From: Stentor roeselii
Taxonomy: Eukaryota > Ciliophora > Heterotrichea > Heterotrichida > Stentoridae
Length of the DNA stretch: 64,000 nucleotides
Assembly (NCBI GenBank): GCA_006503475.1
Contig: RSEH01000091.1
Span: 62,001 to 126,000 of the forward strand
Reading direction: 5' to 3'
A program made the translations under genes and the position numbers. The notes under the pieces were generated by a model, which saw only the letters and a program-made list of their open reading frames with translations, did no database searches and was not told where the DNA came from. Shown in pieces: positions 1-64,000 of this stretch. Positions within the stretch are counted from its first letter, which is position 1. Every line of letters begins with the position of its first letter.

Positions 1-2366
1 GCTTCGATTATTTGAAGAAAGAGCTTGGATTAAGTCGCATCCGGATAGGCTGGCAGCTCGATCCATTCGGCCATTCATCCCTGACAGCAGCCCTATTCGA
101 AAAGATGGGATTCGAAGTCTTAGTCTTCGCAAGGGCCGGAGACACTATCCAAAACTATTTATCTCTCGAAGGAAACTACGAGTTTATCTGGAAAGCCGAA
201 GGTTTCGCGACAGAAGGAATATTCACTCATATTCTAAACAACCACTACGGATTTCCCACATTTGCAAGATATAATGACTGGTACCAAGGGCCGATACCAA
301 AGTGCTTTACTTTTTTACCCGCATATGAAAGTGACGTGGAGTACTGGTAATAATTATAAAGTGCGAAAAACTTAAAGCAATACGTTGAGTTCAGCCAGGG
401 TAAATACAGGACTAGTAATCATTTGTTACTTCTAGGAGATGATTTCGCTTTTACTGACTTTGAGAAGTCTCAGGCTTATTTTCAACTTTGGGAAGGGATG
501 ATGAACATGAGTGAAGGGATTGAAGTTAAGTTTGCAACACCCAGTGAGTACTTTGAAGCTGTTTTTAAGGAAAAAAGAAAATTTCCGGTATATGAAGGAG
601 ACTTTTTGCCTTTGATTGTTGGACCTAACAATGAACTCTTTGGATTTAACCGGGTTTGGTCTGGCTTTTACAACACGAAACCTTTTTTAAAGAAAGGAAT
701 TCTTGACCTGCAGAAAAAAGTAAGAATAGCTGAGTTTTTTTCTGCTGTTTATTTGAAAGAACCTGTTTCCACCTTAGAACTCGCTGCACTTACCCATCAT
801 GACGCAATTACAGGAACTTGCAAATTCGCTGTTTATGTCGATTATCTTAGAAGACTATCAAAAGAAAACAAAAAAATTATGGAATCACTGAAAAATAGCT
901 TTTTTTCTATTTTTAACTTTAAAGTAACTGGAAAAGAACTCATGGTTCCGATAAAAGTCGTTATTTTAGTCAATCCTGTCAATTGGAGGGTGAAAAAAGT
1001 AATGAGTCATTTGGCAAAAACACCTTTTGTAAGGATTCTTGACTCTTACGGCCAGTCAGTCTATTCAGAAGGCATTCAAGGACCAGAAACAAACGAGTTT
1101 TTCTTTGAAGCTGAACTGAACTCAATGCAATGTCGCGTGTTTTTCATTGAAGAAAGTTTATCCAGCTGTGAAAACTGCAGTGAAAACATGACTTTTTCTA
1201 ATAACTCTGAAATCAGCAATGACTTTTTCACAATAACGATGAAAAACGGCCTGATAGAGTCATTCACTAAAAACAAAAAAGTGTTGACAGTGAACCAAAA
1301 GCTTATCAATTATCCAACTTTTTTCAGTGGAGCTTATATTTTCACTCCTTTCGTAAAAATCATTTAGGGCGAAGGAAGTGAAATAAAAATTCTAGAGACT
1401 TACTCAGTCTATCAAGGAAAACTTCTTTCTGTCATCAAATCTTCCTTTAAATTTCGAGACCAGGTCTTAAACCAAGAGCTAAAAGTTTACCTGAGTGATT
1501 ATTTCGAGCTTTCCTTCGACTTAAACGCTTCTTTCGACTCAGACATCTTGATGAGTTTTTCAAACAACTACAAAGAAAAAGGCTGGTTTTACACTTTTAA
1601 CACAGCTGATGTGACAAGGCGTTATTTTATTCCAGAAGATTTTATAACAAAAGGGTCGAACTACTACCCGATAAATGGAGGACTTTTGGTGGATTTGGAT
1701 GAATGTTTTCTGAGTATTTTTCCTTCTTTTCCAACAGGAGCTGGAATGCCGAAGGCTGATACGTTTGAGATTCACTTGCATCGTCACCCTTCTCAAGATG
1801 ACGGAATGGGTCTAGGGTCTTACGTTGAGGACATCTTTCCTGTTAAGCATAATTGGCGAGTGACTCTTGGGGACTTTTCACTGTCAAAGACCTGGAAGGA
1901 TTTCCTCAGTCACAAAGCATCTCCTTCATTATTCTACCTGAAAAACCAGAACTTTTATATAACAACTGATTCAAAAGAAGCTTTTCAATTCAGTGAAATG
2001 ATTCAAGCAGATACTCACTATTCAATTGTTCCAAATAGCTCTTGTAAGTACCTTTCAAGTCTTGCTTTAAAAGATAAGGACCTGGTTTTAAATGTTCTTA
2101 ATATCTGTGAAAAGGATGAAGAAATGGCCTGGCTTCGGCTTTTCGATGAAGTCAGCTTCTCCTGGCTTGAGTCACACCCGAGCCCTAAGGTCCAGTTGAT
2201 AAAAGAAAACATTTTTAACTTCCGCTGGAGGAACAACAGTGGAGAAAACGTTATAAAACACCCAAAAATCAAAAATTCTTCAAAATTCGGGCCTTTCGAA
2301 TTAAGGACTTTCACAGGAAGTCATAAAAAACTCTCTGAAATGAATAAAGATAATAACTTAGATTAA
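1..2366 (+). CDS. GH38 alpha-mannosidase (lysosomal/acid type), 5' partial
   Basis: Class II alpha-mannosidase of glycoside hydrolase family 38, which removes alpha-linked mannose from N-glycans, probably in lysosome-like compartments. The frame is open to the left edge, so the start, any signal peptide and the upstream zinc-binding motif lie outside. Coding segments 3-346, 362-1352 and 1368-2366 join across two 15-nt introns to give 777 visible residues. Seen directly: WQLDPFGHS, whose aspartate (visible residue about 20) is the family nucleophile, and THHDAITGT near residue 260, the second conserved catalytic/zinc motif. The rest is the beta-rich C-terminal part. The TAA stop is only 4 bp from the stop of the convergent gene at 2371, so the two 3' UTRs must overlap or be almost absent. 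Family assignment is firm; lysosomal rather than Golgi type is inference. Confidence 0.93.
347..361 (+). other. 15-nt spliceosomal intron 1 of the alpha-mannosidase gene
   Basis: GTAATAATTATAAAG interrupts the codon after the VEY residues (phase 2). Removing it restores a continuous GH38 frame; keeping it creates an immediate in-frame TAA. The length and GT...AG ends match heterotrich introns. Confidence 0.95.
1353..1367 (+). other. 15-nt spliceosomal intron 2 of the alpha-mannosidase gene
   Basis: GTAAAAATCATTTAG in phase 0. Read through, its last three bases give an in-frame TAG. Removing it connects the two flanking frames into one mannosidase sequence. Confidence 0.95.
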
Positions 2367-2370
2367 TTAT

Positions 2371-5133
2371 TCAAGTTTTAATATTTTCCGTTGGATTCTG
2401 TGACTTGCTTACCAAACCTTTAAACCTTTTCACACTTTTCACAACAGTTGAAATAATTCCAAGGTTTTTATTCGCTTTCAATTTCCAGACCTGCTGAATT
2501 TTCCTCGCCGCGATATTAGACTGAATTTTATTCAAGTTCATTGCAAACAAAATATCAACAAATCTCTGAGTCGCTTTTCGGACATGGTTGAAATCAAGTT
2601 CATTACTCTGCTCTTTTCGCATTTTATAAGCGAGAAGTTTGATATCAGAAGAATTACTTTCAATGAAGACTGACTGACAAGACACGACAATTCCCCAGAA
2701 TCTTTGAAATAAGTCTTCAATGGTCCAGATCCAAAGGTCTTCAGCAGGAAGGCTGACGTAATTCATCATCAAGTGACTCACTTTGCTGAACTTTTCACTT
2801 AATTCAAGGATTCCCATGTTGTCGATGCCGAACTTTATCATTTCCATTTCTTTGTCTCCTGATTTCAGACCTTCAACTGCTTCGAGAATTTTTCGGGCGT
2901 TCTGTGATTTTAATTTGGAACTGTTGATGTTTTGGATCTCGTCGATTGGACGAATTCCTGCAAGTTTTAAGATTTTAGTGAATATTCCGCTCTCGTTGCA
3001 GAGGACGTAGAATATGTCGGAATCGATTTTACCTTCGCTGAAGGACCAGCAGTCTCGGTAGAGTTTCACTATTTCTAACTCGTTTAAGTCGTTTGAGAGG
3101 TTTTTGCAGATGTGTCGAAAGTTGAAAAATGAGATCAGCCCGTTACTTTCCCTAGGAACCTTATCAAACAAATTACGAATCAATGAATATTTCAGAAACT
3201 TTTCCTGTTTAAACAATTCAAGACTAACCCTAAGTACAATAGCCAAGTCAATCATAGGTACAAATCTCATAGTTTTCGATTTTTCAATAAGTGCAAGTTT
3301 AACTTTTTCTATTTCAACACAAGCAACTTTATAAAAAACTCGACTTAAAGTCTGTAAAACAAAATTCAAATTAATCATATGAACCCTTGAATACTTTCCA
3401 GCAGTAGTCAACATCTGAGGACTCTGAAGCAAGAGATACCGACAATGCAAGAAAAAGTAAAGCTCGTCCATAGTCCTCGATTCATTCAAAAACTCTTTGA
3501 AAGTCGTGAGTTCCCAGGACTTTCTACTCACTTCTGGCGAAAGACCTAAAAGAAACTGAAGGCGAATCTCGTCTGACTTGGCACGTTTCCACCATTCAAG
3601 TTCGATCACGTTTCGTGAGTTTTGGTCGATTGTGAAGGAAGAAAGCCATGAATAGACAAAGTCGGTGAAACGGGTTGGATGAGAATTTGCGTTTGTGGAG
3701 ATTAGAGAGTGCTCGTAGAATTTTGAATCGTATATACCCCGCACCATGAAGTAGACCCAGTGCTTGAATGCTGGAGTGTAATAGGCGGTTTTTGAGATTT
3801 GAGGGTTTAGCATTTCTTTGAATGAAGGGCGAACGAATTGGTAGTTTAATGACTTGTAGGAGATATTTGAATACTCTCCAGCTGTTTCATTCAGCTTAAA
3901 CAAAATATCATCTAAAGCAATTTGAACAGTTTCTTCATCCTTACTTTCAGGTGAATTAGTAATTTCTTCAAGTTTTTCCTGAATTCCTTTCAATTCAGTA
4001 CAATGATTCTTCAACCTTTCATAACTAATCTTGCTCTGATACAAGTCTTCAATGACCATACCAACTCTATTCCTCAAAACCATTGACTCAGCCTTGATTT
4101 TTTGACGATCCAATTCCAAATCCTGATGATTTCTTTTACTTTCCTCAATCCTTTCATTTAAAACCTTGATAAATCCATCTTTTTCACCAATAATATCTTT
4201 TAAATTCCCCGTATCAAACTGACTTTTCACTATTTTATACTTAAACCCATCGATTTTCTTGCTCAACTTTTCAATTAATTCATTTTTTCTTTGAATTTGA
4301 AGAAAATTCTCATCAAATTCAGGAATCTCAGTATTCTGCGAAGTCTGTGCAATGACATTCTTCATATTTTCAACTTCTTCATCAAGTTTAGCCTTTTCAA
4401 TATTCCATTTCTTTTCTCTAATATGCATTGTTTTGAGTTCAGCCTTGAGTTTTTCAGTTGAAGAGCTTTTATTTTTTAACGTCTTCAGTCTTTGTTTAAG
4501 TTCTTTATTTTCGACGATGATTCTCTGAGAAGGGTTAAGTCTTTGAGTAAGTTCATCATTTTCATTATGAATTTTTTTCACTTCCTCTGCGATTTTTCCG
4601 AAGTTTTCCAAAAGAATCTTAAAGAAATACAAGAAATTTTTAGTACATTGAATCCTTCCCCCTTTCTCAAACCATTCAGACTTGCTAATCTGTTTATTCT
4701 TTACAAGTTTTGCAAGAGTTTCTGCTGAGGCTGAAATATCATCGAGACAGTCGAGTTCTTTGAAATTTTTAACTTTTAGCAAAGTTTTTTCCTTGATTTT
4801 TTCGAAATCTTCAATCATTTTTAAAGATTCTTGCATTTCTTCGTAGTAGTCTGCAGGGTAGTTCGGTAAAAAAAGCTCCGGCTTTTTGAACGCGGTTGAA
4901 TAGTCTTGAAGGTAGTTAACTGTCACTTTTTGGTTACTTCTTGAAGACATTAGTTGTTTTAACTTCTTTTGTTGAGACTTGAGAGAAGAGTAAGCTGCTC
5001 GGCAACTGGCGAATCGTTTTGTTATGTTCGGATTTGATGGAATTGAACTTAGGGTGTTCAGAGAAGTGTCTCTTGAGAACTGGGTGAAGATACTTTGCTC
5101 TGGGGTTACATTGATTGATTTGCTGATATGCAT
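2371..5133 (-). CDS. Coiled-coil protein with C-terminal IQ motif, unknown function
   Basis: A 920-residue protein with no family I can name. Residues about 110-400 are Lys/Glu/Leu-rich heptads typical of a long coiled coil. A more globular helical half follows (about 430-850); one stretch there has a weak EF-hand look but no convincing calcium loop. Near residue 890 AARKIQQVWKLKANK fits an IQ (calmodulin/centrin-binding) motif. The ATG is the first in frame, and the TGA stop lies 4 bp from the stop of the convergent mannosidase gene. A cytoskeletal or basal-body role is plausible from coiled coil plus IQ but is inference. No interrupting intron is visible. Confidence 0.85.
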   Translation of the reverse strand: MHISKSINVTPEQSIFTQFSRDTSLNTLSSIPSNPNITKRFASCRAAYSSLKSQQKKLKQLMSSRSNQKVTVNYLQDYSTAFKKPELFLPNYPADYYEEMQESLKMIEDFEKIKEKTLLKVKNFKELDCLDDISASAETLAKLVKNKQISKSEWFEKGGRIQCTKNFLYFFKILLENFGKIAEEVKKIHNENDELTQRLNPSQRIIVENKELKQRLKTLKNKSSSTEKLKAELKTMHIREKKWNIEKAKLDEEVENMKNVIAQTSQNTEIPEFDENFLQIQRKNELIEKLSKKIDGFKYKIVKSQFDTGNLKDIIGEKDGFIKVLNERIEESKRNHQDLELDRQKIKAESMVLRNRVGMVIEDLYQSKISYERLKNHCTELKGIQEKLEEITNSPESKDEETVQIALDDILFKLNETAGEYSNISYKSLNYQFVRPSFKEMLNPQISKTAYYTPAFKHWVYFMVRGIYDSKFYEHSLISTNANSHPTRFTDFVYSWLSSFTIDQNSRNVIELEWWKRAKSDEIRLQFLLGLSPEVSRKSWELTTFKEFLNESRTMDELYFFLHCRYLLLQSPQMLTTAGKYSRVHMINLNFVLQTLSRVFYKVACVEIEKVKLALIEKSKTMRFVPMIDLAIVLRVSLELFKQEKFLKYSLIRNLFDKVPRESNGLISFFNFRHICKNLSNDLNELEIVKLYRDCWSFSEGKIDSDIFYVLCNESGIFTKILKLAGIRPIDEIQNINSSKLKSQNARKILEAVEGLKSGDKEMEMIKFGIDNMGILELSEKFSKVSHLMMNYVSLPAEDLWIWTIEDLFQRFWGIVVSCQSVFIESNSSDIKLLAYKMRKEQSNELDFNHVRKATQRFVDILFAMNLNKIQSNIAARKIQQVWKLKANKNLGIISTVVKSVKRFKGLVSKSQNPTENIKT

Positions 5134-5159
5134 AATAATTGTTTGGAGAAAGTGGAATT

Positions 5160-5245
5160 TAAAGATTTTTCAGGATTTTTTGGAGATTTTAGAGAATTTA
5201 GATTTTAAAGATTTAGAGATTTTAGATATTTTAGAGATTTTTATT
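5160..5245. repeat. Low-complexity GATTTTAGAGATT-like tract
   Basis: The short spacer between the minus-strand genes at 2371-5133 and 5339-11050 holds irregular tandem copies of a GATTTTAGAGATTTA-like unit. It is A/T- and G-rich and nearly lacks C on the + strand. It looks like simple slippage sequence in the 5' flank of the coiled-coil gene. Confidence 0.6.
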
Positions 5246-5338
5246 AGGGTTGGTTTTTAGGTTTTTTATTTTAATGAATTGGAAGTTTTTTAGATAAATA
5301 TTCTTAATCATTTAGAAGTAGATGATGAAATTTCTACG

Positions 5339-8300
5339 TTATAAACTCTGCCTTGTGCCTCCCAAGAGCTTTTGCGACTTGACCAAAGAATGTGCCTGAA
5401 ATCTTAAAGTGCATCTTTCATCAGCCTTTGCAACCCTAGCAATAAGTTTAAGTTCAAGTTCATTAACCTGTTTTTGAACAGTAGTTTTTTCCTTAATCAA
5501 CGCATCAATATTTTTTTTCCTTTTAATCGCTTTGGCATCAATACACTTATTGTAATTTTTCCTATACTCACTATCAACAGGTGCAAGATGTTTATTAACC
5601 TGGGCTAAAATAGTTCTTTTCGCTTTTTCCGCATTATTAATCCAGTTCAAAAAGTCTTCAGGAGTAGGATTTTCAGGCACAACTGAATTTTCATCATCCA
5701 GTTTCAAATTCCTCATCGAGTTAAAGCACTGAGCAATAGAATTCGTTTCTCCAGCTTTGAATCCAGATAGAAAGTCCAAAAAGAACTTATTATCAAGAAT
5801 TTTCTTCAAGTATTTCCTGTTATCTTCATTAACACAAATATCCTTTTGTATAAGATTTAAAATTTCAAGCTGCAATGCAGGAGCTGATTGAAATTCAATT
5901 AAAAACTTGATGAAATAAATAAGAGCATTCGAATCTCTGAACTTAGGTTGACTTGCAATAGTTTCAAATGAAAAACATTGAATACCTTCAATTAATACAC
6001 TTTGAGGAAGTTCTTCTTTAAGCAGCTGAATCATGAGATCGTCTCTTAAGTCAAAAAAACCGACAGCTTTTAATTGTTGTCTCACTGCTGGGGTGTTACA
6101 AGAAGCGAGAAGATTGATAAAATGAATAACTTTCATATTGACATCGCTATAGCTTATCGTCAGTTCACAACTTTGAAGCACTGCAAAAAAGTTACTGATA
6201 AAATTTGACTTGTTCTTTATGTACCCTTCACAAGATTCAAAATTCGGGTTTGACTTAATCCGGTTCAAAAGACTCACAAGGCACTTTTCCTTAAACGAGT
6301 CAGCATCAGGTATTTTATTCATCCAAAAAATGAACTTGAACTTGTTAGTCGCTCGATTCAGGTCAAAAAGGAAAAGTTTCACTAAAAAAGTATCAAAAAT
6401 CTGAGAGTTTTTCACATCTTTTCCTAAATTCAGGTGTTGAGGGTCTTTCACCAGTTTCGAAGTCCAGACCAAAAAAGGATTTTCCAAAAGTTTTTCACAA
6501 TTTTCCAAGTCCAGCAAGTTTTCAATCATTGTGAAAACTTCTTCCTTGCTGCTCTCGTCAGGGTCATTTTTTAGAAGTTCGATTAAAATTTCAACAGCTT
6601 CAATATAAACGATTTTTTTTTCTCCTGAAGCGGTTTTTCCTGTTGGAAGAGCTTTTGCAGCGATTTCTGAGACATTGATAATCATTTTCACTGTCGCGGA
6701 GTCACAAGGGTATAAAAGTGAGATGTTGTTGAAAGCGTTTAAGGAAAGGTTGAGGACTAGCTCGTAAAGTGGCTTATTTGGGTTTTGTTTCTGAAGAATT
6801 GAGTTGAGTAGGTCGAATCCTTTGTTTTTAAGGAACCAGGTCTTGAATTTTGAAGAGATTCCTAGAAGGAGGCCGACGAGTTTCACTGCAGCGCATCGGA
6901 TTAAGTCGCTTGGACCTCGGATTATGTGGAATAGAAGAAGGGCGCCTTCGATGTTTAGGAACTTTTCTAGAAGACTTGAGTTACCTGCATAGAGGTAGAT
7001 TGAGAAGATGCTTAGGACTGATTCGATGGTTTTTTCTATTTTTACGAAATGGTTTTTAAGCTCGGGAGACGCTAGGTAGTCGAAAAGCATCTCAAGGTGC
7101 TCCTGTGTAAAGCAAGGCAGTACTTTTTCAAAAAGTGTCAATATAAGAAACTCATTACTTGAATCCTTCACCAAACTATTCAACAACTCAAAAACAATCA
7201 GCAATCCTCCAACATCAGCAGACAAGAAAACCTTAGCATTTTCCTCTAAATGGACCAATTTTGTCAAGCAATCCAGCATTCCAGTGACTTGCTTAGCAGG
7301 TAAAGCAGCCAAAAGTTCTGAAACCACAGACAATCCCTCAACCCTATCAGGTGAAAAAGCAGGAATTTTCTCAGTTTTAACAACAAGCATTTTCTTAAGT
7401 TTTGAATGAAACCTTGACTTATTAAGCACGGCAGATATCAAAAACTCAAGCGACTCAGGCGAAAGGAACTCTTCATGTTTGACGAGCAACGCCGCTAAAA
7501 AGTTCCACCCTCCATTATCAATGAAAATCTTATAATTCACGCTATTCTGAGTGATACAGTCACAAATCCCAGACAAAGCAACAGGTTGCATTGAAGTTTT
7601 CAACAAATTAAGAAACTGTGGAATAGCTGATATTTTCCCCAGGACCATTTTAAGCGGAGAGGTCCTGTGAAGGTTATTCGCAAGTTGAATCTGCTCGATT
7701 TGCCATTTTCCATCATCTAAAGAAACACTTGCTGGGCAGGGTAATGCTTGAGTTTCAGGCATTTTAAAGACACAAGTTTCAACAGAGTCTTTTTCAAATA
7801 AGTTTGCGACAGCAGCAGGCTCTAGACTCCCCTCAATAAAAACAACGCTGCTCAGCATTAACTTGCTGGACTTACTGCCGAAGACACCTTTCACGTTGTA
7901 CTTTTCACGAATATTTCCAAAGTGAGTGCAAGACACCAAGGGCAGCGCCTTGCCATTGATATAAAGAGTAACTCCTGCTTTTGAGTGAATCACTGCAAAG
8001 TGCGTCCACCCTTGAATACTCTCTACTTGAAACTTCGCAGTTTCATCTGGTGACGGAAAAACCGGCTGCGTCGGGGCCTGAATGATAAGAAAATGAATCG
8101 GTTCAGGTGAAATCGACGATTTCAAGTAGTCCACTCCTGAGAGTTTCTTGTCAAGTCCTTGCATTGTCGACAACTTGAAAAGAACGAGACCTCGGTTATA
8201 GTCAACTAAGGAAAAAATAGGAACTGTCTCGTTTGGCACTAGTGAGAACTTTGCCCAGAAGAGAAGTGAATATCCTGATTTGGGAAAAGTCGTAATTTCT

Positions 8301-11050
8301 GGAGTGTCCAAGCATTGGTTTTCAAGAAAGTAAAAAGATGAATGAAGACTCACAGAAAGTGTCTCTGTCAGCAAGTCTTGAATCGACGGGGAGGACAAAG
8401 CGTCCATCAACATCGCGGCTTCTTCCTGACTCACTGAGTAAGAAATCAAGTTCTTCAACACAGAATAACACACTGACTGGACTGCAGGGCACAGGTCATC
8501 AAAAAGCTGCATCAGCATCTTGGAGAACTGCATTTGGCAAAGTACTTGTTTATTGTTATAGTTCTTTGATAAGTACCTGATTCTTTTTAAGATTTCTTGC
8601 TGTAAGTCCCCAGGAGACCTTGATAAAAGAATTAAAACTGCAGGGATATAGTTGCTGCAAACGAACTTACATGATTGGATACTGATTTCTAGTAAATTGC
8701 TCTTGTCTAACACGTGAAGAGTGGAAGTTGCGGTACTTGATCGACGACTTAATGAAATCGGTTCGAATAAAAACTGTGGATGAGTGACTTGAATGATTTG
8801 GTCGTTAGTGACTGACGGCAAACTTGTTGATATCAAGGAAGAGTAGTCAGAGACTTCCAGATACCCTCCAATCGTGGCAAGTTCAAAGAAAATATTAAAG
8901 TAGTCCATCGTTGCAGGGATCATCAACGCGAGACTCTTCAGGTCAATGTTCAAGCTGAGCAAGTTTTTCAGTTCTGCTGAGTTCTTAGAAGCTGCGACCA
9001 TGAGCCAGAAGTACTCAATTGCAGGAAGACCCTCTTGAATCACTTTGATGCCCTGGCCATTTAAAAAGCTTTCTCTTATCTTCCAGGCACGAATACGGTC
9101 AATATTCGGGTACTCTTCCATCATAAGAATTTTAATAACAAGGAGCAGTTCATTGTTTTCAATAAGTTTAAAAAGTTCAGTCTCAACTCCTTCACATCCA
9201 CTTTTACTTACTAAAAATTTCTCAAAAACCCATAAACCAATTGCGCTTTGTTCTTTTAACTGTGAAAACCGATCAACCAAGGCAATCGGGTATAAAGTGT
9301 TTTGAGAGTCCTGAGAAAAAGGAGTGCTTAGCAAGGACTCAGTGTACAGCAGCTCGAATTCCAAGAGATTCGCTATTAACGGCAAGGAAAGTTCACAACT
9401 CACAGCCAAAACACTGAGACTTGCCCCGGCAGCGACTTTCATCCCTTCGAAACAACTGAGGAATGTACTTCGAACTAAAGAATTTTTTTGATTGCTTCGC
9501 ACGTTGATGTCGCCGATGATTCCACAAAGACTTGAGACTAGTCTTCTTAGAACCTCGATGTCGAGGGTTTTTGCATGTTTTTCGACTACTGAAGAATATA
9601 CTTTTAAGATGTCTGTGTTCCGCTCCCATGCGTTGCCCATTAGGAAACTGATGTATTTGAAAGTCTCGTCAATTGTTGTGAAGGTCTCTTCGAGTTGGGT
9701 GTTTTTCACGCTGCTCAGGCAAATTGAGTGCTTTTCGAGAACTGGAGTTAAGTAGTCGGCTGAGTACTCGTAAAGACAGACAACGTTTTCCCAGTTGTTG
9801 TTTATTAAAGTGTTTAAGAGCTCGATGCTGTGCTTTACTATTAGAGTGTTGTTTGAACTTGCTGAAAGGTAGAGAACCATCTTGAAGGCTGAAGGGTTAC
9901 CGATTTCTTTGGAGTCTTTGCTTCCTAATACGATACTTCCTAGAACTTTGAAACAGTTTGAGAGGATTTTTAAACCTTCTTCTGTTGTGATGTTTATATG
10001 GCTTAGACATTGGCCGAGGATTTGGTAACCGTCTACTTTTTTGAACTCTTTCTGATTAGCCACATTATTACAAAACAACAAACAAAGCAAACTCATAAGT
10101 TCAAGTTTAACCCAATCACTCGCCGTAACAAGTGCCTTAGCAATAATAGTGACAGTTCCCTTCATAGTAAGAAATTCTTCCACAATAACTTCCGCCTTGA
10201 CTTCCGACTTAACCGGTGAATTTCCAGCAGAAATAGCTTTTTCAACTTCATCAACAGCACTAAACTTTTTCTGAAAGTGGCTTGAAGCCTGTCTCAAAGC
10301 CGACATGGGAGGAGGAAAGACAGTTTGATCCTCAGTCTCCTCAGAAGCCACTTCAACAGACCTTGCCGAGTCCTCCGATGGAAAAAAGCTCCATGCAAAC
10401 TTAGTGACCCCTCCTAACACCCTGGATAATTTCCTTCTAAAGCTCTGTTCATCGCCATTCACAGCAGTAGACTCAATAAAGCACTTAATAGTCGTCATAG
10501 TTTCCTTCACAACTTCTTCATTCTTACTCATCAACAACTGCAACACCTTCAAAATAAGTCCACTTCTGCAAGCTTCTCTTTTCGACAGAAGTGAAAAATT
10601 CTGGAGAACTTTCAACAAACTAATCAAAATCTCATCAGCTTCAGGTTTTTCAATGGCAGATAAAACCACCCAGTTAAAATCTTCACTTTCGAAGTTCTGC
10701 TTGAATCTTGCACTACGAGTGAGAAGTTCAAGAGTTTTATACACATTTAAAAGAGACCCTTCAAAAGAACGCAGCAAGTCGGAGTCCTTGATGAGACTCA
10801 TAAGAATCGGCAGTAATTCTCCGACTTCTCCGAAAACGTCGTCGATTTGGGTTTCCCGACCTGATGAATTTTCAATTTGTTCTATTGCGGTTTTTAAGGA
10901 TTCCAGAAAATCCAACAAACTTTGAAGCTCGACAGGCTTCGCTGATGACTGGGGCGGAGTGGCCTGGCTTTTGGACTTGTAATCCTGCCAAAGCTCTTGA
11001 AGCTGACGGTGAGCTTTGAAGTTTTGCCATTTGCGCTTAAGAGTTTGCAT
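5339..11050 (-). CDS. ARM/ConA-like scaffold resembling the N-terminal half of BEACH proteins
   Basis: A 1903-residue, mostly helical protein. Long stretches look like armadillo/HEAT-type repeats. Around residues 920-1085 there is a lectin-like (ConA/LamG) sandwich: GYSLLFWAKFSLVP, then GWTHFAVIHSKAGVTLYING, the pattern found inside BEACH proteins such as neurobeachin, LvsA and ALFY. Helical repeats resume after it, and the last ~100 residues are a basic coiled coil. The expected C-terminal PH-BEACH-WD40 block is absent: the frame stops at TAA near 5339 and the next gene downstream starts with its own ATG. Known full-length relatives act in membrane traffic and autophagy; a role here is inference. 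The ATG lies in an ATATAAATG context, 31 bp after the upstream gene. Confidence 0.8.
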   Translation of the reverse strand: MQTLKRKWQNFKAHRQLQELWQDYKSKSQATPPQSSAKPVELQSLLDFLESLKTAIEQIENSSGRETQIDDVFGEVGELLPILMSLIKDSDLLRSFEGSLLNVYKTLELLTRSARFKQNFESEDFNWVVLSAIEKPEADEILISLLKVLQNFSLLSKREACRSGLILKVLQLLMSKNEEVVKETMTTIKCFIESTAVNGDEQSFRRKLSRVLGGVTKFAWSFFPSEDSARSVEVASEETEDQTVFPPPMSALRQASSHFQKKFSAVDEVEKAISAGNSPVKSEVKAEVIVEEFLTMKGTVTIIAKALVTASDWVKLELMSLLCLLFCNNVANQKEFKKVDGYQILGQCLSHINITTEEGLKILSNCFKVLGSIVLGSKDSKEIGNPSAFKMVLYLSASSNNTLIVKHSIELLNTLINNNWENVVCLYEYSADYLTPVLEKHSICLSSVKNTQLEETFTTIDETFKYISFLMGNAWERNTDILKVYSSVVEKHAKTLDIEVLRRLVSSLCGIIGDINVRSNQKNSLVRSTFLSCFEGMKVAAGASLSVLAVSCELSLPLIANLLEFELLYTESLLSTPFSQDSQNTLYPIALVDRFSQLKEQSAIGLWVFEKFLVSKSGCEGVETELFKLIENNELLLVIKILMMEEYPNIDRIRAWKIRESFLNGQGIKVIQEGLPAIEYFWLMVAASKNSAELKNLLSLNIDLKSLALMIPATMDYFNIFFELATIGGYLEVSDYSSLISTSLPSVTNDQIIQVTHPQFLFEPISLSRRSSTATSTLHVLDKSNLLEISIQSCKFVCSNYIPAVLILLSRSPGDLQQEILKRIRYLSKNYNNKQVLCQMQFSKMLMQLFDDLCPAVQSVCYSVLKNLISYSVSQEEAAMLMDALSSPSIQDLLTETLSVSLHSSFYFLENQCLDTPEITTFPKSGYSLLFWAKFSLVPNETVPIFSLVDYNRGLVLFKLSTMQGLDKKLSGVDYLKSSISPEPIHFLIIQAPTQPVFPSPDETAKFQVESIQGWTHFAVIHSKAGVTLYINGKALPLVSCTHFGNIREKYNVKGVFGSKSSKLMLSSVVFIEGSLEPAAVANLFEKDSVETCVFKMPETQALPCPASVSLDDGKWQIEQIQLANNLHRTSPLKMVLGKISAIPQFLNLLKTSMQPVALSGICDCITQNSVNYKIFIDNGGWNFLAALLVKHEEFLSPESLEFLISAVLNKSRFHSKLKKMLVVKTEKIPAFSPDRVEGLSVVSELLAALPAKQVTGMLDCLTKLVHLEENAKVFLSADVGGLLIVFELLNSLVKDSSNEFLILTLFEKVLPCFTQEHLEMLFDYLASPELKNHFVKIEKTIESVLSIFSIYLYAGNSSLLEKFLNIEGALLLFHIIRGPSDLIRCAAVKLVGLLLGISSKFKTWFLKNKGFDLLNSILQKQNPNKPLYELVLNLSLNAFNNISLLYPCDSATVKMIINVSEIAAKALPTGKTASGEKKIVYIEAVEILIELLKNDPDESSKEEVFTMIENLLDLENCEKLLENPFLVWTSKLVKDPQHLNLGKDVKNSQIFDTFLVKLFLFDLNRATNKFKFIFWMNKIPDADSFKEKCLVSLLNRIKSNPNFESCEGYIKNKSNFISNFFAVLQSCELTISYSDVNMKVIHFINLLASCNTPAVRQQLKAVGFFDLRDDLMIQLLKEELPQSVLIEGIQCFSFETIASQPKFRDSNALIYFIKFLIEFQSAPALQLEILNLIQKDICVNEDNRKYLKKILDNKFFLDFLSGFKAGETNSIAQCFNSMRNLKLDDENSVVPENPTPEDFLNWINNAEKAKRTILAQVNKHLAPVDSEYRKNYNKCIDAKAIKRKKNIDALIKEKTTVQKQVNELELKLIARVAKADERCTLRFQAHSLVKSQKLLGGTRQSL

Positions 11051-11081
11051 TTATATTTGGGGTTTTAGTATTTGGAGGAAA

Positions 11082-11648
11082 CTAATTAGATTTATGAATT
11101 GATGAAAATATCTCGATGTACAGTTTTTGCTCTTTTTCGTCCATTGGAGTGACTTGGGTTGGTTTCGTGTTTTTGTCGATAATTTCGCAGAGAGAAGTCA
11201 TTTTTTGGTCGATTTTTGAAAATGTTTCAAAAAAGTCTTGGATTTCTTTTGATGATTTTAGATTGTTCTTGGATTCTTGATGGTCGAAATTTATCGCTTT
11301 TTCTTCTCGTATTTGGCTGACTAGATTTGATGCTATTTGATTGGATTCGGATTGTAGGTCCAGGGTGTTAGGGTGTAAAATTTGGGATTCTGAATGAACT
11401 GGAATGTCTGCGAAAACGTTTTCTGAGACGTTTTCGCTCGGAGGTAAAAACTGCAATTGATTATTTAATGATTTCTTTAAACCGTGGTAGTCTCTGTTTA
11501 GGTATTTTAAGTATTTTTGGCAATCAGTGGATTCGTCTAGAGATTTGTAAACTTCTTGGTAACAATCTTCGATTTTTTGGATGAATAGGTGGAAAAGCTC
11601 AGGGTCTTTTGATTTTAAACTCATGGCGGGGTTATTTAAGTATTCCAT
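11082..11648 (-). CDS. Small unknown protein (188 aa)
   Basis: A 188-residue acidic, Ser/Gln-rich protein with no recognisable domain. The first ~60 residues are helical (MEYLNNPAMSLKSKDPELF) and the rest looks poorly ordered. The ATG is preceded by TAA (TGTAAATG), a context shared with many starts in this window. The TAG stop lies 31 bp before the ATG of the large BEACH-like scaffold on the same strand, so the two may share regulatory sequence. Codon use resembles its neighbours. Nothing suggests a specific function. Confidence 0.72.
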   Translation of the reverse strand: MEYLNNPAMSLKSKDPELFHLFIQKIEDCYQEVYKSLDESTDCQKYLKYLNRDYHGLKKSLNNQLQFLPPSENVSENVFADIPVHSESQILHPNTLDLQSESNQIASNLVSQIREEKAINFDHQESKNNLKSSKEIQDFFETFSKIDQKMTSLCEIIDKNTKPTQVTPMDEKEQKLYIEIFSSIHKSN

Positions 11649-12192
11649 TTACAGGGGTCTGAAAAGGACATTAATGAAAAAAAAGAAGTGACAAATCAGG
11701 TAAATTTTTAACAAACTATAATAAAGAACGACATTTTCTCTATAAAATCTCAAACATCAGATCTTGACATCAGTCATAAGAGTTTTAAAAATTTATCAGA
11801 TGCTTATATCCGAAAATCTGAAGGAATTTTACATTTTTCACAAGCCAAGAATTATTTTTAAGTGTGAATACATGACTTAAGGTAAATCCTTTCTGTTAAA
11901 CTCATTAAAACTTTCTTACTCACTATCAAAACTGAACTTCGCAATCATCACCAAAAAATTTCACCAGAATCAAAAACCTCACCCTTTAAAAATTCAACGT
12001 CAAAACCTTCTAAAAATTTCCTAATCTTTAACGACTCTAACCAAAATCATTCACCTCTTCTACCCAAAAAATATCACCGAATAAATTTCAATCCAAAAGA
12101 GACATTCATAAAAAGAACCCTTCTTTTCCTTCCATAAAAAAACCTTATCCAATAATAATCATCTGAAAGCCTTTCGGATTTCATGGTAATAA
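11649..12192. other. Divergent intergenic region, 544 bp, no gene seen
   Basis: A/T-rich spacer between the 5' ends of the genes at 11648 (minus) and 12193 (plus). The right half, about 11930-12190, is strikingly G-poor on the + strand and rich in A/C, as seen upstream of other plus-strand genes here. No coding frame with acceptable codon use, no tRNA-like fold and no terminator-like T tract stands out. It presumably holds both promoters. Confidence 0.6.
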
Positions 12193-13212
12193 ATGGGTTG
12201 CGAAAGTAGCATGTGCACCGACTCGTCCGAACTAGTCCTTTCCCAGCACCTGATGGGAAAATTATCAGACGTGACAGGTTCAGTATCAGAAAAGGCGACA
12301 AACTTATCATCAAACTCTTTGAACCAGCGAGAAGGAGTCCCAGAGTCAGTTAAAAAATTTTACCTGATCAAGTCTTTAGTGAAACTCCTTCTGAAGGACT
12401 TGCCGAATATCTCAAGTCTCATTCAAATCACTGAGACCTGGATTCAAGAACTCGCGAAGCTCATGGACGACAACTCTTTATCTCCAGAAGACCTGAAAAC
12501 AACTCTTTCTTTCGACTCTTCTGGAAAGTCTCTAGTTATTCGTCATGAACTCGACGGAATCCGCGCTTTTTCAATGATTCAGTCGTTTTACCTTAAAGTA
12601 AAAAGTTTCATGCGTACTGGCCTCAAAGACTTTCAGAAAAAAGAAAAGTTTTTAACGAGTCTTTGTCCTTTGACCCTTTCCTTTTACTTGAAACTTGAAG
12701 AGCAGGTAGATTTTGGCTTCGGAGTGGAAAAACCAGTGGACCGCAAACAGATGACGGCTTATCTGGCAGGGTGCAAGGAAGGCGGGAACATCGGCAAATG
12801 GACGACGTCGACGAGTAATCAACCGATTCCTACTTCTTTGTGGGTCTCTTCTGTTGACTCTTCACGATTTCTGAACTTTTATATCTTTGACGGGTTAAAA
12901 AATCAAAACATTGAAAAAGGTTTCTCGTTGTTTGAAGAGTTTGGAGCTCCTGTTTCTGGGGAACTCGCTGAAATGTTTAGAATTAGCAAAGCCGATGAAG
13001 TTAATTGTGTTGTGCAGTTTGATGAAACTACTGTTAAGAGCTTGCAGCTTATGATTCAGACTACTGATAATTGTGAACATTTTTTGGATAAGGTTGATTC
13101 TAGATGTGATTTGGAGAAGTGGAATACTTTTCATAATTTGGCTCCTGCGAGCTTTCTGGCTGTTGAGCTTAATTCTACTGGGTTCAGTTTAAAAAAAGTG
13201 TCAATATTGTAA
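12193..13212 (+). CDS. Unknown protein with predicted N-myristoylation/palmitoylation signal
   Basis: A 339-residue protein starting MGCESSMCTDSS. Gly2 with Ser6 fits the N-myristoyltransferase consensus, and Cys3 next to it is a likely palmitoylation site, so attachment to the inner face of a membrane is likely. The remaining sequence is a mixed alpha/beta fold I cannot place; the C-terminal half (about 190-339) is better ordered and contains several Cys and Trp. The ATG sits in an AATAAATG context. The next plus-strand gene begins only 19 bp after this stop. Confidence 0.8.
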   Translation: MGCESSMCTDSSELVLSQHLMGKLSDVTGSVSEKATNLSSNSLNQREGVPESVKKFYLIKSLVKLLLKDLPNISSLIQITETWIQELAKLMDDNSLSPEDLKTTLSFDSSGKSLVIRHELDGIRAFSMIQSFYLKVKSFMRTGLKDFQKKEKFLTSLCPLTLSFYLKLEEQVDFGFGVEKPVDRKQMTAYLAGCKEGGNIGKWTTSTSNQPIPTSLWVSSVDSSRFLNFYIFDGLKNQNIEKGFSLFEEFGAPVSGELAEMFRISKADEVNCVVQFDETTVKSLQLMIQTTDNCEHFLDKVDSRCDLEKWNTFHNLAPASFLAVELNSTGFSLKKVSIL

Positions 13213-13231
13213 ATCGATTAATTAATAATTA

Positions 13232-15598
13232 ATGAAACAACGGCGATATGATAGAGCTAGTCTGCGAGTACGAGTAGACAAAATCACAGAGAACTCAAAC
13301 ACAGACTCTTCACCCTCAAGTGCCTTAATCATAACAAAATCCGAGCTAAAAGCAAGTCGTTCAAAAAAACGCGTATCATCTCCAGCAGCATTATTCGATT
13401 CTCCAAAACTAAGTTCTCTAGTAGCTCCAGACACAATATCAATAATCTCCTTAAAAAACATCGAGAACCTTCCTCTAACCGAAGTAACCTCTCTTCTTCC
13501 TAACGAGATCCCTCCATTCGAGGTAGCAAAAAGCGAAAACCCGAGCGTTAACTACTTCTTCGAGCGAGCTTTCGATTCCAGTCAAAACAAAGAATACACT
13601 AAAGCAATAACAATGTATCGCAAAGTCCTCGCCTGTGAAGCGAATCATTTTGAAAGTTGCATCAACATCGGGATCTGCATGATGAAACTCAATTTGCATC
13701 ATGAAGCCATTCAAAGCTTCGACAGCGCAATTAAATCAAAAAAGGTTTCCTTTGTTCCTTATTACAACAAAGCTCTTTCTTTCATCGCAGTTCAAAATTT
13801 CGCAGCAGCTCTTCAATGCATGGACACAGCGAGTAACTTGTTCCCAGACCCTCCTGAAGAACTACAAAAAATCAGGACTTTCGCGATTTTCAAGTCGGGA
13901 AAGGTCAGTTCAGCGATTTCTAATAGTGAAGGTAAAGAGTCCCCTATTACCACTCGTGCTGAGTACAGGACTTTTTCACCTGTTGAAGAAATTTCTTATG
14001 AGAAACCTGAAAGGATTTTAAGAAGGATGACCATGCAGCCCTCGGCCTTGCCTCAGGTGCGCAATATGGTTGAACATCATGAGTCACCTATCAGGAAATT
14101 GACTATTGTTCAGGATTTTGACTCGAGAGGACTGAAAACAGCCTCCGGGTTCAATGTTAATGAAAGGTCTGAAATCTCTTCTTCTTCTTCTTCGCCGTAT
14201 AAAACTGTCACTACCAGGCAGTCACCTTTTCAGTACTCTTGGAAAAAATACCTTCCACAAGAGTTTTTTGTACCGAAAGGAAACTTTCCTTTAAATGTCT
14301 CTGAACTTGAACTTGAAAACTGCCCTGTTAGGGATCAGACTGTTTTAAAGAGAGTTAGGGAAAAGTTAAAGAGTTTAGAAGATAAACTTATTGAATTCAT
14401 TGCAAAAAATTTACAAAAGGCTTTTTTAATGCCGAAATTCGCACATCGGTCTGAGATCACTCAAGACGAGGTGAATTTTTTATTAGAAAAGTTCAGCCCT
14501 GAAAAAGACTTACAAAAAATCGATTTTTTCCTGAAAAACCTTGATTTTTTCCAAGATATTCCAGAAACCTTCCGCCAAAGAGTATACCAGGTAAGTAAAA
14601 TTGAAAAATTCGAAAAAAACAGTAAGATTTTCATTCAAGGAAACGTGGCATCTAAGTACTTTCTCCTTTTAAAAGGTAAAGTAAATTCAATAGTTGATTC
14701 AGAAAAGTCAGAAATGAACAGCACGACAGAATACCTGAGATACGCCCGGTCATTAACAAGTGATAAGAAGTTCTACGTGAGTCTTGAAAACCTGGCGAAC
14801 TGCATCGCTGATGAAGTGACCTACGCTTTGACCTTCCCGACTTACGAATACCAACAAATTTTTTCAGACCTTTTAAAGCACAACATTGAAGAAAGGGTCT
14901 GTTTTTTAGTGACTCTTCCTCTTTTTAAAGGCATCGACCCAACCAACTTAATTCCTCTGGCCTGGCACTTGCAAGTCGAGAGGTACCAAGAAGGACAAGT
15001 GATTCAACAGAAGTACTCAGTTCCCAAAGGACTTACCATTATTTACACTGGTTACTGCGGGATCTACACAACTGGTTTTCAGAAAAGAGCTGCCATCGGC
15101 AGCGAGTTCGCGAATATCAAAAAAAGACAACCGAAACCTGCTTCTTTTTACACTGGGAACTTGAAGTACCCTATCAGACGCAATGATTTTTCACTGTCTT
15201 CGAAGGACTCAAGAAGGAATAAGTCCAGTACTTATAAAACTGTGGAAAAAATTGAACATGGACTGTTGAGGTATGGGGATTACTTTGGAGGCAGGGTGTT
15301 ACTTGATCATAAGTATCAGGACTTGACGTCTAAATATACTATTATTGCTGAAACGAAAGATGTTCAGGTTTTTGTCATTTCCAGGCAGAGTATGCAGAAC
15401 TTACAGGAAAAACTTGTAGTTCATTTGAAAACTGTTATTCAAAAATCACCGGATATTGACTGTCCTCCTGCAGTTGATCCGGAACTTATGGATACACAGT
15501 TTAATGATTGGCAGAAATATAAACTTTCAATTGTTGATAATATTCAGAGGAAAGCTTTTGTTGATTCGAAAAAAATTGAATTTCCTTATTTAAGATAA
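13232..15598 (+). CDS. TPR protein with two degenerate cyclic-nucleotide-binding folds
   Basis: A 788-residue protein. Residues about 105-215 form TPR repeats (YTKAITMYRKVLACEANHFE and following). A Ser-rich linker follows, then two cNMP-binding-type beta barrels at about 430-540 (FFLKNLDFFQDIPETFRQRV, then KNSKIFIQGNVASKYFLLLK) and about 560-735 (LPLFKGIDP... RYGDYFGGRVLLDH...). The phosphate-binding cassette is poorly conserved: GDYFGG is present in the second fold, but the PRxA(T/A) arginine that grips the cyclic phosphate is not visible. It may therefore bind something else or act only as a scaffold. Known relatives are PKA regulatory-like and ciliary CNBD proteins. The gene starts 19 bp after the stop of the previous gene. 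Confidence 0.85.
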   Translation: MKQRRYDRASLRVRVDKITENSNTDSSPSSALIITKSELKASRSKKRVSSPAALFDSPKLSSLVAPDTISIISLKNIENLPLTEVTSLLPNEIPPFEVAKSENPSVNYFFERAFDSSQNKEYTKAITMYRKVLACEANHFESCINIGICMMKLNLHHEAIQSFDSAIKSKKVSFVPYYNKALSFIAVQNFAAALQCMDTASNLFPDPPEELQKIRTFAIFKSGKVSSAISNSEGKESPITTRAEYRTFSPVEEISYEKPERILRRMTMQPSALPQVRNMVEHHESPIRKLTIVQDFDSRGLKTASGFNVNERSEISSSSSSPYKTVTTRQSPFQYSWKKYLPQEFFVPKGNFPLNVSELELENCPVRDQTVLKRVREKLKSLEDKLIEFIAKNLQKAFLMPKFAHRSEITQDEVNFLLEKFSPEKDLQKIDFFLKNLDFFQDIPETFRQRVYQVSKIEKFEKNSKIFIQGNVASKYFLLLKGKVNSIVDSEKSEMNSTTEYLRYARSLTSDKKFYVSLENLANCIADEVTYALTFPTYEYQQIFSDLLKHNIEERVCFLVTLPLFKGIDPTNLIPLAWHLQVERYQEGQVIQQKYSVPKGLTIIYTGYCGIYTTGFQKRAAIGSEFANIKKRQPKPASFYTGNLKYPIRRNDFSLSSKDSRRNKSSTYKTVEKIEHGLLRYGDYFGGRVLLDHKYQDLTSKYTIIAETKDVQVFVISRQSMQNLQEKLVVHLKTVIQKSPDIDCPPAVDPELMDTQFNDWQKYKLSIVDNIQRKAFVDSKKIEFPYLR

Positions 15599-15640
15599 TG
15601 ATTTAAATTATAGGTTTTATTGGATTTGATTATAAGTAGT

Positions 15641-16180
15641 ATGAAAACTCTTCTTGTGAGTACCTTAATACTTTCAATCTTTTTAACACCTTCACAAGGA
15701 CAATGCGGTTGCGGCTCTCATCACGAAGAAGAATCGATTGAAGAATACCATGAAATTCAAGATGAACTTCCAGATGAGGAAGTCGAGCAAGAACTTCAAG
15801 AAGATGAAGACGATTATGGACGAGAAATCACATTATTTTATTCTCATGCTCATTCGAATAGTGAAAAGTTTATCGATGCTTTCATGAATTCTGAATGTAA
15901 AACTGCCTGCAGTGACTTGGGCTTCTCAGAAGGACATAAATGGAGTGAATTGTGTGAAAGCGAATGTGAAGATTATAAAGCTGAAATGGAAGCTGGAGGA
16001 GATTTTCATGATCATTATGAAGGAGGATGTGGATGTGGAGGAGGTGGGGGGGATTTGGAATTGGAAAATGATGAGATACTGGAAGAGGACTTTGGAACTT
16101 GTGGACAACAAAGTGATGATAATTTCAGCTGCTCTGATGGAGTTGAAGTGGTTCAAGAGGAGGTTAGGATAGATTTATAA
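15641..16180 (+). CDS. Small secreted acidic Cys/Gly-rich protein
   Basis: A 179-residue protein. The start is taken at ATG 15641 because it gives a clean signal peptide (MKTLLVSTLILSIFL, then TPSQG), with likely cleavage before QCGCGSHH. The mature protein is very acidic (runs of Glu/Asp), has a Cys-patterned middle (ECKTACSDLGFSEGHKW... LCESECEDYK) and a GGCGCGGGGG motif with His next to it, suggesting metal binding. A role as an extracellular or luminal calcium/metal-binding protein is inference. It follows the TPR/CNBD gene by 42 bp. I do not recognise a family. Confidence 0.78.
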   Translation: MKTLLVSTLILSIFLTPSQGQCGCGSHHEEESIEEYHEIQDELPDEEVEQELQEDEDDYGREITLFYSHAHSNSEKFIDAFMNSECKTACSDLGFSEGHKWSELCESECEDYKAEMEAGGDFHDHYEGGCGCGGGGGDLELENDEILEEDFGTCGQQSDDNFSCSDGVEVVQEEVRIDL

Positions 16181-16274
16181 GGATTCTAGATTGATCGATG
16201 ATAATTTTATCTTTTTGGTAGCAAGATTTTTAGTGTGTTTATTGAAGTATTAGTTTAGTGATAATTGAATTATA

Positions 16275-17870
16275 TCAATTTTTAACTAAATACTTCCTAT
16301 TTTCAGGATTGAAATAAAAACCATCTAAAATCATTTGCTTTGCCCAGTCATAAACAAAGCTTGAAGATATAAGATTCCTTATTGTTTGTTCTTGAAAATC
16401 GTTATCTGTGAAAAACTTGTTTATATCATCAAATCTTTTTATCTCATTTATATCCTCATAAACCAGATTCACTAGTTTAACAAGGTCTCTATCAAAAAAC
16501 TTCTCAAAAATCCTCATCAAAAGCAAAGAAAACGAAAAAACTTCTGACTTTTTATAATCGATTTGAACTTCAGACCATTTATTTTTATCTGCGAAAAAAA
16601 GTTCAGGTGGCCAGAACTCTTGATTTCCGATTTTAGTAAATTTTATCAAAGTCTTTTCTCCATAGACTATGAAAGAACTATTGAAGTCCACAAGAAAAGA
16701 CCTGCCATTTTTGATCATCACATTTTTTATTGACAAGTCATTATGAATGATTCCGAGTTCATGAAGCATAAAAAGTTGATCTTGCAGAGAAAAAATGATT
16801 TTTTTTATTAGTTCTTCATCACCGTATTCAATTAAAGGCTGGTAAACTAATGACAAGTCGAAGTCACATTTCTCAATTAAGAAGTCAATCTTCCACATTT
16901 TTATCTTCATTGTTTCTTTATTTTCTCCTTCGGCAAGTTGTGAACCTTTATACTTTTTAAGTTCTTTTGAAAAGAAAACTTTTAAAAAATTATCATGATA
17001 GTCACTTTGATAGATCTTTTCGTATATCTCAAGTTCTGATTTTCCGTTTAAGATAAGGTTTTGATAACTATTCGAGCAATATTCTTTTTTTACCCATTTT
17101 GAATTGATTGGGTTTAAGGATTCAACTTCAGTAAGTTTAATTTCAAGAAAATTGCTGGAATCTTCATGAATATTCACACTTATTATTTTTTCAGGTGCTT
17201 CAATAAAAGTAAAGTCTTTATATTCAAATTTTTTCATGGTTTCTAATGGGTTTTCATCATCTCCTGAAATTTTTGGAATAGTATTTGAATCTAAAGTAGA
17301 ATCAATTAATTTTTGAAAATTTCTCTTTTCAATTAGAATTTCCTCAATTTCACCTAAATCGTCCTTTGATACAAGATTTTCTTGAAAATTCGAATAAAAC
17401 TCAATCAACTTTCTTTTATATAAAGGGTTTTTTGACTGATCTATAAGTTTTTCTAAAATTTCTAAAATATATCCTTGAATCTCAACTTCTTCCAAATTAT
17501 CGACAATAAACTTACAAGTAGAAAAAAAGTAAATAATATTTACAATGGTCTCTTCAGCATAAAAATCTTGAAAAATAATCATTTCCATTTTATACATAAT
17601 TTGAAATTCCACAAATCCTTTAAAAAAAACGTAATCCTTCCTCAAAACAAGCGAGTTTTCAAGACACTTCTTTAACTCAATGAATCCATTTTGCAATACC
17701 TCCAAAAAATGCTGAAAACTTTGACTTTTACACAAAATAAGAGAAATCCTCAACAATTTTCTACTGATTTTTTTTTCAATCTGCTGCAAATCATCTTTTT
17801 TCAAATGAACAACACTCTCAGAAATTTCCTGTATTAATCTTCGTATATCCTCGATATTATCCTCTTCCAT
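16275..17870 (-). CDS. Atypical protein kinase-like protein
   Basis: A 531-residue protein. The N-terminal ~270 residues are helical and unrecognised. The C-terminal half contains a kinase catalytic core: IIHNDLSIKNVMI (HRD loop as HND, with the catalytic Asp and downstream Asn kept) and FLVDFNSS (DFG as DFN, keeping the metal-binding Asp). FWPPELFFAD is the APE-like segment, followed by a typical C-lobe. I cannot confidently find the Gly-rich loop or the VAIK lysine, so activity is uncertain. The ATG is in a GATAAATG context, 40 bp from the divergent ATG at 17911. Codon use is markedly A/T-rich. Confidence 0.78.
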   Translation of the reverse strand: MEEDNIEDIRRLIQEISESVVHLKKDDLQQIEKKISRKLLRISLILCKSQSFQHFLEVLQNGFIELKKCLENSLVLRKDYVFFKGFVEFQIMYKMEMIIFQDFYAEETIVNIIYFFSTCKFIVDNLEEVEIQGYILEILEKLIDQSKNPLYKRKLIEFYSNFQENLVSKDDLGEIEEILIEKRNFQKLIDSTLDSNTIPKISGDDENPLETMKKFEYKDFTFIEAPEKIISVNIHEDSSNFLEIKLTEVESLNPINSKWVKKEYCSNSYQNLILNGKSELEIYEKIYQSDYHDNFLKVFFSKELKKYKGSQLAEGENKETMKIKMWKIDFLIEKCDFDLSLVYQPLIEYGDEELIKKIIFSLQDQLFMLHELGIIHNDLSIKNVMIKNGRSFLVDFNSSFIVYGEKTLIKFTKIGNQEFWPPELFFADKNKWSEVQIDYKKSEVFSFSLLLMRIFEKFFDRDLVKLVNLVYEDINEIKRFDDINKFFTDNDFQEQTIRNLISSSFVYDWAKQMILDGFYFNPENRKYLVKN

Positions 17871-17910
17871 TTATCTTTCAAAAATCAGTAGTTTTCCTAT
17901 TAAACAATAA
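17871..17910. promoter_or_regulatory. 40-bp bidirectional promoter/5' UTR region
   Basis: Everything between the divergent start codons at 17870 (minus) and 17911 (plus) is 40 bp. It must contain both transcription starts and 5' UTRs unless promoter elements lie inside the coding regions. It is A/T-rich with a CAATAA next to the right-hand ATG. Confidence 0.6.
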
Positions 17911-18378
17911 ATGTCCTCAGTCTCCAAACATTCCTGGGGCGATATGTTCAGCTTCAAAACAATCAAAGAACTGGTCGACTCAAAAAAAAACTTCAGCCTT
18001 GACCCTTTCGACTTTCTGCGAAAACCATTAAGCCATTCACAGAAAGTCTTCCCAAAACTTCTTCCTCCTCTTGAAATAAAACTTGCTAAAAAGCCAAGTC
18101 TTTCTACAGAGCCTAAAAATTCAAAGATTTTCGCTACTTCCGGAGTTGCTGAGGTGAAATTCAGAAAAGTTTGTAATGAATGTAACTCAACCAGGAAGGT
18201 TTTAAAGAAAATTAAAAGAAGTTGCAGTAAAAAACAGTTCGCTTTAAAGGGAATGTATAAAAAGTGCAAAAAAATGATTAGAGAGGCTGGGAAAGTGGAG
18301 CGAACTGATGGCATGTCCCCTGAATTCACACTGTACAAAGAGAAGATGAAAATGAAAAAGAGAAAAAACGCTCGATAA
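17911..18378 (+). CDS. Small basic unknown protein (155 aa)
   Basis: A 155-residue, strongly basic protein (C-terminal half dominated by Lys/Arg, ending MKMKKRKNAR). It has four cysteines in its middle-to-C-terminal part, but their spacing matches no zinc finger I know. I prefer this strand to the equally long antisense frame because the ATG has the AATAAATG context seen at other starts here and because codon choice is like that of neighbours. Nuclear or nucleic-acid binding is possible from composition only. Confidence 0.68.
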   Translation: MSSVSKHSWGDMFSFKTIKELVDSKKNFSLDPFDFLRKPLSHSQKVFPKLLPPLEIKLAKKPSLSTEPKNSKIFATSGVAEVKFRKVCNECNSTRKVLKKIKRSCSKKQFALKGMYKKCKKMIREAGKVERTDGMSPEFTLYKEKMKMKKRKNAR

Positions 18379-18497
18379 AGAATTCAAGTTTATTAAATAT
18401 CTAAAAAATCCTCTTATTTAACTAATTTATCTAAAGTTCAAGAAAAATTCAATTTTCTTTAAAATGACCACTTAAGTCTCCTATTATCTACATACAA

Positions 18498-19955
18498 TCA
18501 CCCAGCCCTATAAAACCCAAGACTAGGAGTTTCAGTGATACTTAAAGTGCTAGAAAACGAGGTAGGTATTCTGTACTTTCGATTCACATTCAAAACTTTC
18601 TGCTTGCCAGGAGACGCGCTGGCAACTCTTTTATTCGGCTTGAAATAAACCCCACTGACAGTGAGTTCATGATCACCATGAACAGGGGTGGTTCCAACAG
18701 CGCTGTCGCCAGTGCGAGTGCCAAGAGTGCTGTTCATCCGAATCGAATTTTTACTTCCAGGCCCGGCCGCCTGAAGAATATTCTTCAAAAAAACGGCCTG
18801 GTCTTGAATATTGTCTTGACTGCTCGAAATGCTCATCATTCGACTTTCTAAATTTTTGATTTGTTTCGTCATTACTTCAAGTTTAAACTCATTTTCTTCT
18901 TTTTTATTCCAAAAGTCAATACGAGCTACTTTTTCACTTAGCAGGACTTGCATGTTGTTTAAGCTACTCAACTGGGATTTAAAAGTGTTGAAATCTTGTA
19001 AAAAATCAGGGGATTTTAAAGAATTCGAGAAAATTTCTAAACATTTCTGAAAATTTGATAGTCTTTGCTCGCAACTTTGAGATATATCGAGAAGATCTTT
19101 TTGGAGTTTTAAGGATTCTTCGTTTATCATTCTTGATAGGTCGTTGAAAATACTTGAGTAGTTTATTCGAGAAACTGAACCTGCTAAAGAGACAAGGTCT
19201 TCGTTGTTTGCTTTGGTTTTCTTTAGGTTTATCACTTCTGGAAGGACTTCTAATAGCTTGCCTTGGCAGTCATCAGCTCTTAGAAGAGCTTTAATCGACT
19301 TGTTTTCGAAGTTTTTCAGTCTACACAGCAAATAAGCCCCATGAAGACGATTCCATCCTCTAAACATTCTTTTTCTATCTTTTTCAAGAAAGAGTTTTTT
19401 TATCATTTTTTTCCCTTTAGATCTATTGACACTGTTTTTTTTCCATTTAGAGAAAATCGCTGAAATTCTTTGTTTTTGTGCAGTTAAAATTTTAAAGTTT
19501 CTTAAAAAATTTAGTCCGTTTTTGTTATTTTGCGAATATTTCTGCACTTTTGTTGTCAGATCGCGAAGATGCTCTGAGGTTGAATCTTTAAATGCTTTTA
19601 ACTGGTTGGTATAAGTATCAATGTGCTGCTTGTGTCTAGTGGCTGACATTTCGAACCGTGTTTCAAGTTCTTCACTTATTTTCAAAACAGCTGGAAGCGC
19701 GACGTAGGTTTTTTCTACAGTTTCTGGACCTGCTCTTTTCGCAACAAAACTGATTATTTCAGAATAAGTTGGGCGAATCTTGCACTCATCATTCAGACGG
19801 TTTATTATTTCTTGTTGAATTGAGTTTTGATGGTAAAGGGTGTTGACAGTGGTGACAAGTAAATTCTAAATAAGAGGTACTCTTAAGTATTCGAAAGTCA
19901 GTTCTTGATACTGAGGAATGACCGGTTTTTTATTGAAATCAAAGTAGTCTCCCAT
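18498..19955 (-). CDS. Coiled-coil protein with possible Sfi1-like repeats
   Basis: A 480-residue protein from exons 19955-19881 and 19865-18498. The start MGDYFDFNKKPVIPQYQE lies beyond a 15-nt intron, so a simple frame search misses the first ~90 residues. It is mainly coiled coil. Near residues 160-205, IFSKWKKN and MFRGWNRLHG in Lys/Arg-rich helices resemble degenerate Sfi1 centrin-binding repeats (Phe..Trp spacing), which would suit the centrin-rich cortex and myonemes of Stentor. The C-terminal ~100 residues are Ser/Thr-rich and basic. The ATG is only 30 bp from the divergent ATG at 19986. Function is inference. Confidence 0.82.
19866..19880 (-). other. 15-nt intron in the Sfi1-like coiled-coil gene
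   Basis: GTACCTCTTATTTAG, phase 0, with a terminal TAG that would stop translation if retained. This is the only intron of the ten that starts GTAC rather than GTAA. Removing it joins the short first exon to the long coiled-coil frame. Confidence 0.88.
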
Positions 19956-19985
19956 TATGAAAGTTTCTTTATATGAATACTCATA
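19956..19985. promoter_or_regulatory. 30-bp bidirectional promoter/5' UTR region
   Basis: Only 30 bp separate the start codons at 19955 (minus) and 19986 (plus). The plus start is preceded by TCATAATG, and reading outward the minus start is also preceded by TCATAATG. This inverted symmetry suggests a shared initiation element. Confidence 0.6.
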
Positions 19986-21101
19986 ATGTCATCAAACTTT
20001 CTGGTAAGTCTTAAAGTTCTTAAAGACATCCACAAGGTCTACATGCATAAACATAAAGAACTCTTCACCTCTCTTAAAGAACTTGAAATTAGAGCTGCCC
20101 AAGGCCAGAACCTGCAAAAAATGCAAAATGAGATGATTAATGCGGTCAACTTAACTAAATTGTCCAGCTCTTTACTTGACCTTGATCAGAAAGCCTTTAC
20201 TGTTCTTCAGCATTTTACGGAGAAGTCGAAATGGTTTGAAAGTGTCGCTAATCGCTTTTCGATTGTTAAGAGTCAATTGGCGACTACTGAAAAAACTATC
20301 ATTAAAGAACTTAAGGCTTTTGAGGCCACCTTTGAAGAGTCTTCTAGGCTGGTCAGCAAACTTTCTCATTCTTCTGATAGTAAAATGACTGAAAAAGTGA
20401 AGGAGGTACTTCTTAGTTTGATTTCTCATGATACTTTGGATAGGGCACTTAAAAAGCAATTCGTGCCGATTAGGTTGTTGAAGTGCTTTTATATTGACTT
20501 TGGTGCGGAAGAACCTGAACTTGAAGTGCATTCTGAACTTGAAAATAGAAAAATTGTGCAGCATCTTGCGTTCTTGGTTAAAAGTATTGAAAGAGTTGCT
20601 GGGGAATTGATCAGGGTCATTAAGGACTCTGATGAGGAACAGTATCAGACTATCCAGTTTGATAGAACTTATACACCGACTAGTGTTACTCCTAGTGAGT
20701 TGAAGGTTTTGAAGCTAAAAATTAATAGGCTTCATAATAGAGGAAGTTTAACTGACGAAGAAGCTCTCAACATGTTAGGAAAAGTCAGCATAATTCCCAT
20801 CTCACCAGAAAATAACATCTCCGAAACCCTCTTCAAAAAACATGAGATATTCACAGACTTCGACCAAGACTTCGATTCTTTTCCAGAAAACCAGAAATCA
20901 GTTTTCGGAGAATCTTTCAGCAAAGAGTTAAATAAGCGAACGAAGCCAGTGAAAAGACTGAGTAAGCGATCGAGTACTCCAGCAAAGAAAATCGTCAGAA
21001 ACACCAGTCTCCCCAAGGCGATTCTCTATAATAAAATATCTTCAAAGGAAAAGTCTAAGCAAGTCAAACTTAAAAGCAAGTCACCTCACTCATTCGTGTA
21101 G
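19986..21101 (+). CDS. Helical unknown protein (371 aa)
   Basis: A 371-residue protein. Residues 1-230 are helical and coiled-coil rich (VLKDIHKVYMHKHKELFTSL), and the last ~70 are basic, Ser/Lys-rich and probably disordered, ending KSKSPHSFV. It contains several Ser/Thr-Pro sites such as YTPTSVTPSE. It shares a 30-bp spacer with the divergent coiled-coil gene at 18498-19955, so the two may be co-regulated. I recognise no family. Confidence 0.78.
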   Translation: MSSNFLVSLKVLKDIHKVYMHKHKELFTSLKELEIRAAQGQNLQKMQNEMINAVNLTKLSSSLLDLDQKAFTVLQHFTEKSKWFESVANRFSIVKSQLATTEKTIIKELKAFEATFEESSRLVSKLSHSSDSKMTEKVKEVLLSLISHDTLDRALKKQFVPIRLLKCFYIDFGAEEPELEVHSELENRKIVQHLAFLVKSIERVAGELIRVIKDSDEEQYQTIQFDRTYTPTSVTPSELKVLKLKINRLHNRGSLTDEEALNMLGKVSIIPISPENNISETLFKKHEIFTDFDQDFDSFPENQKSVFGESFSKELNKRTKPVKRLSKRSSTPAKKIVRNTSLPKAILYNKISSKEKSKQVKLKSKSPHSFV

Positions 21102-21609
21102 TAATCTTATAAATTGTAAGTATAGATTTTATGATAAATGAATGAGAAGGGATAATATCATTGTTGATTTATTATCAGGAACCAAGTATTTTTTTATGCT
21201 AAAAAAGAATTAGGTTATAATTAACATGATCGAATAATTTTTAGAATTAAATTAGGAAATATTTATACATTTAAACTACTTCAAGTTAATAATTTAGGGT
21301 AAATAGTATGTAATTATAACTGTTTAAACTCTTTCCACCTTCACATCAAAGCAAACAATAGATTTCATTACTCGAAATATATAGTTTTTAAAACTAGCTT
21401 AAATTAATCTATTAATATCCGAAAAATATTTCAAGGAATTCTTGTAACCGTTTCCATTGAAATAATATTAAACCTATCCTCCTAATCTCAGTCTTCCACA
21501 GGCGAATCCAAAACAATCCATCCAAAACTCCCTTCACAACCCATCAAATAATCCATAATTTTTACTCCAACATTTCCACCAAAGCACATCTAATAAAAAA
21601 TCAACTCAA
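21102..21609. other. Intergenic region, 508 bp, no gene seen
   Basis: A/T-rich spacer between two plus-strand genes. The first half is T/A-rich with scattered stops in all frames. The last ~130 bp before the ATG at 21610 almost lack G on the coding strand and are rich in CCA/ACA words, the composition seen upstream of several genes here. No tRNA or other RNA gene is visible. Confidence 0.6.
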
Positions 21610-22449
21610 ATGTCGAAGCCTCCCCTTCGTAGTTTCAGCGGAATAAGACGAGGACCAAGACTTCGGCCGAATTTCGCAAACAAAATGATAGAATCAGAGC
21701 AGCTCCTAGAAAAAGAATGCACTCAAGCCAACATCAACGTTTTGATCTCGATTTACTCAGAAGCGATAGAATTTTACGAGTCTTTAAACGACTCCAAAGC
21801 GAAAACTTACCAAGAAAAGCTTCAGTCTTTATTCCTAAAGCCCGAGGTGATCGCCGCGATGAACATCAACTCTTCAAGAGCTGCCAAAAAAGAAGAAAAA
21901 AAAGTCGAAGTCCAGCCAAAAATCCGAGGATCGTCGCAGATACTTTCAAATGACGATAAAGAAACGCAACAGTCAAAATCGATGAGCCGAATAATCAACT
22001 CTCAGATAAAAAGAAATTCAGAAGTCTTTAAAAAGGCCCAAATTGAGTTCAAGACCCAGGACAGCGACTTGTCTAATCGACTTGCTTCAAGGAAAAAGTC
22101 GATGTTGTCAAAAAGTACGATTTTGATGAAAGAAAATTCTTTTTCATCTAAAGTTCCTGTTGATAACATCTTGAAAGAAATTAATGAAGCTGAGAACCAG
22201 GATCAGTTTTATGAAGAACTTGATAAGATTATGAATCAACTCTGTGATGCTAAAGCTAAGAAACTAGCTGAGATTAAAATACAGTACGAGGTTCAGATGG
22301 AACCTTTAAAAAATCAAGGAATTTTAATGAAAAAGGTCCTTGATAAAATGAAAGAAGACATGGATGCAGAAATTTCAGATGTCACTGAAAAATATGCTCA
22401 AATGTACCAGGACGAGCTTCAAAAGCTAAAAAATAAGTATAAACCTTAA
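21610..22449 (+). CDS. Coiled-coil unknown protein (279 aa)
   Basis: A 279-residue protein with a basic N-terminus (MSKPPLRSFSGIRRGPRL). A helical segment at about 20-85 (LISIYSEAIEFYESLNDSKA) looks TPR/MIT-like, a Lys/Ser-rich middle follows, and a C-terminal coiled coil covers about 185-279. The MIT-like appearance is only an impression. It lies 85 bp upstream of the proteasome beta3 gene on the same strand. No function can be assigned. Confidence 0.76.
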   Translation: MSKPPLRSFSGIRRGPRLRPNFANKMIESEQLLEKECTQANINVLISIYSEAIEFYESLNDSKAKTYQEKLQSLFLKPEVIAAMNINSSRAAKKEEKKVEVQPKIRGSSQILSNDDKETQQSKSMSRIINSQIKRNSEVFKKAQIEFKTQDSDLSNRLASRKKSMLSKSTILMKENSFSSKVPVDNILKEINEAENQDQFYEELDKIMNQLCDAKAKKLAEIKIQYEVQMEPLKNQGILMKKVLDKMKEDMDAEISDVTEKYAQMYQDELQKLKNKYKP

Positions 22450-22534
22450 TTTTATTATATCTTTAAAAATCCTTTGATCTTACTTTCTCTTCCATATACT
22501 CTCAAATCCTCTTAACCAAGCATTATACTTCAAG

Positions 22535-23167
22535 ATGGTAATCTCTACCTAGTCGAATATTTTTCAGTACCACGGAGGTTCGATTATTGGCATGAAAGGC
22601 AAGAACTGTGTCGCCCTAGCGATGGACCGACGTCTAGGCGCCCAATTCAAGACAATAAGCATGAACTTTCAAAGGGTCTTCCAAATGACTGACAAGATCC
22701 TCGCTGGTTTCATAGGACTCGGGGGCGATGTGCAGACCTTAGCGGCTGAGCTGAAAGCGAAGCTAAACCTTTACAGCTTAAAAGAAAACAGATCAATCGC
22801 TCCGAAGACCTTGGCTTCAATGTTGTCACATCTTCAGTACAAAAGAAGGTTTTCACCGTACTTCATTGAACCTATCATCGCTGGACTCACATCTGACAAT
22901 GAACCTTATCTTGCCACTGCTGATTCCATCGGCTGCATGTGCGATAATGACGGGTTCTTCTGCATTGGCACTGGATCGGAAAATATGCTCGGCATCTGTG
23001 AAAGCTTTTATCAGGATGGACTTGAAGCTGATGATTTGTTTGAAGTTATTTCTCAGGCTCTCTTGTCAGGACTTGACCGGGATGCATTTTCTGGATGGGG
23101 TGCTGTTGTTTTTATCATTACTCCTGCAGGGATCACAGCTAAAACTTTGAAGGCGAGAATGGATTAG
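22535..23167 (+). CDS. PSMB3: Proteasome subunit beta type-3
   Basis: 20S proteasome beta3 subunit, a non-catalytic component of the beta ring. Coding is 22535-22537 plus 22553-23167, giving 205 residues, the same length as the human protein. An intron follows the start codon directly. Splicing gives MSNIFQYHGGSIIGMKGKNC, which aligns with the conserved N-terminus ending in GGxxxxMKGKNC. Other conserved pieces are DRRLG, the LNLYSLKE segment, FSPYFIEPIIAGL and the ending TLKARMD. As in other beta3 subunits there is no processed catalytic threonine. The frame could be mistaken for one starting at the internal ATG 22592, but homology supports the spliced start. Confidence 0.97.
22538..22552 (+). 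other. 15-nt intron immediately after the PSMB3 start codon
   Basis: GTAATCTCTACCTAG follows directly on ATG (phase 0). Its terminal TAG would end translation after five residues if retained. Removing it gives the N-terminus expected for proteasome beta3. Confidence 0.95.
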
Positions 23168-23571
23168 TTAGGATTAAGGTTAAGACTTTCTATTGAGTGA
23201 TTTTAGAAGATGTGAAAAAGATTGGGGGTGCTTTTTGGGGAGTTGGATTTTGGGTTTTTGAGGATTTTTTGGGTTTTTGAGGATTTTTGAGGAAGTTGGA
23301 GTTTGGGTTGATTAGGATTGGGAAAGTTTTAGAATATGATTTTATTTGAAGAAGGGATGAATAATTAAAGATTTTGATCAATGAAAAGTTGGATGTAGGA
23401 ATGTCTAGTTGATTTTAGAATAGAATTGCAGATATGTTGGCAGGGAGTTGACTATACTATCTTATTTATGGATTTGTCATTTTAAGATAAATTTAAGACA
23501 CTTGGAATTTAAATTATATACAGCCATATATCAGTCATGAAACCATTCCTGAAAGCATCTAATAAACCCTG
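23168..23571. other. Intergenic region, 404 bp, G/T-rich first half
   Basis: Spacer after the proteasome gene. The first ~170 bp are C-poor and G/T-rich on the + strand; the rest is A/T-rich. No gene or RNA feature is visible apart from the short tandem repeat listed separately. The promoter of the CEP164-like gene is presumably near its right end. Confidence 0.6.
23252..23293 (+). repeat. Two tandem copies of GGGTTTTTGAGGATTTTT
   Basis: An 18-19 bp G/T-rich unit is repeated twice head to tail in the 3' flank of the proteasome beta3 gene, with further partial copies on either side (GGATTTTGGG, GAGGAAGTTGG). Not a telomeric repeat: the spacing of G runs is irregular. Confidence 0.65.
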
Positions 23572-26500
23572 ATGTATCGATATTATATCAAAGACCACGG
23601 TCGAAGAAGAATAGTCGAGTACCCAGTAAAAGAAGCCACGCAACTAGCAGAGCTGATCGGTTTCGACTTTGAGCGAGAAACCCAATTCAGATGGTTTTTA
23701 AACCAAGCCCTAAACACATTGCTTCCGATAGGCTGGAAACGTGAAAGTGACCCTTTCGGCAACGTGCATTACCACAACGAAAAAACCCAAGTGACAACAA
23801 AAAACAACCCTTTAGTCTACAAGTTCCGCAAATGCTTCGAAAGACTTCTTCTCCGCGAGATGGAACAGCCTTCAGATGCAGAAAAACCTGGAGAAAGCAA
23901 ATCAGGAAAGTCCCAACTCATCGCGATTTCATCTCTCGAAGAACAAGAAGCAGTCTTTAAAAACTTGATGGAAAAAGGAGCTCATAACGAGCTTAACTTC
24001 AGTGAAAAGTTCTTAGAAATCATGAAAGAAGCTGAAGAGTTCTATGAAGCGATTTTCGTTGATGAAAGCTTCAAACCGCCGAAAAGCATCGCTGAAAGTA
24101 TTGAGTTTTTATTGGTCAACCCGGAAGAAATGGCAGATCTTGCCCGGGACTATAAGATAATCCTTGAGCCCCAGTTGATTTGGATCGCCAGGGCGGCTTT
24201 AGTCCTGCCTCTTCCGCCATTGTGGAGAAGTGAGATCAATGCATTAGGTGAGAAAGTTTACATCAATTCAGAGATCAACAATCCTCAGACAGAAGCTCCA
24301 TTTCACGCTTTTTTAAACAAATACATCCAGAAAGCACGTCTGGTTCTGCCCCAAGAAGGTGAAAAATTCATGACTTTCTACGATAAGGACTGCGTCAAGT
24401 ATGTAGTTGACTTGACAAAGCTTCCTACTAAAAGAGACTACAAAGTCCTTAAAGATGATAAACCTGATCCAGACTTGCTAAAAAAAGCTCTTTATTTTAA
24501 ACCGCAGCTTTCAAGTGAAGAGGCACTGACAGATGTCATGATCTTTGAAATTGCTCAGTCTGTCGGGATTGACATGAACCGAGAGCTTCATTTGATCTCG
24601 GCGGTTTACCAGATCATTGAGACTATCAAATCGAAAAACATTCTAAAGAACTGGGACTTCCGGATAACGATGGAAGGCACAAAGTACTGGTACAACACTA
24701 AAGACAAGAGGTCAATCCCTGACTTTCCTTATAAAGACGAAATCAAAAAGTACGTAAGAGTCGTTAGAAAAGAAGCTATTTCCAATGCCAAGACTTCAAT
24801 TAAAAAATTCTCTGAAAGACACCCTGAGTTCCAGGTCTACGGCAAAGAATTCTACGAAAGATGCAAAAAAGAAGCCATGGCTGTCACTGAGTCACTTGTC
24901 AAGAAGCATTTATCAGTAAGTTTCAAGTAGATCAATGAAAGTTTCTCTGCTTCTGGACTTGTCAAAGCGCATTTAAAACGTAAAGACAACCTTCAGGAGT
25001 ACCTTGACCTCGTCTTTGCCAATCCTTTCGATTTCGGAATTGATTCTGTAAAAGATAGTCTCGACCCAAGCCACATGAGCATCGACATGCCAGCAGAATT
25101 CAACGAAACTAAAAGATTACAAAAGATCACTGAGGACCAGGTCGAAACCCTCATAAAAGAAAAGGAAAAAGCAGTGAGTGAAGCTCGCAATGACTCCACC
25201 TTCGTGCGAAGCGATAGGGATCGAAGAAAGACGATTGTTGTGGAAAGCATTCCTTCTGAGTCTCCAACTAAACCCGACTTCAGAAGGTTCAAAACAATTG
25301 GACAGGAAGACGGCGGGGTCATCGCTGAAATCGACTCCAGTGAAGAGGACTCGAGAAGTGAACCACCCGCAGCTGAGGAAAGCGAAGACAATGAAGAATA
25401 CTTAGAACTGCAGCAGCTGGTTGAGGAAAAAATCGAACATCCTAAGGCAGCTTCAAAGCTTTCTTCAATCAGAATGGCGGTCAGTCGGAAAAACACCATT
25501 GAAAGCATTATTATCAAGGAAAGACGACAGAGCAATAATGACTTGCATCGTTCAAGTAGTGAACTCAGTGCTCTTCAAAGCGAAGACTCTCCTGATTACC
25601 GTGATATTCCTGCTAGAACCTTCGACAGAACTTCGAACTTCAAAGGAACCAGTCAAGATCTGCATAAATTCGAAGAAGAAAACAGAATTTACCAGGAATC
25701 TCAGGGAAAAGCCCATCAAGACTTCAAGTCAAAGCCAAGAAACCTGAAAAGAACATCAGAAAAAATCACATCTCCAAAAAGTCAAGACCTGCAAGAAGAT
25801 CATCTAAAACCCAGACATTCTGCTGATGTTTTTGAAAGACTCTCGCCTCGGACATCAAGAAAAAACGAGTTTCTTACTGAGCAGCTCAAAGCTCCAAGTC
25901 AAGCAAGGCAGGATTCAAATTCAATCGACCGTCTCAGCGACTCCATCAAATCTCCTGAAGCTTCATCTGAAGCAGAGCCTTTTCGAGAACTCGACCGAAA
26001 AGTGTCTTTGATCAGCGGATACGATGAAAATTTAAAACGTCCTGAAGAGCTGAAAAGAACTGACACTAAAAAATCTCCTCGATTTAAAGATGAAAGTCTT
26101 TCAGACCAAATGGATTTTTCTTCAATTGCCTCGAAAAGCGATCAACAAAGTTTGTTTGAAGACGACCTGGCAGAGATCGAAATCGACAAAAGACATGAAG
26201 AAAGATTCAAACTTGAATCAGAAAATTCTAGTGTTTCCAGATCTTTAAGGAAAAAAATCGTCAGTCAGAAAAGTTTGAAGTCAGTTATCATGTTTGAAGA
26301 CGATAAAATAAAAATCAACCCGAGACTTGCTGCTCCTGACCCTTTTGATGATTTTAAAGAAGTCACTCGGGGTACTGATGGGTTACCTGCCAGGAAAATC
26401 ACTCAGGCTGAGACTTTGAAAATGTCTGGTACGAGACATGAACTGCTTCGTAAGTCGACTAGTCCTGAAATGCTTAATAAGTTTGACTGGGTTGCTGCAA

Positions 26501-27924
26501 ACATGCATCGAGGCATTATTTATGAAACTGTCAAAACTGAACAAGCAGCATATATCAGGTCTTCTTCGAAATTGATTGAATCGTCTGATAAGATTGTTGT
26601 GAAATTGCCTAGCAAGAGGAATACAGTCACTGCCAGTCCTTTACCTGCACAGTCTGCTAGGTTGAACCCTCATGCAACCACTTTAAAGCACTTTCCCAGA
26701 GAAGACCTTAATTTAGATGATCAGGAAAAAATAAAAACTTTGAAGTACTTAGAAAGTAAAGCTGAACTCTCAGATTTAGAAGATAGTTCAGCTTTTCATG
26801 AGAAAAAAGATGGAAAAAAAGAAGAACCTGCTCCTGTTAGTAACGAGGTTTTACTTGAAAATCTAGAAACTCAGAAGAAAATTTTTGAAGAGGTTTTCAG
26901 TCCCTTATCGAAAAAACCTTTAAAATCCCCGATTTTACTTCCGAAGATCGTTAATCTCGATGTTTTCGGTGCACATATCATGAGAATTCCCAGACGCAAC
27001 AATGAACCCGAGCTAGTTTCTCCCAGACCTCGTCGCCTTGACCCTCTAGACGATAAAAAACCAATCAACCACTCACATCGCCCTGCAGAGATTGAGAAAA
27101 TCTTGCAAGTCTCTCCCGGACTTCACATCCAAAAAACTCAAATCTTAGAAAATTCTCAGTCCTTACCTGAAATCAAGCCAAAAATTAAGAAAAAACTAAA
27201 AGTCAATAAAGAGTCTCTCGCATTACAAGAAAAGTTGCTTTTTATGTACTACTTGGAACTCATCGGACACCCCAGCTGTTCCAGGTCTTCTCTCAATTTT
27301 TTCTATGTTGCCCGGCATGTGCAGCCAGTCGACGTCCTTAACATGGCGAAAAGACTTGGACTGAGAGTCTCGCCCAGTCCTTACTCGTCATTTGACAGTG
27401 ATTTGGTCTGGATCGCTTATCTTCAGATCGCGACTCCAATGCCTACTGGATTCAATTCACATACAAGGGTCTCTACTATGCTTACCTGGCCTTTAGGGAA
27501 ACATCCTGGAGATGTTTATTTCATACTTCTTGTCAAGTGTCAGAGAAGAAATCGCAATAATGAACTGAAAAAACTTGGAAAAATGCAAAAAGTTGAAAAT
27601 TTAATCTCTTTCTCTTGGTGCAGGTTTCTTAATGAAAAGAATAAAAACTTTTATTTTAATTTTTTAACTGGCGTGAGAAGTGAAGCTGCCCCGCAGATTA
27701 GTGAAAATTTTGATGTCGCGGTTGGGGTGAAGAAAAAGAATAGGTTGAAGGAGGTGTTAAGTCATGATCAAGATATTCAGGATATTATTTCGAAGTATGA
27801 TATTGAAAATAAGGGAAAGGATGAGAGGTTTTATAATTTGTCAAATTATATTATACAGACTTTGATTAGTAATGAAAGTCTCGATGAAGAATTAAAGTTT
27901 TCTGAAGGCTCTTCTGAGACTTGA
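23572..27924 (+). CDS. Protein with three CEP164-like helix+WW modules, large disordered middle
   Basis: A 1445-residue protein from exons 23572-24915 and 24931-27924. Three N-terminal modules each pair a short helical segment with a WW-type sheet: about 18-85 (FERETQFRWFLN... IGWKRESDPFGNVHYHNE), 180-245 (ILEPQLIWIARAALVLPLPP...) and 310-395 (MNRELHLISAVYQ... WDFRITMEGTKYWYNT). This resembles the single N-terminal module of CEP164, a distal-appendage protein needed for ciliary docking. Residues about 480-1190 are Ser/Lys/Glu-rich and disordered with many Ser-Pro sites. An ordered C-terminal domain (about 1200-1380) begins LLFMYYLELIGHPSCSR and is unfamiliar. A centriolar/ciliary role is inference. 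Confidence 0.82.
24916..24930 (+). other. 15-nt intron in the CEP164-like gene
   Basis: GTAAGTTTCAAGTAG, phase 0, ending in an in-frame TAG. Removing it joins the WW-module frame to the long downstream frame, which is open through 24931-25074 without needing a new start. Confidence 0.93.
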
Positions 27925-28143
27925 AGGTGTAATTAGGGATAAACTTAAGTACTAATTCAAAATCTCCTTAAAACTGCAAAAAGCTCTAAACTTAACCCAC
28001 TCTAATAAAAATACATTTTAATCTTTTATAATTGTAAATCCTTAAAAATAAACCCAAAAATCCTTCCTTGGACTCTCTTTGATTATTTCCTATCAATACC
28101 TCAAACACCTTTCAAGTGAAATTTAAATTCGGCCATATAAAAT

Positions 28144-31100
28144 ATGCTGAACTTGATCTTACTTGCCAAAATGGTTTCGTCCGAATGCAACTGGGGTTAC
28201 TACGCTAACCCATCAGGATCAGACCCTGCATGCCTGAAATGCAATGAAGCCTGCGGAAACTGCAAAGGACCAACAGAGTTCGACTGCATTCAATGTAGCG
28301 GAACATATTCCAGCATAGAAGGCATCTGCATGGCGAACTGTCCGCTGGGCTTCCAAAAGCAAGGAGCGGGCTCATGCACCAGTTCATCGTCTGATGGAGT
28401 AGTCTATTCTCTTGATTTTACTAAAATTTCCAATAGTGTGGAAGATAAGGTCAACTTGAACTCTGCAAAAATTGTAGTATCAGCAGGGTCTACAGGAAGT
28501 TTTTATCCCTATTATGATGATTATGATCCATACACGATAAGGTATAGGGGGTTTTATTTTGACGGCTCGGCTTACTTAAAAAACGATGCGCTTGAAGTTA
28601 CCTTTGGACCTGTTTTTACCGTTGCCATGTGGATTCGGCCTATGAGTGGGAATGGATATTTGTTTGGTAAGCAAAATTCGAGCAATATTAATGTTGGGAT
28701 TAAAATTCAAAATTATTATCCGAATGTTCAGTTTTTTATGGGTAGTGTTCAGACTTATGGTGGAGCAAAAGCGCTCAGTAGTGGGAAGTGGGGGTTTTTA
28801 ATGGTTAAAATGTTATTAGATACTGGGTATAAAGCTAAAATTTCAATTACTGTTGATACAACTACTTCAACCTCTTCAACTTATTCGACATATTATAAAG
28901 ATATATATAGCGACTTTTATACCACTTATGGAGCCCAGTATTCTGGAGGCACTTTTTTAGACTACTTCAATGGATACATGTGGAGCTTCATGATAGGCAA
29001 TCAAGATATCGCTGCTTCAAATTTCATTCAGACATCCAGCTGCTCAGGAGGATGTTCAATCTGCCCGACAGAAAATTCAAATGCTTGCCTACCATCTTGC
29101 AGTTCAACTCAATACATCGAGAGTGGCGTATGCAAGGACTGCAGATCAAGCTGCCAAGTATTCGGCTGTGTGAGAGACGACAAATCATGTAATCTTTGCT
29201 ATGACCGTCTTTGTGCAAATTGCACAACCTTTGAAGAAGGCTGCACATATTGCATCAAAAACGCTTTTTTGAAGTCACCCACCGAGTGTGTGTGTAACAA
29301 TGGCTATATTTGGGATGAAGAGGAAGAAATATGCAAACCTTGCGTAAAGAAGTGTAAAACTTGCAACGGAGGAGGGTATCTGGGCTGTTCTGAGTGCGAA
29401 GACGGATATTATATGTTGTGGGGTATTTGTTACTCTATATGTCCTACAGGATACTCTGTTTCAGGAAAAACATGTGCCTTGACAGGTAGTAAAAGAATTC
29501 TTGATATGATTTTTAATAAGGTTCAAGGAGTAGTTTATGACTCAGTTAACTCAATTCCTGCTGTGACTGGATCCAGTTCAACTTTTTATCCAGATTATGA
29601 ATCGAATGACCCTATCGCTGCGTATTCTCGAGGGTATTACTTTAGAGGGAATTCTCTGATGAACTTTGCACCTTATAGCACTTATACCAGTCCTTATCTG
29701 ATTTTCAGTTCAGTGTTTTATGTGGGAATCTGGTTCAACCCTTCAGTAGATACTGGGATTTTGTATTCATCAGTGAATCCTGATTATAACGTCATTCTTC
29801 AGTATAGTATTCAGTCTTTGAGACCTCGGCTTGTGATTGGATTCTACAACCTGACTTCTGAGAGTTTCGATTATCCTTCAACCAGCTGCAAAAATTTAGC
29901 AACACTAAAAGCATGGAACTATATCTTATTCAAGTTAACTTTAAGTGATAAAGGGAAAACTTCGATTACTTGTTATATTAATAAAGTGGAAGAAACATCA
30001 CAAGAAGTTGGAAAAGGGTTTTTGTTTGATAGTACTAATCAGAATTATATGTTGGCAGGTACGCAGAAGACTAATGGAGGATATGACTCTGGTTATTATA
30101 AGGGGTTTATTTTTCATATTGTGGTTGATGTTGATATTGATTTTCCTAATAAGGAAATTTCTAGCGATTGCACTGGAGGATGCCCTTATTGTATAAGTGG
30201 AGGAGACTGTTTACCCGAGTGTAATATAAGTCATTACCAGTCCGGCTCTAAGTACAACGAATGCTCTGCTTGCGACGACAACTGCAAAGAAAAAGGCTGC
30301 CGAGACATTTCAGACACTTGCAACATCTGCGGAGATAAAGGATGCAAGGTATGTTATTCATACTCAGAAGAAGACTGCAGCGACTATTACTGCAAGAGCG
30401 GTCAATATTCTGATTCTGCGACTTCAGAGTGTAAAGATTGCGATGCATCATGTGGAAATTGCACAGCTGCAGGTCCAGCAAACTGCCGAAGCTGCACAAT
30501 TAATTTCTTACTCAACAAGGCCTGCCATTCATTTTGCCCCACAGGGTACTCAATCGATTCCAAAACATGCACTTTGACCTTGAGCCACATTTTAAGTTTA
30601 AACCTTCATCAAATCAAAGGAGTAGTACCTGACAGTCAAAGCAACTTCGAAGCTTTAGCTGGAAGTATTTCTAGTTTTTACCCGAATTTCGACTCTAGTG
30701 ACCCCTGGCCACAGATCTATCGAGGGTATTATTTTAATGGAGTGAGTTATTTACAGCTTCCTCCGAATGCGAATGACTCAAGTTTGATCACTTTTGGAAA
30801 TGCTTGGGTTGTCACTTTTTGGATCAGGGCTGAAAGTGATGGGACTGTTTTTGTTAAACAAAAATCGGATTATGGGTACTGCTTGAGAGCGATTTTAACT
30901 GGAAATAAAGTAAAAGTTGAACTGCAATTGAATAATCTTGCTGTTGTTACCACTGATAAGTCTCTAGGGAATATCTGGAATTATGTTATTATTAGAGTCA
31001 GGTTTGAAAACACAGGAGATTCTTCTGTTCAAGTGATAATCAATGGAGAATCACAGATGTTTGATGCAGGTTCAGGTGCTTATGCTGACTTAAAATCCAG

Positions 31101-34100
31101 CTTTACAATGACAATAGGAGCCCAGAAGTCTAGCGACGGGTATTCAAGTAACTTCACCGGTTTTTTATACTCTTTCGATATCTACTCGACCTACGCAACT
31201 ATCTCAGACTACTCCTCAACATGTGACACAAGCGACTTTACATGCACAGTTTGTCCTTCAGCAACTTCATCTTGTATCGATCTCTGCAATTATAACTACT
31301 GGTACAACGGAAACAATTGCCAAAAATGCCAGGACTCGTCTTACAATTCATGCAGAAGGAATGATAAAAGTTGCAATCTATGCAAAGACGTTCAATGCAA
31401 GATTTGTGATACTTTTGATTCAGGTAGCTGTAGTGAATGTCGTCCTCATGCAGTTCTATCATCTGGAGAATGTGATTGTGATGATGAGTATGTTTGGAGT
31501 AACTCCGAGGAAGCCTGCATTGTTTGTGACACGAGCAAGAAGGTAAAGTTGCAAGGAGTTTGTCTTGATTTCTGCCCGACTGGCTATACTGCTTCAAATG
31601 GAAAGTGCACTGGGGACCCGGCAAAGATCTTTAATATTGAAATGGACAAGAATATACTTGGAACAGTTCCTGATACTGTTAATGGGCAGATCTCGGTTTT
31701 GACTGGGCCGACTAGTGAATTTTATCCTTATTATGATGAAGAAGACCCTTATGCAGGGAAGGATCGAGGGTATTATTATAACGGGTACTCGTCTTATACT
31801 CAATTCGTGACCAGTTCTGATAACAATAAACAACTTGTGCTCAGTCCTGAGTTCTCTATTTCCTTCTGGATTTATCCTGTTTCTTCTGGAGTGATCTTCA
31901 CGAAACAAACTGGATACTCGACAAATATAAAAATAGAAATACTTGATTCTCAAAAAGTTAAAGTTTCTGCATTGCTCTCCACCCAGGCCTCCCTCAGCTC
32001 AATGACCAGCAACATGAAAGTAAACTATGGTGACTGGAATTTCGTAGGAGTGACTTGCAAACTATCAGATGACATTTCAACCCAAATCACAATCCAAATA
32101 AACAACACGAAACATGACCAATCATTAGGCACAGGTGCATACATCGACCCTTCAAGTTCTTATTCAGCTTTCTTAGGAGCTGAGTTGAACTCTTCGAACC
32201 TCCTAACAAACTACTACACAGGCTACATCAACTCAATGACAGTCTGGAATTCAGGACAAGACCTTTCCTCTCAAGTCTCAACATCATGCACAGGAAACTG
32301 CGCTTTCTGTCCTTTAACAGGAAAATGTTTACCCGACTGTGGACTTTTTTTCTATTTTGACTCGACATGCAAATCTTGCAACTCTTTCTGCAAACAAGGC
32401 TGCGTGAGAAACGAAGACTGTAACCTTTGCTATGACCGTCTATGTGAGGTGTGCTCGAATTACACTTCAACCGGCTGCAGTAAATGTGTTGATGGAGCTG
32501 AAAAGGTCTCAGGTACCTGTCAATGCAAGACAGGCTCAACGAAAACAAAGCAAAACGGGAACTTGTACTGCGCGACTGATTGTCAAAGCGAGTGCGAATC
32601 TTGCTACAGCTCTTTTCAAGGTGAATGTATAAGCTGTAAAGACGGGTACTTTTTAGACGTGTATGGCCTCTGTGTCAGTCAATGTCCCACAGGGTCAAGT
32701 TTGCAGGGCAAGAAATGCGTTCAAAACAGCGGAAAAGTGAAAATTTTACATTATGTGTTTAATACTACTGTCAATAGTCCTGAGGACAAGACAGCGAAAC
32801 TGAAAGCTTTCATGGGTTCAACTAGTCAGTACATAGGAAACTACGATGAAAATGACCCGATAGCTTATTACAAAAGAGGAATTTATTTCAATGGACAACA
32901 GAAATACGTTCAACTCCCGCCTAACCCTGCAGAGTCCTCTTATGTTATTCTTGGAAATCTTCACTCTATCAAGTTCTGGCTCAGGGCAAAATCTTCTTCG
33001 TCTTCTGGTACCTTAGCAGTAAAGGAGTCCTCAAGTGGCGCAGTGGTCCATCTTTACCTGGACAACATGATTCCTAAAGTTTCTTACAAACTTCGAGATA
33101 TTTACTCAACTAATGAAAAAACTCTCTCCGCTCAAGCTTCTGCCTTGACAGCTGGGGTCTGGTACGAGTTGGTCTTTGTTTTGAAAAGATCAGGCAGGTC
33201 AACCACTGGCATTTTCTTCGTGAATGGGAAACGAGGGCAGAAGTCCTACACGACGAAGTCATTTTTATATGAAACTAAAGACTTAGAGTTCAAGTTGGGG
33301 TACTCTGAAAGTCAATCTTCTTCTTATACCGGGTTTATTTATGAGTTCATTATTTTTAACTATGAACTCTCTCCGAATGACCCCAGCTCGAATCCTTGTT
33401 GGTGCAGTCTATGCACTGCAGAAGGGGACTGCCTGGTAGACTGTGAAACCAACCAGTACATCAAAGACCACGATACCTGCTCTAATTGTCCTAGTGAGTG
33501 TCCTTCAGGATGCAGGAGTGAATCCAATTGCGGACAGAATGAAGACGGGTACTGCGAAGAATACTTCGGGTTCGAAATGAAACAATGCACAAAATGCAAA
33601 AAACTCGCGAAATTCACGTCTTCAGGGTGTAAATGCGTTGAAAACTCAAGTTTAATCAACGGACTCTGCACATGCAACCAGGATTATGAAGAAGTTGACA
33701 ACGTCTGCGAGGCTTGTTTTTACCATCTTCAGTCCTCTGAAGTTGAAGGGTACTTCTCAGAGGACTACCTTTCACTCATCTTCAACTTAACCCAGGCGGT
33801 GCGGTCTTCTTCTTCAAGTGACTGTTCAAAGTTATTCACTCCAGAAACCTTCAGTCTTTTCGGAGATTCTCCAAAATGCAGCTGGTTAAAAAGTTTCACA
33901 ATGCTCAAGGTGTTACTAGGCTTCGACGCTCAAGTTGTAAACGAAACTGAGATCTGGTTCGCTAAGAATTCTTTACTGACAAGTATCAAAACATGTGGAA
34001 GCTTCCGAGGGCCGATAAGTGAAAAGGTTTATTTCAAATATGACATTCCTCAGATAATTCCTACAGCTTTCATCGACGCTCCTCCGAAGTACTCAGTTAA

Positions 34101-37100
34101 TTGTGGAGATATGGTGGTCAGCGGGACCAAATCGAGTGGAGGGCATGGAAGACGATTGAAGTTTGAATGGCAGTTCGTTTCTAAGCCAGAAGATGACGTG
34201 TTCAATATCTCTGATATGACTCAGAGCAGTTACTTGTTCCGCAATCACACAGTTAGTCCTGGAAAGTTAACGGCTTCGCTTGAAGTGAAGAACTGGCTGG
34301 GATTTTCAGATGATGCTCAGCAGGTTGTTGTTCTTACAACCGACATCGTGATTGAGTTGATTGTTGATAGCGATATTTCATTTGAAATGACCACACAAAT
34401 GTCAAAGTCCATCTTCGTCAAAGCATTCAGTCCTTGTGGAATTTCTAATGACCTGACCTTCTCTTGGAGTCTTTTGGATAAGGAAGGAAAAGATGCAAGG
34501 GTTGATCAGCAACTTTTGTGGGGGTCGCAAAAGTCTCAGAGTAAACTTTATATACCTAAAGGAGCTCTTGGACCTGGAAGGTACTTTTTTAAAGTTGCGG
34601 CTCATGATAATGAACTGGGAAGTGACGGAGAAACTGTTTTAGTTTTGAATGTGGTTTATAGTGACTTGCAAATTCTCTTCAACCCTGAGTATAAAACAGT
34701 TAATAGACTCAAGGATTTGACCCTTGACGGAAGTGTCGCTTTCGATCCTGATCAAACCACAGATCCTGAAAATTTCTTGTGGAATTGCTCTGATAACTGT
34801 GATGCTCTTATTGAAAAAAGCGATAAACAAGTCACTTTTATTAAAAAAGAAAACCTAGAAAATCTAAAAGAATATCAATTTACTCTCACTTATACAAAAG
34901 GATCTCGAAGTGCTTCTGCAATTCTAACAGTTCAGGTAAACGATTCCAGTAAAATCTCAGTGAAATTCACCCGGGTACCTGAGTACATAAACAACCAAGA
35001 AAACTTCATAATAATCTCATCGCTCGACCCTCCCTGCAACTGTTCTTATTTCTGGGAGGTGTTATCCGGTGGTAAATACGAGTTAAACACCGAAGCCACA
35101 GGTAAAGACGTTGGTTTCGCCCCTTACTCAATGTCAGTGGGTTCCAAATACAAAGTCCAGTTGACAGTCTGGGACTCCGACGGGAGCGAGTCACGTTTTC
35201 AGCAGAACTTCAAAGTAAACGTGCCACCGAAAGGAGGTTCATTAAAAATCAGTAAATCCTCAGGAGTCGAATTGGACACCCTGTTCAAACTTCAAGCGAC
35301 AGGCTGGTCTGATTTCGAGAACTCTTCATGGCCGCTGACATATCAATTCGGGTACTACAAAGAAAACACAGCATACTACGTGAACGTCAGAAATGAGTCT
35401 AACTTCTTTTTCACCCAACTCCCAACAGGGACTCCTCTTGAAGTCTTTGTCAGGGTTTACGACATTCATGGATCATTCAGTGAAAAAACCATCGACGTCC
35501 AGGTAGCCTCTTCGAATATCTTCGCGGAGGACCTGATGCAAGAATTTGAAAACTTTTTAAATTCCAATAAGCTCGACGCTGAAACACTTGTCGGGTACTT
35601 GACGAACCTTGCCTGGGCTTTTCGAACACATGAGTTTAACGAGAGTTATCAAGACCAGGCCTTCAACCTGAGCCTTCTGTCCATTGAAGAGTTGAAAGGA
35701 ACGATGCAAGACATTGACTTCAGCAAGATAGACGTTTTGTTTTCCTTGACGGCAGTTGTGACTCTTTACGACCTTGACTTCGAGAAGCGACTATCGCTGT
35801 ACCAGCTGCTGAGTAGTTACACCCAGTTGATTTCAGATGAAGTCGTGATCATGTCGACAGCGCGAGCAGACCGTTTTGTTGATATTTTGTTGAAACTTGT
35901 TGAGTTCACTCCAACGACAGTGGTCGACTCTGCGGAGGACTTGTACCAAGCGAACGAAATTTTGAAAGCCTTGGCAATGGCGAGTTCTGTTTCAATGGCG
36001 CAGACCCAGTGGATGGTTTTCGGCAAGAGTCCAATTGAGTGTTATGTGAAACTTTATAAAGGAGATGATATTCCCAGCTTTCGAACACCTGACAAGCTGA
36101 ACTCAACACTAATCGCACTACCTGTGGACCCGAGTCTAATGTTTTTGTCAAGTTCAACAATTATGACAGTTTTGAATGTTTATAACTGGGACCCTGAACT
36201 TTATCTTAACAATAGTGAAGAACATTCCGCAGCAGTTGAGTTTACTTTGATTGAAATCGTCAACTTCACACAAACTATTTTAGACATTCAGCTGGAAGAT
36301 GGCTTTATCAACGTTAGCGTCCCTATTTGGAATGTTGATAAGTTCCCTCCTAAATGTGTTTATTGGAGAACTGACGACTGGTCACGAAAAGGATGCAAAC
36401 TTGCTGAATTTGAAGGAAATCGCAGTATTTGCTCTTGTTCTCATACTTCTTTGTATACCAGTGGGTCGCACTTTGGAACGGATTCTGATGGAGACGATGA
36501 CGGAGGACCTATCCTTATCTACCTTGTCTGTCTCGTCGCTTTGCTTTGGATCTTCTTGGCCTGCTGTCTCGTCGTCAAGGACAGGAAAGAGTCGGAGAGT
36601 AAAGTCTTTGTCGCGAAAATCATCGCAGCTCTTCCTCCTGCAGGTAAAAAAACTCCAGGGTATATCGAAAACCAAGTCGCTGATCAACTAGGACGTGGTG
36701 AAAAAGATGAAAAAAAAGGCACTCTTCATGTACCTCCTGCAAAATTCGCTGTTGTTGGGGGAGAGGTGAAAGAATATGAAAGTCAAAAGGCCCTTGGGTA
36801 CTCTGAAATCGAGGAACCTAAAAGTGAAGATGTTGTAAAAGGACGTAAATTGACTCTTCCTCTTGGGTATCAGATCTTGCCTGGAGCTGAGTTCTCTAAA
36901 AACCCTGCTGAAAGACCTGAAAGACCTGAAAAAGTTGAAAAAGTTGAAAAATATGAGAAAGTTGAAAAAAATGAAAACAATGAACGTGTCAAAATGCAAA
37001 TCATGCCGATGAATGTCTCTTCTAAGTCTGATCTTCCTGAATCTGAAAAAGCTGCTGGCTTCGCTTTTAAGGCTCAAGCATTTCAGGTCTCTGAATTCCC

Positions 37101-39222
37101 TAACACTGAACAAAATGTGAGATTTACTGGAAAAGATGTGGAAAAAGCGCCCACTGGACCTGGTTTCGCAGGTTATCCAAAATCGGATCCTACTAGTGGA
37201 ACTTCTTCGAATATTGGAAGACGCGATTCGAAGGATGGAAGGGGACCGCAAGTTGCTGTTGTTCCTTTAAATCAAGATGAAAAGAGCGGGTTTAGTTATT
37301 CTCAATCTGGAGACGGTTTTGTAATGCAAAAATTTGCTCAATTTGAAGAGTTTCGTTCTGAACAAGGAGGATCTGCTAAAGGAAACCTGCCGAGAGGGTC
37401 TCAACATGAAATCCCTTCAGTTCAAATGGCAAGACTAGGAGGAGTAACAAACCTCGAATCAGGAAAAGATTCCAGATCCGAAACCCGTAACATAAGCTAC
37501 GCGGTTCCATCAAGAGATCTACGTCTAACAGAATACGAGCCAAGGCCAGGTACCGACGGTAAATATTTACTCCAAAACCTTTCAGGAGTATCACCAAGAA
37601 ACGAAGGAGTCCGAAAAGAAATAGTACCAGAGCTAAGCCAAGACGAAAGCCCGAGACTTCCTGATCAAGTAAGACACGTTGAATACATCTCAGGTCCCAA
37701 GCTTCCCGGTTTGACCGAACTAAACATGGAAAATTCCGAAGGCTTCCAAAGACCAGGGCCTTCAGGAAATAACCCAGGACTGCGCCTGGGAGGCTTCACT
37801 GAAATGAACATGGAATCTCCTGAAGGCTTCCAAAGGGCTCCTGGAAACTCTGCATACAACCCTGCACCTCGCCTCGGAGGACTCACTGAAATGAACCTGG
37901 AAAGTTTTGAAGCGTCTCAAAGGGCGCATCCTGCGCCAGGACAAGGCAACTTTTCTTACAACCCTGCTCCTCGCCTTGCTGGACTCACTGAGATGAAGTT
38001 TGAAAACTCTGAAGGCTTTCAAAGACCTCCTGGACCAGGACAAGGGAACTTTGCTTATAACCCCGCTCCTCGCCTTGCAGGATTGACCGAAATGAATTTG
38101 GACGATAGTTCACAGCATCCGGGTAAACTTTCAGAGCACGGTCAGAGGATTCCAGCGCAAAGTGACGTGAACTACGAAGCTGGTAAAGGAACTCAGGCTT
38201 TTTACTCTTCGAATTATCGTCTCGCAGCTCCAACTGACTTAAAAATCATTGAAAGTCAAAATTTCGCAACTACTGGAAAGTCAGGCCAGGGAGATCCAGG
38301 GAAAGAATCTTTAGAAAGTCCGAACTTTGGCTCAGAAAAGAAACCTTTTTTGTTCAATGCTGAAAAAGAGTCTAATGTTTATGAAAGTTCAGCGAAAGGC
38401 TCGAAAATTTCAGGGTATAAATTGGAAAAAAGAACAAATGATAGAAATCCAACACAAGCTTATGAAGAAAATGTTGGTAAAGGGAAAATTGCTGAACTTG
38501 AAGAAGCTAAACAGGAGAATCCTGAAGGTAGGAACTTGAAAAGACCTGCGGAATCTGACAAGTTTCCAGAGAATACAGAACTTTTCACTCAGCCTGATAG
38601 TCCTAACAATAGAAATCTTAGGAGAAAGAAAGGAGTTGAGCAAGAAGTTCCTATGTTTGAGGAAAATGAGGAAATTCGATATCCTGGATTTATTGCTGAT
38701 TATTTCTTCTCTGCTGTTTTTTATTATCATGAAAACTATTCAAGGTTTTCTAGATGTGCTCAGGGTGTCTGCTCGTTTTTGCTTCAAACTATTCTGATTG
38801 GAGTCATTTTGTCCGGAATGGGGAACTCTTATGCTGAGGATAAGGGAAGAAGTTTTGGGACACTTTTGGGAAATTTAATGTTTCAAGATGTTGCTGTTGC
38901 ATTTTCTATGGTTATTGTTAGCAATTTGTTACTTGGAGCTTTGCTTTGTTTGTTCTTTAGGAGACCTCCTGTGGTGTCTGGGTCTGAGGAGGTTAGGGGT
39001 TCAAGGAAGAAGGAATTTTTTGGACTTTTTATCATGCTTTTGATTATTTTTGGAACTGTAATTGCAGTGGCGTTACTAGAAATGTCAATGGATCATATGT
39101 TTTCAGTTCTTTGGGTGATCTGCTTATTTATCGGTTTCCTATTTGATTTCTTCTGCATCCAGTTGATCAAAGTATTAGTTTTCAATTATTTTTCACCAGG
39201 CCTTATCTTACCAGTTAGTTAA
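28144..39222 (+). CDS. Giant polycystin-1-like membrane protein (Cys-rich/LamG x5, REJ/PKD, GPS, 5 TM)
   Basis: A 3692-residue single-exon protein. A short signal peptide (MLNLILLAKMVSS) is followed by five repeats of a furin-like Cys-rich block plus a LamG/ConA-type sandwich, starting near residues 14, 300, 676, 1027 and 1382. Each LamG carries an FYPxY-DP-RGYYFNG-like signature. A last Cys-rich block ends near 1857. REJ/PKD-like beta domains follow (about 1980-2700), then a GPS region near 2738-2775 (CVYWRTDDWSRKGC, then CSCSHTSLYTSG) and one membrane helix (about 2788-2812). A ~730-residue disordered cytoplasmic loop with tandem repeats leads to four C-terminal helices (3541-3681). The end (SVLWVICLFIGFLF...LIKVLVF) resembles the TM2-TM5 region of polycystin-1. 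No PLAT domain or polycystin-2-like channel is seen. Adhesion or mechanosensing is inference. Confidence 0.88.
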   Translation: MLNLILLAKMVSSECNWGYYANPSGSDPACLKCNEACGNCKGPTEFDCIQCSGTYSSIEGICMANCPLGFQKQGAGSCTSSSSDGVVYSLDFTKISNSVEDKVNLNSAKIVVSAGSTGSFYPYYDDYDPYTIRYRGFYFDGSAYLKNDALEVTFGPVFTVAMWIRPMSGNGYLFGKQNSSNINVGIKIQNYYPNVQFFMGSVQTYGGAKALSSGKWGFLMVKMLLDTGYKAKISITVDTTTSTSSTYSTYYKDIYSDFYTTYGAQYSGGTFLDYFNGYMWSFMIGNQDIAASNFIQTSSCSGGCSICPTENSNACLPSCSSTQYIESGVCKDCRSSCQVFGCVRDDKSCNLCYDRLCANCTTFEEGCTYCIKNAFLKSPTECVCNNGYIWDEEEEICKPCVKKCKTCNGGGYLGCSECEDGYYMLWGICYSICPTGYSVSGKTCALTGSKRILDMIFNKVQGVVYDSVNSIPAVTGSSSTFYPDYESNDPIAAYSRGYYFRGNSLMNFAPYSTYTSPYLIFSSVFYVGIWFNPSVDTGILYSSVNPDYNVILQYSIQSLRPRLVIGFYNLTSESFDYPSTSCKNLATLKAWNYILFKLTLSDKGKTSITCYINKVEETSQEVGKGFLFDSTNQNYMLAGTQKTNGGYDSGYYKGFIFHIVVDVDIDFPNKEISSDCTGGCPYCISGGDCLPECNISHYQSGSKYNECSACDDNCKEKGCRDISDTCNICGDKGCKVCYSYSEEDCSDYYCKSGQYSDSATSECKDCDASCGNCTAAGPANCRSCTINFLLNKACHSFCPTGYSIDSKTCTLTLSHILSLNLHQIKGVVPDSQSNFEALAGSISSFYPNFDSSDPWPQIYRGYYFNGVSYLQLPPNANDSSLITFGNAWVVTFWIRAESDGTVFVKQKSDYGYCLRAILTGNKVKVELQLNNLAVVTTDKSLGNIWNYVIIRVRFENTGDSSVQVIINGESQMFDAGSGAYADLKSSFTMTIGAQKSSDGYSSNFTGFLYSFDIYSTYATISDYSSTCDTSDFTCTVCPSATSSCIDLCNYNYWYNGNNCQKCQDSSYNSCRRNDKSCNLCKDVQCKICDTFDSGSCSECRPHAVLSSGECDCDDEYVWSNSEEACIVCDTSKKVKLQGVCLDFCPTGYTASNGKCTGDPAKIFNIEMDKNILGTVPDTVNGQISVLTGPTSEFYPYYDEEDPYAGKDRGYYYNGYSSYTQFVTSSDNNKQLVLSPEFSISFWIYPVSSGVIFTKQTGYSTNIKIEILDSQKVKVSALLSTQASLSSMTSNMKVNYGDWNFVGVTCKLSDDISTQITIQINNTKHDQSLGTGAYIDPSSSYSAFLGAELNSSNLLTNYYTGYINSMTVWNSGQDLSSQVSTSCTGNCAFCPLTGKCLPDCGLFFYFDSTCKSCNSFCKQGCVRNEDCNLCYDRLCEVCSNYTSTGCSKCVDGAEKVSGTCQCKTGSTKTKQNGNLYCATDCQSECESCYSSFQGECISCKDGYFLDVYGLCVSQCPTGSSLQGKKCVQNSGKVKILHYVFNTTVNSPEDKTAKLKAFMGSTSQYIGNYDENDPIAYYKRGIYFNGQQKYVQLPPNPAESSYVILGNLHSIKFWLRAKSSSSSGTLAVKESSSGAVVHLYLDNMIPKVSYKLRDIYSTNEKTLSAQASALTAGVWYELVFVLKRSGRSTTGIFFVNGKRGQKSYTTKSFLYETKDLEFKLGYSESQSSSYTGFIYEFIIFNYELSPNDPSSNPCWCSLCTAEGDCLVDCETNQYIKDHDTCSNCPSECPSGCRSESNCGQNEDGYCEEYFGFEMKQCTKCKKLAKFTSSGCKCVENSSLINGLCTCNQDYEEVDNVCEACFYHLQSSEVEGYFSEDYLSLIFNLTQAVRSSSSSDCSKLFTPETFSLFGDSPKCSWLKSFTMLKVLLGFDAQVVNETEIWFAKNSLLTSIKTCGSFRGPISEKVYFKYDIPQIIPTAFIDAPPKYSVNCGDMVVSGTKSSGGHGRRLKFEWQFVSKPEDDVFNISDMTQSSYLFRNHTVSPGKLTASLEVKNWLGFSDDAQQVVVLTTDIVIELIVDSDISFEMTTQMSKSIFVKAFSPCGISNDLTFSWSLLDKEGKDARVDQQLLWGSQKSQSKLYIPKGALGPGRYFFKVAAHDNELGSDGETVLVLNVVYSDLQILFNPEYKTVNRLKDLTLDGSVAFDPDQTTDPENFLWNCSDNCDALIEKSDKQVTFIKKENLENLKEYQFTLTYTKGSRSASAILTVQVNDSSKISVKFTRVPEYINNQENFIIISSLDPPCNCSYFWEVLSGGKYELNTEATGKDVGFAPYSMSVGSKYKVQLTVWDSDGSESRFQQNFKVNVPPKGGSLKISKSSGVELDTLFKLQATGWSDFENSSWPLTYQFGYYKENTAYYVNVRNESNFFFTQLPTGTPLEVFVRVYDIHGSFSEKTIDVQVASSNIFAEDLMQEFENFLNSNKLDAETLVGYLTNLAWAFRTHEFNESYQDQAFNLSLLSIEELKGTMQDIDFSKIDVLFSLTAVVTLYDLDFEKRLSLYQLLSSYTQLISDEVVIMSTARADRFVDILLKLVEFTPTTVVDSAEDLYQANEILKALAMASSVSMAQTQWMVFGKSPIECYVKLYKGDDIPSFRTPDKLNSTLIALPVDPSLMFLSSSTIMTVLNVYNWDPELYLNNSEEHSAAVEFTLIEIVNFTQTILDIQLEDGFINVSVPIWNVDKFPPKCVYWRTDDWSRKGCKLAEFEGNRSICSCSHTSLYTSGSHFGTDSDGDDDGGPILIYLVCLVALLWIFLACCLVVKDRKESESKVFVAKIIAALPPAGKKTPGYIENQVADQLGRGEKDEKKGTLHVPPAKFAVVGGEVKEYESQKALGYSEIEEPKSEDVVKGRKLTLPLGYQILPGAEFSKNPAERPERPEKVEKVEKYEKVEKNENNERVKMQIMPMNVSSKSDLPESEKAAGFAFKAQAFQVSEFPNTEQNVRFTGKDVEKAPTGPGFAGYPKSDPTSGTSSNIGRRDSKDGRGPQVAVVPLNQDEKSGFSYSQSGDGFVMQKFAQFEEFRSEQGGSAKGNLPRGSQHEIPSVQMARLGGVTNLESGKDSRSETRNISYAVPSRDLRLTEYEPRPGTDGKYLLQNLSGVSPRNEGVRKEIVPELSQDESPRLPDQVRHVEYISGPKLPGLTELNMENSEGFQRPGPSGNNPGLRLGGFTEMNMESPEGFQRAPGNSAYNPAPRLGGLTEMNLESFEASQRAHPAPGQGNFSYNPAPRLAGLTEMKFENSEGFQRPPGPGQGNFAYNPAPRLAGLTEMNLDDSSQHPGKLSEHGQRIPAQSDVNYEAGKGTQAFYSSNYRLAAPTDLKIIESQNFATTGKSGQGDPGKESLESPNFGSEKKPFLFNAEKESNVYESSAKGSKISGYKLEKRTNDRNPTQAYEENVGKGKIAELEEAKQENPEGRNLKRPAESDKFPENTELFTQPDSPNNRNLRRKKGVEQEVPMFEENEEIRYPGFIADYFFSAVFYYHENYSRFSRCAQGVCSFLLQTILIGVILSGMGNSYAEDKGRSFGTLLGNLMFQDVAVAFSMVIVSNLLLGALLCLFFRRPPVVSGSEEVRGSRKKEFFGLFIMLLIIFGTVIAVALLEMSMDHMFSVLWVICLFIGFLFDFFCIQLIKVLVFNYFSPGLILPVS
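37702..38100 (+). repeat. In-frame tandem repeat coding for ~28-34 residue units
   Basis: Inside the cytoplasmic loop of the polycystin-like protein, about 4.3 units follow the pattern L(P/G/A)GLTEMN-(L/M)E-SEGFQR-P-GQGN-YNPAPR. Units differ at the DNA level and vary in length (28, 29, 34, 33 residues). Weaker copies flank the array, for example RLGGVTNLES near 37430 and YRLAAPTDLKIIES near 38220. The unit is Pro/Gly/Asn-rich and probably unstructured, so it may be a repeated binding site. Confidence 0.9.
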
Positions 39223-39559
39223 TTTAGTAGAAATTAAAATAATGAAATCGTTTCTTAAAACCTAGCCTTTATAGTTTCCTTCACACTTTCATCATTTCCA
39301 TTCCATTTAATTGAAATTCTTTCCTTCCACTCAAGTATTTAATTCAGCTTAATATTTATTTAAGGGTCTAAATACCTTTGAGAGAATCATAAGCATACCT
39401 TCCAAATTTTCACTATTATTCTTTGTCTAAAAGGGGAAAAACAGAATTTGGACAAAGTTTTAAAAACTCTATTGAAACTGAACTTTCAGAATTCAAAAAG
39501 AAAAAAGATAAAAAGAAAGCATTAAAGAAATAATCAAAGAGTAGTGAATACAATAAGTT
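39223..39559. other. Intergenic region after the giant gene, 337 bp
   Basis: A/T-rich sequence between the stop of the polycystin-like gene and the recognisable part of its decayed copy. The right part, from about 39440, is A/G-rich and could be a more eroded continuation of that copy, but I cannot align it convincingly. No gene is visible. Confidence 0.5.
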
Positions 39560-40168
39560 AACATCAAATACAGAAATTTTCACTACCAGAGAGTATCTAT
39601 CCAAAAAATCAAATTCAAAAAGGAGTTAGTAAAAAAGGTGGATTAATAAAAGAGTTGAAATTTTACATATCCTAAATTAATGACAGATTATTGTTCCTCA
39701 ACTGTTTTTAATTATCATAAAATTATTCAAGGTTCTAAGGTATCTGTTAAATTTTAATTGAAGCTTATCTTATTTGATTGAGTGTGTTTTCAACCAGGAG
39801 CCCTAACTTGAAAGAATAAGGAAGTAGATATAGAACACTTTGGGAAATTGATGATTCGAGATCAGTTATTTCTTTTATATTACTTTTTTCAAACTTTGCA
39901 CTTTGGAGGACTATTGTTTGCTATTTAGAAGATTATTTATTATGCCAGGATCTGAAGAGATTGAAATATAAAGAAGAATTAACTTTATATCCCAAATAAA
40001 CACTTCACCTCTTCTACATTTCTAGAAATTTCAAATGGCTTCCTTTAATAATCCCTCAATTTGATTCCCTATCCACCAATTTCAATTCATTTTCTATCCA
40101 AACAATAATAGTTTAATCAAAATACCTTTAAACTAATCCTTCCAATTATTTAATTTATTAGAAATTAA
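39560..40168 (+). pseudogene. Decayed tandem copy of the 3' end of the polycystin-like gene
   Basis: The sequence aligns by eye with the last ~650 bp of the gene at 28144-39222. Examples: AATACAGAAATTTTCACT against AATACAGAACTTTTCACT; ATTCAAGGTTCTAAGG against ATTCAAGGTTTTCTAG; TTTGGGAAATTGATG against TTTGGGAAATTTAATG; CTTTGCACTTTGGAGGAC in the third-helix region; and TAATTTATTAGAAATTAAGT against TAATTTAGTAGAAATTAAAA at the stop region. Stops occur in every frame and there are insertions and deletions, so it cannot encode the four C-terminal helices. It ends exactly at the convergent gene whose stop codon (40165-40167) lies inside the homologous segment. This implies a local duplication followed by decay. 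Confidence 0.8.
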
Positions 40169-41121
40169 GTATCATCAGACCCATTTTCCTTCAAACTCTG
40201 ACTTTTTTCCCTAAACCCCAACATAGGAGTGAACCGATGTTTCGGAGTTTCAGCAGCTTTCCTGGAAAGACTAGTCGAGCTCTGAGGTCTAGAGGCCGTA
40301 GGAGTAGAGCTAATCCGTCCAGAGTCAATAGTTTCCTTAACATTTTCATAAGCCTGTTCAATTCTCTGCTTCTGATTCACAATATTTTGCGTTAAATTCT
40401 GACTTTGAATAAAAATCCTTTTCAAAGCTTCATCATTGACTTCTTTTCCTGCGAACTTCACCGAGAAATTCCTGACAGTTCCAGTCATCCCTGCCTTCTC
40501 CTGCTGAATTTTATTTAAAGTGTCTAAAGAAAACTGCAAAAGGCCAACAGTGAATCCAGCCAAGTCTTCACAAGAGGCCTTTGCCATGAAATGGTCTTCA
40601 TTGGTGAAGACATTTTGAAAGATATTGAAAATTTCTTGATTTTCCTTAACAGCCGACATGAAAAACTTTGAATATCGAGCTAAAGTCACCTGCTCCTCAG
40701 AGATCGGTCGAGTGTCTCTGTAAGCTGAAAGACTTTCATGCAATTTCCTGTTTTCAGTTTCAAGTTCTTTTCTAAATAAGTCTTACTTTTCCATCTCAAG
40801 GATCCGAACTTCACGTTTTAAGCGAAGAATCTCTGAAGATTTTTCTGGAACTTCATTTGAAGGAAGTCTTTCAGGTTTACTTTGAATTCCTTTCAACTTG
40901 TCTGATGTTTTTTGAAGCAGGTCTTTGAGTTTGGTGACTGACGTTAAGGTCTTAGACGACGAGCAGACTGAGAGCTTTGGTGTTGAGCATTCAGGTTGAA
41001 CTTCACTTGAAAAGGAAGCTTCTACCAGTTTATCAGTTCTGGAAGAAGGCCGCTCGGAACTAGGCCGCTCATTGATGTGAAGATTGATGGGAAGTCTGAG
41101 ATTTAAACGATGAGAGGCCAT
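40165..41121 (-). CDS. Coiled-coil protein, Ser/Pro-rich C-terminus (313 aa)
   Basis: Two exons, 41121-40787 and 40771-40165, give 313 residues. The N-terminal third is basic and Ser-rich (SSERPSSRTDK). A coiled coil runs from about 75 to 250 through the splice junction (LRLKREVRILEMEK joined to KELETENRKLHESLSAY). The C-terminus is Ser/Thr/Pro-rich (SSTPTASRPQSSTSLSRK) and probably disordered. A cytoskeletal role is likely from composition only. The stop codon lies inside the segment homologous to the end of the polycystin-like gene. The ATG lies 41 bp from the stop of the Kelch/EGF gene upstream on the same strand. Confidence 0.85.
40772..40786 (-). other. 15-nt intron in the 313-residue coiled-coil gene
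   Basis: GTAAGACTTATTTAG, phase 2; retention makes an in-frame TAA. Splicing joins two frames into one uninterrupted coiled coil. Confidence 0.95.
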
Positions 41122-41162
41122 GTTAGTAGTATTATCAGTTTACCATCTTTTAATCGCATAAG

Positions 41163-43562
41163 TTAAAGGACTGCAAACAGGAAAAGACTGAAAACTACTG
41201 AAAATCTTTGAAGAGTTTCACTCAACCCGACGACTGAGCAGTCAACTCCGTAAAACCCTTCTTCACAGGTGCAGAGTCCAGTGGTGATATTACAAGTTCC
41301 ATAAGGTTCATTGCAGTTATTCAAGCACAAAACGACTTCGCAGGTATCCCCTCCGTACTTCCCATGACAATCACATTGACTGATCGGGTACATCTCGACA
41401 CATTCCCCATGAAAACTGCAGTTATTCCTACAGGTCTGTTTCGAGCAGTCGTCGCCACTGTACCCTTCAGTGCAGTTGCAGATTCCATTGAAACACTCTC
41501 CATACCCAGAGCAATGCACACATTCAGAAGTAGAGAAAAATTCACTGTCGTAAATGCAGAAAGTCCCAGGACAAGTAAGAGAATCACAGAGTTTGCCGTA
41601 GTACCCGTCGTCGCAGTAGCAGGTCCCGAACTCGCAGTACCCGTGATTCGAGCAGTTGTTTTCGCATTGATTTAAGCGGAAGAACCAGACACCCTGCAGA
41701 TAATCGATTTTTCCTTTAAAGGTGGGAATAGGAGTACTTCTAAGAAAACAGTTGCTTTTACTTTGCTCGTAAAGTTCTTGTTGCCGCTGCCAATACTCAG
41801 GTAGTCCGATGTTGTAAATGGAAAAGCCGTAGACGTTGAGGACATCTTGGCATTCTGAGACGTAAGTCATGTAGTCTTCTGTTGTCAGGTCAGTTTCTGC
41901 GATGTTTGTCACGTTTGTGGTGGAACCTGAGTAAATCAGCATCCCTTCTTCAGTTCTTATTAACAAACCTTTGAACCTTCCTTCAGGGTAGACCCCGGTG
42001 GTTTTTAAGATCCGGGTCCAGTTAAACCAGTGATTCGTCTCAATATTATAAGCCCAGAAGTCATCATAGACCTTTTCCCCATGTCTTCCGCCGTAAACGG
42101 CAAGACGAGTGCTGTCAAGCTGCTATCTGACCCTTACAATGATATTCGCTTCATACCTGGCAGATGGTCCTGGAGTATCACTGAAGATCTGTGTCCATTT
42201 ATTCGAAGACAGTGAAAAAACCCAGAAGTCTTCTAAAGCGACACTCGTATTTCCTAAGTCAAACAACCTGACTCGTGTTCCCAGTCCTCCAAACAAGAAC
42301 AAGTAACTCGGAGTTCCATTAAAGTAAAGTAAGCAAGATGACATCCTTTCAGAAGGTTTAGAGCCTTGCTTGGAATAAGTTATCGAGTCGTTGAGTCTTT
42401 TATCACTGATGTTCAAGACCAGGTCATAAACAGTTCCGTTCCAGGTCGTGACTGTTCGGGTCACTTTCGAGATTCCGTAAGTTACGAGCTCTTCCCACGT
42501 GTTTTGTTCTACTCGGTACCTCCACAGGTCCTTGTAAAGAAGGTTTCGCCCGAGACCGCCGAATAAGTAAATGAATTGAAAGTCTGAAGAAGCTACTTGA
42601 CCTTGACTCATTCGTCTTCCTGGAGAGTAATTTTGTGATAATCTTTCCCAGTATCCTCCTCGGTTCCAGAAACCTTTGCTTATTGGGTAATAACGCTGGC
42701 TTGCCCATGGAATCTCGAATCTCCACATGTCGTCGCATGCGTCTCGACATTCTAAGGCGAAACCACCGTAGATGTAGAGGTATTTTTTCAAAGTTATTAC
42801 CCCAACGAATGGGTCGAAAATTGACATCTCGATTAGGTTACCTCGGTGGCTGTGACGAGGGAATGGGAATGAATAGTTTGCGATGTTTGGTGGATAAGTA
42901 GGTTCAACATAAGTCCAAATATTATCCAAAAGATCATACCTCCAAATTTCATTTAAAATTTCAATTCCACAAGATTCCGTAACTTCAAGTCTATACCCAG
43001 CCCTAGCAATTTTTAAATGTGCTTCCGAGCAGTCATCAAAAAGCAATGTTCCATTAACAGTAACATTCCTAAGTGCAGTCCCTCCAAACACAATCAAAAC
43101 TTCATGTTCAACAGGTACCGGTTCTCCTAAAATATCCCTAAACCTTCTACAATTTTCACTCATACAACAAGTAGGTGGACAATAGCTTTCATTAAGCATT
43201 CCAATTCTATCAGTGCTTCCACTAGCCAAGGGTAAAAACCTTCCACCCTGTGTTGTATCTTCTGGGTCTTTAGGTATTCGAAACTGGACAAAGCAAGAGT
43301 CTTGAGTCGTGTTGCAAAAAGGTCCGCATTGGTTTCCAGGGCACAAGTTATCAACATCAGCTTTGGTCCAAGTCTTGTAAATGATCCCAGTGGCCGCTCG
43401 TCTTGGAGTTGGAAAAGTTGTCGGGTTCTGACAAGGGGATCGGTAGAACTGACAGTAAATTATTGTCTAACTGGTCTTTACTCTGTCTTCTCCTTCAATT
43501 GGCCGGTACTCCCACTGAGAATAAACTGGATTTAAACAGATAAGTAAGAAAAAACTAGTCAT
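41163..43562 (-). CDS. Kelch-repeat/EGF-like secreted or GPI-anchored surface protein
   Basis: A 789-residue protein from exons 43562-43482, 43466-42138 and 42122-41163. The first exon supplies a signal peptide (MTSFFLLICLNPVYS). Kelch blades follow (LYIYGGFALECRDACDDMWR, FIYLFGGLGRNLLYKDLWRY, YLFLFGGL..., LAVYGGRHGEKVYDDFWAYN), forming one beta propeller. Four or five tenascin-type EGF units (CSNHGYCEFGTCYCDDGYYG and following) span about residues 595-765. The extreme C-terminus is hydrophobic (FSVVFSLFLFAVL) directly before the stop, fitting a GPI-attachment signal. Many N-glycosylation sites support an extracellular location. Attractin-like Kelch+EGF proteins are the nearest architecture I know. 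A cell-surface adhesion role is inference. Confidence 0.9.
42123..42137 (-). other. 15-nt intron 2 of the Kelch/EGF gene
   Basis: GTAAGGGTCAGATAG, phase 0 with terminal TAG. Removing it links two Kelch segments (SARYEANII to QLDSTRLAVYGGRHG). Confidence 0.95.
43467..43481 (-). other. 15-nt intron 1 of the Kelch/EGF gene
   Basis: GTAAAGACCAGTTAG, phase 0 with terminal TAG. Removing it attaches the signal-peptide exon to the main frame. Confidence 0.93.
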
Positions 43563-43685
43563 TTTGTAAATTTAATAAGAAAGTTTCAAGATCTTTTTTT
43601 GTACCTTTTCGGTTTAATGCTTGCCATTTCTGGCATATTAAAAGGTAAAGAGTTACTTTTTGAGGAGGAATTTTCAGTAGAGATA

Positions 43686-44936
43686 TCAACTCATCGCCCT
43701 AATTAAGTTTACTCGAAAAAGAATGGATTCTTGCCAGAATAACTCTAAGTTATGCAGATGGATGTTTGAAAGTAATGATTTTGAACTGTCTTGAGGAAGA
43801 AGGTCGAGAATTTCTTGCCAGTCGCCACTTAGTTCTTTTATTATTCGTCCTGCTTCGGCTGGGCAGAACTTTTCTGAAAGTTTTTCAAGTTCAGGAAGAC
43901 AATCAAGATACTTTTTAATGATTTTTTCTTGTTTCTTTGAGAGTTTTAATGAGTCTTTACAGACATATGAACTGATATCAACTTCTTTTTTATTGAACCA
44001 AATGGTTTTTGGGGCGAAATAATGAAGTACTGCAGTTACATACTTTTCGAAGCGATACTTCTCACCAAGACTCTGAACTTTTTCACAGCTTCCCTTGACC
44101 TTAAAGTCCTTAATCATAAAAACAACTGAAAACAATTCAAAATCCTCCAAAAGTCTAATTGCCTCAAAAAACATTTGATTTTCAATCATTTTTTCAAATT
44201 CAATTCTGATCCTTTCCCGACTAACTTTCTTTAAAATCCATTCATGTATCCTTTTATCCCTCAAGACTTTATCCAAGTCCTTTTCTAATCCAAGTCTAAA
44301 TCTAGAAGTAAAACGAATGATGCGCAATACTCTAAGCGGATCATCTTTCATTGTGACTTCCGGTTCAAGAGGTGTCCTCGCAATTCTCGACTCCAGGTCT
44401 TGAAGTCCGAAGCCAGTCCAGTCCTCAATGGTATTTTGAGAAACGTTAAAGAAAAGCGAGTTTATCGTCAAGTCTCGACGATGCGCGTCTTCTGAAGGGC
44501 TTCCGAAGCACTGACTAAAAATTACCATTTGAGGAATGCGCGAGTTTGAATAAGACTCGGTTCTTAGATTTGCCAGGTCCAAGGAATACCCGAGTATTCG
44601 AATGCAGGCTGTTTCAAGATGCTTGCTCGCTTCTGGATTTTCTTTCATTTTACCGATGCTGCTGGAATTTGATATGTTTTGCTTCAACTTCTCTGCTGCT
44701 TCTAAGCCTGTCATGTTGTTTAAAGTTATGTCGATGTCGTCGGATGTTAGACCTAATAACTTGTCTCGGACCCAACCACCTGCTACGCGAACTTCTGATT
44801 CGCTGAGATGTTTCAGAAGGGTGGAGAAAAGAGACTTTTCTTGATCTGTGATTGAAATTTTTGAGTCTGCTTTTATGATTATAGGACTTTTTACATAGAA
44901 ACGAGAGAGGATTTTTTGAGTTTTAAATGCTAACAT
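43686..44936 (-). CDS. CCA-adding enzyme (tRNA nucleotidyltransferase)
   Basis: ATP(CTP):tRNA nucleotidyltransferase, which builds the 3' CCA end of tRNAs. In its 416 residues the class II nucleotidyltransferase signature is clear: VAGGWVRDKLLG followed by DDIDITL (metal-binding Asp pair), RRDLTINSLFFN, then DPLRVLRIIRFTSRF of the head/neck domain. The helical body and tail follow at normal length for eukaryotic enzymes. The N-terminus (MLAFKTQKILSRFYVK) is basic and amphipathic, suggesting a mitochondrial-targeting option; whether the same gene serves cytosol and mitochondria cannot be told. No intron is needed. It lies 123 bp upstream of the Kelch/EGF gene. Confidence 0.93.
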   Translation of the reverse strand: MLAFKTQKILSRFYVKSPIIIKADSKISITDQEKSLFSTLLKHLSESEVRVAGGWVRDKLLGLTSDDIDITLNNMTGLEAAEKLKQNISNSSSIGKMKENPEASKHLETACIRILGYSLDLANLRTESYSNSRIPQMVIFSQCFGSPSEDAHRRDLTINSLFFNVSQNTIEDWTGFGLQDLESRIARTPLEPEVTMKDDPLRVLRIIRFTSRFRLGLEKDLDKVLRDKRIHEWILKKVSRERIRIEFEKMIENQMFFEAIRLLEDFELFSVVFMIKDFKVKGSCEKVQSLGEKYRFEKYVTAVLHYFAPKTIWFNKKEVDISSYVCKDSLKLSKKQEKIIKKYLDCLPELEKLSEKFCPAEAGRIIKELSGDWQEILDLLPQDSSKSLLSNIHLHNLELFWQESILFRVNLIRAMS

Positions 44937-45083
44937 GGTGTTTTTAAGAGGTTTTTTAATGATTATGGGATTTTAGGGGTTTGAGGAACATTCGAAATAA
45001 TCAGTGGTTTATTTTTGGAAATATTTAAAACTTTAATGAAATCAATAGAATAATTCATATCATTATTTAATCATTATATATAC

Positions 45084-46628
45084 TTAGTCCTTCCCTTTTC
45101 TATCAAACTCATCATCATCAAACTTGAACATTGTTTTTATATCTTTAGTGCCAGAATGACTTAAATGTCCAGTAGTCGCATAAGAATTTCCAGCCTGACT
45201 TCTAGCAGCATAAGGATAAGGAGTACTCAGTTTCGAGTTCTGCGAATTTCCTCTAATATCCTTTTTAACAGTAACCGAATTCAAATTAACTTTTCTTCTC
45301 CTTACAGGATTTTCACCATTTTCCGTATTCTGATGCGGGGTTTCTCTAGGAGCATCAACAAAAACATCATTATTCTGTCTTCCAGTGATTCCTTTGATAG
45401 AGTAAGAATTAAGTCCTAACCTTTGATTTCCATTTTCACTTTTCAGAGCAGCGACTGAGTTCTGAGGGACATGTTCAGTAACAACCTGTGGAGAAGTCTC
45501 ATCTAAAGCAGTAGTCCTGGTATGATTTTCAGATCTGAGTAAAATAGCAAATCCGAACCTCCCCACAATGACAGCTTCAGTGAGCCAGATGAGAAATACA
45601 CAAAAGACAGAAAGGTAATATTTGCTGTTCGGGCCTAGGTCCAAAGACCGGATTCCAATGAAGATGACGAGGATAAGACTTAAAAATTCACAGGCAAAGA
45701 CTGAAAAAGAATCAGTGCGGCTCTTGTAAGGCTTGACTTTAAGTATATAAAACACTAAATATTCTTTACTCGTCATCACCTGGAAACTCGCTATCATGAA
45801 AAGTTGCACAGAAGGTGAACTACCCAACACAATCAAGCAAAAAGCAAGAGAAAGTCTGTAAAGCAAGAAGATTGTATAGTACTGGTACGTAACTGTCCTA
45901 AACGTCGGCTGGAACTCTGAGACAATCGTGTCAATCGACTCGAAAATCACGTCAAAGTTCTCTTCTAAGTTACTTGCAAGTTTTTTCTTGATGAGTAAAG
46001 GAATCTGAATGATCCAGAACCCGCCGAGGATCAAGAAAAAGATTGACAAGCCGAGGTTAACAGTAGAGCAGGTGTTTCCAGAGTCAAAAAAAGCGATGTT
46101 TATCATGCTGAACATCATAAAATCCATAAAAAGAAGAAGATGCAGTCGAATAATGATCGAGAATTTAATTTTTTTCACAAGACTAGAAAATCTGTTACCT
46201 TGAGACACTTTGTTACTGATCAAAGCAACCACACAAAAGATCATCACTGTCAAGTATATCAAAAGGATCTCTTTTGCGTTGTTTATGAAACCGTTTGACT
46301 CGATCTGCATTGTTTTGTAAGACTTGGAGTCGATTGACTCGTCAAGACAGACCGAAGGTAGTCGAAAAGGTCGAAAGATCAGAGAAAACTCTTCAAAAAA
46401 CGCTTCGAATTCTGACTCGTCGTCAACGTTTATCAGCCCAAGCCACCGAATGAGCTGGAGATAAGTTATGTTTTGCCAAATAGCAAATGAGCAGTTTCCT
46501 CTGTTTTTAGTGATTATACAAAGCAGCAGAGTGATTAAAAGAATAGATAAAAAGGTGAAAATAGAAGCCTTTCCTATTATTTCTAGTCTTTGATTGTCGA
46601 TCCTCTCGTCTCGGAGCTCACGTTCCAT
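45084..46628 (-). CDS. Multi-pass membrane protein, about 8 helices, unknown
   Basis: A 514-residue protein with roughly eight hydrophobic helices: one near 20-40 (IFTFLSILLITLLLCII), then about 120-138, 155-180, 187-210, 253-272, 276-298, 312-333 and 343-370. A ~140-residue polar, Ser/Asn-rich C-terminal tail with Ser/Thr-Pro sites and a very acidic end follows. There is no signal peptide, so the N-terminus is probably cytosolic. The helix pattern recalls the membrane part of large ciliate Cys-rich surface proteins, here without an ectodomain, but I cannot name a family. The ATG is in an ATATAAATG context. Confidence 0.82.
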   Translation of the reverse strand: MERELRDERIDNQRLEIIGKASIFTFLSILLITLLLCIITKNRGNCSFAIWQNITYLQLIRWLGLINVDDESEFEAFFEEFSLIFRPFRLPSVCLDESIDSKSYKTMQIESNGFINNAKEILLIYLTVMIFCVVALISNKVSQGNRFSSLVKKIKFSIIIRLHLLLFMDFMMFSMINIAFFDSGNTCSTVNLGLSIFFLILGGFWIIQIPLLIKKKLASNLEENFDVIFESIDTIVSEFQPTFRTVTYQYYTIFLLYRLSLAFCLIVLGSSPSVQLFMIASFQVMTSKEYLVFYILKVKPYKSRTDSFSVFACEFLSLILVIFIGIRSLDLGPNSKYYLSVFCVFLIWLTEAVIVGRFGFAILLRSENHTRTTALDETSPQVVTEHVPQNSVAALKSENGNQRLGLNSYSIKGITGRQNNDVFVDAPRETPHQNTENGENPVRRRKVNLNSVTVKKDIRGNSQNSKLSTPYPYAARSQAGNSYATTGHLSHSGTKDIKTMFKFDDDEFDRKGKD

Positions 46629-46817
46629 TTATATTCTCTGGGTGGAGAATAATAAGAATGGACTTGAATAATTAACGGAGGTTATCCGAGACTTAGTTAG
46701 AATGATGCTTGAATCATTTTGAATGAAGGGTGATTCAAGAAAGATTTTAAATTATTTGTGTGAATCAGGATTTTCACAAGTATATTTAATTAACTATTTC
46801 ACAATATGGCATGTTTA

Positions 46818-48416
46818 TTAACTCTTTATAAATGGAAGTTCAAATTCCTCTAGAACTGCCTCACGTCTCGCCAGGTCGATATCATCAAAGTACTCAAAAA
46901 AGTCCAGGTCTTCATTTTTAAGCTTGTTCCAGCGACTTGAAGTAAGTTTTCTTTTATTCTTTCGAATTGGCTTTGATTTAAAACCAGCTTCAGTCTTCGG
47001 GTTGGGGTCCTTGATGCAGTCTTTGAATTCATGGCCGTATTCCTGGCAGTTGATACATTTTAGTTTGACTTGACTTTTAGGATTTTCAGTTACTTTGCCG
47101 TCTTCGACCTCGTCTGAGATGTGTTTTGAGAGCTGACAACCAGGAGATTCCTTATCAGTGGCTCCACAGCACCAGAAGTACTGACTTTCTCCCCATTCAC
47201 TGAGGTGGTTTCGGCAAGACCAGTGAAAATTGTCTCTTTCTATGAAAACCTTCTTGCAAAATTTGCAGACTTTTTCTTCTAAGTCGTTCATTTTGTTTTT
47301 TGCTTTGATTTCCTTTACAATATTTCGCATTTTTTCGTATTCTTCTTCTAATGTCGAGTTTTTTTTGTCGACGTCGATGAACTTTTCTAAAAATAGGTCA
47401 CGTTCTTCGATTTTCTTTTTAATTTCATTGAAAAGCCACTCCTGGTCATATTTATAAGCACTTGACCTGTCTTTTAGTTCTTTTAACAAACTTTTTCTTT
47501 CGTCTAGTTTGAAAAAAGCTTGATCTGTGGTTTCGTTTATAACTAAAATGTTGATTTGAGTGGTGAATTCATGAGAAAATTCAAGTTGAATGATCGACTC
47601 ACAAGCATCTTTGCAGATCTTTCGTTGGTCGATGTAGAAGTTCAAGAGAAGTTCTCTAGAAAGTGAGTCAGAAGCGAAGTAGACCCCTTTGAGTTGTTCT
47701 CCCATTATATCGCTCTGCATTTTAAACAAAGAGTTCCAGTGCTCCAAGACCATTGCCTTGTCCTGTAGCAAAACATTTCGAGTGCTTTCATTAGCCAGAA
47801 GGTTCTTCAACTCTCTGTTCTTCAAGTTGATATCAGAGTATTCATTCTCCTGACACACACTTCCCGTGCGAAAACTCAAGTAAGAACTTAAAAAATAAGG
47901 CAATTCTGCCTTTTCAGCATTCATCAATCCCTGCAAATTCAACATTTTTTCCTTTAAACTTGAAATTTCAAGTTTTTTCCTCTCTTTATCTTCCTGGATA
48001 AGCTTAAGTTTAAGATTCAAATCCTTTAAAGTAGACTGATACCTTAAAAGTTCATCAACAAGTGTCTCACTAAGACTTTTTCCAAACTCCGCAGTCCTCG
48101 ATGTCTTTAAATTCCTCTGTCGATGCCTTTGTGCCTCAAATACAGGAATGAAGTACTTTTGCAAAACATTCTGAACCATCTTAGGCGTTACTTCCAAAGA
48201 AGGCTTTTTTCTTCTTCGTAGTTTATTCAACTGTGGTCTTTCAACAGTCCTCGCTGAATGAGAACTCGCAAGAAGCCAGGCCTGCGAAGAGGAATGTTTC
48301 AGTTTTTGAAGAGTTGGAAGCGTTGTCTGAATCGTCGGCAAAGTGGGCAGGTCTGTGCAGGACCGAGTGTCGACTGAATACAAAAGATGCAGTTTTGATT
48401 GATTTGATTTCCTCAT
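46818..48416 (-). CDS. Coiled-coil protein with C-terminal zinc fingers including a zinc knuckle
   Basis: A 532-residue protein. It is basic at the N-terminus (LRRRKKPSLEVTPKMVQNVL) with a long coiled coil at about 95-390. Near residue 395, CKFCKKVFIERDNFHWSCRNH forms a CxxC...CxxxH finger. YFWCCGATDKESPGCQLSKH adds a second CC...C...H site, and CINCQEYGHEFKDC is a perfect CCHC zinc knuckle (C-x2-C-x4-H-x4-C), usually single-strand RNA/DNA binding. The tail is Lys-rich and then acidic. The combination of a coiled coil with a flagellar-type CCGxxxxxxPGC site is familiar from cilia-related proteins, but function is inference. Its ATG lies 41 bp from the divergent ATG at 48458. Confidence 0.82.
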   Translation of the reverse strand: MRKSNQSKLHLLYSVDTRSCTDLPTLPTIQTTLPTLQKLKHSSSQAWLLASSHSARTVERPQLNKLRRRKKPSLEVTPKMVQNVLQKYFIPVFEAQRHRQRNLKTSRTAEFGKSLSETLVDELLRYQSTLKDLNLKLKLIQEDKERKKLEISSLKEKMLNLQGLMNAEKAELPYFLSSYLSFRTGSVCQENEYSDINLKNRELKNLLANESTRNVLLQDKAMVLEHWNSLFKMQSDIMGEQLKGVYFASDSLSRELLLNFYIDQRKICKDACESIIQLEFSHEFTTQINILVINETTDQAFFKLDERKSLLKELKDRSSAYKYDQEWLFNEIKKKIEERDLFLEKFIDVDKKNSTLEEEYEKMRNIVKEIKAKNKMNDLEEKVCKFCKKVFIERDNFHWSCRNHLSEWGESQYFWCCGATDKESPGCQLSKHISDEVEDGKVTENPKSQVKLKCINCQEYGHEFKDCIKDPNPKTEAGFKSKPIRKNKRKLTSSRWNKLKNEDLDFFEYFDDIDLARREAVLEEFELPFIKS

Positions 48417-48457
48417 GAATTATTAGAAAATGTTTAATATCTGCAGGTTTATTATAA
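48417..48457. promoter_or_regulatory. 41-bp bidirectional promoter/5' UTR region
   Basis: The whole spacer between divergent starts at 48416 (minus) and 48458 (plus) is 41 bp. It is A/T-rich with TTATAA directly before the right-hand ATG. Confidence 0.6.
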
Positions 48458-49318
48458 ATGGAAGAACTTCAAGTTGGACCTTTTGAACCTGTCATTGAAG
48501 GCAATCAAACTGGCATCTGGAATGTCATTGAGGAAAAGGATGGAAGGGTTTATGCAGCTTTTCAAACTGGGCATATTTATAAGATAACTGACAGGCAACC
48601 TGATGAACTTTATAATACGAGCGGGCAGCCTACTTCTATTGTTTTTGAAAGTAACAATACAGCGTATATTGCTGATATGGCTCATCAGTGCATTCTTTGC
48701 TTGTCTGACTCGGAAAATCGTGAAGTCACTGAAATTGTGAGGGACTATGAAGGCAAACCTTTACTAGGCCCCAACTGCTTAGCCTACAACCCCGAAAACA
48801 AATACTTATACTTCACCGACAGCGGTCCTCTTGGCGAGACTTCCATCTCAAACCCAACCGGAAGCATATTCGCAGCAGATCTAGACCTGCTCGTTCTAAA
48901 GCCAATAGCCTTGAAATGTCTGGCATACCCATCAGGAATCGCGATAAGCAACGACGGAAAATTCATCTACGTGTCTGAGACCTGCATGAACCGAGTCCTA
49001 AGAATAGTTCAAAGTCCATACGGAGTTCACCACATGAGTGTCTTTTACCAGTTTTCATCAAGATTCGGCCCAACAGGTATCGCAGTATCTGAAAACGGGA
49101 AGATTTACGTTGCGAACTACGACTTCAGCGACTATTCTAAAAATGGTATGATTTCCATTTTAAGTTCCGAAGGAGTATTGATCGGAAATTTCACAGTTCC
49201 TTCAGCGCCCGAGATCACTTCGATAAACTTCTCGAAATCAAAGCCGAATCAACTTCTGATCACTGAGTCGACGAATAACACCTGCTACCGAGTCACGATT
49301 CCCAATGAGTCGAATTAG
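48458..49318 (+). CDS. NHL/SMP-30-like six-bladed beta-propeller protein
   Basis: A 286-residue protein made of repeating four-stranded blades, e.g. GRVYAAFQTGHIYKI, TAYIADMAHQCILCL, KYLYFTDSGPLG, KFIYVSETCMNRVLRI and GKIYVANYDF. Conserved G-I-A-I-S-N/E-D/N-G turns (PSGIAISNDGK, PTGIAVSENGK) are typical of NHL and SMP-30/strictosidine-synthase-like propellers. There is no signal peptide, so it is probably cytosolic. An enzymatic role (lactonase-like) cannot be confirmed because metal ligands are not obvious. The next plus-strand gene begins only 6 bp after the stop. Confidence 0.86.
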   Translation: MEELQVGPFEPVIEGNQTGIWNVIEEKDGRVYAAFQTGHIYKITDRQPDELYNTSGQPTSIVFESNNTAYIADMAHQCILCLSDSENREVTEIVRDYEGKPLLGPNCLAYNPENKYLYFTDSGPLGETSISNPTGSIFAADLDLLVLKPIALKCLAYPSGIAISNDGKFIYVSETCMNRVLRIVQSPYGVHHMSVFYQFSSRFGPTGIAVSENGKIYVANYDFSDYSKNGMISILSSEGVLIGNFTVPSAPEITSINFSKSKPNQLLITESTNNTCYRVTIPNESN

Positions 49319-49324
49319 TAATAA

Positions 49325-49846
49325 ATGGATTTTAAGGGATTGACTGAGGGAATCACGAAAGGACTCACTCGAAGTCGCCCCATGAGTGATGATTTGAAGA
49401 AATTCGTCAGGGGCGATAGTAAAAGGACCTCAGCTGACAGTCGCTTTGCACAGGGGAAGAAGTTGTTTATTGATACTGCTTCCGTTGCAACTCCTTCTGC
49501 TCAGAGAAAGTCTAGTTTTATTTTTTCTAGTAAAAATCATTCGGTTCATCAGCTGGTTCAATCGAAAACTGTCAGGGCTAGTCCTCATCAGGTTATTAGA
49601 GAAAAACTTAGGTTTTTTGAAAAAGTTGGAAGCCCTTTGAAAAAGACTAGTCCCAGAGATGCAGTTCAGGAATTTTTTGATGTCTCTGGAGAAAGGATTC
49701 ATGATTTGATCTGCTTTTCTAACTTGAATAAAGCGACGAAAATTGTGCAGAATCATGGGCTGCAGAGAGTTAGTTTAAGCTATGTCAGGCAATTGAAACA
49801 GTTTTGCAATCAGGTTTTGAAGAGTTTTGAAGAAATTAAAGAATAA
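49325..49846 (+). CDS. Small basic unknown protein (173 aa)
   Basis: A 173-residue basic, Ser/Lys-rich protein. The first ~120 residues look disordered (LTKGLTRSRPMSDDLKKFV) and the last ~50 are helical (VSLSYVRQLKQFCNQVL). The ATG has the AATAAATG context, and only TAATAA separates it from the stop of the propeller gene. Its promoter must therefore lie inside the upstream coding region, or the two are transcribed together. No family is recognised. Confidence 0.74.
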   Translation: MDFKGLTEGITKGLTRSRPMSDDLKKFVRGDSKRTSADSRFAQGKKLFIDTASVATPSAQRKSSFIFSSKNHSVHQLVQSKTVRASPHQVIREKLRFFEKVGSPLKKTSPRDAVQEFFDVSGERIHDLICFSNLNKATKIVQNHGLQRVSLSYVRQLKQFCNQVLKSFEEIKE

Positions 49847-50022
49847 TTTTTATTGTGTTAGATAAATCTTGGTGAATTATGAGAGTATTGAAGATATTAG
49901 AGAAAATATAACATCTTAGTTCGGTAACACCCAATTTTATCTATTTTTTATCTTAACCTTAAAATAGTTAATCTTCCTCTCAATAAATCCTAAAGACTAA
50001 ATCTCTTTCCCTGTTAATCTAC

Positions 50023-50694
50023 CTAAAAAACTTCACAACTGCTAAGACATCCTTTTTTACTCTGAACCGAGGCCATCTTCCTGTGACTTTCCTTCAAACT
50101 TTCAATTTCCATTCTAAGATTCTGATTTTCCTGTTCTTTTTCCTTCATTTCCTTGATAAACTTTTCAAGTGAGTCTTTATTTCGATTGTTTTGTTTTTCA
50201 CTATTTAATCCAACAGAAGAAATCCTCAGATCTTTTTCTTGGATTTCCTCATCAAGTTTTTTCGCCTGGTCCTTCATGTCTTTTTCCCTTTGGTGATGCT
50301 GAGCTCGAAGTTGTGCAAGTTCTCGAGCATAATAATCATGAGTCTCCTGCTCAATTTTCTTGATTTCTTCTTCAATCATCAACTTCACCCGAGGAATGTC
50401 TTCATCTTCAATTTGGATTTTCAGGTAATGTGCATAACATTTAAGACATATTCGAAGAGCTTCTTGCTTTTCTGGATGTTGAGCTGTTAGAGGTGAACAT
50501 GCTGAGCAGACTGAGTTGAAGCAGAATCGGCTGAGTTTAGGTTACCAGACGTGCTTTTGAGATTGACTCGCTCCTTTTGAACCGAGGGGACAACCACAGA
50601 GCTGGCACTCGGATTGGGTTTTAGAGATGTTACGGTCTTCGATTGGTTGAAGTTCTTTCACGTTTAGGATGATTAAAGCTGTGCCTTCTACCAT
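50023..50694 (-). CDS. FYVE-like zinc-finger plus coiled-coil protein (218 aa)
   Basis: Exons 50694-50546 and 50530-50023 give 218 residues. The start at 50694 (AATAAATG context) and the intron were placed by reading upstream of the coiled-coil frame. Residues about 29-85 hold CQLCGCPLG, then KHVCRFCFNSVCSACS, then CLKCY: the CxxC...HxCRxCxxxxCxxC...CxxC spacing of a FYVE-type finger. The lipid-binding basic patch R(R/K)HHCR is reduced to QKHVCR and WxxD is not seen, so phosphoinositide binding is uncertain. Residues about 100-205 are a charged coiled coil. The ending GCLSSCEVF has cysteines that might be lipidated. Endosomal function is inference. Confidence 0.83.
50531..50545 (-). other. 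15-nt intron splitting the FYVE-like finger
   Basis: GTAACCTAAACTCAG, phase 2; retention gives TAA at once. Splicing rebuilds KHVCRFCF, restoring the cysteine spacing of the finger, which supports the call. Confidence 0.92.
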
Positions 50695-50975
50695 TTATTG
50701 AGGATTTGGTTAATCATCTTAATATAAGAGAGTTAAAAAAATAACTTGGAATGGCTTTTTTTGTTGGATTTGTTATTTTTTGGATTTATTGTATGAGTTA
50801 TGTTTGAATCTAAAGCTTTTAATTTATTAGGATTAATCTAGCCTTTTATTCATTTAGGAAAAGAAATCTCTAAGAGATTATTAGAATTTATTATTTTTAG
50901 TTGAATCGATGATAATATTTAAACCTTTCATTTTTTTTGGGATAAAATAATTTGTCTCCATTTTTTATAATAAAA

Positions 50976-51377
50976 ATGCCAGTTCTATATGAATGCATCT
51001 TAAAAGGACCTGTGACTCATAGCACCTATGTTAAGTTCATCAAGCACTGCTGTGTTGAGGTGCCTTCTGAGAAAGAGTATATCGGAGCTTGTGTCAGAGT
51101 TTTCAAGGATGAAGTTCCTGAAGAAGAGCAAAACTTTAAATTGACTGTGAAGAGTGAAGATGGATCTAAATTAGTTAGACTCAAGATTACTGGTGGGTTA
51201 GGCGCTGTGACAAGGACAAAGTATTATATTGACAATCAAAAAATTCAAAGATATGATTGGAGGGAGGGCTTTTGGAGAGTTATCAAATATATTGGGACAT
51301 TCTTCAACTATGTTGGGAGAGGTTTCAGGGTTCTTGATAGTTCGAATATGGCTTTGGAGTGGTTAGATGATAATTAG
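50976..51377 (+). CDS. Small unknown protein (133 aa)
   Basis: A 133-residue protein starting MPVLYECILKGPVTH at ATG 50976 (context TAAAAATG). The open frame extends 24 bases upstream but without an ATG. Predicted mostly beta with a basic C-terminal third (YDWREGFWRVIKYIGTFF). It has the look of a compact soluble domain rather than a fragment. I recognise no family. It stands alone: 281 bp from the divergent FYVE-like gene and more than 1 kb before the next gene. Confidence 0.72.
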   Translation: MPVLYECILKGPVTHSTYVKFIKHCCVEVPSEKEYIGACVRVFKDEVPEEEQNFKLTVKSEDGSKLVRLKITGGLGAVTRTKYYIDNQKIQRYDWREGFWRVIKYIGTFFNYVGRGFRVLDSSNMALEWLDDN

Positions 51378-52390
51378 TATGTTTAGAAATTGTTGATGGT
51401 TGAATTTGATCTGTGAAGTAAAGGTAAAGCAATCTCTTTTGAAATTAATGGAATTTAGAGAGAAAAGCTATATAGATGAAGAATTAATTTATTCGTATTT
51501 ATTAAAATGAGCATGATAATCTTAATAAACCAATAATAAGATGAAAAATTAAGGAGAAGAAGACAAAACAGAGAGATACTTTATAAATAAATGAATATAA
51601 TAGTTAATGCATAATCTTTTTTAGAATTCTATTTTATGCATCTTGCTATAATTACTATTACAGATGGATGTCTTTATTAATCATAATTCTCATTTGAGTG
51701 GCCTACATCCATTGTTGATAAATACTCCAAATTCTTATTATGATTGCATTGTCTATTTGTATAAAATTATTCTGAATGGGTAGTTATTATTGTGAGGTAG
51801 CTTTAAGTGGATGCTGTAATGTTTCATCTGGGATTTAAATACTGTGTGATAAATTTGAAATGATACCATTTATGTTTCGTATGGGAACTTGACTCATCAA
51901 GATATTACTTTGATTCTTCTTTAATCTTCAGAATTAACTAGAAAATCCATATTTCTCTTTTTAATCTATATATAATTAATCTTTAATGATTCTCTGTATA
52001 ATATAATATTTTAATCATAAAAATAGATTTAGATGATCAACCCCTCACAAGAAATCGAAATTAATTAAAATCAATCAAAGAAACCGCATATCATGAAATA
52101 ACTACACAACCAATCGAAATCTATTTATTGATTATCTTAACAGTTATTTATAACATTATTTATCACTCAAATATTGATCACTAATCAAATCTCTGCAATT
52201 ATCAAAAAGACTCACCTAATACAAATCTAAGATTTCATATGCCAATATTTTCTAAACCAACTATCTCAGTTTTAACTTTTCTCTAAAACAATTGATAATC
52301 TCAATAATCTCCTATAATAAAATAATTAAATCAAAAGTAAAGCTGATCCTATCAAGTATAATTCTAACATGATTAACTTCAATCGAATAA
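51378..52390. other. Gene-free region, about 1.0 kb, very A/T-rich
   Basis: Stops are dense in all six frames. A/T content is the highest of the window, with many TAAT/ATTA words. A short frame from ATG 51776 (MGSYYCEVALSGCC) is broken after about 20 codons and is not supported. No tRNA-like cloverleaf, snRNA motif or repeat is recognised. The last ~300 bp are G-poor on the + strand, like other 5' flanks here. Confidence 0.6.
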
Positions 52391-53134
52391 ATGTCAAAAG
52401 AAGGTCATTTTTTAATAGTTACCCCAAGTACTCTTCAAGAACTGACTGATTCACAACGATTTAAAACTACCAAGAGACGCACGTTAATCTGCATGAAAGA
52501 TGTGATCCCCTCGCCAAAACGATCTACAAAGCTAAACCTTCATTTGAAGTCAACAAGAATGGCGAAATCATCAGGTCGATCCAGGACAAGTGATTCAGAC
52601 ACAAAAAATCTTCCATCTTTTCTTTTTGACTTTTTAGATGAAGAGCGTCCAAAACATTCAAAGCCAAATCGCGACTCAATCAAACAATACGAGCCTAAAC
52701 TACTCAACCTCCGTAAAAATACAAAAATCAACCCGAATTACGAAACAACTCCTGAAGAAAAATTCCCTGAACTGAGTGTTCAGAGGTTCTGGGACAGGTC
52801 TCAATGCAAGACAAGTAAAGAAAAGCGACGAGGAGAAAGCAACTCATTTTACAAGCCTTACGTTATCGAAATAACTCCAAGAGCAAGTGTGACTTTATAC
52901 GGATTTGAACCAATAAATCAACCCTTTGCAAACACCTCGACTCCCATCAGAAGAAGCAAGCCTTCTAAGTCGATGAACATGAGAAACATCGCAGCGGACA
53001 AGGCTTTTAAACTGGATCCAACAGCACAGCCGATAACAATCAACGCGCCTTCGAGAAGCTTCGCTGAAAAGCTGCAACGGGTTCAAGATATTGCGAAAGA
53101 AGCGGAAGACGCTTTCGCTTCGAATAAATTCTGA
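52391..53134 (+). CDS. Basic unknown protein (247 aa)
   Basis: A 247-residue basic, Ser/Thr/Pro-rich protein with no predicted membrane segment; most looks disordered (RRSKPSKSMNMRNIAADKAF) with a short C-terminal helix (FAEKLQRVQDIAKEAEDAF). The ATG follows TAA (GAATAAATG). Possibly a microtubule- or centriole-associated protein from composition, but this is only a guess. The next gene follows 30 bp downstream on the same strand. Confidence 0.74.
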   Translation: MSKEGHFLIVTPSTLQELTDSQRFKTTKRRTLICMKDVIPSPKRSTKLNLHLKSTRMAKSSGRSRTSDSDTKNLPSFLFDFLDEERPKHSKPNRDSIKQYEPKLLNLRKNTKINPNYETTPEEKFPELSVQRFWDRSQCKTSKEKRRGESNSFYKPYVIEITPRASVTLYGFEPINQPFANTSTPIRRSKPSKSMNMRNIAADKAFKLDPTAQPITINAPSRSFAEKLQRVQDIAKEAEDAFASNKF

Positions 53135-53164
53135 ACAGTTAGTATTTAATATTCTTTCTTTATA

Positions 53165-54691
53165 ATGAATTTGAAAAATGAGATGAATAAACCGAAGGGG
53201 TACTTCTCGACTTATAGCTTTGGATGTGAACATAAACAAAGATTGGAAAATTTTATTAAGAGAAATAAACCTTTGTCACCCAGAAAGGAAAAATCTTCTA
53301 GTCCTGTTGTTGAAATTCAAAAAAAAGAGAAAAAGTTGACTTTTGGAGCTAAGGAACTGGTTTTTGTGGAAAAGGAAAAACCGTTGAAGGTTAAAGAACA
53401 GAGATTTGTTGAAAAGGAAAAAGTTTTGAATAAGTTTGATGGAGTATCTCGACCAAAAATTAGGTTTCCTTCATTTGAAGACACGAGAATCAGCCCTAGT
53501 CCCATATCGAAGAAGGAAATATTACTCACTGCTAAGGTAATCAATATGCAGATGGAAGCTCTGATCACTGCTGAGGCGGAAATAGATCAGTTACGTCAAA
53601 AGATCTCTTCAACCCATTCATCATCCACAAGCAAGCTTCATTCCTTAGAAAAATCTCTAAAAGACCTAAAGCAATCATACCCCATCCAAAAGTCATCTCT
53701 AGTGAAAAGTCTCTGCAAAGAAATAATTCTAGGCCTGATCCCTCAAGCAATTTGCCAATCAACCTTAAAATCCTCCTCCACCCTCGACGCCCGACAAAAC
53801 GCTCTTCAAGTCTCCATCCAAAAAATGAAGAAACTCGAGAACAAATTAAAGTCAACAAAAGAATCTCTCGAAAAGCAAGCCTTAAACCTATTGTCTCACA
53901 AAAACATTCTCTACGAAAAATCAGTAAAAATCCAAGAAAAAGCTGAAAGCATCGAAACCCTTTCAGCCTCTTTGGGGAAGTCCGAAAGAGCCGTGATCCA
54001 AATGGCCGAGTCCTTTAAAAAGCGAGAGGATCTTCTTGCGCTCAGGCTTGGGCAGATCTCCTGCCTTGAAAAGCAAATTCAAGACCAAGAACTCTCTTTG
54101 TTAGCCATTTCTAAGAAAAGAAGTGAAAGTGCTGATCGACCTTCGAAGTTAGTAGAAAATCCTTTTTTACTTCGGGAAAACGCGCTCAAGGCCAAGGAAA
54201 ATGAATTGAATGTGAGGAGAAAAGAAATTGAGGAAAAAAAAAATGCTGTTCTTGAGGTTAAGTCGAAAATCAAGTGGAGACTTAATAATATCGTGAGTTT
54301 GGAAAGAAGATCGGAAAAAATTAAACAGAATTCGGAGAATAAAGCTGAGGAATTTGAAAATTTTGTAAAACAAGAGGAAAAAATGCTCCAGCTTTGGAGA
54401 GAAAAAGTGAAAAATAAAGAACTTGTAGTCAATCAGCTTAGGAATAAATGCAAAGACCTGGAAAACCGTCTCAAGAACTTTAATGAAAATAGGGACTACG
54501 AAAAAGATAGCATTGAAGAATTCCAGGTGATTGAAAAAGAAGTGGAAGTTTCGAATAAAGTAGAAAAATTTACAGATTTCGCGAAAAGGTTCCAACTGCG
54601 TCAAGCTGAAAGAAGAAAGGAGTACCAGGAGATAAGCAAAGAAAAAAAAGAACTATCAGAAAAAATCAGTTCGATCTTGAAATTCCAGTAA
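53165..54691 (+). CDS. Long coiled-coil protein (508 aa)
   Basis: A 508-residue protein. The first ~115 residues are basic and Lys/Glu-rich with imperfect repeats of the type VEKEK-LK/EQRFVEKEKVLNK. From about 120 to the end it is nearly continuous coiled coil (for example KARENELNVR-type heptads and EKISSILKFQ at the end). No enzymatic motif is seen. A structural cytoskeletal role is likely. It starts 30 bp after the previous gene and ends 78 bp from the convergent gene at 54770. Confidence 0.8.
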   Translation: MNLKNEMNKPKGYFSTYSFGCEHKQRLENFIKRNKPLSPRKEKSSSPVVEIQKKEKKLTFGAKELVFVEKEKPLKVKEQRFVEKEKVLNKFDGVSRPKIRFPSFEDTRISPSPISKKEILLTAKVINMQMEALITAEAEIDQLRQKISSTHSSSTSKLHSLEKSLKDLKQSYPIQKSSLVKSLCKEIILGLIPQAICQSTLKSSSTLDARQNALQVSIQKMKKLENKLKSTKESLEKQALNLLSHKNILYEKSVKIQEKAESIETLSASLGKSERAVIQMAESFKKREDLLALRLGQISCLEKQIQDQELSLLAISKKRSESADRPSKLVENPFLLRENALKAKENELNVRRKEIEEKKNAVLEVKSKIKWRLNNIVSLERRSEKIKQNSENKAEEFENFVKQEEKMLQLWREKVKNKELVVNQLRNKCKDLENRLKNFNENRDYEKDSIEEFQVIEKEVEVSNKVEKFTDFAKRFQLRQAERRKEYQEISKEKKELSEKISSILKFQ

Positions 54692-54693
54692 TC

Positions 54694-54796
54694 ATGTAAA
54701 CTAAGAAAAATCATAAATCCAGCATTTAAAGTAATAATAAATGAGATAAATCCAGCATTTTAATGTAAACTAAGAAATGTCATTAAATCCAGCATT
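54694..54796. repeat. Short duplication of the 3' end of the 54770-56461 gene
   Basis: Two 34-bp copies, 54694-54727 and 54763-54796, share ATGTAAACTAAGAAA and AAATCCAGCATT, and a shorter copy lies at 54739-54762. On the minus strand the right-hand copy contains the last codons and the TAG stop of the gene at 54770-56461. The left-hand copy, 69 bp further along, repeats codons, stop and flanking sequence with a few changes. Confidence 0.85.
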
Positions 54797-56461
54797 ATCA
54801 ATAACTCTAAAAATAATCAAATCTTTACAATCATCGTCGTAGTATTTTTCAAGGACTTGGTTGAAACACATGAGAAACTCTTGGAAGTTTCGACTGTTTA
54901 CTCCAATTTCTCTTATCATTTGATGTGTCATGCTTCTGGAATCGAGAATACCGCCTTTTAAACAGGTGTCTATAAATTCTTTGAAACTACTGGTCTTGGT
55001 TAATGGCTTTATTCCTGCGGAGAATTGATCGTGGCTGAGAACTGATCCGATTATTTCGCTTATTATTGTTTCGATTAGGCCTTGCCTTGCTTTGTACTCG
55101 CGGCATAGCTCTTCGTTTATTTTTGCTTGCTTTTTCAGTTCTTTTGCCCTGAAGACAGTTTTATCATACAACTCAGCTAAAGGCGAGACAATATTATCCC
55201 TAACAACACTCGGCTGATAACTATGAGCCAAGCTAAGACTAGCCGAAAACGATTTATAAATAGAGAACTCATTTTCTCTATCAAAGCTGACATATTCCGC
55301 AGGTTTAACCTTGATACCATCAATTCGAGTGCGAATATTATCAAGTTTTTTAGTGATGACTTCTTCCTCACTATGATGGTTTTCCACCTTCTTCACCTCA
55401 AACGGGTTGCTGGTGCTTGTTCGAATGAACCTTCTAAGCGCGACAGACTGAAGCAGCAGTTCCAAATCAACCCCTTTAATTTTGCATCCAATCAAAAGCC
55501 ACTTTCCCTTCGAATTTTCAATGAAATCAAAGTAAGCTTCATTCACAGGGGCTCCATTCATGATATCTCTCCATCTTTCAATCATCGACAAGAAGTCTTT
55601 GATAATTCCTTCTAAAGCAGCGTATTTTACATGAGGCGTCACAGTGACTGAGTTTTGAGAGTCACTCTGCTTTGTGATATACGTCGATGCAGCGAAAGCC
55701 ACCTTCGTCAGACTTGCTTGTCGGGTGAAGTTATTCAAATGAGCCTTCAAATGACCAATCAATAGTTTTTTCTTATCAGAAGCCAAAGTTTTCATCTTAG
55801 ACTTATGCAGATGAAAAGGAGAAAAAGATGTTTTAAGCAGTCTTCCAGCGTAGTTATACTCAGAAACATTAAACATATAAGAAGAGTTCTTCGGTCTCGC
55901 CATCAGCTGGTCAGTGAACCACTGAGACTTGGGCAGGGGGTTCTTGTTAGACACTAAAAAATAAGTGAACCCTTTTTCTCGATTCCATCGAATTCTAAGT
56001 TTTCTCGAGAATTTTGTGCCTGAGTTGATAAACTTCTGTAACAATGAAAACTCTTGACTTGTGTTATGCTCTCGTGCTTCGGCTTCGTCGGCGTAAAGCT
56101 GAACTGAACTGGTTGTGAAGTGAATGTACTTCGGTTGGCGATACTTTCGCATTTCTAACTCTTTTGTTAGTTCAAAGAACTTTTCGTAGGAATGACTGTC
56201 GGACTCCATGTGTAACTCGCCTTCTCTGAAATAAAATAATGCATGTCTTTGAGCACTGCTGATTGAAAAATAAGAAGTCGGGATTAAAGTGTTTAAAGAT
56301 GTTCCTGAGTAGAGAAGGAATAGGAAAAGATGTAGCTTGCTTGAGAAGTCCTTGTTGAATATCGTTGAAAGGTAAACTGATGGTCGTTGCTTTGGGGTTT
56401 CTGTTGAGTTTAAACGAGTTGATTTCCGCATTGGGAGTAAAAGTTTAGATTTTCTTTCCAT
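54770..56461 (-). CDS. Unknown protein (563 aa)
   Basis: A 563-residue soluble protein, starting MERKSKLLLPMRKSTRLN in an AATAAATG context. The N-terminal half is mixed alpha/beta (PKYIHFTTSSVQLYADEAEA) and the C-terminal half is helical (CREYKARQGLIETIISEIIG). It has moderate length, no signal peptide, and no motif I can tie to a family. The final codons and stop are duplicated just downstream. Codon composition changes abruptly from A/C-rich to G/T-rich on the + strand near 55150, in the middle of the gene. Confidence 0.8.
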   Translation of the reverse strand: MERKSKLLLPMRKSTRLNSTETPKQRPSVYLSTIFNKDFSSKLHLFLFLLYSGTSLNTLIPTSYFSISSAQRHALFYFREGELHMESDSHSYEKFFELTKELEMRKYRQPKYIHFTTSSVQLYADEAEAREHNTSQEFSLLQKFINSGTKFSRKLRIRWNREKGFTYFLVSNKNPLPKSQWFTDQLMARPKNSSYMFNVSEYNYAGRLLKTSFSPFHLHKSKMKTLASDKKKLLIGHLKAHLNNFTRQASLTKVAFAASTYITKQSDSQNSVTVTPHVKYAALEGIIKDFLSMIERWRDIMNGAPVNEAYFDFIENSKGKWLLIGCKIKGVDLELLLQSVALRRFIRTSTSNPFEVKKVENHHSEEEVITKKLDNIRTRIDGIKVKPAEYVSFDRENEFSIYKSFSASLSLAHSYQPSVVRDNIVSPLAELYDKTVFRAKELKKQAKINEELCREYKARQGLIETIISEIIGSVLSHDQFSAGIKPLTKTSSFKEFIDTCLKGGILDSRSMTHQMIREIGVNSRNFQEFLMCFNQVLEKYYDDDCKDLIIFRVIDNAGFNDIS

Positions 56462-56595
56462 TTATTATGAGAAGGTTGAAAGTTAATGAAGTTGATGAAG
56501 GTTAACAAAGAATTGAAATTTTACAGATTTATGGCAAATACTTAAAGATCTTGAAATCTTCAGGTAAAGTAATCGGTGAATATATATTAATTATG

Positions 56596-57564
56596 TTACA
56601 AGGACGTTTGATTGATACTGGTATAGTCCTCGTACTTAATATTCCTGAGATCTCGAATCATCATTTTATAGCAATTTCTATACTTGACATCCATTGTAGG
56701 GTCAAGTTTCCTTAACTTCTCTTCAATACTCAAAGCGATATTCCTGGCTATTTTATGATCAAATCCATTTCCCTGCAAAATAAAAGAAATTTTCTTACAA
56801 ACAACAACCCTAAGTCGAAAATCAACAACTCCAGAACTCTTTCTATTATGATTCCAGGCCCCTTTCAAGTTAATGACATGATTTCCAAGTTCCTTCACCT
56901 TTTCAAAAGGTGACCTGGAGCAACAAACAGAAATCGCAGTCAAAAGTTTCTCGATATGAACTTTTTTCAGATGTTTTTTATTTACCTGGATTTTAGCCAA
57001 AGAGATGAGAATTTCACAAAGATTTGAAATATTCGATTCAATTGAATTGTCATTTGAGATGTCTGAAAGCATTTTTTCATATCGTTTATAAGTGTCTAAA
57101 CCCACCTGCTCCAATTCAATCTTATCGTGAAAGCTGATCAGTTGCTTTAGTTCAGTTATTTTTGGTTCTATTTCTTTGTTTATCTTTGTGTACGGCGTGG
57201 ATTTGTTTTGGCAGAGTCGCGTGTTGATTTCTTTCATTTGCGAATAGTCGAGTTTTCCTTCTGATAGCTCTCGTGCTGCCTCGATACAGTTTTTTAAGTG
57301 CTTTGATGATGATACTCTTGGTTGGGCTTTGGAGTACTTGTCGAAGCTTCGTTGAAAGTCTTGGATATGCTTTGAACTCAGATAGGCACTAGATAAATTG
57401 TACTGCGAGTTCTCGCCGATGAACTGGATGTAGGTTAGACTTTCTCCCTTTTCGGATTTTGTTTTCGTGTTGTTTAAGTCGATCTAAATGGAATTTACGA
57501 CTCCTGGCCACCAAGGATATCCCTTAACTTTTCCCCAAACAACTTGAAAATTTATGGTCACCAT
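56596..57564 (-). CDS. PWWP domain fused to TFIIS-like N-terminal and central domains
   Basis: Exons 57564-57499 and 57483-56596 give 317 residues. The first exon, missed if only the downstream frame is read, encodes VVWGKVKGYPWWPGV, a clear PWWP motif; the domain spans about residues 5-75 and in other proteins reads methylated H3K36. Residues about 172-235 (LCEILISLAKIQVNKKHL... KELGNHVINLKGAWNH) match the TFIIS N-terminal/LW helical bundle. Residues about 250-309 (RVVVCKKISFILQ... IALSIEEKL... VKYRNCYKMMIRDLRNIK) match the TFIIS central domain that contacts RNA polymerase II. The zinc ribbon that stimulates RNA cleavage is absent. Likely chromatin-linked transcription elongation; the details are inference. 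Confidence 0.87.
57484..57498 (-). other. 15-nt intron just after the PWWP motif
   Basis: GTAAATTCCATTTAG, phase 0 with terminal TAG. Splicing joins YPWWPGV to IDLNNTKTK and completes the PWWP domain. Confidence 0.94.
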
Positions 57565-57902
57565 TTATTTGAGTCCTTCGAATTGGAAATCTTGGAAAAG
57601 GCCATCCTATATCAACCGAGTTAAAATCACGTTAATTTCATGATCATTTTTCAAATTCCAAAGAGTCATAAGCTCAAAATTGAATTTTGCAAAACAATAA
57701 AGATTTATAAGCACATCAAGAAGAATCAATCTCTTTGCTAAACCTTTTCCTCTCAGTAAGTCAAGATCCTCTGTATTAAAAGTTCTAAAAAGGTCAAAAA
57801 GGTCTCTGGCAGTAAAAGTCTATCGTAATCTTTGCTAATTATCTAAGTAAATGAATATTTCAACTGAAACTTGTCTGGATTGGAGAAAATACAATTATTA
57901 TT
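57565..57902. other. Divergent spacer, 338 bp, holding the orphan frame
   Basis: Apart from the frame at 57607-57819 this spacer shows only A/T-rich flanks next to the two start codons. The left flank has CAAATAAATG at the PWWP gene start (read on the minus strand); the right flank ends ATTATTATG at 57903. Confidence 0.55.
57607..57819 (-). pseudogene. Orphan reading frame of ~70 codons without a start codon
   Basis: Between the divergent genes at 57564 and 57903, the minus strand has a stop-free frame from TAG 57820-57822 to TAG 57607-57609. It encodes a hydrophobic helical sequence (DLFDLFRTFNTEDLDLL... KRLILLDVLINLYCF). Codon choice looks coding, and the spacing to both neighbours (about 40 bp) fits this genome. 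There is no ATG upstream and no clear 15-nt intron to supply one. Either a decayed gene remnant or a small gene with an unrecognised first exon. Confidence 0.4.
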
Positions 57903-58571
57903 ATGGACCTTGATGAAAACTCCAGTCAATTCAACATGATTGACCTGATAAGGGAAATCAGAAGCACGCCTGCCGACCTGAGTCCTTCTTCAGCGAAGCA
58001 ATGCTTTCCTTACCTTCAAACTTTTTACACTCCAAAAGAGAAGGAAAAGGCAGTTTTTTCCTATTCGAATAGACTAGGCATCAACTTCACACATAATGAT
58101 ACTTTGAAGTTCAGTAAACCTTTCTTTTCTGTGGGTCGAATGTTTAAAAGTATTGAATCTCCTACACGCATCGCGACTCCCGCTTATAAAAGATCGTCTT
58201 CCAAGCCTTTTTCAGCAAAAAAAACCTTTTTAACAAGTTTTCAGAGAATTGGTCTTCCCCAGAATAAAGAAACTTCATTTAAGAACTTTTTCATCCAAAA
58301 GATTCAGCCTCGTCTGAGAAAACCTTCGAATAAAAGCACTAGAATTAAAAGAATCGTTTTGGAAAACAATGAAAGACTTTCTCCTGATATCTTAAAAATC
58401 AATAAAATCTTTCATGTGACTCAGAACTCGAAAAATGATGAAAGGTGTCTGTCGAGGATTGAAATGAATAAAAACAAGCAGAAAAAAATTGTTATTGAAC
58501 TTGATGGAGTGTTGAGACTTGATGAGAGTGAGACGAGCTTTAATAAATCTGGAAGTTTGCCGAGGTATTAA
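57903..58571 (+). CDS. Basic unknown protein (222 aa)
   Basis: A 222-residue basic protein (MDLDENSSQFNMIDLIREIR at the start), rich in Ser, Lys and Phe, mostly without predicted structure. It has repeated Ser/Thr-Pro and Lys-Pro-Phe-like elements (KFSKPFFSV, SSKPFSAKKTF). The C-terminal ~40 residues may form a beta segment (KKIVIELDGVLRLD). No family is recognised. Confidence 0.72.
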   Translation: MDLDENSSQFNMIDLIREIRSTPADLSPSSAKQCFPYLQTFYTPKEKEKAVFSYSNRLGINFTHNDTLKFSKPFFSVGRMFKSIESPTRIATPAYKRSSSKPFSAKKTFLTSFQRIGLPQNKETSFKNFFIQKIQPRLRKPSNKSTRIKRIVLENNERLSPDILKINKIFHVTQNSKNDERCLSRIEMNKNKQKKIVIELDGVLRLDESETSFNKSGSLPRY

Positions 58572-59620
58572 TATGAATTTGAGTAGATTTTGATATGGAT
58601 GTTGACTTGGATGAATTTTAGGGAAAGAGGTTTTATTTGATCAGTTATTATTTAATGAGAGTCGATTTTTTAAGATTTGGGTGCTGTTGATGTTATATTT
58701 TTGAGGAAAGTTTATGAAGAAGGGGCTTAGATTGGACTTGTAGTATGTGGGAATCTTTGTAGGTATATGTGTTGTGAAACTTGCAGGATGGTAATTACGA
58801 GTCAGGTACAGTATAGTTAAAATCTTCATTTGGCAGGTATAAGCTTTATTGTCTCTTCATTTATGTTCTCCTGAGCTCTAGTCAACATAATCATAGGTCA
58901 TTAGTGGACCGATACCTTCAAAAGTACATAATACTGTTATTCATTCTTTATCCTCTTTAGTTTACATGCTTATCTCATATCCGGGCCATATCACATTGAA
59001 ATCCTAAGAAATATCCTTAATTCTAATATATTTACAAGGGAACTCTAAATAAACTGATATATCCAGAATTCATTTGATTAACTTGCTACAGGTTCTCAGG
59101 TTAAAACTTGATTTTCTTCAAATGTGTTTAAAATGTCTGTATCTCTAAATATAAGAAATTCTTTTACATCAGATCGATTCTCACCAGGCTTGGATCGGAA
59201 GGATTCAAGGTCTATTGAAATAGGAGGAATGATTGAAGCGGTTATATATGGAGTTCTTTTTGATGTTTTTGATTCATTTGGGTTGATTTTGAAGATATAC
59301 TTGTTGATTGCTGCACCTTTTTAATGTTTTTTTTTACTGATAAATTCGTTTTTTGATCTTCTTTAATTTATCGGGTTTTCCATTAAGTATCCAATTCGAA
59401 TCTAAAATAACTGTGCACCTAGGTAGTTCTCTAAGCGTCCTTCATTGAAAACTATGAAGTTGTAGATCTATCAAGTAATTCTAGATATAATCAGAATTTT
59501 TTCACTTAAAAAATATTCACCATCTGATCTTTGTTCATATTCAGCTGATCTTAGTTTTAATTTAATTCTCTTCTGTATCACAGTGTCGATTAACCTGCTC
59601 CTTTACACTAGCTCCATTCA
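58572..59620. other. Gene-poor region, about 1.05 kb
   Basis: The first ~200 bp are C-poor and G/T-rich on the + strand, as in other 3' flanks of plus-strand genes. The middle is A/T-rich. A frame from ATG 59133 to 59324 (63 codons, hydrophobic C-terminus ending IYLLIAAPF) is the only sizeable one; it has no recognisable domain and I do not call it a gene. A T9 tract follows at about 59328. No tRNA or other structured RNA is recognised. Confidence 0.55.
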
Positions 59621-60241
59621 TTAATTAACGGCGAAGAAAAAAGTAACACCCAGTACGCCAATCAGAATAAGTCCGCTTAGTCCGCAGATGATTGTCCACT
59701 TGATGTTCTGGCATCTCGCTAGACTAAACAACTCGTCTCCACCTTTCTTGAAGATAAGGGCTCGGGTTTCCATTTCTTCAGTCTTTTGTGCGATTACCTC
59801 CATTTTTGCAGTGTTTTTTAGCACTCTTTGGATGTTTGTCATCACGATGTCATTTATTTCGTTTACTTCAGAGTTTATTCTAGTTATTCGGTCTTCGTTT
59901 TGGTTTGCTATGAAACGTTTTGTGATTTCTTCCAGGTCTTCGGAGGATGGGTATCTTAGATCTTTCATTACTTCGATCATTTCGAAGGCAAGCTTTTTTG
60001 AATATCCGCTCTCAACAACAACAACAAAACTTTTTCCATCCACATTAAGTAAATGCACATGATAAGTATTCTCATAATTAAACGAGCTACGAGCATTTGG
60101 TCTAACACCTTCACAAACAAGTTTCTCAACAACATCCGGAATAGTTCCAGGTTTTGAAAACTGTGCCTTGAGACTTTCCGCAAAAAAAACGCCAGCATAA
60201 AAAATCTGTTTAGGCCTACGAGAAGGTACTCGGTTATACAT
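59621..60241 (-). CDS. R-SNARE (VAMP-like) with longin-type N-terminus; Met at zero layer
   Basis: A 206-residue membrane-fusion protein. Residues about 10-115 form a longin-like domain (YHVHLLNVDGKSFVVVVESG). The SNARE helix runs at about 120-178 and a single C-terminal membrane anchor at 183-203 (WTIICGLSGLILIGVLGVTF) ends three residues before the stop. The SNARE helix aligns without gaps with VAMP2 (VNEINDIVMTNIQRVLKN against VDEVVDIMRVNVDKVLER), placing Met where the zero-layer Arg of R-SNAREs should be. It follows the kinesin gene by 14 bp on the same strand. The compartment it serves cannot be told. Confidence 0.9.
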   Translation of the reverse strand: MYNRVPSRRPKQIFYAGVFFAESLKAQFSKPGTIPDVVEKLVCEGVRPNARSSFNYENTYHVHLLNVDGKSFVVVVESGYSKKLAFEMIEVMKDLRYPSSEDLEEITKRFIANQNEDRITRINSEVNEINDIVMTNIQRVLKNTAKMEVIAQKTEEMETRALIFKKGGDELFSLARCQNIKWTIICGLSGLILIGVLGVTFFFAVN

Positions 60242-60255
60242 CTTATTAATTAAAC

Positions 60256-62376
60256 TTAAAGCTTATAAACCGGTTTACGCACCTTTGGACTGGCATTCGA
60301 ACTACGGTCAACCCGAGGAGGTCTTCTTATTTGTGCTCTTTTCTCACTTTGCACATAAGAACTCGCGTTAGACTCTTCAGAGTCACTTGAACCCGTCGAA
60401 TAAGACCTAATCCGATGCGCATATCTTCGATTTCGACCTTCTTTGTACTTGTCTTTTTTTTCTTTAGAAATTTTCGGCAAGTTAGTCGATTCTCGTCCTT
60501 TTGAATGAACTGAAGAAGTCGGTGAGACGTTTTTAGGCCGAGGAATGCGAGAATGAGAAATTGGAGGAAGACTTCTGGCATAGTCGCCTTTTTTTCCAAT
60601 AATCATCGATTGCGCTGAGATTTCGTCGAAGGAGCGAAGGTTGCTGATGACTCGTTCAGGTGAGTTTCTGATTAAGTCTTGGTTGGAGTCGATGATTGTG
60701 TCGCGTAGTCGAAGCTGCTCTTCGAGCAGCTTGATATATTGGTCCTTTTGCTCCATGGCAGCTTTGTTTTGGCTTTCTTTGCATTCTATTTCCAAGGAAC
60801 TTATATTAAGCGCGTGTTTTTTCATTTCAATTGAAAGTTGGGAGAGGTAAGGTTCTTGTACTCCAAGTTTAACCCAAGAATTTTCAATTCCTTGTCTTTT
60901 CTTTTCAAGTTCAATTGCTTTTTCTCTTTCTTGTCTCAGTTGAAGGTCGTAGTTTTCAATGGTTTTCTTTAAAGTTTCTATTTCTCCCTTGGCATAATTA
61001 AAAGCGTCGGAATTTTCAGGGATTTTTGCAAGTTCCAGTTGTCTGGAATAAACAACGAACTCTAATTGACTCAGGTTTTGTTCGATTAAATGAAGAGATT
61101 TTCGGGTTTTAGCCTCTTCTTGGAAGTGGGTTCCGAGGACGATTAGGTATTTTTCGATGGAGACAGAAGGAATGTTTCTTTTTGAGTGAAGTTGTGTTCG
61201 AAGCTCGTTGATTTCTTGTCGAAGTTGAGAAATTATGGTGGTGTATTTGGAGATGTGGTATTGAACATTCACGACGTTCTTTTGAACGTTTGTTTTTATG
61301 TTCTTTGCACGGTTTGCGTAGCTTAGGGTGTTGTGGGTGTCTTCGAATGATGCGTAAGAAGGAGATACGCAGGCGATCATCACCGTGCGACAGTTACCGC
61401 CTAGGGAGTCTTTGAGAAGTCTGGTTAATTTACTGTCTCGGTAGGGGATGAATAGTTTACTTCCTTTTTCTGCGTTTTCGTATAGGGCGTTTATACAGTT
61501 TCCTAGAGCTAGTAATGATCTGTTTATATTCGCACCTTCTAGAAGCCGGATTCCTCGGTTTTTTGTTGTGGATGCACGCTCGGAACCTGCCAAGTCAATC
61601 AAGCTGAGTTTGCCGCTAATGATTTCCGCATCCGCACCAGAAGCCTTATCCCTATACTCAACAATAATCTGAAGTACAGCATGTGATCTCGAAGAAGTTT
61701 CATTTGCCATAGTAGCTTCACAAGTTCTTCTCTTATTTCCATTTCTGATAAGGTTAATCACATCACTCGGGGAAGTCACCATGACTTCACTAAGTCCCGC
61801 AATGGTGACTCCCTTCATCGAGTCCTCCCTGACATCTAACGACTCAGAGCTAGTAGTAAGTAAGTCTCTAACTTCTTCATTATAAATCTCCAAATAACTA
61901 AGTCTGACTTTATACTGCCTCTCAAGCGACAATCTAGAAAGACATTCAAAAACTTCCTGAAAAGTAAGAATCATAAGTCCAGGACTTTCACTATCTCCAA
62001 TCATAGTATGAGTCTTTCCAGCTCCAGTCGCTCCATAAGCGAAAACAGTAGCATTATATCCATTCGAAACTCCATCAATCAAAAATCGAGTGGTTTTTTC
62101 GAATATCCCTTCCTGACTCGCAGTTTTATCAAAAGCCACATCGAACGCGAATTGTTTTTCACGAGACCTGTTCGACCTGAACGAGTCTTCGGGAAGGTTA
62201 ACGTCAGCCATCGGATCCATGAGCACGACCAAGTTGGAGTCGAGGACATGCACAAGGCACCTCATGTCAACCTCGGCTTCTTTTTTATTCAGAGGGCGAA
62301 CACGGACACAGACGACTATGTTGCCTGAAAGGTTTTCGTTACTTTCATCATCTTTTTTCTCGAAAGGTTTTCGCAT
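60256..62376 (-). CDS. Kinesin motor protein, kinesin-8-like
   Basis: A 706-residue N-terminal motor kinesin. The start is ATG 62376 (MRKPFEKKDDES); an upstream in-frame extension would overlap the divergent gene. Motor domain about 18-375: IVVCVRVRPLN, P-loop GATGAGKT at 115-122, switch I NETSSRSHAV, switch II LIDLAGSERA, and NINRSLLALGNCINAL. The GATGAGKT loop and the last motif are typical of kinesin-8 (KIF18/KIF19/Kip3), which move to plus ends and limit microtubule or cilium length. A coiled coil at about 375-590 and a basic Ser-rich tail follow. The stop is 14 bp before the R-SNARE start. Kinesin-8 assignment is by motif, not tree. Confidence 0.93.
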   Translation of the reverse strand: MRKPFEKKDDESNENLSGNIVVCVRVRPLNKKEAEVDMRCLVHVLDSNLVVLMDPMADVNLPEDSFRSNRSREKQFAFDVAFDKTASQEGIFEKTTRFLIDGVSNGYNATVFAYGATGAGKTHTMIGDSESPGLMILTFQEVFECLSRLSLERQYKVRLSYLEIYNEEVRDLLTTSSESLDVREDSMKGVTIAGLSEVMVTSPSDVINLIRNGNKRRTCEATMANETSSRSHAVLQIIVEYRDKASGADAEIISGKLSLIDLAGSERASTTKNRGIRLLEGANINRSLLALGNCINALYENAEKGSKLFIPYRDSKLTRLLKDSLGGNCRTVMIACVSPSYASFEDTHNTLSYANRAKNIKTNVQKNVVNVQYHISKYTTIISQLRQEINELRTQLHSKRNIPSVSIEKYLIVLGTHFQEEAKTRKSLHLIEQNLSQLEFVVYSRQLELAKIPENSDAFNYAKGEIETLKKTIENYDLQLRQEREKAIELEKKRQGIENSWVKLGVQEPYLSQLSIEMKKHALNISSLEIECKESQNKAAMEQKDQYIKLLEEQLRLRDTIIDSNQDLIRNSPERVISNLRSFDEISAQSMIIGKKGDYARSLPPISHSRIPRPKNVSPTSSVHSKGRESTNLPKISKEKKDKYKEGRNRRYAHRIRSYSTGSSDSEESNASSYVQSEKRAQIRRPPRVDRSSNASPKVRKPVYKL

Positions 62377-62398
62377 ATTATAAAAGACTTCACTTGTA
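62377..62398. promoter_or_regulatory. 22-bp bidirectional promoter/5' UTR region
   Basis: Only 22 bp lie between the divergent start codons of the kinesin (62376) and the LITAF gene (62399). It contains a TATAAAA word on the + strand. There is no room for two conventional 5' UTRs plus promoters, so elements must overlap or extend into the coding regions. Confidence 0.6.
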
Positions 62399-62962
62399 AT
62401 GGAAACAACGAAAAAAACTGAAGTGAACTTCATACAACTGCCGAATACGGAAGAGTCGATTATTAGAGGGTCTTTAGAACAAAGTGAAAGCCCGGTTTCT
62501 AAGAGAAGGATTTTCACGGATTTTCCGACTGAGGAAACTTTGAACCTTAGGTCGTTGAATTCACCTCATACGGCTTCGTCGATACGGGAAACGTTTTTTG
62601 ATAAGATTAAAGACGTGGTGATGGGAAGTAAGGTTGGTGAAACTTTGAGACTTACACAAACCGTTAGTGATAGCAAAGATGATCCTCCTGTGGTCAGTGA
62701 AAACCGAGTTATTGAGGCTTTTGAGCCTCATGAAATGATGATCGGGCAGGAGGTACCTACTCTAATCTGGTGCGCTTTTTGCAAAGGTGAAAGAAAGACT
62801 GAACTTGACTATGTCAACAGTTCAAAAACCTTCTGGGCTTCTGTTGGGATCTTCTTGGCAGGAGGGGTCGCTGGGTGTTGTCTAGCACCCTATTGTATTA
62901 ATAAATGCAAGGCCACTCGACTTACATGCTCAAGATGTGGACATATTGTTATGAGTGACTAG
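62399..62962 (+). CDS. LITAF-domain membrane-associated zinc protein
   Basis: A 187-residue protein. The C-terminal ~75 residues form a LITAF (SIMPLE-like) domain: WCAFCKGERKTELDYV (first CxxC), a hydrophobic membrane-inserting stretch (TFWASVGIFLAGGVAGCCLA), PYCINKCKATRLTCSRCG (second zinc half) and the end HIVMSD. Known LITAF proteins sit on the cytosolic face of late endosomes/lysosomes with a hairpin-like insertion. The N-terminal ~110 residues are polar and Ser/Thr-rich, probably disordered. It is divergent from the kinesin gene with a 22-bp spacer and followed 27 bp later by the phosphodiesterase gene. Confidence 0.88.
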   Translation: METTKKTEVNFIQLPNTEESIIRGSLEQSESPVSKRRIFTDFPTEETLNLRSLNSPHTASSIRETFFDKIKDVVMGSKVGETLRLTQTVSDSKDDPPVVSENRVIEAFEPHEMMIGQEVPTLIWCAFCKGERKTELDYVNSSKTFWASVGIFLAGGVAGCCLAPYCINKCKATRLTCSRCGHIVMSD

Positions 62963-62989
62963 TGAATTATTAAGTAGTTAACTGGATAA

Positions 62990-64000
62990 ATGGAAAATCA
63001 ACAGATTGAATGGGAAAAACTACTTTTTCATGCTGTTGAACTTCAAAATAAAGGATTTTTAACTATTGAGGAACTCAGAAATTTCAAGAAAATACTGAAA
63101 AAAATCAGTGATAAAGAAGATTTCTGTGATTTTTCATCAGTTTTACAAGATAGGTCCCACCTAGATGAAGGAGGTTTTAAGGAAAACTGTGAAAATATAA
63201 AAGAAATGATTTCAGAAAGTCTTGAAGGTCTTGTAAAAGCAAGTAAAAGTCTTCCTGGTTCTAAAAGAATGAGATTTAAACAAAGTTTAGAAAATTTGTG
63301 TGAATCATTTGGGTTAGACTTAAAATCTTTCGTGAAAATTTCAGAGTTTTTCGTGGAAGACATGCCTGTTTCTTCCCTTCCCACGCAAGAGACCCAAAAT
63401 CCAGAGATCTTAACCGAATTCTTTTTTCTAGAAACTTCTCCAGACATAAACGACTTCAACCTAGACATATTTTCCTTAACCAAAACTTTATCATCACGGC
63501 AAGTCCTTCAATTCCTTTCACTAAAATCCTTCACCTACTGGAACCTTTTTTCCCTGATCCCGAAGCAGGTCTTCACATCATTCATAGAAAAAATAAGCAA
63601 AGGTTACAAAGAGATTCCTTATCATAACTCCCTTCACGCAGCAGACGTGCTTCAAGCAAGTCACTTTTTCCTATCATCAACTTCTTTATTCTCAAAATCA
63701 GGAATGACGAACTTGCACAGTTTTTCTCTTTTATTAAGTGCAATAATTCACGATTTCAAACATCCAGGAGTGAACAACAATTTTTTAATCAGAAGTCAAG
63801 ACAAGTTAGCTCTTCGGTATAATGACGAGTCAGTTTTAGAGAACTTTCACCTGAGTGAAGTCTTTAAACTACTGAAAATTGAAAAATTCAATGTTCTTGG
63901 AGGATTTAAAAATGAAGAAAAAGAGTTTTTGAGAAAAACGATTATTTTTTTAGTGATTTCTACTGATATGGCGAAACATCAGCAACTTTTAAATGATGTT
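62990..64000 (+). CDS. Cyclic-nucleotide phosphodiesterase (class I), 3' partial
   Basis: 337 codons are visible from ATG 62990 (GGATAAATG context) and the frame runs off the right edge. Class I PDE catalytic domain: IPYHNSLHAADVLQ near residue 210 (the His of YHN is the general acid and HAADV is a metal site), IIHDFKHPGVNNNFLI near 252 (metal-binding His-Asp), LALRYNDESVLENFHL, and IFLVISTDMAKHQQ near the edge (third metal site). The order and spacing are those of cAMP/cGMP phosphodiesterases. The first ~170 residues are a unique helical N-terminus without GAF or membrane segments. It hydrolyses cAMP or cGMP; which one cannot be read from this part. Confidence 0.92.
   Translation, partial: MENQQIEWEKLLFHAVELQNKGFLTIEELRNFKKILKKISDKEDFCDFSSVLQDRSHLDEGGFKENCENIKEMISESLEGLVKASKSLPGSKRMRFKQSLENLCESFGLDLKSFVKISEFFVEDMPVSSLPTQETQNPEILTEFFFLETSPDINDFNLDIFSLTKTLSSRQVLQFLSLKSFTYWNLFSLIPKQVFTSFIEKISKGYKEIPYHNSLHAADVLQASHFFLSSTSLFSKSGMTNLHSFSLLLSAIIHDFKHPGVNNNFLIRSQDKLALRYNDESVLENFHLSEVFKLLKIEKFNVLGGFKNEEKEFLRKTIIFLVISTDMAKHQQLLNDV

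Follow-up and report, generated by a model that had tools for sequence, protein, structure and literature searches.

A giant REJ-GPS protein of the ciliate Stentor roeselii with polycystin-1-like features and no PLAT or channel match

Polycystin-1 (PC1) carries LRR, WSC, C-type lectin, PLAT and channel domains in a single polypeptide. A giant gene of Stentor roeselii raises the question of whether the receptor portion of such a protein can occur without the channel portion. The window analysed is a stretch of 64,000 nucleotides (contig RSEH01000091.1, positions 62,001 to 126,000 of the forward strand), and all coordinates are those of the window. What a first-pass annotation had observed at 28144-39222 is confirmed, and its polycystin-1-like interpretation of the gene is partly supported.

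The gene and its ectodomain

The gene is an intact open frame at 28144-39222 on the + strand, running from ATG to TAA and encoding 3,692 amino acids; given the base composition of the frame, 3,692 codons would be free of stops by chance with a probability of ~10^-104. The first-pass description of a single uninterrupted 11-kb frame is correct. A hidden in-frame intron of 15 or 16 nucleotides was rejected. In a scan restricted to GTA starts, the coding strand of the frame holds 13 GTA..AG 15/16-mers (7 + 6), and although five of these have A at position 10/11, none is AT-rich enough (G+C up to 27%) to pass the filter that candidates elsewhere in the window pass. The gene and the parts of its ectodomain are:

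28144..39222, + strand: whole gene, apparently a single exon, 3,692-residue protein
28144..28185, + strand: putative short signal peptide, residues 1-14, from reading of the sequence only
28183..28380, + strand: Cys-rich segment 1, residues 14-79, furin-like but sub-threshold
28381..29061, + strand: LamG module 1, residues 80-306, Pfam match below cut-off
29062..29475, + strand: Cys-rich segment 2, residues 307-444, 24 Cys
29476..30174, + strand: LamG module 2, residues 445-677, by likeness to its sister modules
30175..30570, + strand: Cys-rich segment 3, residues 678-809
30571..31236, + strand: LamG module 3, residues 810-1031, by likeness to its sister modules
31237..31605, + strand: Cys-rich segment 4, residues 1032-1154
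31606..32319, + strand: LamG module 4, residues 1155-1392
32320..32715, + strand: Cys-rich segment 5, residues 1393-1524
32716..33387, + strand: LamG module 5, residues 1525-1748, best Pfam match (E 2.7e-12)
33388..33948, + strand: Cys-rich segment 6, residues 1749-1935
34432..35568, + strand: REJ domain with PKD-like repeats, residues 2097-2475, by Pfam
35569..36348, + strand: putative GAIN helical part, residues 2476-2735, helix prediction of low confidence (pLDDT 39)
36349..36450, + strand: GPS motif, residues 2736-2769, His-Thr-Ser at the cleavage triad, by Pfam

Five Cys-rich plus LamG modules had been claimed; the five LamG modules stand, whilst the Cys-rich segments number six. In a whole-protein Pfam search, Laminin_G_3 matches four stretches (E 9.5e-29); taken singly, modules 2 and 3 escape Pfam, and module 1 lies under the cut-off. 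The five modules are mutually homologous, with z values of 16.2-33.5 in all ten pairs and a score reached by none of 300 shuffles. The sole match of the LamG profile is CELSR1 (E 0.066). Among the Cys-rich segments, 13 of 15 pairs have a z of 5 or more, and a Furin-like_2 match is sub-threshold (17.7 bits, cut-off 28). A self-BLAST of the whole protein listed no internal repeats, probably an effect of BLAST discarding matches that lie inside the self-match. As judged from open-access searches, such a set of ectodomain modules is not known to us from animal proteins.

The REJ and PKD-like repeats described by the first-pass annotation are strongly matched in Pfam, with E 7e-37 for REJ (PF02010) over residues 2097-2475 of the whole protein and E 1.8e-7 for a K319L-like PKD family. 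A match of the REJ-GPS fragment to the myxosortase-dependent M36 family of NCBIfam (37.4 bits, cut-off 1500) was set aside and taken to reflect PKD-type repeats. A point against is that the REJ span has five Cys, fewer than the six conserved Cys reported for REJ in the available text of PMC1934368.

The GPS motif (PF01825) was found in the fragment search (E 4.2e-8; 34.0 bits, cut-off 22.5) and not in the whole-protein search. It keeps the Cys/Trp framework and the His and Ser of the triad, and the PDB matches of the segment include latrophilin-3 (E 0.28). The usual triad is His-Leu-Thr/Ser, the form seen in the latrophilin-3 alignment, whereas here it is His-Thr-Ser. The motif is present, but in this respect the case is weaker than had been stated, and the Thr in place of Leu at P-1 implies that cleavage may be weak or absent. 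An AlphaFold single-sequence model of residues 2420-2820 has a mean pLDDT of 39, too low to bear out the putative GAIN fold around the GPS, a second respect in which the case is weaker. A GAIN domain is reportedly present in Tetrahymena, and ciliate REJ/GPS proteins are present in Pfam/UniProt. With REJ, GPS and at least one transmembrane helix (TM), the protein falls among the REJ-GPS receptors as broadly defined from SpREJ.

The membrane part and a possible role

The remainder of the protein comprises five hydrophobic helices and a long loop:

36496..36588, + strand: TM1, residues 2785-2815, by hydropathy
36589..38673, + strand: polar, Cys-free, presumed cytosolic loop, residues 2816-3510, at the place of PLAT
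37708..38102, + strand: 34-residue repeats in the loop (RLxGxTEM, four motif copies)
38740..38823, + strand: TM2-like helix with SRF[ST]R...C start, residues 3533-3560
38863..38964, + strand: TM3-like helix, residues 3574-3607
39007..39096, + strand: TM4-like helix, residues 3622-3651
39094..39192, + strand: TM5-like helix, SVxW...FLxxF...KVL...YFS, residues 3651-3683

Hydropathy agrees with the earlier description of one membrane helix, a long loop and four C-terminal helices, placing the first helix at 2785-2815 and the other four within 3538-3683, five in all. The GPS ends at 2769 and TM1 starts at 2785, the GPS preceding TM1 as in PKD1. The loop of 695 residues has a mean hydropathy of -0.99 and no Cys, and residues 2820-3520 match no Pfam family up to E 5. 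The absence of PLAT and channel parts was also borne out: neither PLAT nor PKD_channel is matched in Pfam up to E 1 with the whole protein or E 5 with ten fragments, in searches whose HMMER filters drop most matches above about E 0.1. Polycystin_dom is likewise unmatched, and neither a TOP domain nor a TM6-TM11 part is found before the frame ends at 39222. A C-terminal coiled-coil tail of the PKD1 type is absent, the protein stopping 9 residues past its last hydrophobic segment. NCBIfam and PHROGs searches gave nothing usable, and scans of viral contigs and prokaryote genomes with the REJ-GPS, C-terminal and LamG parts turned up no relative.

The protein seems fairly likely to be a giant plasma-membrane adhesion or recognition receptor of the REJ-GPS (polycystin-1-related) kind, equivalent to the PC1 ectodomain plus its peripheral TM1-TM5 unit. 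We infer its cleavage, topology, ligand binding, partner channel and mechanical or recognition role as follows. The 2,784-residue ectodomain would carry five lectin-like LamG domains spaced by Cys-rich segments, followed by the REJ region and the GPS, and the GPS may self-cleave with the two halves staying together. A ligand, contact with a neighbouring cell or shear force would act on the LamG array, and the REJ/GPS region would pass the signal to the five membrane helices, the counterpart of the peripheral TM1-TM5 complex of PC1. Since the protein has no pore and would itself form no channel, its output may be through the 695-residue cytosolic loop or through contact with a separate polycystin-2-like channel.

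A serious rival, which we consider possible though clearly less likely, shares part of this anatomy and differs in role: the protein could be a mating-type or cell-pairing recognition receptor like MTA, MTB and MRC1 of Tetrahymena, whose place would be in a recognition complex, with no mechanosensory role. Those proteins, compared here by description only, are large ciliate surface proteins with five TM and a Cys-rich, furin-like GFR domain (PMC3608545, PMC10901506), and the Stentor protein too has five TM and Cys-rich, weakly furin-like segments. REJ plus GPS proteins are also described from gametes, in sea urchin sperm and in Ectocarpus males (PMC4700764, PMC1934368). However, the ectodomain of the Tetrahymena proteins is mating-type-specific, the available text of PMC10901506 and PMC3608545 mentions no REJ, GPS or LamG ('laminin' has no matches in either), and the Stentor gene is not paired head-to-head, as the ORF upstream of it (25075-27924) is on the same strand.

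The C-terminal helices and the end of the gene

The preferred reading as a polycystin-1-related receptor includes a TM1-TM5-like unit. A less likely alternative, to which we give a minor share of the probability, is that the C-terminal four-helix part is a ciliate membrane anchor of unrelated origin, with only REJ-GPS common to PC1 through domain shuffling. The helices were compared with human PC1 TM2-5 (letters from 6a70_B), the TM3-TM4 loop being cut out for the main score. Taken in order, they score 82, which is reached by none of 2,000 composition-keeping hydropathy-class shuffles (maximum 68), none of 2,000 local shuffles (maximum 74) and none of 116 decoy windows from 39 E. coli membrane frames (maximum 59). 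TM2 and TM5, which bear signature residues, are unusual even singly (14 and 12 of 2,000 shuffles, respectively). In a control comparison with PC1 TM6-11, the C-terminus scores 36, a value reached by 296 of 1,000 and within chance, and homology to that part is rejected. The ordered four-helix match, the control and the position of the helices directly after REJ, GPS, TM1 and loop, as in PC1, all speak against an unrelated anchor.

In favour of such an anchor, TM3 and TM4 singly score at chance, the best place of TM4 is not the fourth helix, and the similarity is near threshold when the PC1 loop is left in (score 52, which 5 of the 116 decoys equal or exceed). Reversed sequences score 55, also a point against the likeness. 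Twelve alternative loop cuts score 56-77, showing that the first cut was a favourable one; no decoy reaches the score in ten cuts, the similarity is near threshold in the other two (2 and 4 of 116 decoys), and shuffles reach them 0 or 1 times in 500 in all twelve (once in three of them). An AlphaFold model of the helices is too low in quality to use (mean pLDDT 52; best Foldseek match E 1.7), BLASTP of the C-terminus/PC1 pair gives E 0.50, and phmmer against the PDB gives no match up to E 10. A SpoIIE_N match (16.3 bits, cut-off 27) was discounted as generic hydrophobic likeness. Since TM2-5 of PC1 itself finds no family in Pfam up to E 5, the lack of a Pfam match here does not count against the likeness. 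Thus, the claimed likeness to TM2-TM5, in order and not to TM6-TM11, appears to hold against shuffles, membrane decoys and the control, but it is a likeness of sequence, of moderate strength.

The frame ends after TM5, just where the channel part would begin, as had been noted, and the same stop is found in an old copy downstream:

39502..40168, + strand: tandem copy of the 3' end of the gene, decayed and now non-coding, equivalent stop included, 5' border uncertain, aligned with 38501-39237

This alignment scores 283 against a null maximum of 100 (200 shuffles). The copy is decayed: 58 of 65 gaps break the frame, each frame has 12-19 stops, and its GC is 0.26 against 0.37 for the intact 3' end. 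The stop region alone (39180-39260 against 40101-40200) scores 55, reached by none of 1,000 shuffles and none of 1,248 other stretches of the window. The stop position and some of the 3' flank are shared, though neither a long 3'-flank alignment (82, null 90) nor an upstream alignment (91, null 96) is above its null. The equivalent place of the stop implies that the frame was not recently truncated to its channel-less form, and the intact 3' end kept its reading frame open during the decay of the copy.

It is thus very improbable that the gene is that of a former 11-TM polycystin-1 channel subunit whose end was lost to a recent nonsense mutation, to misassembly or to an intron hidden at the 3' end: the frame does stop where PC1 continues from TM5 to TM6, but the decayed copy stops at the same place, and between 39222 and 48458 no closed + strand ORF of at least 150 amino acids starts, on which grounds a downstream channel exon is rejected. 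An adhesion-GPCR-like receptor, with the GPS and a helical bundle coupled to G proteins, is slightly less probable still, since the 1 + 4 helices lie 695 residues apart and are not seven contiguous ones, and the fragments match no 7-TM Pfam family, although the GPS and LamG parts have the latrophilin-3 and CELSR1 matches given above. CELSR proteins likewise combine LamG modules with a GPS ahead of their first helix, but the Stentor protein has REJ and no 7-TM domain.

Comparison with known systems

If a ciliate does have a protein that joins REJ and GPS to TM1-TM5-like helices and lacks the channel, then the sensing half of polycystin-1 can be separated from the channel half, and is perhaps older than its union with it. 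The present gene points to such a separate existence of the two halves. The function of TM1-TM5 by itself, hard to isolate in an 11-TM subunit, becomes testable, and Stentor is amenable to RNAi and electrophysiology. More tentatively, and with the odds against it, ciliates may have a free-standing 'receptor half' that gates a separate polycystin-2 channel in trans, a natural two-component polycystin, the channel half having been fused later in another line or shed in ciliates. Non-animals are described as typically lacking PKD1 homologues (PMC10846610), and Paramecium as having none (PMC6627415). Among the matches listed in open-access PubMed Central, judged by title and start of abstract, no paper on a ciliate REJ/GPS protein was found, and the matches listed in one such search had no mention of Stentor coeruleus.

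The likeness to human polycystin-1 (PKD1; PDB 6A70) lies in the REJ region, the GPS directly before TM1, a long stretch and then TM2-TM5-like helices in order. In contrast to PC1, the Stentor protein has no LRR, WSC, C-type lectin, PLAT or channel match, TM6-TM11 and the tail are missing, five LamG modules stand on Cys-rich spacers and a 695-residue polar loop takes the place of PLAT.

Sea urchin SpREJ1, 2, 7, 8 and 9 have a REJ plus GPS ectodomain with 1, 2 or 6 TM, and although REJ, GPS and PLAT are named as the common set, PLAT is found only in five of ten SpREJ proteins; thus, channel-less REJ receptors are already known. The SpREJ proteins use C-type lectin, EGF, PKD or WSC domains, however, and the available text describes none with five TM or Cys-rich/LamG arrays (PMC1934368). 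Esi0130_0068 of Ectocarpus is likewise a non-animal REJ plus GPS protein with several TM, but it has 1,427 amino acids, 6-7 TM, a reported polycystin-channel match and, in the account available, no lectin domain upstream of REJ (PMC4700764).

XntA of Paramecium and SIP of Chlamydomonas are also separate membrane proteins, and work with a PKD2 channel in protists, but they are small. XntA has been called unrelated to known PKD2 partners (PMC8535419) and is elsewhere said to resemble PKD1 (PMC8964087), whilst SIP has one TM and 361 residues (PMC10846610).

An intact frame and its ectodomain

The polycystin-1-like receptor is encoded by a single frame of 3,692 codons, ATG to TAA (28144-39222, +), in the standard code that is used in the window. 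Given the base composition, so many codons without a stop would arise by chance with a probability of about 10^-104. An intron of 15 nt would leave the frame unbroken, and the ORF was therefore also checked for introns. A scan for GTA starts only gave 13 GTA..AG 15/16-mers on the same strand, five of them with an A at position 10/11 and none AT-rich, and a hidden 15/16-nt GTA..AG intron is rejected on that ground. Published Stentor introns are given as 15-16 nt, 90.9% of all introns being 15 nt with a branch-point A at position 10 (PMC9505925). Five candidates elsewhere in the window resemble them and, with the standard code, would fit a heterotrich ciliate such as Stentor coeruleus as the source:

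1353, +: 15-nt GTA...TAG candidate intron, A at position 10
57498, 57403, 45769 and 40786, -: 15-nt GTA...TAG candidate introns, A at position 10

Pfam searches of the whole receptor match REJ (residues 2097-2475, E 7e-37), a PKD repeat of the K319L-like type and, at four places, Laminin_G_3 (E 9.5e-29). All five LamG modules share DP...RG.Y and W and G positions, and each of the ten module pairs is related (z 16.2-33.5; 0/300 shuffles as good). Taken alone, modules 1, 4 and 5 are matched by Pfam, module 1 below the cut-off, and modules 2 and 3 are not. A profile built from all five matches a single PDB chain up to E 1, that of the adhesion GPCR CELSR1 (E 0.066). The modules alternate with six Cys-rich segments, of which 13 of 15 pairs reach z of at least 5, segment 1 falling below this with 4 and with 6.

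A GPS motif is matched by Pfam in receptor fragments (residues 2736-2769, E 4.2e-8, 34.0 bits against a cut-off of 22.5). Its likeness to latrophilin-3 (E 0.28, with one unrelated chain at 0.26) lies in a retained Cys/Trp framework, whereas the cleavage triad is His-Thr-Ser rather than His-Leu-Thr. Self-cleavage is possible, judging from these residues, but unsafe to assume, because the P-1 Leu is missing though the His and a hydroxyl residue stand. A single-sequence AlphaFold model of this region (residues 2420-2820) has low confidence, with a mean pLDDT of 39, and speaks neither for nor against a GAIN fold.

Membrane helices and likeness to polycystin-1

Hydropathy places one helix after the GPS (residues 2785-2815) and four at 3538-3683. 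The first-pass annotation had described just such an intact frame with LamG, REJ, GPS and one plus four helices, and this description is confirmed. The 695 residues between TM1 and the C-terminal helices contain no Cys, have a mean hydropathy of -0.99 and include 34-residue repeats; Pfam finds no family in residues 2820-3520. At the DNA level these repeats (37708-38102, +) have a period of 102 bp with 78% matches, and the loop is presumed cytosolic.

When receptor residues 3498-3692 are aligned with TM2-TM5 of human polycystin-1 (PC1, letters from chain 6a70_B) with its long TM3-TM4 loop removed, the local score is 82. This score is reached by none of 2,000 shuffles preserving hydrophobic/polar positions (maximum 68), none of 2,000 local shuffles (maximum 74) and none of 116 decoy windows (maximum 59) from 39 E. 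coli membrane frames drawn from all four stretches sampled; reversed sequences score 55, and three gap costs give 0/1,000 each. The first loop cut is favourable, since twelve others score 56-77, yet the verdict on TM2-TM5 does not depend on it: decoys reach the score in 0/116 for ten cuts (2/116 and 4/116 for the other two) and shuffles in 0/500 for nine and 1/500 for three. Against the likeness, the score with the loop retained is 52, which 5/116 decoys reach.

Taken singly, TM2 and TM5 stand out (14 and 12 of 2,000 shuffles as good) and TM3 and TM4 are at chance (1,017 and 910 of 2,000), PC1 TM4 alone being best placed elsewhere than on the receptor's fourth helix. Among the identities, SRF.R and C..LL lie at TM2 and SV.W...FL..F...KVL...YFS lies at TM5. 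The results for TM3 and TM4 also count against the likeness, as do BLASTP of the C-terminus against PC1 (E 0.50) and phmmer against the PDB (no match up to E 10). A joint receptor and PC1 profile matches PC1 chains only, as expected because PC1 is part of it. Pfam does not place PC1 TM2-TM5 itself in any family at E values up to 5, and its silence on the receptor helices is therefore uninformative. A single-sequence AlphaFold model of residues 3490-3692 has low confidence (mean pLDDT 52), and Foldseek with it finds nothing below E 1.7; neither weighs for or against a TM1-TM5 fold. As a control, PC1 TM6-TM11 scores at chance (296/1,000; 310/1,000 with the TOP domain removed), and homology of the C-terminus to it is rejected.

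The core of the human complex is described as formed by TM6-TM11, with TM1-TM5 making up a peripheral complex (PMC7728438). The receptor differs from PC1 in having only a likely equivalent of the peripheral TM1-TM5 complex, without the core. The earlier interpretation of a polycystin-1-like receptor is supported in part, the likeness to TM2-TM5 at moderate strength.

A decayed downstream copy

The receptor gene is closely followed by a partial duplicate:

39502-40168, +: tandem duplicate of the receptor gene 3' end, now decayed; aligns with 38501-39237

The first alignment scored 283, against at most 100 for 200 Markov shuffles. The position of the upstream border is uncertain, as the query started there, and upstream extension is no better than chance. 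This is an old, neutrally decayed duplicate: of the 65 alignment gaps, 58 shift the frame; stops number 15, 12 and 19 in the three frames; mismatches fall on all codon positions (58/202, 45/209, 53/205); and GC (0.264) is close to that of the spacer (0.273; intact 3' end, 0.369).

A TAA in the copy aligns opposite the receptor gene's stop; the stop regions (39180-39260 and 40101-40200) score 55, reached by 0/1,000 shuffles and 0/1,248 other window stretches, and alignment of the longer 3' flank is no better than chance. A stop at the equivalent place indicates that the end after TM5 is no recent truncation. That the intact C-terminus stayed open while the copy decayed fits selection on the channel-less form.

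The copy's 3' border adjoins the stop of a convergent ORF (40743..40165, -). Also convergent to the REJ gene are a kelch/attractin-type propeller ORF and a teneurin-type EGF ORF with a hydrophobic C-terminal end (43346-41163, -), which are probably parts of one more large protein, at the surface or GPI-anchored. Elsewhere lie an ORF in which TPR repeats are combined with a cyclic-nucleotide-binding domain (13232-15598, +) and a kinesin motor ORF (60256-62517, -; E 2.1e-112).

Possible function and known systems

The receptor is most likely a surface adhesion or recognition receptor. Beyond the domain order, we infer a mechanism in which the LamG array would bind a glycan or protein present on a neighbouring cell, on prey or on a substrate, REJ/GPS would hand a pull or ligand signal to TM1, and the five-helix unit would pass it on, either to a separate channel or to the cytosolic loop of 695 residues. 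Soluble N-terminal fragments of human PC1 are reported to activate PC-1/PC-2 complexes from outside (PMC7728438), which makes action in trans plausible. A role in mating-type recognition is a serious rival: the ciliate mating-type proteins MTA, MTB and MRC1, described as five-TM proteins that carry a Cys-rich domain (PMC3608545, PMC10901506), may be likened to the receptor on that description. Mechanosensing, one of the two candidate roles named in the first-pass annotation, is one option beside recognition, mating and adhesion.

No relatives of the receptor were found in the viral contigs or prokaryote genomes scanned, both non-eukaryote sets. PKD1 homologues are described as typically absent from non-animals (PMC10846610) and as absent from Paramecium (PMC6627415); Paramecium XntA is likened to PKD1 in one review (PMC8964087) and described in another as a small protein that is not related to the PKD2 partners known so far (PMC8535419). 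A brown-algal male-gamete protein is reported to combine REJ, GPS and 6-7 TM (PMC4700764). REJ-GPS proteins with reduced TM number are also known from the sea urchin, where the ten SpREJ proteins are listed with one TM in three, two in one, six in one, eleven in four and none in one (PMC1934368).
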